A stretch of DNA of 37,847 nt from Tychonema sp. LEGE 07203 (lineage in GTDB: Bacteria; Cyanobacteriota; Cyanobacteriia; Cyanobacteriales; Microcoleaceae). Below are positions 1-37,847 of this stretch, in pieces. The stretch's first letter is position 1. Every line of letters starts with the position of its first letter. The DNA is taken from the NCBI RefSeq assembly GCF_015207285.1, contig NZ_JADEXD010000051.1, positions 1 through 37,847 of the forward strand. The letters are read 5' to 3'. The notes below the pieces were generated by a model. The model was not told where the DNA came from and made no database searches. It saw nothing but the letters and a program-made list of their open reading frames with translations. The position numbers were made by a program, and so were the translations under genes.

Positions 1-111
<111 letters not shown>

Positions 112-130
112 TTTTTAGCAATTGATTGAC

Positions 131-163
131 AAAAAGCGCTCCTAGAAATAGGGGCGCTTTTTG
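131..163 (+). terminator. Rho-independent terminator of psbA
   Basis: A hairpin with arms AAAAAGCGCtCCTA and TAGGgGCGCTTTTT encloses a short GAAA-type loop and ends in a T run. It begins 20 bp after the psbA stop codon. The A-tract on the left arm makes it potentially bidirectional, but no minus-strand gene ends here. Confidence 0.85.
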
Positions 164-340
164 TTTGGGGAAAAATAATTTATCCACCTCAATCTTCCTT
201 GCTATCCGTTAAATCCGTTCAATCCCGCTCGCGTGCTGGTTGCCGAACTTTCTTTGATGCGGGATTTTTTTATGATTGCGATAGAATATAGCGACTAGGC
301 CGATCGAGATACTGTGACATACTCCACCGGCAAAACCTCA

Positions 341-346
341 TATAAT
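341..346 (+). promoter_or_regulatory. Possible -10 box (TATAAT) for the GerMN-domain gene
   Basis: A perfect TATAAT lies 170 bp upstream of the ATG at 516. No good -35 hexamer sits 16-18 bp upstream; the nearest TTGACA-like sequence (GTGACA, 313-318) is 22 bp away. If used, the mRNA would have a leader of about 160 nt. The rest of the 112-515 gap shows the psbA terminator and no other feature I can support. Confidence 0.35.
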
Positions 347-500
347 GGTCTAGGATTCCAGTAGTCGGATTCAAAATATGTTGGACTTGCCGTAGAGTGT
401 TCGCTACCAGCAATGCAATTGTGTCAATTCCAGAATCTAACCATAGACAAATGTAGCTGATCGGGAGTCGCTCCTCACCGTCCCAAGCGCTCTATTTCTA

Positions 501-508
501 AGGAGGAT
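501..508 (+). promoter_or_regulatory. Shine-Dalgarno site for the GerMN-domain gene
   Basis: AAGGAGGA lies 7 bp before ATG 516 and is the strongest ribosome-binding site in the window. It fixes the start of the 253-residue frame over the overlapping frame beginning at 509. Confidence 0.8.
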
Positions 509-515
509 TTGTATT

Positions 516-1277
516 ATGAAAGATGGACAAGAAGTACGCCGCGTCTCCACAGCAGTCATTGCCGGTGTTTGCGGGTTCGCTTTAGTGGCGGGAGGGGGCA
601 TTGCCTTGTGGGCCGCGAACCGTTCGCCAAACCCGGCAGGCACCCAGTCTTCCGCTCCGACTACCGCTCCGACGCTGTCCCCAATTCCTGCGGAATCCCC
701 TGCTGTAATTATCCCCGTACCCCCTCCAAATCCTGTCGGGGTGGCGCCTGCTCAGACACCGGCTCAAACGCCCCAAGCTCAAACACCCCAAGCTCTGCCA
801 CAGCAGGCTCTGACGCGCCAGTCGCCAAAGCCTTTGCAGCAGGCTGCTGGCGAGACAGTCCAAGTCTACTGGGTGAAAGGGGCGAGCGGCAAATTTGAGG
901 CAGTTGCGACGAAAGTAGGTGTCCAACAAGCTGACAAGCCTGAAGCTGCTTTACAAGCTGCTTTTAAGAGTTTGTTGGCTGGGCCCAAGGATGCAACTGT
1001 TTCTAGCGAAATTCCCAAGGGGACAAAACTCCGGAGTTTGAGTGTCAAAAATGACGGAGTTTATGTGGATTTGTCGGGCGAATTTACTTCGGGCGGAGGC
1101 AGCACTTCGATGACTGGCCGGTTAGGGCAAGTTATCTATACGGCTACGAGTTTAAAACCGAATGCTAAGGTTTGGATTTCGGTGGAGGGCAAGCCTTTAG
1201 AACTTTTGGGTGGCGAAGGTTTGGAGGTTGCTCAGCCGAGTACCCGCCAAAGTTTTGACAAAAATTTTCCTCTTTAA
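516..1277 (+). CDS. GerMN-domain membrane-anchored protein
   Basis: This 253-residue protein has a hydrophobic N-terminal anchor at about residues 11-33 (STAVIAGVCGFALVAGGG). A low-complexity Pro/Thr/Gln/Ala segment follows at about 37-110, with repeated QTPQ/QTPA units, and then a globular GerMN domain at about 112-235. The domain shows the typical order: VQVYWV strand, an alanine-rich helix with LLAGP, then IPKGTKLRSLSVKNDGVYVDLSGEF, and LGQVIYTATSLKPNAKVWISVEGKPL. GerMN domains occur in Bacillus spore germination protein GerM and, in cyanobacteria, in anchored periplasmic proteins of unknown function. The start is set by a strong AAGGAGGA site. The gene stands alone between psbA and a repeat-filled gap. 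Function in this organism is unknown; a cell-envelope or peptidoglycan-related role is inference. Confidence 0.85.
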   Translation: MKDGQEVRRVSTAVIAGVCGFALVAGGGIALWAANRSPNPAGTQSSAPTTAPTLSPIPAESPAVIIPVPPPNPVGVAPAQTPAQTPQAQTPQALPQQALTRQSPKPLQQAAGETVQVYWVKGASGKFEAVATKVGVQQADKPEAALQAAFKSLLAGPKDATVSSEIPKGTKLRSLSVKNDGVYVDLSGEFTSGGGSTSMTGRLGQVIYTATSLKPNAKVWISVEGKPLELLGGEGLEVAQPSTRQSFDKNFPL

Positions 1278-1757
1278 AAATTAGGAGTCATTAGTTATTA
1301 GTCATTAGTGCTGTCCCCGCTGGCGAAGGTCATCGATCAAAATGAAAAAAGTAGGGATTGGTAACTGATAACTGATAACTGATGATATTTTTATATTTAC
1401 CAGAAAATAATATTTTTCGGAGTGTAGTGCGATCGCGCAGCCAAGTGTCCCGATCGCTTGCCAGGTATAATTCCGCAGCGATCGGATTTGATATAACTGA
1501 TGGCTGGGGATTAATGACGTTTGCGATTCGGGGGCGATCGCACTTCTGACTAATGATGTTAACTGGTGGCATTCCCAGAGCCTCGAAACCCATGTAAGCG
1601 ACGCAGAGCCTCCGCTGTTAAAAAAATCGGCAGAGCCGAAATCTGCCCTGCTGTCGAAGAGCATGGTCAGGAATAGTCCGACAAATCCTGCAAGGATTGC
1701 TGTAATGACTAACAACTAAGGACTAAGGACTAAGGACTAACAACTAACAACTAAAAA
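1278..1757. repeat. Gene-free gap with heptamer repeats at both ends
   Basis: The stretch starts with TAGTTAT/TAGTCAT heptamers (1286-1312), followed by CTGTCCCCGC, a motif that recurs at 20143, and AACTGAT repeats at 1362-1384. It ends with GGACTAA and CAACTAA heptamers (1708-1760). The middle has only a HIP1-like GCGATCGC and AGAGCCT repeats. Minus-strand open frames across it run through the repeats and look non-coding. Confidence 0.6.
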
Positions 1758-2117
1758 CTAATTTTTAGTATTTGATGTCAGGCTAAATGCTCTAAAGTGT
1801 AGGGCTTGCTCTTCGATCCTGGTAGCAAGCCGATCGCACACCATATTGCACAGCTCAAAAATCAACTCGTCTTGCACCTTATAATAAGCTGAAGTCCCTT
1901 CGCTCCGGCGAGTGAGGATACCAGCTTGCACCATAAGTTTGAGGTGCTTAGAAACATTGGCTTGACTCGTTTGAGTAGCTTCTACCAACTCTTGCACGCA
2001 TTTTTCGCCGTCGCGAAGCAAGTTCAAAATTCGTAAACGCATTGGTTCGCTCAGAATACTGAAATACTCAGCAACTTGTTGCACAACCTCTTGCGGGACA
2101 GGCTGGGATGACTTCAT
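1758..2117 (-). CDS. ArsR-family winged-helix transcriptional regulator
   Basis: The protein has 119 residues from the ATG at 2117, which has a GGTGAG site just upstream; a GTG three codons earlier is possible. It has the ArsR fold order: YFSILSEPMRLRILNLL, then the recognition region TQTSQANVSKHLKLMVQAGILTRR, then the wing EGTSAYYKVQDE. The cysteines are Cys40, Cys90 and Cys94. The classic ArsR CxC site and the SmtB-type DxH...HxxH site are absent, so it is probably not a standard arsenic or zinc sensor. Cys90 and Cys94 lie in the C-terminal helix and could be redox- or metal-active; this is inference. It lies 65 bp downstream of accB on the same strand, so it may be read from the efp-accB transcript. 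Confidence 0.85.
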   Translation of the reverse strand: MKSSQPVPQEVVQQVAEYFSILSEPMRLRILNLLRDGEKCVQELVEATQTSQANVSKHLKLMVQAGILTRRSEGTSAYYKVQDELIFELCNMVCDRLATRIEEQALHFRAFSLTSNTKN

Positions 2118-2182
2118 CAAACTCACCGGAGAGAAGCGATCTGGAAATACTAGGATTTATTCCATAACAATAAAGTAATCTT

Positions 2183-2677
2183 TCAATCCGGATTAATCCG
2201 CATCAAAACTTGACCGTATTCGACTGGTTCCCCATTTTGCACTAAAATTTCCATCACTTGACCGGACACTTCATCAGCGTCAATTTCGTTCATCAGCTTC
2301 ATTGCTTCGATAATACAGACTGTCTGGCTGACCTTGATGCGATCGCCCACGCTGACAAAAGGTGGCTCATCGGGAGCCGCCGCGCGATAAAAGGTTCCTA
2401 CCATCGGCGAGATAATTGACACCCATTTGGTATCGACTGGAGCAGAAACCGCAGCAGCAACAGCAGCATGGGCGGCCGCGGGGCTAGCAACAGCACCCAA
2501 GGCGATCGGAGCGATTGTCGCAGCAGCAGGGAGAGCAGCAGCCGTGCCTGGTTCGCTGGCTAGAATGCCTTTGCGTACTGTCAGTTCAAGCTCCCCACTT
2601 TTTAACGTCAGTTCCGAAATGCCAGTTTTGTCTAAAACAGTTAGCAGTTCGCAAAGCTGGTTTAAGTCTAATTGCAC
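2183..2677 (-). CDS. accB: Biotin carboxyl carrier protein of acetyl-CoA carboxylase
   Basis: AccB carries the biotin of acetyl-CoA carboxylase, shuttling carboxylate from AccC to AccA/AccD in the first step of fatty-acid synthesis. The C-terminal biotinyl domain shows IISPMVGTFYRA and the biotinylation motif EAMKLMN (Lys127), and a typical Ala/Pro-rich linker precedes it. I start it at GTG 2677, giving MQLDLNQLCELLTVL, which matches the usual AccB N-terminus and 164 residues. The longer frame to ATG 2755 adds 26 residues encoded by a TTGGAAA-type repeat (FQFPISNSKF), which looks like non-coding repeat read through. There is no clear Shine-Dalgarno site at the GTG. It lies downstream of efp on the same strand, an arrangement common in cyanobacteria. 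Confidence 0.95.
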   Translation of the reverse strand: MQLDLNQLCELLTVLDKTGISELTLKSGELELTVRKGILASEPGTAAALPAAATIAPIALGAVASPAAAHAAVAAAVSAPVDTKWVSIISPMVGTFYRAAAPDEPPFVSVGDRIKVSQTVCIIEAMKLMNEIDADEVSGQVMEILVQNGEPVEYGQVLMRINPD

Positions 2678-2691
2678 AGCAGATTCAATGG

Positions 2692-2738
2692 TAATTAAGA
2701 ATTTGGAATTGGAAATTGGAAATTGGAAATTTGGAATC
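2692..2738. repeat. Short TTGGAAATTGGAAA-type repeat before accB
   Basis: Tandem TTGGAA(A/T) units of about 7 bp lie between efp and accB. The accB frame remains open through them, which would give an artificially long N-terminus if the first ATG were used. Confidence 0.55.
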
Positions 2739-2876
2739 GAAAAAAGGTGCGACAAGAAGCTGAGTTTGGGAGCAAAGAGGTCTTTTGCAAGGTTTGAGTG
2801 CTAAGCATTGAATTTTTAAGTCTTTAACTCACAACTCAAATTTCAAACCTCAAAACCCTCTTTTTCTCCCGAATTT

Positions 2877-3434
2877 CTACTCTCTGCCGAGGTACTTGTC
2901 TTCACGAGTATCGATCTTAATCCGTTCTCCAATGGAAATAAATAGAGGCACCATAATCTGAGCTCCGGTGGAGAGGATGGCGGGTTTGCTGCCACCGGTG
3001 GCAGTATCTCCTTTGACTCCGGGATCGGTTTGTGTCACTTCCAAGACGACAGAGTTGGGCAGATCCACTTCCATGATTTGGTCGTTCCAGCGAAGGATGC
3101 TCACTTCCATGCCTTCTGTGAGATATTTGACACGATCGCCTATTTCCTTAGCACTGAGACGGCTTTCCTCGTAAGTTTCCATATCCATAAAGACAAACTG
3201 GTCGCCTTCTTTATAGGTATGCTGCATCGAGCTCTTTTCGAGATTGGCTTGAGGCACAGTCTCGCCAGCCCGGAAGGTTTGTTCTACTACGCTTCCTGTT
3301 TGGACGTTTTTTAATTTTGTCCGCACAAAAGCTGAGCCTTTTCCTGGCTTGACGTGGAGGAATTCGACAACCCGCCACACGCCGTTATTCCATTCAATTG
3401 AAACACCTGTCCGAAAGTCGTTACTGGAAATCAT
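2877..3434 (-). CDS. efp: Translation elongation factor P
   Basis: EF-P binds ribosomes stalled at polyproline stretches and promotes peptide-bond formation. I start at the ATG giving [10 protein letters not shown] (185 residues), the usual family start; an ATG six codons upstream (3452) adds MPAKIY. The KOW-like N-domain shows [20 protein letters not shown], with tip Lys32 in PGKG, the position modified in several bacteria. The two OB domains follow, ending in the typical [19 protein letters not shown]. It is the first gene of a probable efp-accB unit. Its leader contains a sequence shared with the leader of the HD-domain gene at 25 kb. Several proteins in this window are proline-rich (GerMN linker, 701-residue protein), so they are plausible clients. 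Confidence 0.97.
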
Positions 3435-3484
3435 ATAAATTTTTGCGGGCAATCCCGTCGCCGGTTGGCACGGGGGAACTACAA

Positions 3485-3640
3485 CAGTCAGTCGATTTGA
3501 GATTTGAGATTTTAGATTTTAGATGTACTTGCAGCATTAAATCTGGGAGCAGGAACCTTAGTCTAAAATTTTGATCTCTCCACGACAGGAGTCTGGGGAT
3601 TGTATCCGTTTTTGAGCGGGGTCAGCTTAGAGCCGCAGTC
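3485..3640 (-). repeat. Leader repeat, copy A (upstream of efp)
   Basis: This stretch matches 25324-25475 over about 150 bp in the same orientation and in the same place relative to a minus-strand start codon. Shared blocks, read on the plus strand and in order, are TCAGTCGATTT, GATTTTAGATTTTAG, AAATCTGGGAGC, TCTAAAATTTT, TCTCCACGACAGGAGT and a final CGGTTTTTG/CCGTTTTTG-GCGG. On the transcribed strand CTCC-TGTCGT-GGAG could form a short hairpin. It may be a dispersed repeat, a shared promoter or a structured leader; the sequence alone cannot decide. Confidence 0.7.
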
Positions 3641-3810
3641 TAGCTGACGGCATCAATAAGCAATTGGCATTTTATTTTACCGTTGAAAGGGAGCAACTGC
3701 TTTACCGAATGCTAAAAAGCTCTCTGAGAAACGAAGTTTGTGAACGGGTGTAACGGATAGAAGGCGGGCAGCGCTGTGGGAAGATAGTAAAGGCAATAAA
3801 AGTTAAAGTT

Positions 3811-4932
3811 ATGTTGCATTTGCAAAATTTCTCGATCGATACGTGCAAGAGCTGGGTCAAAACCGTCGCTTTAGCACTCCTGCTGTTGGTACTCTCCCTG
3901 AGTTTCACTCCAGTCTCCCATGCCAAACGTCCCAGCAGTATGCCTGCTGGGAATGCGATTACGGACGCGCGGGCGCTGCTGCGCTTCGCTTTACCGATTG
4001 ACAACAAGACTGTGCGAGAGTTGCAAATCAGTCTGGAAGACATTGGCAACCACATCCGTTCTAAACGCTGGGGGCCCATTAGCAGCGATGTCAGCAAAGC
4101 TTCGAGGATTCTCAACCTGCGGGAGTCTGATATTTTAGAGAGTATTCCCGAGGCGAAACAGCCGGAAGCTGAAGCGCTGGTTGCGCGAGTCAAGGAGGGA
4201 GTTGCCCAACTGGAAAAGGCTGTTGAGGCTAAAGACAGGGACAAAGTGATTGACTTGAAAGCCACAATCCTCGCTTCGGTAGGCGAAATCGAAGAGTTGA
4301 TGGTGACGGAGTTTCCGTTTGAAGTGCCGGCCAAGTATGCCCATCTGCCTCAACTCAAAGGCCGCGCTACTGTGGCTGTGGAAACCCAAAAGGGGAAAAT
4401 TACTCTTGTGGTTGACGGTTACAGCGCGCCGGTGACTGCTGGTAATTTTGTGGATTTGGTCGATCGAGGTTTTTATGACGGTTTGCCGTTTATTCGATCG
4501 GAAGAATCCTATGTTTTGCAAACCGGAGACCCCGAAGGCAAGGAAGTGGGTTTTATTGACCCAGCTACTGGCAAATACCGGAGTGTTCCGCTAGAAGTCC
4601 TCGTCAGGGACGAAAAAGAACCTGTTTACGGGATTACTCTAGAAGATGCGGGGCGCTATCGCGACGAGCCTGTTTTGCCTTTTTCAGCCTTCGGTACTGT
4701 GGCGATGGCTAGGGAGGAAGCCGATCCCGACAGCGGTTCTTCTCAATTTTTCTTTTTCTTGTTTGAACCTGAACTGACACCCGCTGGTTTAAATCTTTTG
4801 GACGGTAGGTATGCTGTTTTTGGTTACGTGATTGAAGGAAAAGAGGTTTTGGAGCAACTGAAGCAGGGAGACAAGATTGTATCTGCTAAGGTGATTAAAG
4901 GTAAGGAAAATTTGGTTCAACCTCAAGTTTGA
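3811..4932 (+). CDS. Thylakoid-lumen cyclophilin-type protein (CYP38/TLP40-like)
   Basis: This 373-residue protein has a signal peptide (hydrophobic core at about 18-34, cleavage near SHA/K), a helical N-terminal domain (about 50-170) and a C-terminal cyclophilin domain (about 180-365). This is the layout of plant CYP38/TLP40, which assists photosystem II assembly in the lumen. In the cyclophilin core I see FVDLVDRGFYDGLPFIRSEE, LQTGDPEG, FGTVAMA and GSSQFFFFL. Arg (of FHR) and Gln (of QGGD) are kept, but His of FHR is Ile and the substrate-pocket Trp is replaced (NLLDGRYAVFG), so isomerase activity may be weak, as in CYP38. It is divergent from efp; the cluster accB-efp-cyclophilin-thiL is a familiar cyanobacterial neighbourhood. 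A short GCCCGC-ctcc-GCGGGC hairpin lies 50 bp after the stop. Confidence 0.9.
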   Translation: MLHLQNFSIDTCKSWVKTVALALLLLVLSLSFTPVSHAKRPSSMPAGNAITDARALLRFALPIDNKTVRELQISLEDIGNHIRSKRWGPISSDVSKASRILNLRESDILESIPEAKQPEAEALVARVKEGVAQLEKAVEAKDRDKVIDLKATILASVGEIEELMVTEFPFEVPAKYAHLPQLKGRATVAVETQKGKITLVVDGYSAPVTAGNFVDLVDRGFYDGLPFIRSEESYVLQTGDPEGKEVGFIDPATGKYRSVPLEVLVRDEKEPVYGITLEDAGRYRDEPVLPFSAFGTVAMAREEADPDSGSSQFFFFLFEPELTPAGLNLLDGRYAVFGYVIEGKEVLEQLKQGDKIVSAKVIKGKENLVQPQV

Positions 4933-4945
4933 TCTGCACGGAAAC

Positions 4946-5110
4946 AAAGATGGCGATTTAAATCGCTGCTTGTCAAACAAAGCCCGCCTCCGCGGGCCTG
5001 AAGAATTAAGAACCAATAAACCAGACGGCGGAGGCAGACCCGCAGCATAAAATAAAGACGGCGATGGCAATTGCTGCTTGTCAAGCAAAGCCGGCGGAGG
5101 CAGCATCGCC
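4946..5110. repeat. Imperfect direct repeat downstream of the cyclophilin gene
   Basis: A segment at 4946-4987 (AAAGATGGCGATTT..., CGCTGCTTGTCAAACAAAGC) recurs at 5054-5097 (AAAGACGGCGATGG..., TGCTGCTTGTCAAGCAAAGC). A GACGGCGGAGGCAG motif at 5034-5047 partly recurs at 5090-5103. The first copy holds the palindrome GCGATTTAAATCGC and a GCCCGC/GCGGGC hairpin; around the second, GGCGATG (5060) and CATCGCC (5104) form an inverted pair. No coding frame is convincing here. Confidence 0.6.
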
Positions 5111-5198
5111 GAGTTAATCTAATAAGTAGAAGTTGAAACAATTTCATGATTAAGCTCTACTTAAAATCGTTATTCAATCTCGAAAGTCAATCTTTATT

Positions 5199-5513
5199 AT
5201 GGCAATTTTAGAATTTTTATTGGTGATTGGTTTGGGCGGATTCGCAGGATTGTTGATTGTCAACAATCTGAATGAAAGCAAGCAAAAGCGACAGTTAGAT
5301 GAGGCTTTTTATCAGTTGTTGGAGACTCAAAACAGTCAGATGTCGCTGATTCAATTGGCGGCAACCGCCAGGGTGGAGGCTGAAGTTGCTCGGGAGTATT
5401 TAAACCGGCAAGTTAAAGTTTTTTCGGCGATTTTAGAGGTGGATAATGAAGGGGATACTTTTTATCGATTTCCGAGGTTGCACTTGCCGCCGAATTCGGC
5501 TAAAGAATGGTAA
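5199..5513 (+). CDS. Small single-TM protein of unknown function
   Basis: I do not recognise a named family with certainty. The 104-residue protein has one N-terminal membrane helix (about residues 3-22, LEFLLVIGLGGFAGLLIVNNL), a charged connector (NESKQKRQLDEAF), and a cytoplasmic helical part with QMSLIQLAATARVEAEVAREYLNRQVKVFSA followed by DNEGDTFYRFPRLHLP. The last section resembles a small winged-helix layout (helix - helix - strand pair), where a low-grade regulator of the 'IQLAATARVEAEVAREYL' kind recognises a partner; this is inference. It sits between the cyclophilin gene and thiL, is read in the same direction as both, and is followed by a long repeat tract. Confidence 0.65.
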   Translation: MAILEFLLVIGLGGFAGLLIVNNLNESKQKRQLDEAFYQLLETQNSQMSLIQLAATARVEAEVAREYLNRQVKVFSAILEVDNEGDTFYRFPRLHLPPNSAKEW

Positions 5514-5521
5514 AAAGAAGT

Positions 5522-5790
5522 CATTAGTTATTAGTTATTAGTTATTAGTTATTAGTTATTGGTTATTGGTAACAACTGGCAACTGGCAACTGGCAACTGG
5601 CAACTGGCAACTGGCAACTGGCAACTGGCAACTGGCAACTGGCAACTGAGGGCCCGCCCGCACCATCCACCGCCCCTACCAACTGGCAACTGGCAACTGA
5701 CAACTGAAAACTGGCAACTGGCAACTGGCAACTGACAACTGACAACTAAGGGCCCGCCCGCACCATCCACCGCCCCTACCAACTGACAAC
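5522..5790. repeat. Heptamer (STRR) tract with two copies of a GC-rich unit
   Basis: TAGTTAT heptamers (5522-5565) run into CAACTGG/CAACTGA heptamers (5573-5790). Embedded are two identical copies of a 32-bp GC-rich unit at 5649-5680 and 5749-5780, exactly 100 bp apart, starting AGGGCCCGCCCGCACC and ending CCGCCCCTACC. A third copy lies at 28631. After the tract, 5790-5835 carries GCTTTCCGTCCAA..GTCATCAG, which recurs near 20156. Open frames on the minus strand encode only VASCQLP repeats and are not genes. The remaining 5836-5962 shows nothing I can name. Confidence 0.85.
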
Positions 5791-5962
5791 TGCTTTCCGT
5801 CCAACGTCATCAGTCCGATGTCCGTCGGAAGAAAGGTTTAGTTATCTAGGGCCGTGAAGTCAGAAGAGATACACAGTAAGCTTGAGCGGGAGTCATATTT
5901 TATGTTTGATTAAGTGGATTTATTTTTTAAAGCGCGAAAGTTTGATCGACTAATTTCAAATT

Positions 5963-6958
5963 ATGAAAGTTAAAGATATTGGAGAACAAGGTCTTTTAAG
6001 AATATTGCAAAAATTCTGTCCTGCAGAAATAGTCGGAGATGATTGCGCTGTCATGGCTACAAATCCCAACCAATCTCTCGCTATCACTACAGATATGCTG
6101 GTGGATGGAGTGCATTTTAGCGATCGCACTACAGGCGCTTACGGAGCAGGATGGCGCGCCGCAGCGGCAAATTTGTCGGATCTCGCGGCAATGGGAGCAA
6201 GGCCTCTGGCGGTGACGGTAGCCCTGGCTGTGGCGGCGGATACGGCTGTGGTTTGGGTGGAAGAGTTTTATCGGGGGATGACGGCTTGTTTGCAAGCGTA
6301 TCATACGCCGATCGCCGGTGGCGATGTGGTGCGATCGCCCGTGGTGACAGTGGCGATTACTGCTTTCGGACAGGTTGAGTTCGATCGTACCATTAGCAGG
6401 TCTAAAGCGCGATCGAATTGGGCGATTGTCGCGACTGGCGTGCACGGAGCCTCCCGCGCGGGATTAGAATTGTTATTAAATCCAGAATTCGGGCAAAATC
6501 TTACAGAAGTCGATCGGGCTTCCTTAATTCTCGCTCATCAGCGCCCTCAACCGCGGCTGGATGTTTTGCCGGTTGTTTGGGAAATTTTAGATGCTGCGGG
6601 TGAATTTTCCATCGCCGGAATGGATAGCAGCGACGGTTTAGCTGATGCGATTATTCAAGTTTGTCAAGCTAGCGGTGTTGGTGCAAAGGTCGATCGTACA
6701 AAACTACCGATTCCCCCTATTTTCAGCAAAATAGTCTCAGCCGAAAAGGCTGTGGATTGGGCGTTGTACGGCGGTGAAGATTTCGAGTTAGTGCTGTTTT
6801 TGCCGATCGACCGTGCTAAATTATTGGTAGAAAAAATAGGCAACGCAGCCGCGATTGTGGGAATCGCTACCGAGAGCACCGATATCTGGTTGACTGATAG
6901 CAGCGGTATTTATCCTGATTCTAGGTTAAAGCTCGATCGAGGATTTCAACACTTCTGA
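5963..6958 (+). CDS. thiL: Thiamine-monophosphate kinase
   Basis: ThiL phosphorylates thiamine monophosphate to thiamine diphosphate, the active cofactor, using ATP. The 331-residue length is normal. Visible motifs are VGDDCAV (residues 24-30, metal/ATP-binding Asp26 and Asp27), TTDMLVDGVHF (from about 42), AAANLSDLAAMGARPLAV, AGGDVVRSP (about 118), MDSSDGLADAI, and the C-terminal YGGEDFELVL with LPIDRAKLL. It belongs to the PurM/ThiL fold. Start ATG 5963 gives MKVKDIGEQGLL, the usual N-terminus. It follows a repeat tract, so it is probably transcribed alone here. Confidence 0.95.
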   Translation: MKVKDIGEQGLLRILQKFCPAEIVGDDCAVMATNPNQSLAITTDMLVDGVHFSDRTTGAYGAGWRAAAANLSDLAAMGARPLAVTVALAVAADTAVVWVEEFYRGMTACLQAYHTPIAGGDVVRSPVVTVAITAFGQVEFDRTISRSKARSNWAIVATGVHGASRAGLELLLNPEFGQNLTEVDRASLILAHQRPQPRLDVLPVVWEILDAAGEFSIAGMDSSDGLADAIIQVCQASGVGAKVDRTKLPIPPIFSKIVSAEKAVDWALYGGEDFELVLFLPIDRAKLLVEKIGNAAAIVGIATESTDIWLTDSSGIYPDSRLKLDRGFQHF

Positions 6959-6972
6959 ATTACAGCATATTC

Positions 6973-7077
6973 TATAGCATTTCGAGTTCTCATATGAGGT
7001 GCTGTCGGGCATAGGCCAAACCGGGCATAGGCCAAACCGGGCATAGGGCATACCTCACTCTCTTAAGAACCGCTATA
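6973..7077. repeat. Miniature inverted-repeat-like element with internal 16-bp tandem units
   Basis: Imperfect inverted ends TATAGC...GTTCT...GAGGT (6973-7000) and ACCTCAC...AGAAC..GCTATA (7052-7077) enclose three 16-bp units beginning at 7007, 7023 and 7039. The first two are GGGCATAGGCCAAACC and the third ends GGGCATACC. It is too short to encode a protein. A non-autonomous mobile element is likely but inferred. Confidence 0.55.
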
Positions 7078-7571
7078 TATAAAATAAGGATTTTCACTGC
7101 ATCGACTTGACGGTGAGAGTCAATCATTTCAATCAAATTACCCCTTCGATGTCACAAACAACAGTTACCATAATTGCTTTTCATTCGATCGTACATATCT
7201 CATCTATAATCCCTCGCTTAGCTGACTCCCAACAGTTATTTTTTTACCCGAATAGATAGGAGCAAAAATATCTTTAATTTCGTCGCAAGGCTATAATTAT
7301 TACAGTAAAGACCAACTATTCTCGACGCTACAACACTGATTCGCAAATAAATTTGTCCTTCGATTTGAGTGCAAGTTTCAACCTAGACTCCAGGCAAGTC
7401 TAATAGTCTAATAGATAGTCTGAATTAAAGCTCAGCACTCTCAATGTATTGCTCGATCTATTTTATACCATCAACTCAGGAGAGCCGTACCGATCGCCTG
7501 TGGCCGCCGCTTGCTGAGAGTCGCAAAAAACCAACTCATATCGTGGACGGTTGCATCGCAATAATACAATC

Positions 7572-7635
7572 GAGTCAACAGTCAACAGTCAACAGTTAAC
7601 AGTCAACAATTCCCCAGGAGTGCAACCGGAATTGC
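7572..7635. repeat. CAACAGT heptamers plus a GCAACCGGAATT unit
   Basis: Five CAACAGT-type heptamers (GTCAACA/GTTAACA) are followed by CAATTCCCCAGGAGTGCAAC and CGGAATTG. The same combination in reverse-complement order is found at 32707-32790, so it is a dispersed composite repeat. Confidence 0.6.
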
Positions 7636-8136
7636 TCTCAAATCCCTCCTCGCACTCTTGTGCACGCCCGCGAAGCTTGCAACCCTCTTTGAGGAGTAAC
7701 TAGCCCAACAGCCGAATTTTTACTCAAAAACTTTATATTCTTTTGATTAACTTTACCAAAGCTTCATAAAACATTCAGTGAAAAATTTTATCTATTTTTG
7801 ATGAAAGCTAATATTTGCAAGTATTGCAGTCAGTTACAGACCCTTGCCGACAAAAATATATGTAGTAGGTTGGAAAGAGACGGGATTAAAATCTTGCTGT
7901 TAGAGATTAAAGCGTGGCACATCGAGTCTCAGTGAAAACTCTCAGAACAACCAGCACTGATTTAGTCTCATGACACACCTAAGTGATATCGGTCTCTAGA
8001 GTAACTGCTGTAAAGTCTCGGCGTTGCAGCAATGACGATCGTCCTGAATATCGCACAAGAGGCGATCGTCTATTCCAGTCACGGGAAAAATTGCATTTCC
8101 CGCCTACTACCTAAGAATATTGGAGGAATCAGGGTT

Positions 8137-8937
8137 ATGACTACCTTAACGCTAGTCAAAAAAACATCTTTTACAATCGCCAGCTTGGCAACCACAATCT
8201 TGCTCAGCATCTGTGCGCCCGTCCAAGCTTTCATGTTTGGTACAAAGGGCATCCAGTTCGAGGAAGATACAAGCATAAACTTTACATTCGACCAATCCCA
8301 CGGGAGTTACCAGTCCAGCTTGTGGGTAGCCCAAGCTCAGTCAGATAACACAGGCTACACCAACATCGCCAGACTGTTTTACGAGTTCCAACCATCAGAC
8401 AAAGGCGACGCCAATGAATGGAAAGGAAGCTTCGGCAACAGCGTCGCCTCCGAGAATGGCTCCATCACGCAAACCTTCAAATTTTTGGCAAATCAAATTT
8501 ATACCCTGCTGCTGTGGAGCGACAGCGGCAGCGGCAAACAATTCGAGCAGTACGTCTCCAGCAGCACCTTCATGAACAGTCCCGAATGGTTCGCCGCCAA
8601 CACCCAGTTCCGGCGAGATGACTGCGTGGTGACGGGCTGTCAGCAAGCCGTGTTTGGCGACTTTGGGCTCGACTACAACTCCAGCAACTCATTTGCCAAC
8701 ATCAACGGCGGTAAAGGCCCAGAGCAATATTCATCGATCGCAATGACCCAACTGGCGAGGGGCACAAAAATCTCCTTCGACGATGCCGGAGGAGGAAACG
8801 ACGCTGACTTCCAAGACTTCACCGTATCGGCCGAGTTAGCCCCCGAACCAGTTACGGTGTTCGGCACTATGCTGGGGATCGGAGCTTTGGCCGCCGCTCG
8901 CCGAAAAAAAAAGCGACAGCAGCAACCAGAAAAATGA
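8137..8937 (+). CDS. PEP-CTERM-anchored exported protein
   Basis: The 266-residue protein starts at ATG 8137, set by GGAGG at 8122-8126; the frame is open 35 codons further upstream, but those codons lack a site. An N-terminal signal peptide (about 1-31, ending PVQA) leads to a secreted domain of about 200 residues rich in Ser, Asn, Gly and aromatic residues, with one Cys pair (DDCVVTGC). The C-terminus has the PEP-CTERM sorting signal: PEP at residue 236, a hydrophobic helix VTVFGTMLGIGALAAA, and a basic tail RRKKKR. Such proteins are recognised by exosortase and end on the surface or in extracellular matrix. No exosortase gene lies in the window. The passenger domain is not one I recognise. 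Confidence 0.85.
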   Translation: MTTLTLVKKTSFTIASLATTILLSICAPVQAFMFGTKGIQFEEDTSINFTFDQSHGSYQSSLWVAQAQSDNTGYTNIARLFYEFQPSDKGDANEWKGSFGNSVASENGSITQTFKFLANQIYTLLLWSDSGSGKQFEQYVSSSTFMNSPEWFAANTQFRRDDCVVTGCQQAVFGDFGLDYNSSNSFANINGGKGPEQYSSIAMTQLARGTKISFDDAGGGNDADFQDFTVSAELAPEPVTVFGTMLGIGALAAARRKKKRQQQPEK

Positions 8938-9014
8938 CTTTTAACTAGCCCGTACAAATCTAAATAGTGAGTCTGTTCAGTGGTACTCTGAGGAATAGCA
9001 TTTCTAAATGTTAA

Positions 9015-10520
<1,506 letters not shown>

Positions 10521-10525
10521 TTTTA

Positions 10526-10728
10526 GTCAGTAGTCAGTAGTCAGTAGTCAGTAGTCAGTGGTTATTTGTTATTAGTTATTAGTTATTAGTTATTTGTTAT
10601 TTGTTATTGGTAACAACTGACAACTGGCAACTGATAACTGATAACTGACAACTGGCAACTGGCAACTGGCAACTGGCAACTGACAACTGACAACTGCCAA
10701 CTGACAACTGACAACTGACAACTGACAA
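10526..10728. repeat. Heptamer repeats between atpB and atpE
   Basis: The whole 211-bp spacer is made of heptamer runs: AGTCAGT (10526-10560), TAGTTAT and TTGTTAT (10562-10610), then CAACTGA/CAACTGG/TAACTGA (10615-10728), reaching to 4 bp before the atpE start. The transcript of an ATP-synthase operon must pass through it. Confidence 0.9.
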
Positions 10729-10731
10729 TTT

Positions 10732-11139
10732 ATGACATTAACTGTGCGCGTAGTGGCCCCAGACAAAACTGTTTGGGATTCTAATGCTGAAGAGGTAATT
10801 CTGCCTAGCACCACAGGCCAATTGGGTATCTTGACCGGTCACGCTCCGATGTTGACTGCTTTGGATACCGGAGTGATGCGCGTCCGTCCCGGTAAGGAAT
10901 GGGTGTCTATTGCTCTGATGGGCGGCTTTGCAGAAATTCAAGAAAACCAGGTTACTATTCTTGTCAACGGCGCTGAAAAAGGCGAAACGATCGACAAAGA
11001 AGATGCTCGCAAGGCTTACACCGAAGCAGAAGCTCGTTTGCAAAAGTCGGCTAGCGCCACTTTGCAAGAGCAAATTCAAGCTAAGCAAGCAATCAAACGC
11101 GCGCGAGCTCGTTTCCAAGCTGCGGGCGGCACGCTTTAG
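10732..11139 (+). CDS. atpE: ATP synthase F1 subunit epsilon
   Basis: The 135-residue epsilon subunit forms part of the rotor stalk and regulates ATP hydrolysis (atpE in cyanobacteria, atpC elsewhere). The N-terminal beta-sandwich shows [42 protein letters not shown], the family signature; the C-terminal helical hairpin carries an alanine-rich, charged sequence ending [12 protein letters not shown]. It follows atpB on the same strand after a repeat-filled spacer that supplies no normal Shine-Dalgarno sequence (TGACAATTT precedes the ATG), so its translation signal may be weak or unusual. Confidence 0.97.
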
Positions 11140-11172
11140 CGATCGCGCGCGGGTAGGAACACGGCTTTTGTA

Positions 11173-11208
11173 GTAGGGACACAACAATGTTGTGTCCCTG
11201 CTGTTTTT
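11173..11208 (+). terminator. Rho-independent terminator of the atpB-atpE unit
   Basis: The near-perfect stem AGGGACACAAC-aat-GTTGTGTCCCT, extended by G-C and T-G pairs, is followed by TGTTTTTCT. It begins 33 bp after the atpE stop. Confidence 0.9.
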
Positions 11209-11233
11209 CTAAGTTTTTTCCCTGCAGCCAGAG

Positions 11234-11533
11234 CTAAACTCCAGCCTCTAACAATAGCGATTGCATTGTTTCCCAAGATAACCCCTGCTGAAGATAGCGG
11301 GGGTTATTTGGATTGTAAGGGCTCTCCAGCCGATCGACACTCACAATTTTTGCTTCCTCCGGTAAAACTGGCACTTCTGGATCGAAAGCGGTCGATCGTA
11401 CCAAGGAGCTAGAAAAGCCTTTAAAAATAGCAATTTCGTCAAATTCGCCGTCAATTTCGGCCTTGACGATTAAAACCTCATTAGGTCTTTTTACCGTGTA
11501 CTGTTCCAAGCGGCGATCCCTAGAGTCAGCCAT
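11234..11533 (-). CDS. Small conserved cyanobacterial protein of unknown function
   Basis: The 99-residue protein starts at ATG 11533 (MADSRDRRLEQYTVKRPNEVLIV); the frame is open seven codons more. It has no signal peptide or membrane helix. The pattern is a charged start, a strand-rich part (VLIVKAEIDGEFDEIAIFKGFSSSLVRSTAFDPEVPVLPEEAKIVSVDRL), and an end with SPYNPNNPRYLQQGLSWETMQSLL. I believe this matches a small family found in cyanobacteria and chloroplasts (DUF7734 by recollection), but cannot verify it. It converges on atpE, with the terminator between them. No function can be assigned. Confidence 0.7.
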   Translation of the reverse strand: MADSRDRRLEQYTVKRPNEVLIVKAEIDGEFDEIAIFKGFSSSLVRSTAFDPEVPVLPEEAKIVSVDRLESPYNPNNPRYLQQGLSWETMQSLLLEAGV

Positions 11534-11678
11534 AGCACCTATTACTTTACACAAATTAGCTATAATATAGCTTAATTTTGCGGCTAATTTCAGGGACTGC
11601 CAGCTAATTTTTTATTTTTAACTCGACATTTTTTAACAGCAGGAAGTAAGCGGACACAATATAAATTGTATTAAAAAC

Positions 11679-12779
11679 ATGAGATTTTTTAATACTGTAA
11701 AACTACTTGTACGATATTTTATGACCCAAGCCAAGACTAAACTTCAACGATCGCATTTCCGTAAAAAAAATATTAAATGGTGCTTTACTTGGGGATACTT
11801 ACTGCTATTTGTGCTGGTTTTTTGCTTGACTTTAACTGTGGCAAGTTGCCAGTCACCACCCATAAATAGCAATACACCAAAAACCCAAAATCCACATTCA
11901 AACTTAACAAAAATTGTCAGAATCGGCCATCAGGGTTTCGGAGTGCTGTTTTATCTCAAAGCTAAAGGCTCTTTGGAAACCCGTTTAGCAGAAATTGGGT
12001 GGCGTGTAGAATGGACGGAATTTCTCGCAGGGCCGCCAATTTTAGCAGCAATCGGAAAAGGAAAAATCGATCTCGGTTATGCAGGAGTTGCGCCGCCAAT
12101 TTTTGCCCAATCAGACGGCGTACCTTTTGTTTATATTGCTAATGATTCAGCTTTACCGGGAAGCATTGGGATCGTAGTTCCTCAAGATTCTCCTATTCGG
12201 ACTTTGGCGGATCTCAAAGGCAAGAAAATAGCAGCTACTCAGAAAACCGCAGGTCACTATTTGTTAATTCGGGCGTTAACTAAAGGCGGCTTGCAGTTAA
12301 AAGATGCCGAATTTGTCGATTTGCCGCCGACAAAAGCTCGGGAAGCATTTGTGAGAGGCGAGGTTGATGCTTGGGCGATTTGGCAGCCGTTTCTCGCTCA
12401 GTTACAGGAAACTATGCCTGCTGATTTTTTGACTGACAGCGACGGGCTGATGAATGATAGGAATTTCTATTTGGCAAGTCGCTCTTTTGCTAGCGACTTT
12501 CCCGATGTTATTAAAATAGTCATGGGAGAAACGCGAAAAATGGCTGCTTGGATAACTAGGAATCCCCAGGGAGCAGCGGAATTTATCAGCGCTCGAAATA
12601 AAATGAAAAAAACAACAGCTAGAATATTAACTAAAAGCCGCAGCTACGATTTGCTGCCAATTCAAGACAGCGCTGTTGAAGAACAGCAGCGGATTTCTGA
12701 GATTTTTTTTCGCTTGGGATTACTTCCCGATCGCATTTGGATTGAAGATGCTATCTGGAAACAAAGATTAGATTTATAA
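11679..12779 (+). CDS. ABC-type substrate-binding lipoprotein, SsuA/NMT1-like
   Basis: The 366-residue protein has a long basic N-terminus, a hydrophobic segment (about 37-54) and a lipobox TVASC (Cys57), so it is probably a lipoprotein facing the periplasm. The mature part follows the periplasmic-binding fold II pattern of aliphatic-sulfonate, taurine, nitrate and thiamine-precursor binding proteins: KIVRIGHQGFGVLFYLKAKG, VEWTEFLAGPPILAAIGKGKIDLGYAGVAPPIFAQ, IVVPQDSPIRTLADLKGKKIAATQKTAGHYLL and AREAFVRGEVDAWAIWQPF. The ligand cannot be told. ATG 11721 (14 codons in) is an alternative start; neither has a good RBS. No permease or ATPase gene is near. The next gene is a membrane receptor with an extracytoplasmic sensor, so a ligand-presenting role for the receptor is possible but inferred. 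Confidence 0.85.
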   Translation: MRFFNTVKLLVRYFMTQAKTKLQRSHFRKKNIKWCFTWGYLLLFVLVFCLTLTVASCQSPPINSNTPKTQNPHSNLTKIVRIGHQGFGVLFYLKAKGSLETRLAEIGWRVEWTEFLAGPPILAAIGKGKIDLGYAGVAPPIFAQSDGVPFVYIANDSALPGSIGIVVPQDSPIRTLADLKGKKIAATQKTAGHYLLIRALTKGGLQLKDAEFVDLPPTKAREAFVRGEVDAWAIWQPFLAQLQETMPADFLTDSDGLMNDRNFYLASRSFASDFPDVIKIVMGETRKMAAWITRNPQGAAEFISARNKMKKTTARILTKSRSYDLLPIQDSAVEEQQRISEIFFRLGLLPDRIWIEDAIWKQRLDL

Positions 12780-12894
12780 AACCAGAAGTTAGGCAAAGGT
12801 ATCGATAAATCAAAGGCGGCGTTTTCTCAAGTCTGAAAAATGAAATTAGGTGTATCCTATAAAGTTAGTTCAAACTGTTAACGGGCAAAATCAA

Positions 12895-15800
12895 ATGTCC
12901 TCAATTGCCAATCAACTGCGTTACGGTTTTGTCTCGATTGTTGTAGCTAGCGTATTGATAGCGGGAAGTACGTTAGCTTACCTCAGCTTTCGGGGACAGA
13001 TAGAACAGACAAAACAGCTTCAGTTCGAGCGATCGCAAGCTGCTGCTGTCCAAATTAGCGCTTATCTGGATAACTTGCAGCGCCAACTCAATTATTTGTC
13101 AGAATTGCGCGGTTTAACAGAATTTAATGCTGAAACTCAGCGCAGTATTCTCGAAGGATTGGTGAACAGCAACAGCGCCTACGAAGTCGCGGGAATTTTT
13201 AACAGTCAAGGTCAACTCTTACAGGCAATTTCGCCTTACGAACCTTTTTCTATTTCTAGCTTGAGTTTAGCAGGTATTTCGGCAGATGCACCGATATTTT
13301 GGCAGACATTTAGGCAGGGGCAAAACTATGTTAGTCCGGTAGATGTCGATTTCAAAACAGCAGTAAATGTTGTTAATTTAGCAGTGCCGATTCGCGACAG
13401 TAAAAATAGAATTGCTGGAGTATTGTTTGCCAGAGTTAGTCTAAATTTTTTAACTCAAATTGTCGCCCGATCGCAAGTAGGGAAAACCGGATATAGCTAT
13501 GTTTTAGATAACAGATCGGTGCTGATTTCGGAAACGGGAAGCAAGGTTAATCCGTATTTACTGCAAGATTTGAGCGGGCGATCGTTTGTGGGAAAGTTAT
13601 TCAAATTAGCTTTGGCTTCGGGGATGCAATCTCCGATCGTTTATCGAGGCTGGCGCGGGGAAGAAGTCATGGGTACGGCGGCGATCGTCCGCCAGGTGCA
13701 GTGGATGGTGGTGGTAGAGCTACCTGCGGCGGAAGCTTACGCTCCGGTGCGATCGCTCGTAGCCGTCATGGGTGCAGTTACAATCGCCAGCGCCCTCGCC
13801 GCTGCGGGCTTGGGAGTTGCTTTGGCTCGATCGATCGCAAATCCCTTGAAAGCCCTAACTTCCGCAGCTACTAAAATGACTAGCGGAATGTTAGAAACTC
13901 GGGTAGATATTGTAGCATCTAACGAACTAGGAAAATTAGCTAATGCTTTCAACAGCATGGCAAGTCAATTGCAAGTATCTTTCACAAAACTAGAAGCTCA
14001 AAATGCCCAATTGCAGCGACTAGATCAACTAAAAGACGAGTTTTTAGCCAACACTTCTCACGAACTCCGCACTCCACTTAACGGTATTATCGGTTTAACA
14101 GAATCTTTAATCGACGGCGCTACAGGACAATTGCCACAACCGACTATTTCCAATCTAGAAATTATTGCATCTAGCGGCAGAAGACTCTCCAATCTCATCA
14201 ACGACATTCTCGATTTCTCGCAGCTCAGACACAAAAACATTGAACTGCAAATCAAGCCCGTCGGCATCCGAGAAATTGTCGATATCGTAGTGACTCTTTC
14301 TCAACCGCTAATTGGTACAAAAAACTTGCAGTTGATTAATTCCGTCACTCCCGACATTCCCCTAGTGGATGCCGATGAAAATCGGGTGCAACAAATCCTG
14401 TATAACTTAATCGGAAATGCGATTAAATTTACCGACACTGGTACTGTAGAAATTTCGGCAAATGCCATATCTTTGAATTTGCCGGATTTTTTAGAGCGAG
14501 ACAGTTCTGTTACCAGCCAGCTTCAATCTTTAATTGTCAGGTCAAAACTGCAAATTACTGTATCCGATAGCGGGATTGGCATTGCTGAAGATAAATTAGA
14601 AAGTATTTTTGAACTTTTTGAACAAGCCGACGGTTCCACTGCTAGAGAATACGGAGGAAGCGGTTTGGGTTTGGCAATTACCAAGCAGTTAGTTGAGCTG
14701 CACGGTGGCGAAATTAATGTATCTTCAGAACTCGGTATTGGTTCGCAGTTTACCTTTAGTTTGCCAGTCTCTCACAATCAGTATATCGACAACCAGCAGT
14801 TGCCAGCTACGGTGCAGCAGTGTTTGGTTTCCACAACTAACGAGCGCAATTTAATAAATGAAGCTGCAGAAATAACTTTTAATAATAACAGTTACATTGA
14901 AGGTCGATTTCGGCAACAAAACACTCTAGTTAAAATTTTAATTGTAGATGACGAACCTGTGAATATTCAGGTACTGGTTAACAATTTACTTCGGGAAAAC
15001 TATGCCATCGCCGAAGCTAGCAGCGGTAAAGAAGCTTTAGCTCTTATAGACACAGGCTATAAGCCAGATTTAATCTTGCTAGATATCATGATGCCGCGGA
15101 TGACTGGTTACAAAGTTTGCCAAAAAATACGGGAGAAATTCACGGCGATCGAAGTGCCAATCGTGATGCTAACAGCCAAAAATCAAGTATCTGATTTAGT
15201 GCAAGGTTTTAATGCAGGAGCGAATGATTTTTTAACTAAACCGTTTGTCAAAGATGAATTGCTAGCCAGAATCAAAACTCATATCCGTTTGGCAAAAATT
15301 AATGCAGCTTACGGTAGATTTGTCCCCCACGACTTTCTGCGTTTTTTGGGACACGAAAGTATTGTTGATGTCCAACTAGGCGATCAAATTCAGAAAGACA
15401 TGACTGTTTTATTTTCTGATATTCGCTCTTTTACGACTATTTCCGAAGCGATGACTCCCCAAGAAAATTTTAATTTTATCAACAGCTACCTCAGCCGAGT
15501 GAGTCCGGTTATTCGCGCTCACCAAGGTTTTATTGATAAATATATCGGCGATGCAATTATGGCGCTATTTCCTGAGTCTGCAGATGATGCTGTTCGCGCG
15601 GCGGTGGAAATGCAAAAACAAGTGATTGTTTACAACCAGCACCGACAGCGAAGCAATTACGCACCAATCGCGATCGGCATCGGTTTGCACGCGGGTACTT
15701 TAATGTTGGGTACGATTGGCGAGGAGGAACGGATGGAAAGTACGGTGATTGCTGATGCGGTGAATCTCGCTTCTCGTTTGGAAGGATTGACTAAGGTTTA

Positions 15801-16167
15801 CGGCTCGGGAATTCTGGTAACAGAATCAATTTTAGAGCGTTTGGGCGATCGAGAACAATATCTCTACCGATTTGTCGATCGCGTCACAGTAAAAGGTAAA
15901 ACATCAGTGGTGTCAGTGTTTGAAATTTATGATGCAGAAACACAACAAAGCATGGAACTCAAACAGGAAACTGCAGCAGCCTTTGAAAAAGGTTTGGAGC
16001 TTTATTTTGAGCAAAATTTTACTAAGGCGCAAAAAATATTCAAAAAAATTTGCGAAACAAATCCTCAAGATAAGTTAGCAGCAATCTACTGCCAGCGTTC
16101 TCTCAAGAATCGGATGTATGGAGTGCCAGAAGGATGGTCGGGGATAGAAGCTTTGGATGACAAGTAG
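12895..16167 (+). CDS. Hybrid histidine kinase / class III adenylate cyclase receptor, copy 1
   Basis: The 1090-residue membrane receptor starts at ATG 12895 (a GTG 15 codons upstream is possible). Order: TM1 (about 12-34); Cache-like extracytoplasmic sensor (about 40-280); TM2 (about 285-312); HAMP; coiled coil; HisKA with TSHELRTPLNG (His389); HATPase with NLIGNAIKFT, DSGIGI and GGSGLGLAI; receiver with phospho-acceptor Asp730 in LLDIMMP and Lys in TKPF; class III cyclase; TPR-like tail ending PEGWSG. Cyclase residues are all present: metal Asp842 and Asp886, substrate-specifying Lys882 and Thr950, and catalytic Asn957 and Arg961. The Lys/Thr pair indicates a class IIIb adenylate cyclase, as in CyaC of Arthrospira/Anabaena. 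The sensor is about 60 residues shorter than in the next two genes and lacks an R-P-W-Y motif. It follows the lipoprotein gene by 115 bp, possibly in one transcript. Confidence 0.93.
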   Translation: MSSIANQLRYGFVSIVVASVLIAGSTLAYLSFRGQIEQTKQLQFERSQAAAVQISAYLDNLQRQLNYLSELRGLTEFNAETQRSILEGLVNSNSAYEVAGIFNSQGQLLQAISPYEPFSISSLSLAGISADAPIFWQTFRQGQNYVSPVDVDFKTAVNVVNLAVPIRDSKNRIAGVLFARVSLNFLTQIVARSQVGKTGYSYVLDNRSVLISETGSKVNPYLLQDLSGRSFVGKLFKLALASGMQSPIVYRGWRGEEVMGTAAIVRQVQWMVVVELPAAEAYAPVRSLVAVMGAVTIASALAAAGLGVALARSIANPLKALTSAATKMTSGMLETRVDIVASNELGKLANAFNSMASQLQVSFTKLEAQNAQLQRLDQLKDEFLANTSHELRTPLNGIIGLTESLIDGATGQLPQPTISNLEIIASSGRRLSNLINDILDFSQLRHKNIELQIKPVGIREIVDIVVTLSQPLIGTKNLQLINSVTPDIPLVDADENRVQQILYNLIGNAIKFTDTGTVEISANAISLNLPDFLERDSSVTSQLQSLIVRSKLQITVSDSGIGIAEDKLESIFELFEQADGSTAREYGGSGLGLAITKQLVELHGGEINVSSELGIGSQFTFSLPVSHNQYIDNQQLPATVQQCLVSTTNERNLINEAAEITFNNNSYIEGRFRQQNTLVKILIVDDEPVNIQVLVNNLLRENYAIAEASSGKEALALIDTGYKPDLILLDIMMPRMTGYKVCQKIREKFTAIEVPIVMLTAKNQVSDLVQGFNAGANDFLTKPFVKDELLARIKTHIRLAKINAAYGRFVPHDFLRFLGHESIVDVQLGDQIQKDMTVLFSDIRSFTTISEAMTPQENFNFINSYLSRVSPVIRAHQGFIDKYIGDAIMALFPESADDAVRAAVEMQKQVIVYNQHRQRSNYAPIAIGIGLHAGTLMLGTIGEEERMESTVIADAVNLASRLEGLTKVYGSGILVTESILERLGDREQYLYRFVDRVTVKGKTSVVSVFEIYDAETQQSMELKQETAAAFEKGLELYFEQNFTKAQKIFKKICETNPQDKLAAIYCQRSLKNRMYGVPEGWSGIEALDDK

Positions 16168-16688
16168 TAAAAGTAACATCAACCTGACTGCAGAAAATTT
16201 TATGTGTTTATCCGGTTTTTTTACCCGATCTCAGTCATAATATATTCAGAACAAAGCATGGGAATCCAAAATTGGCAGTTTTCCTGACCAATTCACCGCC
16301 GATCGCACTAAGCTGTCGCGCAAATAAAAATTGCATATTTAGGGCGGGCTCTCCTGCCAACCCCACTCATGATTTATTTTTTTTGAACAGCTTAAATGCA
16401 GGACAGCTTACAGGTACAAAACACAGATTCTCTCCTCCGACCGACTCTATTTTTCCTTAGTAAATTTACTTTCACCAGTTAACTTTCAACAGTTAACAGT
16501 TAACAGTTAACTGTTAACTGTTAACAATCATTTCATCTGTGTTACCGTAATTGATATTAACCGTGTATAGCAATCCTAGCAGGAGTCGTAAACTTTTTAC
16601 CTCACCCCAACCCTTCCCTTGTCAAGGGGAGGGAGTGAGAAATTCACAAATGATTTAGGATTGCTATATTTCCAGCTCAATTAATGTT
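16168..16688. other. Gene-free gap between receptor copies 1 and 2
   Basis: It contains a palindromic heptamer run at 16487-16527 (CAGTTAA units switching to CTGTTAA, able to fold back on itself) and the inverted-repeat element at 16566-16668, which ends 20 bp before the next start codon. A 62-codon frame at 16272-16460 has no recognisable features. Confidence 0.6.
16566..16668. mobile_element. MITE-like element with 13-bp perfect terminal inverted repeats
   Basis: The ends TATAGCAATCCTA (16566-16578) and TAGGATTGCTATA (16656-16668) are perfect inverted copies. The interior holds a second imperfect palindrome, CTCACCCC...CCCTTCCCTTG and CAAGGGGAGGG..GTGAG. It is 103 bp long with no coding capacity. 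TA at the tips would fit insertion by an IS630/Tc1-type transposase; that is inference, and no such transposase lies in the window. Confidence 0.65.
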
Positions 16689-19600
16689 ATGTCAAATTTT
16701 TCTCTCCAGCGCTTAATTGCCAAAATTTCCGGAAGATCGACCCTGCAAACTGTGCTGATAGTTCCCTTTGTCTTGCAAGTATTTGCAGCGGTGGGAATTG
16801 TCGGATATTTATCATTTAAGAACTCTCAAAGAGCAGTAAACGATCTTGCCGATCAGTTGATGGGGGAGGTGAGCAATCGGATCGAGCAAAATTTGATAAC
16901 TTATCTGGAAACTCCGCACCAAATCAATCAAAGCAAGCTGGATGCGGTGAAACTGGGTTTTGTGAACATGAAAGATTTGTCAGCTTGGGAAAAATATCTG
17001 TGGCGGCAAGTGCAGTTGTATCCTTACATAAATTTTACGTCGATCGCCAATCGAGATGGAGAATACCGCACGGGCGAAAAGACTTCAGACGGGACTTTAT
17101 TTATTAACGCATCCGGGCCATCTACAAATTTTGATTTTTATTCGTACAATACTAATGATTCGGGCGATCGCACTACAGTAGCAAGCACCGTCAAAAACTT
17201 CGATATCCGACAACATCCTTCCTACACCTATGCGGCTCTAGCAAGCAAACCAACCTGGAGTTCAGTTTATATATCCTTCCTAGAACCTACACTGATCCTC
17301 AGCGCTCTGCAACCAGTTTACAACAGCCAGAAACAGCTAGAAGGAGTATCAATTGCTGCTTTGCGTCTCGACAGTATCGGTCAATTTTTAAACAGCCTCA
17401 AAATAGGCAAATCCGGTCAAACTTTTATTATCGAAAGAAACGGCACGCTGCTGGCAACTTCCACGCCGGAACAACCTTTCCGCACCCAAAACGGTAAAAG
17501 AGAACTGTTTAAAGTTACAGAAAGCAGCGATACCGTAACAAAAAATACAGCTAAATATTTAGAAACACACTTTCAAAACTTGCGCCAAATCACCAAATCG
17601 CAGCAACTAAGTTTTGAAATAAACGGCAAGCCACAATTTTTAAAAGTCCTGCCATTCCAAGACGGCAAAAGTTTAGATTGGCTGATTGTCGTCGTCGTTC
17701 CCGAAGCCGACTTTATGGAACAAATTCATGCCGGCAACCGAACTACAATATTGCTATGTTTGGCCGCATTAGTCATGGCAACTGTGCTAGGACTTATCAC
17801 TTCTCGGTGGATTAGCAAACCTATTTTAAAATTAAAAGATGCAGCAATAGCTTTGTCGGAAGGACAATTTGACAAAACAGTCAAACTCGATCGCTCCGAT
17901 GAGCTGGGCATACTTGCTGCTGCTTTTAATAGCATGGCAGCACAACTGCAAGCATCTTTTACGGCGTTAGAAACTAAAAATAACGAATTGCAGCGACTGG
18001 ACAAACTGAAAGACGAATTCTTAGCAAATACTTCCCACGAACTCCGCACTCCCCTCAACGGCATCATTGGAATTGCAGAATCTTTAATAGATGGTGCTAC
18101 CGGAAAACTGCCAGAGCCCACAAATTTTAACTTGAATTTGATTGCAACGTCGGGAAAAAGATTGTCTTCTTTGATTAACGATATTCTGGATTTTTCTCAG
18201 CTCAAACACAAAACTATAGAACTGCAAATAAAGCCCGTCGGTATCCGAGAAATAGTCTCTGTAATTATCAGCTTATCTCAACCGTTAGTCGGCAAAAAAG
18301 ACTTGAAGCTGATTAACTCAGTCGCTGCCGAATTGCCACCCGTAGCAGCCGACGAGAATCGCTTGCAGCAAATACTTTACAACTTAATCGGCAATGCGGT
18401 TAAATTTACCGAAGATGGTACAGTTGAAATTTCAGCAGAATTAGTAACTGGCAACCAACAATCACCGCTTAATTCCCAATTAGCCATTACTGTATCCGAC
18501 ACCGGCATTGGCATCCCCGAAGATAAATTAGAGCGAATTTTTGAATCCTTTGAACAAGCTGACGGTTCCACTGCTAGAGAATATGGCGGCACTGGTTTAG
18601 GGTTAGCTGTGGCCAAGCAGTTAGTGGAATTGCACGGAGGTACAATTTCCGTATCTTCCACTGTAGGCGCGGGTTCCCTATTCACCTTTACTTTGCCGGT
18701 ATCTGAAACTCAGCCGGAATTTAACAGCAGACAGCGGCCTTTAACCCAGGAATCTCGCAGTTTAAAAACTCCTGAATTAGCCCAGCAATCATCTATCATA
18801 AATTCGGGCTTATCAGCCAATAGCAACTTCCCAGAAAATCAAAAAATAAAAATTTTGGTGGTAGATGATGAACCCATTAATATTCAGGTCATCACTAACA
18901 ATCTTTCTTTAGAAAACTACGCCATCACTCAAGCCAGCAACGGCTTAGAAGCTTTAAATTTGATTCAATCGGGATTTAAGCCAGACTTAATTTTACTAGA
19001 TGTAATGATGCCGCAGATGACTGGTTATGAAGTGTGCAGGGAAGTTCGCAAAACATTCTCGCCTTTAGAAATGCCAATTCTGATGCTGACGGCAAAAAAT
19101 CAAACTACCGACTTGGTAGAAGCTTTTACCTTAGAAGCGAATGATTATGTAACTAAACCTTTTATCAAAAAGGAGTTGTTGGCGAGAATTAATACGCAAA
19201 TTCGCTTGGCAAAACTGAATGCAGCTTACGGCAGGTTTGTGCCGCACGATTTTCTGAGTTTGCTGGAGAAACCGAGTATTATTGAAGTAAAATTAGGCGA
19301 CAATCAGCAAAAGGATATGACAGTGCTGTTTGCTGATATTCGCTCGTTTACGTCGCTTTCGGAATTGATGACACCGCCTGAGAATTTTGCATTTATTAAT
19401 AGTTATTTGGGAAAAGTTAGCCCTGCAATCAGGAAAAACAACGGGTTTATTGATAAGTATATTGGGGATGCAGTCATGGCTTTGTTTTCTACATCTCCTG
19501 ACGATGGTGTGCGAGCAGCAATTGATATGCAAGAAGAAGTGAATATTTTTAATTCCGATCGCGAAAAAAATGGCTTGTTTCCGATCGCGATCGGCATTGG

Positions 19601-20084
19601 TTTGCACGCGGGAAATCTGATGCTGGGTACAATTGGCGAGCGAGAACGGATGGAAAGTACCGTGATTGCTGATGCGGTGAATCTCGCGTCTCGTTTGGAA
19701 GGATTGACTAAGGTTTACGGCGCAAGAATTCTAGTTAGCGGTGCAATTATCGCTCGCCTGGACGATCCTGAACAATATAAATACAGATTTGTCGATCGCG
19801 TAGCGGTGAAAGGAAAGACAAATGCTGTGTCGGTGTTTGAAATTTACGATACAGAAACAGAAAAAAGTATTGTACTGAAGCAGCAAACTGCGGAGTTTTT
19901 TCAAGAAGCTCTCGCTTTGTACTACCAGCAAAAGTTTGTTGCCGCTCAAAAAATGTTTCATAATATCTTACAAATAAATCCTGACGATCTGGTAGCAATG
20001 CTGTATTTCAAACGCTCTCGCAAGTATCGAATGTATGGAACACCGGATGGGTGGTCGGGGGTGGAAGTTTCGATGGAGAAGTAG
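16689..20084 (+). CDS. Hybrid histidine kinase / class III adenylate cyclase receptor, copy 2
   Basis: This 1131-residue protein has the same architecture as its neighbours: TM1 (about 19-41), double-Cache-like sensor (about 45-345), TM2 (about 351-374), HAMP, coiled coil, HisKA with His450 (TSHELRTPLNG), HATPase (NLIGNAVKFT, DTGIGI, GGTGLGLAV), receiver with Asp771 (LLDVMMP), cyclase and TPR-like tail ending PDGWSG. Cyclase residues Asp883, Lys923, Asp927, Thr991, Asn998 and Arg1002 are all present, so it should make cAMP (class IIIb Lys/Thr pair). From HAMP to the end it is very similar to copy 1. The sensor instead resembles copy 3 in length but has HPSY where copy 3 has RPWY, so its ligand is probably different. 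A weak start context follows the mobile element. Confidence 0.93.
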   Translation: MSNFSLQRLIAKISGRSTLQTVLIVPFVLQVFAAVGIVGYLSFKNSQRAVNDLADQLMGEVSNRIEQNLITYLETPHQINQSKLDAVKLGFVNMKDLSAWEKYLWRQVQLYPYINFTSIANRDGEYRTGEKTSDGTLFINASGPSTNFDFYSYNTNDSGDRTTVASTVKNFDIRQHPSYTYAALASKPTWSSVYISFLEPTLILSALQPVYNSQKQLEGVSIAALRLDSIGQFLNSLKIGKSGQTFIIERNGTLLATSTPEQPFRTQNGKRELFKVTESSDTVTKNTAKYLETHFQNLRQITKSQQLSFEINGKPQFLKVLPFQDGKSLDWLIVVVVPEADFMEQIHAGNRTTILLCLAALVMATVLGLITSRWISKPILKLKDAAIALSEGQFDKTVKLDRSDELGILAAAFNSMAAQLQASFTALETKNNELQRLDKLKDEFLANTSHELRTPLNGIIGIAESLIDGATGKLPEPTNFNLNLIATSGKRLSSLINDILDFSQLKHKTIELQIKPVGIREIVSVIISLSQPLVGKKDLKLINSVAAELPPVAADENRLQQILYNLIGNAVKFTEDGTVEISAELVTGNQQSPLNSQLAITVSDTGIGIPEDKLERIFESFEQADGSTAREYGGTGLGLAVAKQLVELHGGTISVSSTVGAGSLFTFTLPVSETQPEFNSRQRPLTQESRSLKTPELAQQSSIINSGLSANSNFPENQKIKILVVDDEPINIQVITNNLSLENYAITQASNGLEALNLIQSGFKPDLILLDVMMPQMTGYEVCREVRKTFSPLEMPILMLTAKNQTTDLVEAFTLEANDYVTKPFIKKELLARINTQIRLAKLNAAYGRFVPHDFLSLLEKPSIIEVKLGDNQQKDMTVLFADIRSFTSLSELMTPPENFAFINSYLGKVSPAIRKNNGFIDKYIGDAVMALFSTSPDDGVRAAIDMQEEVNIFNSDREKNGLFPIAIGIGLHAGNLMLGTIGERERMESTVIADAVNLASRLEGLTKVYGARILVSGAIIARLDDPEQYKYRFVDRVAVKGKTNAVSVFEIYDTETEKSIVLKQQTAEFFQEALALYYQQKFVAAQKMFHNILQINPDDLVAMLYFKRSRKYRMYGTPDGWSGVEVSMEK

Positions 20085-20479
20085 GGCGTTTTTTGAAGTC
20101 ATTAGTCATTAGTCATTAGTCATTAGTCATTAGTCATTAGTTCTGTCCCCGCCGAGCTTTCCGTCCAATGTCATCAGGAAGAAGTCCGAGGGAAGAAGGT
20201 AGAGGACAGACTTGATTCAACATTCCTCGACGCAGAACCTAATTATGTAAATTTCCAGGACATAATTGTGCAGCACGGATTATTAGCATGAGCTACAATG
20301 ATTTTTATCAGGGAAATTGTCGCATTTGGTTCGGTGATTTCGATCGCATCACGCATCTACGAGCCGGCTAATTTCAGTCTAATTAGCGATCGGCAATTAG
20401 CTGGAACTATTATTAATTACGCTCAAATGCAAGAATCAGCCGATTTGTGCATTTTCTCTGAGAACTGAGGCGGTTTACC
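20085..20479. other. Gap between receptor copies 2 and 3 with TAGTCAT heptamers and a small open frame
   Basis: TAGTCAT heptamers at 20098-20139 lead into TTCTGTCCCCGCCGAGCTTTCC and GTCCAATGTCATCAGGAAG, also seen at 1309 and 5790. A 56-codon frame runs from ATG 20298 to TGA 20468, ending 11 bp before the third receptor. GAGG (20467-20470) is the probable ribosome-binding site for copy 3. Confidence 0.6.
20298..20468 (+). CDS. Possible small leader protein (56 residues), unknown
   Basis: The frame starts MIFIREIVAFGSVISIASRI and ends DLCIFSEN, just before the third receptor gene. Its stop region supplies the GAGG ribosome-binding site of that receptor, a layout compatible with translational coupling. 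It has no strong Shine-Dalgarno site of its own, no recognised domain, and only a mildly hydrophobic N-terminus. It may be a chance frame or a remnant. Confidence 0.2.
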   Translation: MIFIREIVAFGSVISIASRIYEPANFSLISDRQLAGTIINYAQMQESADLCIFSEN

Positions 20480-23400
20480 ATGTTATTGAAAAGTATCAGC
20501 AGATCGATCGCAAAATTTTACAGCAGCGTGCCCCTCCGTTTAGGGCTGACAGTGCCATTTGTCCTGCAGACTGTCGCCGCAGTCAGCCTAGTGGGATATT
20601 TGTCTTTCATCAACGGACAAAAAGCCGTTCAAGAATTGGTCAACAGCTTGCAAGGCGAAATTAGCGATCGCATTCAAGAGCACCTCACAAATTACTTGGA
20701 AAAACCTCATACTATTGCCCGACTCAATGCAAGTACAGCTCAACTCGGCAAGCTGGAAACAGCAGATTTGCAAGCAACACAAAGCTACTTTTGGCAGCAG
20801 ATGCAAGTATTCTCATCGGTGCGAGAAATCTATTTGGGCAGCAAGCAAGGTGAATTTATCGGAGTTCGCCGAGAAGCATCTGGACTATTAGTTGCGAAAA
20901 TCACAGAAAACTTTCCTCGGCGTTCTTACTATGCTTTGGATAACCGAGGCAATCCCACTAATTTATTGAGTTACGAAGCAAATTATGACCCGCGAACTCG
21001 ACCCTGGTATATCGGTGCAACCGCAGCCAATAAATTAGTTTGGACGCAAATTTATACATTTTTTGAGGGAGATTTGGGAATCACAGCGGCTCAACCTTTC
21101 TATGATAATCGAGGTGAGTTTCTGGGAGTAATGGCAGTTGATATGATGTTGAGCCAGATTGGTAACTTTTTGGGAAAAATGAAAATTAGCCGATCGGGTC
21201 AAACTTTCATTATGGAGCGATCGGGCGCTTTGGTGGGCAGTTCGACACAGGAAAAACCCTACACCGTCGGTGATGACGGCAAAACTCGACGATTGCTGGC
21301 AATTGACAGCAAAAATCCTTTAACGAAGGCTGCAGCTAAACACATTATTAATAATTTTAATTTAAACCGAGTTGAGCCGCCCCGAAAACTTGAATTTCAA
21401 GTGAAGAATCAGCGGCATTTTCTGCAGGTATTGCCCTACAAAGACCCCAGCGGCATCGATTGGTTAGTAGCGATCGTGATTCCAGAAAACGATTTTATGG
21501 AAGAAATTAATGCAAGTACCGCTAGCACTCTTTTACTCTGCGCCGCCGCGCTAATTCTAGCAACAATTATTGGCGATTTGACGGCTCGCTCGATCGTGCG
21601 GCCAATTTTGGGGTTAAACGCAGCAGCCAAAAATATCGCGCGAGGAGAATGGGATCAGAAACTAGAGTTCGATCGCGCCGACGAAGTAGGAGAGCTCGCC
21701 AAATCCTTCACCAGCATGGTATATCAACTGCAAACGTCCTTCGCAGCCCTTGAAAAGAAAAATCAAGAATTGCTGCAATTTGACCAACTCAAAGACGAAT
21801 TTTTAGCCAACACCTCCCACGAATTCCGAACTCCCCTCAACGGGATGATTGGTATTGCCGAATCAATGATTGACGGCGCCACCGGAACTTTATCGGAAAT
21901 TCAGCAGCACAACCTCTTAATGATTGCTAGCAGCGGCAGGCGGCTCAACGAACTTGTTGACAATATTCTGGATTTTGCTCAACTCAAAAATCAAAAACTA
22001 GAATTGCAGTTTCGCAGTGTAGGAATCAAGTCAATTGTCGAAGTTGTACTAACTGTGAGTAAATCTTTAACCCGCAATAAAAACTTGCAGTTAATTAACA
22101 ATATTGCTCCGAATTTGCCGTTGGTTTGGGCTGACGAAAACCGCTTGCAACAAATCCTTTATAACTTGATTGGCAATGCGATCAAATTCACCGAGAGTGG
22201 CACTGTAGAAATATCAGCAGAAATTGTAGTAGCCGACGGCGAAACCTTCCTCCCAGCGCCCGCGTACAATCGCCCGCCGTCAAGCCCTGATTTTCACATA
22301 GCTGTCACTGTTTCCGATAGTGGAATTGGCATTCCGAGCGATCGGCTCGATTGCATTTTTGAGCCATTTGAACAAGCCGACGGTTCCACAGTCAGGCAAT
22401 ACGGAGGAACTGGTTTAGGTTTAACAATATCCAAACAATTTGTCGAACTCCACGGGGGTAAAATATACGCAGCATCGAAAGTCGGCATCGGTTCCCGCTT
22501 CACATTTACCCTGCCTATTTGTACCGAACAAGTTTATCCGAACAAAGCAGCAATCAACCCGCACGCAGCCACCAAAACTAACGGTTTTCAATTACAAAAT
22601 AAGATATATAAAAGTTATTTATCCTGCGATTTAAATTTTGAGCGAACCGCTCCGGCTTCAACAAACAAAGCCGTAGCGCTATTAGAAGTCAAACAATTTA
22701 AAATTATGATAGTTGACGACGATCCGATCAACCTGCAAGTTTTAAACAATCATCTTTCTCTGGAAAATTACAGCGTCATTCAGGCAGCCGGCGGCGAACA
22801 AGCTTTATCGCTCATCGAAGGCGGACAGCATTTTGACTTAATCATTCTCGACATCATGATGCCCAGAATGTCGGGTTATGAAGTCTGCGCCAAACTGAGG
22901 GAAAAACATCCCTCCCACGAGTTGCCAGTTGTGATGTTAACGGCTAAAAATCAAGTGTCAGATTTAATCATAGGATTTCAATTCGGCGCTAACGACTATT
23001 TAACCAAACCTTTCTCGAAAGACGAACTTTTAACCCGAATTAAGTCTCACATCAACTTATCGCAAACTAACAGCGCCTACGGGCGATTTTTTCCCGATGC
23101 CTTCTTAGAATTTCTGAAAAAAGAAAGCATTGTGGATATTCAATTAGGCAATCATGTCAGCAAACAAATGGCAGTTATGTTTAGCGATATTCGCTCTTTT
23201 ACCTCGCTTTCGGAAACGATGACTCCGCAGCAAAACTTTGACTTTGTTAATGCTTACTTGCGAGAAGTGAGTCCCACAATTAGAGAGAATCACGGCTTTA
23301 TTGTCAAGTATTTGGGAGATGGGATGATGGCGGTTTTTCCCAACGGTGCTGACGATGCACTCAAAAGTGGAATTGCTAAACTGCAACAAGTTCACCGATA

Positions 23401-23935
23401 TAATGTCGATCGGCTTCGCAGCGGATATCAACCGATTCAAGTAGGTGTAGGAGTGCATTTCGGTCAAATGATGGTGGGGATAGTCGGAGAAGCACAGAGA
23501 ATGCAGGGAGATGCTTTTTCCAATCATGTCAACTTAGCCTCTCGTTTGGAAAGTCTCACCAAATTATATGGAGTATCGTTAATAATTTCTGATAAAATTT
23601 TGGAAAATTTGAGCGAACCCGAACAGTATCAAATCCGTTTTTTAGATAGAGTAATTGTCAAAGGCAAAAAACAGCCAATTTCCATCTATGAAGTCCTCGA
23701 CGGAGAAACCGAGTCAGTCAGGGAAATCAAGTTACAAACTCAGGCGGATTTTGAACGGGGTTTAGAACATTACCGCCGTCACGAATTTCAGGCTGGTAAA
23801 ACCTGTTTTTATCAAGTTTTAGCTGTGAATCCCGACGACAAAACGGCTGCACTGTATTTAGAGCGACTCAACCATTTGATTGAGAAGGGCGTACCGGAAA
23901 ATTGGTCTGGGGTTTGGACTTTAACTCAGAAATGA
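20480..23935 (+). CDS. Hybrid histidine kinase / class III cyclase receptor, copy 3 (divergent)
   Basis: This 1151-residue receptor has the same domain order: TM1 (about 18-40), double-Cache sensor (about 45-340), TM2 (about 349-373), HAMP, HisKA with His447 (TSHEFRTPLNG), HATPase (NLIGNAIKFT, DSGIGI, GGTGLGL), receiver Asp791 (ILDIMMP), cyclase and tail ending PENWSG. The sensor has YDPRTRPWY (Tyr169-Tyr177), a later Tyr192 and Asp221 in VMAVDM, the pattern of amino-acid/amine-binding dCache domains. Cyclase metal residues Asp903 and Asp947, Lys943, Asn1018 and Arg1022 are kept, but the second specificity residue is Asp1011 where copies 1 and 2 have Thr. This is a class IIIa-like Lys/Asp pair and still predicts ATP as substrate. 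Its 3' end overlaps the convergent HD-domain gene by 68 bp. Confidence 0.93.
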   Translation: MLLKSISRSIAKFYSSVPLRLGLTVPFVLQTVAAVSLVGYLSFINGQKAVQELVNSLQGEISDRIQEHLTNYLEKPHTIARLNASTAQLGKLETADLQATQSYFWQQMQVFSSVREIYLGSKQGEFIGVRREASGLLVAKITENFPRRSYYALDNRGNPTNLLSYEANYDPRTRPWYIGATAANKLVWTQIYTFFEGDLGITAAQPFYDNRGEFLGVMAVDMMLSQIGNFLGKMKISRSGQTFIMERSGALVGSSTQEKPYTVGDDGKTRRLLAIDSKNPLTKAAAKHIINNFNLNRVEPPRKLEFQVKNQRHFLQVLPYKDPSGIDWLVAIVIPENDFMEEINASTASTLLLCAAALILATIIGDLTARSIVRPILGLNAAAKNIARGEWDQKLEFDRADEVGELAKSFTSMVYQLQTSFAALEKKNQELLQFDQLKDEFLANTSHEFRTPLNGMIGIAESMIDGATGTLSEIQQHNLLMIASSGRRLNELVDNILDFAQLKNQKLELQFRSVGIKSIVEVVLTVSKSLTRNKNLQLINNIAPNLPLVWADENRLQQILYNLIGNAIKFTESGTVEISAEIVVADGETFLPAPAYNRPPSSPDFHIAVTVSDSGIGIPSDRLDCIFEPFEQADGSTVRQYGGTGLGLTISKQFVELHGGKIYAASKVGIGSRFTFTLPICTEQVYPNKAAINPHAATKTNGFQLQNKIYKSYLSCDLNFERTAPASTNKAVALLEVKQFKIMIVDDDPINLQVLNNHLSLENYSVIQAAGGEQALSLIEGGQHFDLIILDIMMPRMSGYEVCAKLREKHPSHELPVVMLTAKNQVSDLIIGFQFGANDYLTKPFSKDELLTRIKSHINLSQTNSAYGRFFPDAFLEFLKKESIVDIQLGNHVSKQMAVMFSDIRSFTSLSETMTPQQNFDFVNAYLREVSPTIRENHGFIVKYLGDGMMAVFPNGADDALKSGIAKLQQVHRYNVDRLRSGYQPIQVGVGVHFGQMMVGIVGEAQRMQGDAFSNHVNLASRLESLTKLYGVSLIISDKILENLSEPEQYQIRFLDRVIVKGKKQPISIYEVLDGETESVREIKLQTQADFERGLEHYRRHEFQAGKTCFYQVLAVNPDDKTAALYLERLNHLIEKGVPENWSGVWTLTQK

Positions 23936-25322
23936 GCTGGTAGTATCGGTAGATAGCAGATTTGCGACTTTCAAACAACTTGAGAATTGAGTCTACGACA
24001 ATTTCTGTAACTGTCGGGTTAAAATCGGAAATAAAGTCATCGGCTTCGAGGTTTTGCTTAAACAATTCCTTAGCTCGATCGCACTGACGGCGCATTTCGT
24101 CAAAGCCGACAATTTTTACTATCAACGTCGCCAGCGGGGAGTTTTCCAAATCGCTATTAGAAGTGCTTTTAGCCCGCCCATTTTCTAATAAATTTAAGAC
24201 TTCTGATTCTAAATTATTTTGAGGTTTGTAAGGTTTTTCCGTTTCTGGAAAAAAGCTTTCCAGGCGCACGCACCCGGCTGCTCGTTCGGGAATTTCTCCC
24301 ATCATCATCGCCAGAGAAACATCGATTCCCAAACCTGAAGAAAGAGCTTCCAGCAGGGCGATAGCAGCTAGTTTGCACCCCAAATAAAGCTTGGCAATTT
24401 CTAGATTGTACTTAGCAGTAGTTTGCCAGCGCTGATAGGTGCGATCGTCCGGACATCCCTCAAACTGCCGGAAAATCACCTCTGGCTGGAGATAACTCAG
24501 AAAACCCTCCATTTTCAGCAGAGCAACTCGGTAGTCGCGAACCGTGTAATAACCGCAGCAGGTGAGGTTGTGATTGGTTTCCGGGAGTAAATTCCAGGTA
24601 TTTGCCAAAAAATGGGCTGAACTCTGGTGAGCAAAACTGATTACATCTCGGTTAGAAATTCGCACAGCTTTTTTGACCGTTTCCCGCATTTGCTCGTCAG
24701 TCAAACTGAGGTTGAACAGGCTATTTATTGCTTGCAAGCGGTCGTAAAGGCGCTGGCTTACCGTTATTCCCTGCTCGGCGGCGCGAAATGGAATTGTTGC
24801 TTCAATGCAGGCTGCAATTTGAAGTAATTGCTCGCGTTTGAGAAATGGTTCTAGAGCTTTTGTTGCTACCAAAGCACTGAGAAATTCGTTTTGTCCTGAG
24901 AAGGGGTTGAGCACTTCTCCGGGTACAAAACCGAATACGAGCATTACCATCTCGAAGCTAGGATCTGCCGAGAGTTCAGATTGCTCCCGAATCTGTAGCT
25001 GTTTGTTAACTTCTTTTGTAACAGGAGCGACGTAGTAGCTGACGTTAAAGTTAATGCTGCGATCGACTTGCACGTAAACGATATCGTGAAATAAGGCGGC
25101 CAAAACTTCGATCGCATCTTCATTTCCCCCTACATCAAAAATATGTTCGGGAGTGTGAAAAAATCGCCAGGAGCCGGTCATCGGCTGAACTATCAGTTCG
25201 GCAATCCGAGCGAGTTCATTTGGTTGTACTTCTGCTTTGAGGCGACCCATTGCCCAAATCAGCTTTTCTAAGCACTGTAAATATGCCTGTTTGCTATCCA
25301 TCGCAGTCTTTTCCAATAACAT
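23868..25322 (-). CDS. HD-domain (predicted metal-dependent phosphohydrolase) protein
   Basis: The 484-residue protein has an N-terminal HD-superfamily segment: WRFFHTPEHIFDV (His56, His60) followed by LAALFHDIVY (His79-Asp80). This resembles the COG4339-type pattern YHTxxHI...WFHDxVY. The C-terminal two thirds are helical and not recognised, with IAACIEATIPFR and a late segment FDEMRRQCDRAKELFKQNLEADDFISDFNP. There is no signal peptide or membrane helix. ATG 25301 (MDSKQAYLQ) is an alternative start. The substrate is unknown. Its position against three cyclases, with a 68-bp convergent overlap with the third, invites a link to cyclic-nucleotide turnover, but the family is not known to degrade cAMP. 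Its leader is a copy of the efp leader repeat. Confidence 0.75.
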   Translation of the reverse strand: MLLEKTAMDSKQAYLQCLEKLIWAMGRLKAEVQPNELARIAELIVQPMTGSWRFFHTPEHIFDVGGNEDAIEVLAALFHDIVYVQVDRSINFNVSYYVAPVTKEVNKQLQIREQSELSADPSFEMVMLVFGFVPGEVLNPFSGQNEFLSALVATKALEPFLKREQLLQIAACIEATIPFRAAEQGITVSQRLYDRLQAINSLFNLSLTDEQMRETVKKAVRISNRDVISFAHQSSAHFLANTWNLLPETNHNLTCCGYYTVRDYRVALLKMEGFLSYLQPEVIFRQFEGCPDDRTYQRWQTTAKYNLEIAKLYLGCKLAAIALLEALSSGLGIDVSLAMMMGEIPERAAGCVRLESFFPETEKPYKPQNNLESEVLNLLENGRAKSTSNSDLENSPLATLIVKIVGFDEMRRQCDRAKELFKQNLEADDFISDFNPTVTEIVVDSILKLFESRKSAIYRYYQLISELKSKPQTNFPVRPSQSNG

Positions 25323-25323
25323 T

Positions 25324-25475
25324 ACTGTCAGTCGATTTTAAATTTTAGATTTTAGTAGATTTTAGATTTACTCTACAGATAAATCTGGGAGCTTGAACAA
25401 TACTCTAAAATTTTAAAATCTCCACGACAGGAGTACGCGGCACGGTATCGGTTTTTGGGCGGTTTTACGTCAGCT
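25324..25475 (-). repeat. Leader repeat, copy B (upstream of the HD-domain gene)
   Basis: This is the partner of 3485-3640. It begins with TGTCAGTCGATTTTA immediately upstream of the start codon, then has GATTTTAG units, AAATCTGGGAGC, CTCTAAAATTTT, ATCTCCACGACAGGAGT and CGGTTTTTGGGCGG. Differences are scattered and include short insertions, so the copies are old or under loose constraint. Confidence 0.7.
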
Positions 25476-25596
25476 ACCCTCTGGTTGGTTTGGTTTTTTC
25501 GTAGATGCGGTTCGGTCTTTTTGAGTTAGAATTGTTGAGTTTTTTGTTGAGAGTTTTAGCTGAAATCTCGGAGGCAAATAGTTACTTTAGATTGAC

Positions 25597-26217
25597 TTAA
25601 TTTCCGGTAGCCGACCTGCCCTGTTTTCCGAGTCTAATTAGCACAAAGTATGACAAGTAAATTACATAAATCGCTAAACCTGTCAGAGCCAACAATCCCA
25701 AAAATTGAGGGTTTGCTCCAGCGTGAAACATTTGCTTGTACAGCCAAGGCGGGTCTAACCAAACGCGGCAAAAAGGTTCGTCAATTACCTGAATTTGAGA
25801 TTGAAAGGCGCAGGTTAAGAAGGGAATTTGAGCTATAGCGCCCAAACCGCTGTAAACAGTAATCGCCCACCGCCAAGCTGTAAAGGCCAGCTTCAAAGAG
25901 GATTGGGGGCGATCGGCAATTTCTTCGTTTAGATCCTCCCAAAACCACAGACAAGCAGGAATCAAGGCTCTCGCTATCACTGACGATACAAAGCTCAGAG
26001 GCAGCGCGGCCATCATCAGGTAAAGTGTAATTGCCAACAAACTGGCTACCCGCCAATAAATCATCAACAAACGGGCGATCGCGTCCGCTTTTGCAAAAAC
26101 AGCCCAAATCAGCACTACCAGCGGGATCGAAATGGTTAATAGCACAGACAAGCGGTAATCCATCCACACAAGTGGTTGAAACCAAGGCCCAGTGGCTGCC
26201 AATACAAGACTTAACAT
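25597..26217 (-). CDS. DUF3177-like multi-pass membrane protein
   Basis: The protein has 206 residues from ATG 26217 (MLSLVLAATGPWFQPLVWMDYRL). The frame continues 11 codons to a TTG that lacks support. I count four or five membrane helices (about 18-40, 52-75, 78-97, 120-140 and 175-197), with a charged WFWEDLNEEIADRP loop. The motifs WFQPLVWMDYRLSVLLT and YWRVASLLAITLYLMMAALPLSF resemble the cyanobacterial family DUF3177 as I recall it; function is unknown. It is a lone gene on the minus strand, after a gap from the HD gene and 315 bp before CP12. Confidence 0.75.
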   Translation of the reverse strand: MLSLVLAATGPWFQPLVWMDYRLSVLLTISIPLVVLIWAVFAKADAIARLLMIYWRVASLLAITLYLMMAALPLSFVSSVIARALIPACLWFWEDLNEEIADRPQSSLKLAFTAWRWAITVYSGLGAIAQIPFLTCAFQSQIQVIDEPFCRVWLDPPWLYKQMFHAGANPQFLGLLALTGLAIYVIYLSYFVLIRLGKQGRSATGN

Positions 26218-26473
26218 CTTTGGGAAAATATACTCGCTTATTTGTGACAAATTTTACTATAAAAATGCTCAAAAATCAGCAATTGGAACAGGCTCTTAAT
26301 GTTTTATTTGCTGCTGCACTTTTGCCAAACTTAGTTGGAACGTTTTCCCCGGTAAGCACAAGTGTATTTAAATTGTACAGTCAAGTTCGATCGAATTTTT
26401 GTGGGACTAGCCCGATCGCCCGCGCAAAAAATACAATTTAGATGCCCGACAGCTCGATCGACTGGTGAAAGAA

Positions 26474-26505
26474 TCCCGCACCGAAATTTAGATTTCGGTG
26501 CGGGA
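26474..26505 (-). terminator. Hairpin terminator downstream of cp12
   Basis: A perfect 14-bp stem (TCCCGCACCGAAAT / ATTTCGGTGCGGGA) with a 4-nt loop lies 27 bp after the cp12 stop. On the minus strand it is followed by TCTTTC, a weak T tract. Confidence 0.8.
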
Positions 26506-26532
26506 GGGAAGACAAGGAGCTAAATTGCTCGT

Positions 26533-26769
26533 TTATTCCTCGTAGATGCGGCATTCAGCAGCGTCAGGGTTGTCGTCGCAAAATTTATCCAAGGAATTTT
26601 TAGGTTTGACTTGCTTTTGGTGGGAAGCTTCTGCTTGCAGTTCTTCAACTGCGTCCCACGCTGCGGCACATTCCCCGGAAGTTGCGCCCTTGACGTCACA
26701 GACGGTACGAGCGCTTTCTAGTTCTTCTTCAATTTTTGATTCGATGTTGCCTGGGGGTGTTGTTGTCAT
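26533..26769 (-). CDS. cp12: CP12, redox regulator of the Calvin cycle
   Basis: CP12 is a small, largely disordered protein that binds glyceraldehyde-3-phosphate dehydrogenase and phosphoribulokinase into an inactive complex in the dark, under thioredoxin control. I start at ATG 26769 (MTTTPPGNIESKIEEEL), giving 78 residues, the normal size; the open frame extends 44 codons further but that part is not CP12-like. Both cysteine pairs are present, Cys24/Cys34 and Cys64/Cys73, around the core AAWDAVEELQAEASHQK, and the C-terminus FCDDNPDAAECRIYEE is the GAPDH-binding end. A strong hairpin follows the stop. No clear Shine-Dalgarno site is seen. Confidence 0.96.
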   Translation of the reverse strand: MTTTPPGNIESKIEEELESARTVCDVKGATSGECAAAWDAVEELQAEASHQKQVKPKNSLDKFCDDNPDAAECRIYEE

Positions 26770-27232
26770 AAAAAAAATGCGGTAAATGAGAAAGGTTTTC
26801 TTTTTGAATGTTAGCTTGTGTTCGATTTGCAGTTTCGGTTTAGCGACCCCAGCTAATAATAGCTTGAGAGTGCTGTTGCAGCAGCCCAGATAGAAACACA
26901 TTGATAACTGCGATCGCAGCAGCCGTCTCTACTTTCTGCTTTCAGAGCCTGTTGGCAGATTGTGCGACTCAGGCATCTATGCAGGTCGAGCCAAGCTTAG
27001 TTTTGTTGAAAACATTACACGATATTGGGGTGTCAAACTCTATTGAGCTCGATCTTTTAAGATTTAGCGGTAGACTGCATTCCACACTTAACGAACCGAT
27101 CGGACACTGATGTTAATTTATGTTAACACAACAAAGGCGATCGAGAGTCGATCGGCGAACAAAAACGTCCCGCCAGCGGCCAGTTCCGGTTAGCCTAATG
27201 TATAGAGATAGTTTTATAGAGAAATTCGCCCT
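26770..27232. other. Divergent promoter gap between cp12 and the FIST gene
   Basis: This 463-bp region separates two divergent genes and must hold both promoters. I see HIP1-like sequence at about 26911-26917 and GCGATCG near 27137, but no clear operator. A 69-codon plus-strand frame (26901-27110) has no RBS or known domain, and I do not call it. Confidence 0.45.
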
Positions 27233-28486
27233 ATGGACAAGCAAAACCAAATGCAATGGGTCAGCGCTTTATCAACCCGTCCGTCTTTGGAATCAGCCCT
27301 GAAAGAAGTTGTAGAACAAGCCGATCGCCAATTAGAAGGCCCGGCCGATTTAGCGCTGATATTTATTTCATCTGCCTTTGCCAGCGAGTATTCTCGGCTG
27401 ATGCCTTTAGTGCAAGAACTGCTGCCGGTGCCAGCGATTCTAGGCTGCGGCGGGGGAGGGGTCATCGGCACGAACCGGGGCGGTCTCACCGAAGAAGTGG
27501 AGGGTTCTCCAGCCGTCACCCTGACTCTGGCCCGCTTGCCGGGAGTGAATGTCAGAACATTTCACGTCGGTGCAGAAGAACTGCCGGACTTAGACAGTCC
27601 CCCGGATACTTGGGTGGATTTGTTGGGCGTGCCGGCCGGCGAAGAACCGCAGTTTATCATCTTGGCAGACCCCTTTTCGGCAAAAATTAACGATTTGCTG
27701 CAAGGGCTAGATTATGCGTATCCCGGCGCGCCGAAGATAGGGGGACTCGCAGGCGGGGACGGTGCGGGCAGGGGTGCGGCGCTGTTTTGCGACTATCAGC
27801 TTTACCGGGAAGGGACGGTGGGACTGGCTTTGAGCGGCAATATAGTTTTGGAAACGATCGTCGCTCAAGGCTGTCGGCCGATCGGGCATCCGTATCGGGT
27901 GACGGAAGGAGAGCGCAATATTTTGCTGAAACTCGAAGAACAAACCGACGATATTGGCAGCGGGGGCATCGAGCGATCGCCCTTAGAGGCCCTGCGAGAG
28001 TTAGTTCAAACCTTGAGCGAAGCAGACCGAGAATTAGCGCAGCACTCGTTATTTGTCGGCTTAGTCAGCGATGAATTCAAGCTGAGATTAGAGCCGGGAG
28101 ATTTTTTAATCCGCAATCTGTTGGGAGTAGATCCGAAAGTGGGGGCAATTGCGATCGGCGATCGAGTCCGTCCCGGACAGCGCATCCAATTCCACCTGCG
28201 GGACGCGCGCACCTCCGCAGAAGACCTAGAAATGCTGCTCGACCGCTATCAGCGGGATGCTGAGTACAGGGGTACATCCAGCGCCGGCGCATTGATGTTC
28301 TCTTGTCTGGGGCGCGGCGAAGGGCTTTACGGTCAATCGAACTTTGACTCGCGACTGTTCGGCAGGTACATCAAAAACATTCCCCTGAGCGGCTTTTTCT
28401 GCAACGGCGAAATCGGCCCCGTGGGCGGCAGCACGTTTCTGCACGGCTACACCTCCGTATTCGGGATTTGCCGCCAAAATTCATAA
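27233..28486 (+). CDS. FIST-domain (FIST_N/FIST_C) signal-transduction protein
   Basis: The 417-residue soluble protein has the FIST_N pattern in its first half: LALIFISSAFASEY, ILGCGGGGVIGTNRG, VTLTLARLPGVNVRTFHVG, ADPFSAKINDLLQGLDYAYPGAPKIGGLAGG and LYREGTVGLALSGNI. FIST_C follows in the second half: RNILLKLEEQ, FVGLVSDEF, DFLIRNLLGVDPKVGAIAIGDRVRPGQRIQFHLRDARTS, ALMFSCLGRG and SGFFCNGEIGPVGGSTFLHGYTSVFGI. FIST domains are predicted small-ligand (often amino-acid-like) sensors that usually work with separate kinases or cyclases. This one is free-standing with no kinase next to it, although three kinase-cyclases lie 4 kb away. Conservation in cyanobacteria is high. The start at ATG 27233 has no strong RBS. 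Confidence 0.9.
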   Translation: MDKQNQMQWVSALSTRPSLESALKEVVEQADRQLEGPADLALIFISSAFASEYSRLMPLVQELLPVPAILGCGGGGVIGTNRGGLTEEVEGSPAVTLTLARLPGVNVRTFHVGAEELPDLDSPPDTWVDLLGVPAGEEPQFIILADPFSAKINDLLQGLDYAYPGAPKIGGLAGGDGAGRGAALFCDYQLYREGTVGLALSGNIVLETIVAQGCRPIGHPYRVTEGERNILLKLEEQTDDIGSGGIERSPLEALRELVQTLSEADRELAQHSLFVGLVSDEFKLRLEPGDFLIRNLLGVDPKVGAIAIGDRVRPGQRIQFHLRDARTSAEDLEMLLDRYQRDAEYRGTSSAGALMFSCLGRGEGLYGQSNFDSRLFGRYIKNIPLSGFFCNGEIGPVGGSTFLHGYTSVFGICRQNS

Positions 28487-28494
28487 TCTTGTTG

Positions 28495-28735
28495 AGGGTT
28501 GACTGTTGACTGTTAACTGTTGACTGTTGACTGTTGACTGTTGACTGTTGAGAACTACCAACTAACAACTAACAACTAACAACTAACAACTGCCAACTGA
28601 CAACTGCTTTCCTAACAACTAACAACTAAGAGGGCCCGCCCGCACCATCCACCGCCCCTACAAACCAACAACTGCCAACTGCTTTCCTGTCAACTAACAA
28701 CTGCTTTCCTAACAACTAACAACTGACAACTGACC
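28495..28735. repeat. Mixed heptamer tract with third copy of the GC-rich unit
   Basis: TTGACTG heptamers (28495-28548) are followed by CAACTAA, CAACTGC and CAACTGA units. The 31-bp GC-rich unit AGGGCCCGCCCGCACC...GCCCCTAC sits at 28631-28661 and is identical to the copies at 5649 and 5749. ACTGCTTTCC recurs three times (from about 28601, 28677 and 28701). Confidence 0.85.
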
Positions 28736-28738
28736 AAT

Positions 28739-28772
28739 AACTAAAAGCGGCAGTCACCTGCCGCTTTTAGTT
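28739..28772 (-). terminator. Hairpin terminator of the porin gene
   Basis: Arms AACTAAAAGCGGCAG and CTGCCGCTTTTAGTT with loop TCAC form a perfect 15-bp stem 21 bp after the porin stop. Read on the minus strand the stem ends in a TTTTAGTTATT tract. The FIST gene converges on it, so it may work both ways. Confidence 0.9.
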
Positions 28773-28792
28773 TTAACTAGATTTAGGAAACC

Positions 28793-30859
28793 TTAGAAAC
28801 TAAAGGTTGTACGGAGGAGTCCGACCCAGATATCGTCGTTGTTGTTGTTGTGTTCGGGATTCATAATCACATAAACGCCCGGTGTCACTGAGATAAAGTC
28901 ATTGACTTGGAAGCGATAGAAACCCTCCAAGTGATAAGAGGTGTTGCGGTTTCTGGCGACATCGCTCTCGGTAACTTTTGGCGGTACACCAAAGACAAAA
29001 CCGAGGAGGTTGCCTTGCCGGCCAACATCTGCCAGGGCCAAAGTGATAGCACCATTCTGGATGGTAGCCTCGTTGTTGGAATTCCGCAGTTGTTCAGCCT
29101 TGGTGTAACCGTACCAACCGCCAATCTGAAAGCGGCGGCTGGGTTTGAAGTTAACTTGCACGCCAAAGTTATCAGAGCCAGTGGCTGATTGACCGAAGGG
29201 TCGGTTAGCCAAGGCACTGCCCGTACTGCCCATGATGCCCACATCGCCTGCCCGATTGTATTTCCGGGTGTAAGTCAGGCCCAAATCAAACGGTTTGCTA
29301 AAAAAGCCGATCTGACCCAAAGCGCTGAAAGAACCATTGAAAACGCCCCTGCCGTTTGCGGGGTCGGGAGCATCGCTGTCGCCGGCCAGATAGGCTGCGG
29401 TAGCTCGGAGGCTGCCCAAGTTGAAACTTACACTTGCGCCCGCTCCTTGCGGCCCGCGGAACACGGCCGGGTTGCGAACTCCAAATCGGGAAATTGAGCC
29501 TGTACCGGTAGAGTTAAAGGGTGTTACCGTGTCTGCAATTTCATCCAGGTCAAGTCCTTTAGGACCGACAAAGACTGTAGCAGCACCGACTGGGAAACGG
29601 TAGTACACTTCGTCTAGTGAGAAATTGCTGTTATCACCCCCATCAAAGGGCAGGCGAGTCATGTTAGTACCCGTAGCGGTTGCTGCTCCGTAGTTGGGGA
29701 CGTTGACTGCTTGCAAGCGGGTTCTGAGCAAGTCTCGACCGGTGAAGCTGGTGTTGAAGTTCAACCGCACCCGGTAGCCGAGGTTGGTGACAGTTTTGTC
29801 GTCCCGCAGCCCAACACCATCTCCGAAGGTGTCGCTGACGGCAAAAATGGCTTCTCCGGCCAGTTTGGTGGTGGTGGAGAATTGGTTGGCTTCGAGTTCT
29901 GCGGTGCGGGCTTCTAGGCCGTCTACTCGTCCGCGCAGGGTAGCGAGTTCGGCTGCAAATTCTTCTTGCAGGCGTTGCAGGATTGCTAAGTCGTCTTTGG
30001 TGACGAAGGTACCTGTTGAGGAGCCAATTAGTTTGGTTACTTGGTCTAAGCAGGCGTTGAGGCCGGCTGCGAATTCGTAGCGTGTCAGGGCGCGGTTGCC
30101 GCGGTAGGTGCCGTCGGGATAGCCTGCGATACAACCGTAGCGTTCGACTAGGGATTGCAGGGCTTGGAATGCCCAGTCTGTCGGCCGCACGTCGGATAGT
30201 TGAGAGACCGATGTCACTTGGGACATGGTTCCTGACTGTTGTGCCGGCAAAGCTTGGGGTGCTGCTGGAACGATCGAACCGCCCATTCCTCCGGGTACTG
30301 TCTGAGCAATTTCTACCTTAGTAGCTGGGGTAGTAGCTGGGGGGACAGCGGCGGCGGCTGGCACTTGAATTTTCGCAGCGGTTTCTGTCTGGGTGCTTTC
30401 CACTGCCAAGTCTGATGCTTGGGGCGCAGGTTGGGCTGTATTCGCAGCAGCTAGGGGTTCAGTCGCTGTTGTCGCGGGTGCGATTGCGGCTGCTGACTCG
30501 ATGTCGCTGGCTGTTGCTTGCAGTGCTGTTGCGCTGGTTTCCGGTGCAATTTTTGCCAGTTTTTCAGGCTGGTTTTGTGCGCCGTCCAAGTTGGCCGGGG
30601 TTTGGGTTTCCGGAGCAGTGCTGTTTAAAGCTAGCTTTTCTGGGGCGGCAGGGGCTGCTGCAACTGGTTCTGCAACTGCTGCTGCAACTGGTTCTGCAAC
30701 TGCTTCTGCTATTTTTGATGCGGATGACTTTACTGCGGCTAGCTGGTTGGCTTCAGCGGTTGCGGTCGCTTCGGCTGCTAGGGCAGCGGTACTGACGACT
30801 GATGATAGCCCCAGTATAGCGGGGGATACTAGCAGTAAATTCCAAAAAGTTCTGTTCAT
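28793..30859 (-). CDS. SLH-domain outer-membrane porin (OprB/'iron uptake porin' type)
   Basis: The 688-residue protein starts at ATG 30859, set by GAGGAAA just upstream and by a good signal peptide (MNRTFWNLLLVSPAILGL...ALAAEA); the 41-codon upstream extension is not signal-like. An unusual Ala/Pro/Thr-rich region spans about 30-210. An SLH domain follows at about 215-275 (LSDVRPTDWAFQALQSLVERYGCIAGYPDGTYRGNRALTRYEFA), which in cyanobacteria anchors the protein to peptidoglycan-linked polymers. A coiled coil (about 280-325) and an OprB-like beta-barrel complete it, with the terminal Phe in RTTFSF typical of outer-membrane proteins. Related proteins (SomA/SomB, Slr1908 group) are the main outer-membrane porins; several are implicated in iron or solute uptake. 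The substrate here is not known. Confidence 0.93.
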   Translation of the reverse strand: MNRTFWNLLLVSPAILGLSSVVSTAALAAEATATAEANQLAAVKSSASKIAEAVAEPVAAAVAEPVAAAPAAPEKLALNSTAPETQTPANLDGAQNQPEKLAKIAPETSATALQATASDIESAAAIAPATTATEPLAAANTAQPAPQASDLAVESTQTETAAKIQVPAAAAVPPATTPATKVEIAQTVPGGMGGSIVPAAPQALPAQQSGTMSQVTSVSQLSDVRPTDWAFQALQSLVERYGCIAGYPDGTYRGNRALTRYEFAAGLNACLDQVTKLIGSSTGTFVTKDDLAILQRLQEEFAAELATLRGRVDGLEARTAELEANQFSTTTKLAGEAIFAVSDTFGDGVGLRDDKTVTNLGYRVRLNFNTSFTGRDLLRTRLQAVNVPNYGAATATGTNMTRLPFDGGDNSNFSLDEVYYRFPVGAATVFVGPKGLDLDEIADTVTPFNSTGTGSISRFGVRNPAVFRGPQGAGASVSFNLGSLRATAAYLAGDSDAPDPANGRGVFNGSFSALGQIGFFSKPFDLGLTYTRKYNRAGDVGIMGSTGSALANRPFGQSATGSDNFGVQVNFKPSRRFQIGGWYGYTKAEQLRNSNNEATIQNGAITLALADVGRQGNLLGFVFGVPPKVTESDVARNRNTSYHLEGFYRFQVNDFISVTPGVYVIMNPEHNNNNDDIWVGLLRTTFSF

Positions 30860-31756
30860 TTTCCTCACACCTTCACACTCTATATGAACTCGATCGGCAA
30901 TTCCCAACTGGTCGTTTTTTGTGGTTGCTTGCCTGCTGAGAATAACTGCCAATATAGAACCTATCCATAGCTGCTGATTCACAGTAGGGGTGTCTAGTTC
31001 CCGCTTGAACGTAGGGCTGGGCTTTTCTACGGCAAGGGCATCAATTCAGGTCAAGCCCACAATACAGTTGATTATACCATCACCCACTAATTTCATCTCT
31101 CGATCGCCAGATTAGTTTGAGTAGCTGTACGGGCGATCGAGAACTGCTTGTAGGGGAGCGACCACCATCTGACTCAAACTGACAGCAGCCCAAAGTTTTT
31201 GGTTGCGCCAGACTTAACAGACAGTTACAGGTACGATCTCGTCTGCTTGTCGCCTCTCTTATACAGCTTTCGATCCCAATATGTCAAGCTTTTTAACCTA
31301 ACTTTAAACCTCGCGACCTTTGGGGGGGCTACTTTCGGGCTGCTGGGAACCCAGCGGACTTTCGTACTTGTAGATGTACCCTAGAAAAGCCTAATTTCAG
31401 GCTTGACCAATTTGGCTTTTCTGACGGTTCCAGCAGTCGGGACTTCGTTGGGCGATCGTCCTTTTTGAGACAATCTGTCGCCCGGTTTAATTCACCACTA
31501 CTTTAACACAATTTTTGGGTGTTCTGAGTGCGGCTGCAATTGGTGTTCCTTAACATCCGATCGCGCCGGGAATGCTGTGTTGTTTGAGATACCAACTCTA
31601 CCCAAATTTTCTAGCGGTTTGAACGATGTTTTTGTGGGCGATCGCAGAATTTTAATGCTAAGCTGGCGTAAATGCTGGACTCAAAAATCAAGCTGCTGTC
31701 CGAACAAAAAAAACCAAAGGCTGTGGGTGGAAGTTTTAGTAAAAGAATGAGGGGTT
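30860..31756. other. Gene-free divergent region of 0.9 kb between porin and glycosyltransferase
   Basis: It should hold the promoters of both genes. The only structures I see are the inverted repeat at 31383-31422 and a C/G-rich stretch near 31320. A 61-codon frame at 31199-31384 lacks features. I see no tRNA or riboswitch. Confidence 0.4.
31383..31422. repeat. Nested inverted repeat (hairpin)
   Basis: AGAAAAGCC (31383-31391) pairs with GGCTTTTCT (31414-31422). Alternatively AAGCCT (about 31387) pairs with AGGCTT just inside, so two exclusive folds are possible. It lies 335 bp upstream of the glycosyltransferase and could be a terminator of an unseen transcript or a regulatory leader. Confidence 0.4.
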
Positions 31757-32701
31757 ATGGAAGATTTTGGTATTATTATTGCTTGCTGCGACCAAGATTA
31801 TCTGTTTGCTAAGGGTTGCTGTGCTAGCATCCGATATTTCTTGGGAGATGTGCCGATTTGTCTGTTGATTGACGGTACGTTTTCTGTGAGTGCTTTGGAA
31901 AAGTCCTACGGGGTGCAAGTAATCGATCGCACAACAGTGTCCGAAGAGGTTCTCAGAAAAAGAAGTTTTGGTTGGGGCAAAACTAAGATGATTGCCTTCT
32001 GGGAAAGTCCTTGGTCAAATTTTCTGGTTTTGGATGCCGATACCATCGTCTGGGGCGATGTTCTCAAGTTTGCTAATTTTAAGGAATTTGATTTTATTGT
32101 AGACCAACCTTGTCAGGAAAATTCGGATGCAGATATTTCCAAGTTTTTCTTCGACATTCCGGGTGTTGAAAAACATTTTCCCAGTTTTAACTGGTCGCAA
32201 TACCGAGCCAATTATTTCTGCACCGGAACTTTTTTTGCTAAACGCGGCATTTTTAATTTGGAAGAATACGTAGAAATTTTAGATTTTACGGCGGCAAATC
32301 CGGGGATATTTAAGTACGGAGAAATGGGTTTTTTGAATTTTATGATTTTCCGGGCGGCCTGGGAAAATCGGCTGCGGGTGCAAAGTGTGGATATGCAGTT
32401 TTTGGTGCCGGATTTTGACCGGGATTTTGTGAAAAAGCGGTTTCCGGTTGAGTCAAGCGGGCCTGCGGGCGATCGGGCTGAGGCGACTGTGATTCACTGG
32501 TGCGGCCCGAAGCCGAGTTTATCGACATCTAAAGTTTACTCGGAACCGATGAATTTTTGCCGCCGCAAGTGTCAGGAGGATGTTTGGAACCGCACGGGTT
32601 TGGCGGCCCAGATGTCGCTGCAGTTTGAGGATTGGCAGCGATCGATCTACCTGTACAAGAATAAGTTTAAGAAGAAGTTTCGGCAGTTGGCTGGTAAGTA
32701 G
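31757..32701 (+). CDS. GT-A-type glycosyltransferase (GT8-like)
   Basis: The 314-residue protein starts at ATG 31757 with GAGGGG 2 bp upstream. The N-terminus GIIIACCDQDYLFAKGCCASIRYFLGDVPICLLIDG matches a nucleotide-sugar-binding fold. The metal-binding DxD motif is in FLVLDADTIVWGDV (about residue 95), and a late VIHWCGPKP with His near residue 255 resembles the C-terminal metal-ligand His of GT8 enzymes. There is no signal peptide or membrane helix; the C-terminus is rich in Lys (KNKFKKKFRQL), which could bind membranes. Donor and acceptor sugars are unknown. It is next to a porin gene but in a separate unit, so a cell-surface polysaccharide role is only a guess. Confidence 0.75.
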   Translation: MEDFGIIIACCDQDYLFAKGCCASIRYFLGDVPICLLIDGTFSVSALEKSYGVQVIDRTTVSEEVLRKRSFGWGKTKMIAFWESPWSNFLVLDADTIVWGDVLKFANFKEFDFIVDQPCQENSDADISKFFFDIPGVEKHFPSFNWSQYRANYFCTGTFFAKRGIFNLEEYVEILDFTAANPGIFKYGEMGFLNFMIFRAAWENRLRVQSVDMQFLVPDFDRDFVKKRFPVESSGPAGDRAEATVIHWCGPKPSLSTSKVYSEPMNFCRRKCQEDVWNRTGLAAQMSLQFEDWQRSIYLYKNKFKKKFRQLAGK

Positions 32702-32706
32702 ATAAT

Positions 32707-32838
32707 ATCAATTCCGGTTGCACTTCTCCGGAATTGTTGACTGTTGACTGTTGACTGTTAACTGTTGACTGTTGACTGTTGACTGTTGACGGGCGGGTCG
32801 AAAAACTGAATGGTTGAGTGTTAACTGTTGACTCGATT
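32707..32838. repeat. TTGACTG heptamer tract
   Basis: After CAATTCCGGTTGCACTTC and CGGAATTGTTG (reverse complement of the unit at 7603-7635), TTGACTG/TTAACTG heptamers run from 32736 to 32790 and again near 32818-32834. Confidence 0.8.
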
Positions 32839-32851
32839 TTATTATTCCGAA

Positions 32852-33262
32852 CTAATTCCTGACTTTTTTGCAGCAATACCAAATCCGGGTTGGCTACTGG
32901 CTACGATTTCTAATTTCGGAATTATTTTACCGCAGAGAACGCAGAGAACGCAGAGAAAGACCAGAGAGAGATGAATACAGGGCTAGGGTTCACTCATCTA
33001 CGGGCAAAACTTGGCGCTGTACGCTGATTTAGATTTCTCGCCTCTAATTCCTGACTTTTTTCCAGCCATACCCCATCCGGGTTGGCTACTGGCTACGATT
33101 TCTAATTTCGGAATTATTTTACCGCAGAGAACGCAGAGAACGCAGAGAAAGAGCAGAGAGAGATGAATACAGGGCTAGGGTTCACTCATCTAGGGGCAAA
33201 AGGGGGCCGGCTGGGGGCAAAACTTGGCGGTGTACGCTGATTTTGTGGCTTTCTCGCTGAGT
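32852..33262. repeat. Tandem duplication covering the 3' end of the 701-residue protein gene
   Basis: Copy 1 (32852-33041) and copy 2 (33044-33262) share CTAATTCCTGACTTTTTT, CCGGGTTGGCTACTGGCTAC, CGCAGAGAACGCAGAG, GATGAATACAGGGCTAGGGT and TTCACTCATCTA. They then share the coding tail of the downstream minus-strand gene. Copy 2 includes the real stop and last codons (33182 onward); copy 1 holds a fossil of that gene end with a 15-bp deletion (of GGGGCCGGCTGGGGG-type sequence). Confidence 0.85.
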
Positions 33263-35287
33263 TTGCATTTCGACGGCGATCGCCTCAAATTCGACTTCCA
33301 TGCAGCCGTAGGGAATCTCTAACTCGATACTCGATCGCACATTTCCCAAGCCGTTAGCTGTAAATTCGGTAATCCAGCGCGGCCCGTCGAGAATCAGGTA
33401 GCTTTGCCGATCGAATACCCAAATTTTTACATAAATCCGGGGCATTAATTCTGGCAGTTGCACTTGCACTTTTACAGTTTGGCCCGCGAGGATTTCGGCG
33501 CGCGGCAATTCTAAGACGGGCATCGGTACTAATTCGTCTTCTGGCAAAACGTAGGGAGTTGGCCCCGTTGCTTCTGTTTCGAGTTTTGTATTTTTTTGAG
33601 CAACTGTTTTTGGTTGCGGGGGTTCGTCAAAAACTACAAATTCTCTGGATTCTGGGCCAATATATGTGGGTTCGGCAATTGTTTTGCCTGTTGTCTGTTG
33701 CTGCTGAGTTGGGCTGCTTTCTGCCTCTACGGCTATGGTGTCGCTGCTATTGGCGGCTTTTGGAGTTGGCGACAGGGTGGTTGCTTTGAGCCATTCGGGG
33801 GATTCGCCGTTGCTGGCTAGGGAATTCAGTCGCGACCAAAATCTATTCTGGACGTTTAGGGTCTGAAATGCCTGTTTTGAGGCGGGTGGCTCGGTTTCTG
33901 GGGCTGGGTTTTCTGGTTCTGGGGTGTTTTGGGCTTTTTGGTCGATCGCTCTATCTTCGGCCGTTTCAGGGGCGGTTGGCGGGTCTGAAGGTTTGGTGTC
34001 TGGGTCGATCGCCCTGGCGACGGTTTGAGGGGGATTGGAGATTTCTGCAAGCAATTGCGATCGGCTGCCCGAGGGCAGTTTGTTACCGAATGCAGGCAAT
34101 TCTAGACCGCCTGTACTTGGAGTCTGGCGGGAACTCAGTTGAGGGGGTAGGGGTTCCTTGGTTGCAGGTTTATTTGTTGAGGCTTCGGCGGGCGATGGAG
34201 GTTCTAAGGATTTTTCTACTAGCTTGAGAAAGGATAGATTTGTGGCACTCCGAGGCTGTTTTGAGGCTGTTGGGGAGAGTTCGGCTTGATGCTTTTCTTC
34301 GACGAAATTGTCTTTGATTGCTTCTAGAAGATGCTCTAAACGAGCTGTAATTGTGAATAGTTTGGTGGCTAGGGTAACGCCGCCGCTGCTGAGAATTGCT
34401 TCTCCTAAAATTAGGCGGCTTTGGCACTCGGTGGGGATGTAGGTGACGCAGGCAAAGATGCAGGGGGGAGCTTGTTCTGGCATCTGCTGCTGGATTTGGG
34501 CGAGTATTTTTGAGGTTTGGGGATCGCGCAAATAGATTTGTATTTGTGCTGAACCGATGAGTTTTTTGAGTTCTTCTGTTTGTGCTTCGGGGATGAGAGT
34601 TGCTGTTTTTCTGGTTGTTTGGGAGGGTTGGGGAATGTCTATTTTCCCGGAAATTATTAAGGGGCTGCCGAGTTTTGTGACGAAGGTTTCTCGATCGAGC
34701 GCGAGTTCGAGTTTGATTGGGGATTTGGGCTGAGGATCGGGGGTTTGGGGAGTGGGGAATTCGTAGATTTTGGTCGGCTGCGGTGCTGGTGGGGCCGGGG
34801 GTTGGGTTGCCCGACGATCGACTGTTGCTGCAATTTGTTGGCTTTGGCGACCGGCAAAATTTGGGTTTTTTGAGTCTGGGGCGGTGGTTGCGGGTGCGGT
34901 TTGGTCGATCGTCGGCGGTAGGAGTTCGGAGGTTTCCGATTCTGCAGGCAATACTTCCAATTGCACGCCGTACTGCCAAGCTTTGGCCGGTGTCGATCGG
35001 GGATCTGGCAAGCAGGAAAGTTCCCACATTCCGGGCTTGAGCCTGGTGTAGGGCAGGATCACGACTAATCCTTCGGGGTTGGTGCGCGCCGATCGGCTTT
35101 GAACTTTCCGCTGGGGGGCAACTTCGTCGAAGGATGTGTAGGTGACGCGAATTTCGATGTCGGTGTTGGGGTGCTGGATGCGAGCAACCACGCGATATCT
35201 GCCTTCTAGAATTTCCACGTCGGCGGTTTCTAGGGGCAACCAGGCGCGATCGCCCTCTTTCTGCAGCAAAAATTCTAATTTTTTCAT
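33182..35287 (-). CDS. Large Pro-rich beta-sandwich protein, unknown function
   Basis: I do not recognise a named family. The 701-residue protein has no signal peptide or membrane helix, so it is probably cytoplasmic. Three folded parts are separated by low-complexity Pro/Thr/Glu-rich linkers: an N-terminal strand-rich domain (about 1-115, with VEILEGRYRVVARIQHPNTDIEIRVTY and LKPGMWELSCLPD); a middle domain (about 190-330, LELALDRETFVTKLGSPLIISGKI and CQSRLILGEAILSSGGVTLATKLFTI); and a C-terminal domain (about 580-690, PRAEILAGQTVKVQVQLPELMPRIYVKIWVFDRQSYLILDGPRWI). These look like Ig-like sandwich domains. High proline content makes it a likely EF-P client. The start at ATG 35287 follows GAAAAGAAAAG. 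The 3' end is duplicated downstream. Confidence 0.8.
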   Translation of the reverse strand: MKKLEFLLQKEGDRAWLPLETADVEILEGRYRVVARIQHPNTDIEIRVTYTSFDEVAPQRKVQSRSARTNPEGLVVILPYTRLKPGMWELSCLPDPRSTPAKAWQYGVQLEVLPAESETSELLPPTIDQTAPATTAPDSKNPNFAGRQSQQIAATVDRRATQPPAPPAPQPTKIYEFPTPQTPDPQPKSPIKLELALDRETFVTKLGSPLIISGKIDIPQPSQTTRKTATLIPEAQTEELKKLIGSAQIQIYLRDPQTSKILAQIQQQMPEQAPPCIFACVTYIPTECQSRLILGEAILSSGGVTLATKLFTITARLEHLLEAIKDNFVEEKHQAELSPTASKQPRSATNLSFLKLVEKSLEPPSPAEASTNKPATKEPLPPQLSSRQTPSTGGLELPAFGNKLPSGSRSQLLAEISNPPQTVARAIDPDTKPSDPPTAPETAEDRAIDQKAQNTPEPENPAPETEPPASKQAFQTLNVQNRFWSRLNSLASNGESPEWLKATTLSPTPKAANSSDTIAVEAESSPTQQQQTTGKTIAEPTYIGPESREFVVFDEPPQPKTVAQKNTKLETEATGPTPYVLPEDELVPMPVLELPRAEILAGQTVKVQVQLPELMPRIYVKIWVFDRQSYLILDGPRWITEFTANGLGNVRSSIELEIPYGCMEVEFEAIAVEMQTQRESHKISVHRQVLPPAGPLLPLDE

Positions 35288-35464
35288 CTTTTCTTTTCTC
35301 TAGAAGACCCCCCGCTATGTTGCTGAAAGGTTTGCGGTAGGTGGTTTTTTTGCAGCTACAGGAATTGAATTACTATATGTTCTACAGTTTATCACCTCGA
35401 TCGGTCAAGAGTTACGTTCAGAAAGATAGATAGGCGATCGAGAAGTCGGCATTTGCCTCGCTCG

Positions 35465-35752
35465 CTAAAATTGTCCTTCTATATCCCGCGATTGATGCAG
35501 GACTCTTACAATCTCGACTCTTTCTAGGAGAATTATGTAGAAAATAATGTAAGGTTTGACAGGAAAACTTCTCAATCCTGTGAGGAGTTCATTTCGCTGT
35601 CGCCCCATATTCGGAAATTGGGCAAGCATGGGAAAACGATCTAGCAGTCGCGCCAGTTGGCGATCGGCGGCAATTTCATCCTGCTGTCCCAAATAAATCC
35701 ATATATCTTCTAAATCTTTTTCGGCTTGCTGGGAAAGGCGATAACGATTCAC
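35465..35752 (-). CDS. Type II toxin, RelE/ParE family
   Basis: The 95-residue protein (GTG start, MNRYRLSQQAEKDLEDIWIYL) has the family signature: N-terminal S-x-x-A-x-x-D-L-x-x-I-W, central LLDRFPMLAQFPNMGRQR, and C-terminal RSFPVKPYIIFYI...VEIVRVLHQSRDIE. RelE members cut ribosome-bound mRNA and ParE members poison gyrase; the C-terminal RVLHQSRDI form is closer to ParE. It starts 6 bp after the stop of the gene upstream, consistent with an antitoxin-toxin operon. Confidence 0.9.
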   Translation of the reverse strand: MNRYRLSQQAEKDLEDIWIYLGQQDEIAADRQLARLLDRFPMLAQFPNMGRQRNELLTGLRSFPVKPYIIFYIILLERVEIVRVLHQSRDIEGQF

Positions 35753-35758
35753 AGGTAC

Positions 35759-36040
35759 TTACTTTTGTTTTAGGCGTTGTTGCCCGCGTTGTTTGATTGT
35801 CACCAGAAGATTCGGCAGACAAGAGTCATCGTAATCTGTATATTGTCCTGTCTGAAGCTGCCCTGCGCCGATCGCGATTTCCTGCTTCAGAGTTTCTCGA
35901 TCGGCCTTTGTAGTGTCTGAAGTTTGATTTGGAGTTAGAAGTTTATGGATCAGGATGTGGCGCTCTTCCTCGGTGAGAGCGAGGATAATTTGGGTGAGGG
36001 TATCGATGAGTTGAGTGTTGATCGTGGCTGCTTCGGTCAT
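35759..36040 (-). CDS. Probable antitoxin partner (atypical N-terminus)
   Basis: The 93-residue protein is encoded 6 bp upstream of the ParE-like toxin. The N-terminus (MTEAATINTQLIDTLTQIILALTEEERHILIHKLL) forms two predicted helices and is not the ribbon-helix-helix of classic ParD. The C-terminal part, LKQEIAIGAGQLQTGQYTDYDDSCLPNLLVTIKQRGQQRL, resembles the toxin-wrapping tail of ParD-like antitoxins (LRxxIxxGxxQLxxGxxxD). By position and tail it is the antitoxin, and it should also autorepress the operon if it binds DNA. Confidence 0.75.
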   Translation of the reverse strand: MTEAATINTQLIDTLTQIILALTEEERHILIHKLLTPNQTSDTTKADRETLKQEIAIGAGQLQTGQYTDYDDSCLPNLLVTIKQRGQQRLKQK

Positions 36041-36110
36041 ATGCGATCGGAGAATGGTTGCATTAGAGGAGGGATAACGTTATTTTAACTTAGCCATTTT
36101 CAGTCAGAAT

Positions 36111-37532
36111 TTACCAAGGACTGCCGATCGTGCTGAAAGCTGCCCAATAGTAGGGATGGGATAAATCTTTGCTGTCGAGTTTGGGGATAGACAGAGGTAA
36201 AAAAGTTTCGCCCCTAGAACTTCGCAGTTGACCGTTATCTATGGTGACTTTACCTTCGATCGCAGCAATTTGTGCTTGCCTGAGTGCTTCAGCTTTAATC
36301 ATAGGAGGATCTTTTGGCGTGTTTGTTTTTAACTGCTGGTAAAACTCTGTCATCAGCGCCAGAGTCCCCGCATCTGACACGTACCACAAGCTGGCTAAAG
36401 CTGATTTTGCTCCCGATTGCAACGCTAAACCGGCAAATCCGAGTTCTGCTTCTTTGTCTCCCAAGGCGGTTCGACAGGCGCTCAATACTAACAGTTCCAG
36501 CGGCGGATTGTTCCATTTTAAATCTCTCATTTGATCGAGTCTGAGTCTGGTGTCCCAAAATTGAATGTAGGAGTTATCTGGGGTTCCGGGGCGGAATTCG
36601 GCGTGGGTGGCGAGGTGGATGATGCCGTATCTTTGTTGCACGCGCTGGGATTGCAAGTTTACTATGGTGAAATCTTCGTTGAGAAAGGATTCACCGGGCC
36701 ACTGTCGGGCGATCGCGCTTAATTCTAACGGGACTGCCGGTAGCGGTTGTTTGTTCGCCGTTTCTGAGAAAATTGATGCTCCCATTGCTAAGACTTTGGT
36801 GTTTCTGAGGTTGGCGTAGTTACTGTCGGTGAATTTGAAGGCGGGGATGCGGGCGAGGCTGTATTTTTGGATCAAAAATTGCTTTCCGTCGTGCATTGCT
36901 GCTAGGGGTACGGTTCGCAAACCTTCGCCGACGCAAAACAGCAAGGTTTCAATTTTTGCTGTTTGCAAATCTGTTTCTAGGGGGGCAATTATCCATTCAT
37001 AAAGTTGTTGCGCCGGTTTTAGATAGCTGGTGGTGTTGAGTTTTACTGGGTTGGTGATTTCGCTGCTGAATTCTTTGACTGCTGAGAGCAGTGTCTCTTG
37101 TTTGGCTGACGGGACGCTGCGGAGAATTGGCGGGCGATCGGGCAGTATTAAGATTAATTCTAGTTGGTCTGTGCGCGGAATGGCGTAAATTAAAGCTGGT
37201 TTTTTCTGGGTTTGAACTGCTAGGCGGGAAAGAGTTTTTGATATTGCTTCTGCGGTTTTTGTTCGGGCGGCAAAGTCTTGTTCCAAGTATTTTTGATAGT
37301 CTTCTTCCCAGTCGTTTTCGATTCGGGTGACGGCTTCGCTGAGGTCTCCGCGATCGAGAATATCTCTCATTTCTGACCCGTTGAGTCCGCCCCGGTTTGT
37401 GTTTTGGGCAATTGTAGGGAGGTTGGCGTTACTCCAGCAGAAAAATATTGCTGTCAAACAGTAAAAGAGAGCTGTTTTAAGTTTTTTCTGAGTGGCGTGT
37501 TTTTGACGGTGCTGCGGGGATTTGTCTTGCAT
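36111..37532 (-). CDS. Exported CHAT-domain (caspase-like) protein
   Basis: The 473-residue protein has an N-terminal hydrophobic segment (about 20-36, TALFYCLTAIFFCWS) followed by NLPTIAQ, a probable signal peptide. A helical region follows (about 50-100, with AVTRIENDWEEDYQKYLEQDF), and then a CHAT domain (about 110-470). Catalytic residues of the caspase-like fold are visible: His310 in HLATHAEF and Cys353 in VLSACRTALG. The end SHPYYWAAFSTIG is typical of the family. CHAT proteins are cysteine proteases or related proteins; in cyanobacteria many are exported with TPR arrays, which are missing here. It is upstream of and on the same strand as the toxin-antitoxin pair, with a 70-bp gap, but probably separately transcribed. 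Confidence 0.88.
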   Translation of the reverse strand: MQDKSPQHRQKHATQKKLKTALFYCLTAIFFCWSNANLPTIAQNTNRGGLNGSEMRDILDRGDLSEAVTRIENDWEEDYQKYLEQDFAARTKTAEAISKTLSRLAVQTQKKPALIYAIPRTDQLELILILPDRPPILRSVPSAKQETLLSAVKEFSSEITNPVKLNTTSYLKPAQQLYEWIIAPLETDLQTAKIETLLFCVGEGLRTVPLAAMHDGKQFLIQKYSLARIPAFKFTDSNYANLRNTKVLAMGASIFSETANKQPLPAVPLELSAIARQWPGESFLNEDFTIVNLQSQRVQQRYGIIHLATHAEFRPGTPDNSYIQFWDTRLRLDQMRDLKWNNPPLELLVLSACRTALGDKEAELGFAGLALQSGAKSALASLWYVSDAGTLALMTEFYQQLKTNTPKDPPMIKAEALRQAQIAAIEGKVTIDNGQLRSSRGETFLPLSIPKLDSKDLSHPYYWAAFSTIGSPW

Positions 37533-37847
37533 GGTTTTGGTGCGGTTGTACCATTTGCTATTTTCGGATTGAAGGTTTTTGATTTTTGAGAATGACTGAT
37601 GAATTCAAGGTTTAGAGTTTTGCGAAAGTTGCATCTTTTGGCTGTGGTATTAACGGCGCATTTGGCTGCTGCAGCTCTTTGGAAGTGTAAAAAAAAAGCG
37701 TTTTTAGGAGTGCGATCGTCCCGCACCGCAAAGGGGATATCTCACGTGCGAATGGTTGACTGTGCTAGCGATGGTTAAAGAAACCGGCTTTGTGGCTCGC
37801 GTGCGTCCAAGACTAACTGATACCAATTTCATAAAGTAGCGCTAAAT
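37533..37847. other. Gene-free end of the window
   Basis: It should hold the CHAT gene promoter. Short frames here, including a 22-codon one at 37770-37838 and a minus-strand one that runs in from 37454, have no support. A HIP1-like GCGATCG occurs at about 37713. Confidence 0.4.

Follow-up and report, generated by a model that had tools for sequence, protein, structure and literature searches.

Three neighbouring dCache receptor cyclases in a Tychonema genome are predicted to report different outside signals as cAMP through an in-chain His-Asp relay

Here we report the analysis of a 37,847-nucleotide stretch of Tychonema sp. LEGE 07203, a mat-forming type of cyanobacterium (contig NZ_JADEXD010000051.1, positions 1 to 37,847, referred to below as the window), which encodes three intact neighbouring ORFs on the same strand, C1, C2, and C3, of 1090, 1131, and 1151 amino acids (Table 1). 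All three proteins have the domain order dCache-HAMP-HisKA-HATPase-REC-class III cyclase followed by a C-terminal tail, and the corresponding Pfam families (dCache_1, HAMP, HisKA, HATPase_c, Response_reg, and Guanylate_cyc) were matched above the curated cut-off in every copy. A first-pass annotation of this DNA had described sensor, histidine kinase, receiver, and nucleotide cyclase in each of the three chains. The ATG was preferred as the start of C1, since the frames of orthologues such as L057 open just three codons upstream. The tail, which escaped the first-pass annotation, is a conserved segment of about 80 amino acids whose relatives show weak TPR matches; in the structure model of C3 it forms three helices (358-379, 383-396, and 401-416), and the final codons of the C3 tail overlap a convergent gene.

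Table 1. Features of the receptor cyclase locus (positions in the window)
Feature	Positions	Strand	Basis or remark
SsuA/NMT1-type substrate-binding protein gene	11679..12779	+	TIGR01728, PF09084, PDB matches
C1 receptor cyclase, 1090 aa	12895..16167	+	alternative GTG start 12850
C1 dCache sensor without amino-acid motif, binding-protein-paired group	13000..13719	+	PF02743, motif check, neighbour survey
C1 HAMP	13822..13974	+	PF00672
C1 HisKA + HATPase_c, His389	14032..14772	+	PF00512, PF02518
C1 receiver, Asp730	14935..15276	+	PF00072
C1 class III cyclase, Thr type (Asp842, Lys882, Asp886, Thr950, Asn957, Arg961)	15391..15912	+	PF00211
C1 C-terminal tail, TPR-like, ending GVPEGWSG...	15913..16164	+	tail conservation
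C2 receptor cyclase, 1131 aa	16689..20084	+	ORF, Pfam, residues
C2 dCache sensor, altered pocket	16824..17495	+	PF02743
C2 HisKA + HATPase_c, His450	18009..18704	+	Pfam, residues
C2 receiver, Asp771	18852..19193	+	Pfam, residues
C2 class III cyclase, Thr type (Thr991)	19305..19829	+	Pfam, residues
C3 receptor cyclase, 1151 aa	20480..23935	+	ORF, Pfam, residues
C3 dCache amino-acid pocket motif	20984..21142	+	residues at PctA spacing
C3 HisKA + HATPase_c, His447	21791..22519	+	Pfam, residues
C3 receiver, Asp791	22703..23044	+	Pfam, residues
C3 class III cyclase, Asp type (Asp1011)	23162..23677	+	Pfam, residues
C3 C-terminal helical tail	23678..23932	+	structure model m89d66838c33d

The convergent gene (23868-25322), considered as a candidate phosphodiesterase, was rejected as such, as neither Pfam nor NCBIfam matched its 484-aa product at E 0.001, Pfam gave insignificant matches when E was relaxed to 1, a single PDB profile matched at E 0.05, and the structure model was too poor for a search (pLDDT 47.9). 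The gene is also present where C3 is absent (L078, L087-L089), and because it lacks a domain match and persists without C3 it was kept out of the array system. Scans for promoters and terminators gave no excess over shuffled sequences (30 vs 25.4, sd 4.8, and 17 vs 15.6, sd 3.7, respectively), and neither RNA families at the gathering threshold nor tRNAs were found.

The first-pass annotation had described all key residues as intact, and its positions for the phosphoacceptor histidines and receiver aspartates proved exact, as did its cyclase Asp pairs. The three proteins have the features of hybrid histidine kinases, namely the HisKA histidine, the N, G1, and G2 boxes of the HATPase domain, and the receiver Asp, Thr, and Lys. 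Their cyclase domains retain the metal-binding Asp pairs (842 and 886 in C1, 883 and 927 in C2, 903 and 947 in C3), Lys882/923/943, and the Asn/Arg residues 957/961, 998/1002, and 1018/1022. This class III active site (the metal Asp pair with Lys, Asn, and Arg) is complete in 11/11 C1, 22/22 C2, and 12/12 C3 proteins, counts that include the proteins of the window. As judged by these key residues, no degeneration of a kinase or cyclase domain, sought as evidence against the first-pass reading, was found in C1-C3. Whole-gene dN/dS values of 0.14-0.28 and the absence of stops in 14 orthologue comparisons (five for C1, five for C2, and four for C3) indicate that purifying selection is acting on all three genes.

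The three cyclases differ at the adenine site, a feature missed by the first-pass annotation. This position is occupied by Thr950 in C1, Thr991 in C2, and Asp1011 in C3, with threonine in all 33 C1 and C2 proteins and aspartate in all 12 C3 proteins. In the part of PMC3383692 dealing with this position, replacement of Asp by Thr predicts the bicarbonate type, which assigns the cyclases of C1 and C2, and not that of C3, to class IIIb; the Thr-type cyclases are possibly tunable by bicarbonate. In phylogenetic trees, C1, C2, and C3 each form their own clade across the genus. The C1 and C2 cyclases cluster together in the careful cyclase tree (support 92/76), while the kinase-receiver part of C2 pairs with a fourth copy in the same genome, C204, rather than with C1, and the C3 cyclase groups with unfused cyclases of Methylococcales. 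A single cyclase clade was rejected by the AU test (p 0.0011), whereas a single kinase-receiver clade was not (p 0.375, a weak result since most of the ten unfused kinases included are distant). This contrast suggests module exchange.

The chain itself is not unique to the window: at E<=1e-150 it was matched in 20 of the 292 sampled cyanobacterial genomes, the match running into the cyclase in 18 of these 20. Besides C204 in the same genome, another genus has two such genes in tandem (L065). The first-pass annotation had called a tandem triple array with membrane sensors unusual; the three copies share one contig in 7/29 genus genomes. Copies have been lost independently across genomes, C2 alone is duplicated in G337 (L083), and at L058 a gap of about 2.9 kb with short ORFs only separates C2 from C3. 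No description of a dCache-HK-REC-cyclase array or of a cyanobacterial receptor group paired with binding proteins was found in the titles and abstract openings of the mostly open-access literature searched.

The sensors have diverged. Their identity is 22-35% among the three copies and just 22-25% between C1 and the other two, the latter a point absent from the first-pass annotation, compared with 67-82% for HisKA. The C3 sensor aligns with those of PctA, PctB, PctC, and other MCP sensors in PDB, and carries Tyr169, Arg174, Trp176, Tyr177, Tyr192, and Asp221 at PctA spacing. The dCache_1AA motif (equivalents of PctA Tyr121, Arg126, Trp128, Tyr144, and Asp173), as defined in a portion of PMC10104139, where it serves as a published predictor and not a binding test, is kept in 12/12 C3 proteins, with Tyr in ten and Phe in two of them at the first position; the 12 include the C3 of the window and leave out a split copy in G339. 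None of the 22 C2 proteins keeps it, and in the C2 sensor of the window Arg is changed to His, Trp to Ser, and Asp to Ala, which suggests a different ligand. The motif is likewise missing from all 11 C1 proteins, an observation less certain than for C2 given the weak alignment there (22-25% identity), and C1 retains a full dCache_1 match.

The gene upstream of C1, which the first-pass annotation had overlooked, encodes an SsuA-like protein (TIGR01728, E 2.7e-62; PF09084; PDB matches 3e4r and 2x26) with a lipobox-like VASC judged by eye; its start may be a later ATG, as the aligned range is interrupted by an in-frame stop in three orthologues. Among the neighbouring genes scanned with Pfam, none was found to encode an ABC permease or ATPase. 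Its orthologue occurs in exactly the 11/29 genus genomes that carry C1. A binding-protein gene on the same strand within 0.5 kb upstream was found at 44 of the 49 testable C1-type loci and at none of the 30 C3-type control loci (Fisher p 6e-17, for loci that are related, not independent, and with kinship uncorrected). Of the five exceptions, one has its binding-protein gene on the opposite strand, another has a remnant, and three have none. C1-type sensors on other kinases in other genera keep such an upstream gene, with products from the Pfam families NMT1, NMT1_2, and BMP, and of the 24 genera in which a C1-type match occurs, 23 show the partnership. One BMP partner matches PDB entry 2hqb, 'Transcriptional activator of comK gene' (E 4e-18), which we take to be Med. 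C1 resembles binding-protein-coupled sensor kinases of the KinD-Med or LuxPQ kind in having a conserved binding-protein gene next to it.

The position of the receiver bears on how these proteins may work. The first-pass annotation counted two complete output systems per chain, phosphorelay and cAMP synthesis; the description is misleading, as in every copy the receiver lies immediately before the cyclase, and the relay is therefore probably the cyclase's input. Its other proposal, CyaC-like control of the fused cyclase by a sensor-driven His-Asp relay, gives the best account of the chain. We consider it likely that three membrane receptor cyclases convert three kinds of external signal into cAMP via such a relay. 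A dCache sensor lying in the periplasm, flanked by two membrane helices, would signal through HAMP to the histidine kinase, which would phosphorylate the adjoining receiver in the same chain, and the phosphorylated receiver would reposition the attached cyclase dimer and alter cAMP output, presumably by activation rather than inhibition. A helix runs from receiver toward cyclase in the C3 model, with a confidence of only about 60 there. An amino acid would bind directly to the dCache pocket of C3, another ligand to the remodelled pocket of the same fold in C2, and in C1, which lacks a small-ligand motif, the SsuA-like protein would capture the ligand and dock on dCache. The outputs would differ as well, through Thr-type cyclases in C1 and C2 and an Asp type in C3.

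Several other explanations were weighed against this scheme. The first-pass annotation suggested duplication with sensor divergence; the divergence is borne out, whereas simple triplication was rejected on the trees and the AU test. A plain redundant triplication, with one receptor kept for dosage and drifting sensors, would fit the identical architecture of adjacent same-strand genes, the similar HisKA domains, and the duplication of C2 alone in G337, and yet we regard it as quite improbable in view of the separate clades, the affiliation of the C3 cyclase with Methylococcales (one-clade test, p 0.001), the differing conserved pockets of the dissimilar sensors, and the independent losses. The receiver could also be inhibitory or phosphorylated by other kinases. 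That the copies are integration hubs, with receivers served mainly by other kinases and their own kinase acting as a phosphatase or side branch, is modelled on the phytochrome-like AphC, which according to part of PMC4284465 purportedly phosphorylates and activates CyaC; this is distinctly unlikely, given that the H, N, G1, and G2 boxes are intact and that kinase and receiver stay in one chain throughout the 58 core-tree proteins.

Other alternatives concern the ligands. The sections of PMC7584622 on PctA-type pockets report that these take autoinducer-2 (AI-2), which makes AI-2 a conceivable ligand of C3 in place of amino acids. The five residues listed there are Arg126, Trp128, Tyr144, Asp146, and Asp173, and C3 departs from the set at Asp146, which is replaced by Phe194 (Phe in 12/12 C3 proteins), although PctB and PctC likewise have four of the five. 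AI-2 was rejected as the likelier ligand, and we find it very improbable. For C1, the SsuA-like gene may be a mere neighbour of a receptor that senses its ligand directly. The full dCache_1 match agrees with this, and the joint presence in 11/29 genomes may be linkage, as the genes adjoin and one deletion takes both; we still hold it unlikely, given the 44/49 vs 0/30 loci across other kinases, genera, and three Pfam families. The idea of a binding-protein-coupled receptor cyclase made up of C1 and the SsuA-like protein encoded upstream stands an even chance of being right; such a pair would combine capture without adjoining transporter genes, dCache presentation, and an in-chain His-Asp relay to cAMP, within a cyanobacterial dCache group tied to a binding protein. 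In this C1-type group, the capture module appears to be swapped among SsuA/NMT1, NMT1_2, and BMP, and the output among kinases with PAS or GAF domains, an AAA domain, and the cyclase.

To our knowledge, the signals sensed by most cyanobacterial cyclases are not known. If the scheme is true, the array would combine three modes of input with two types of cyclase, and each receptor yields a specific prediction: C3 should respond to amino acids, C1 to a ligand carried by the SsuA-like protein, and C2 to something else, with bicarbonate behaviour differing between the Thr-type and Asp-type cyclases. A conserved partnership of dCache kinases and binding proteins would give a route to the ligands of many kinases lacking known input.

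Several known systems resemble the array in part. CyaC, whose domain order we take to be REC-GAF-HK-REC-cyclase, is likewise a single chain in which HisKA and HATPase are followed by a receiver that immediately adjoins a class III cyclase, with the Thr-type adenine site of C1 and C2. The array is nevertheless not CyaC: in place of an N-terminal receiver and GAF it has a membrane dCache sensor (dCache_1 and HAMP in Pfam) and a TPR-like tail, and the CyaC order lies elsewhere in the genome, in L099, whose cyclase is only 27-32% identical to those of the array. C3 has the full pocket motif of PctA, PctB, and PctC at the same spacing, but its output is the kinase-receiver-cyclase chain and not a chemotaxis signalling domain, and its ligand is predicted. 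The dCache kinase KinD reportedly needs the lipoprotein Med, according to a study listed in PMC11210211, and LuxQ works with LuxP; the predicted C1 pairing resembles both in joining a dCache-type sensor kinase to a binding protein that is distinct from it and lies outside the membrane, and differs in its SsuA/NMT1-type partner and the cyclase output in the same chain. Further cited literature comprises Banse (2011), Kasahara and Ohmori (1999), and parts of PMC1183210, PMC11245519, PMC4821796, and PMC11210211. The genome of the window also holds two split relays, which speak for the proposed relay onto the cyclase and in which the same tail-bearing cyclase family stands behind kinases and receivers, with kinase and cyclase as separate genes. 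One is a cluster of dCache-HK-REC, REC-HK, and REC-PAS-cyclase-tail with a C2-like sensor (L093), and in the other (L100) a REC-cyclase-tail gene comes after one for Ser/Thr kinase-AAA-GAF-HK. Genome-wide, 13 cNMP-binding matches were found, and these proteins are possible effectors of the cAMP.

The receptor cyclase genes C1, C2 and C3 lie with an SsuA-like binding-protein gene on one strand of contig C317, part of a 6.6-Mb genome in 351 contigs, between atpB-atpE and a FIST-domain gene (see the table). In Pfam searches, each of them has the order dCache_1-HAMP-HisKA-HATPase_c-Response_reg-Guanylate_cyc, with every match above the curated cut-off, and ends in a tail of roughly 80 aa; the sensor is bracketed by two strong hydrophobic segments, with a third, weaker one inside that of C1. 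The three tandem sensor-kinase-receiver-cyclase proteins of the first-pass annotation are thus real, and the residues that it listed as intact, the kinase histidine (His389, His450 and His447, respectively), the receiver aspartate (Asp730, Asp771 and Asp791) and the metal-binding Asp pair of the cyclase, are all in place. So are the N, G1 and G2 boxes of the kinase, the acidic pair, Thr and Lys of the receiver, and the cyclase Lys, Asn and Arg. The three receptors are under purifying selection, with whole-gene dN/dS of 0.14-0.28 and no stops in 14 orthologue comparisons; the receiver value (0.06-0.14) is the lowest of the domains in 13 of them.

Coordinates of the receptor array, its neighbors and related loci
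Feature	Location	Positions	Strand
atpB-atpE	window	9063-11139	
SsuA-like binding-protein gene	window	11679-12779	+
C1	window	12895-16167	+
C2	window	16689-20084	+
C3	window	20480-23935	+
Conserved 484-aa protein gene	window	23868-25322	-
FIST-domain protein gene	window	27233-28486	
SsuA fragment abutting C2 cyclase fragment	G017, L061	8823-9900	
Two C2 genes in tandem	G337, L083	2219-9282	
Two receptor cyclases in a separate tandem, then a further dCache protein	G021 (another genus), L065	5930-15415	
Three genes: dCache hybrid kinase with C2-like sensor (71% identical), REC-HK, REC-PAS-cyclase-tail	window's genome, C194, L093	3378-10902	
1835-aa Ser/Thr kinase-AAA-GAF-histidine kinase gene, then 470-aa REC-cyclase-tail gene	window's genome, C175, L100	5983-12950	

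Among 29 genomes of the genus, including the window's, orthologues called by sensor identity were found in 11 for C1 (at least 84%), 24 for C2 (at least 77%) and 13 for C3 (at least 63%). All three are absent from two (G017 and G340), and loss has left remnants in the one-contig genome G017, as well as a C3 scrap in G030 (L056) and C1 scraps in G331 (L088) and G332 (L087). The tandem C2 genes of G337 are 78% and 77% identical to C2. The closest named relatives by C3 are Microcoleus sp. LEGE 07076 (91%) and Tychonema sp. LEGE 06208 (88%); the eight named loci, which overlap the genus genomes and are counted once, hold the full triple (L031, L032, L034, L035, L036), C2-C3 (L037), or C3 alone (L033 and L038, the latter split over two frames). 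The array is a genus-level, labile assembly. The triple occurs on one contig in seven of the 29 genomes (the window's own, G000, and G011, G026, G033, G036, G333 and G336). The chain itself, with its dCache-kinase-receiver-cyclase order, is found repeatedly in these cyanobacteria. In the family, a cyclase-and-tail match (E<=1e-40) was found in 40/40 sampled genomes, and other genera have receptors of equal length and domain order. In the phylum, where the best three candidates per genome were scored and counts are lower bounds, the kinase-receiver-cyclase query matches at E<=1e-150 in at least 20/292 genomes and 16/115 genera, running into the cyclase in at least 18 of these genomes and covering kinase and receiver only in G069 and G116. 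The window's genome holds a fourth receptor copy (L101 on contig C204), 36 PF00211 matches and 13 cNMP-binding matches.

The proposed sensor divergence was confirmed by pairwise alignment of the three, which gave 22-35% identity for the sensors, 67-82% for HisKA, 60-75% for HATPase, 57-66% for the receiver and 37-54% for the tail. The cyclases of C1 and C2 are 73% identical, and either is 51-54% identical to that of C3. Among fetched loci with a full-length frame, the window's proteins counted, the adenine site is Thr in 11/11 C1 and 22/22 C2, and Asp in 12/12 C3; these counts leave out the C2 of G338 (contig end), G323 and G326 (not fetched), and the split C3 of G339, whose intact cyclase half is also of the Asp type. 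In a careful tree of 42 cyclases, C3 groups with a like receptor from another genus (G006b) and two unfused Methylococcales PAS-cyclases (100/99), and C1 and C2, which pair at 92/76 (99 in a quick tree), group with REC-cyclases and other receptors (96/91). As judged from these sequences, the array combines two cyclase types. A single clade of 18 array cyclases versus 11 unfused ones was rejected (p 0.0011), whereas one clade of 31 fused kinase-receiver cores versus 10 unfused ones, most of them distant kinases, was not (p 0.375), suggesting probable exchange of at least the cyclase module. In the kinase-receiver tree, C2 pairs with the fourth copy, not with C1.

The novelty of the finding lies in the proposed pairing of C1 with a binding protein. 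The upstream gene encodes an SsuA-family protein (TIGR01728) with a lipobox-like VASC, noted by eye, and PDB matches to 2x26 ('periplasmic aliphatic sulphonates-binding protein') and 3e4r ('nitrate transport protein'); no transporter genes were found among its Pfam-scanned neighbors. Its orthologues (at least 74%) occur in the same 11 genus genomes as C1; the G017 fragment is 58% identical, and in G030 the orthologue is on another contig. Because adjacent genes can be lost together, sensors resembling that of C1 (C1-type) were surveyed across the order. Scoring the best nine candidates or fewer per genome gave at least 53 matches (E<=1e-25) in at least 45/243 genomes and 24/109 genera. Fifty-one loci were examined (L105, L109-L158), leaving out partial matches in G012 and on G480:C37, and 49 were testable, L111 and L137 being at contig ends. 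In 44/49, a same-strand binding-protein gene lies no more than 0.5 kb upstream (10 SsuA-like, 27 BMP-like and 7 NMT1_2), spanning 23 of 24 genera, with the 24th represented by L137 only. The exceptions are L118, with an adjacent SsuA-like gene on the opposite strand, L138, with a BMP remnant, and L143, L146 and L148 of the same genus as L138, with no binding-protein gene upstream (3/49). Four loci of the window's genus outside the survey draw (L102, L104, L106 and L107) each have the gene. Pfam, run on samples, gave BMP PF02608 in 4/4 (L102, L105, L106 and L107, only L105 being among the 44) and NMT1_2 PF13379 in 7/7; the remaining family calls are by BLAST to these and the window's SsuA. NMT1_2 and BMP/PnrA genes just upstream of C1-type receptors were seen in many genera (L151, L153-L158, L121-L136).

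As controls, 30 loci in the order with C3-type sensors, one per genome, had no binding-protein gene by the 13-query BLAST panel also used for the C1-type loci, which is blind to NMT1_2 (Fisher p 6e-17 versus C1-type loci, kinship of loci ignored). The longest upstream frame of at least 250 aa, present at 15 control loci, was no binding protein by Pfam in 13 and the C2 gene in two, in a scan that could miss shorter or more distant genes. Nine C1-type receptors were scanned (eight of the ten fetched from other genera, plus L106 of the window's genus); dCache_1 and HATPase_c are present in 9/9 and the cyclase in 0/9, so C1 is the only cyclase-bearing type among those scanned.

The C3 sensor matches solved MCP sensors, including PctA, PctB and PctC. 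The PctA pocket residues Tyr121, Arg126, Trp128, Tyr144 and Asp173, as given in two reports (PMC10104139, PMC7584622), correspond with identical spacing to Tyr169, Arg174, Trp176, Tyr192 and Asp221 of C3. This motif is kept in 12/12 C3 proteins (two with Phe at the first position) and found in 0/22 C2, where Arg is replaced by His or Asn, Trp by Ser or Leu, and Asp by Ala, and in 0/11 C1, where the alignment is weak. Since the motif is shared by the fourth copy and by atpE-linked receptors from another genus, the pocket loss in C2 is likely derived. The array appears to have three input modes, and the ligands of its receptors are putative.

The in-chain relay would change cyclase output, in a direction that we infer. 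CyaC is reportedly activated by autophosphorylation and phosphotransfer; the protein of CyaC order in the window's genome (L099, REC-GAF-GAF-HK-REC-cyclase) differs from C1-C3, its cyclase being 27-32% identical to theirs. The relay from kinase to cyclase is supported by L093 and L100, in which the tail-bearing cyclase is encoded by a gene of its own beside that of the kinase. The SsuA-like protein would dock on C1. KinD, a dCache kinase, reportedly requires the lipoprotein Med; one BMP partner matches PDB 2hqb, which we take to be Med. In a structure model of the C3 REC-cyclase-tail (mean pLDDT 78, about 60 at the junction), a long helix is predicted to leave the receiver and the tail to form three helices. 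Foldseek matches are photoactivated cyclases, CyaC (1wc1), Cya2 and REC-GGDEF proteins, and tails of relatives give weak TPR matches. Bicarbonate may tune the C1 and C2 cyclases, as threonine at the adenine site is considered predictive of a bicarbonate response (PMC3383692).

The FIST-domain protein near the array is conserved in relatives. FIST domains are thought to bind small molecules. The 484-aa protein (78-88% in nine relatives) has no Pfam or NCBIfam match; its gene is convergent with C3 and overlaps the 3' end by 68 bp, and the coordinates in L055 and L057 likewise give an overlap of about 65-68 bp. By eye, its N-terminal part resembles an HD phosphohydrolase.
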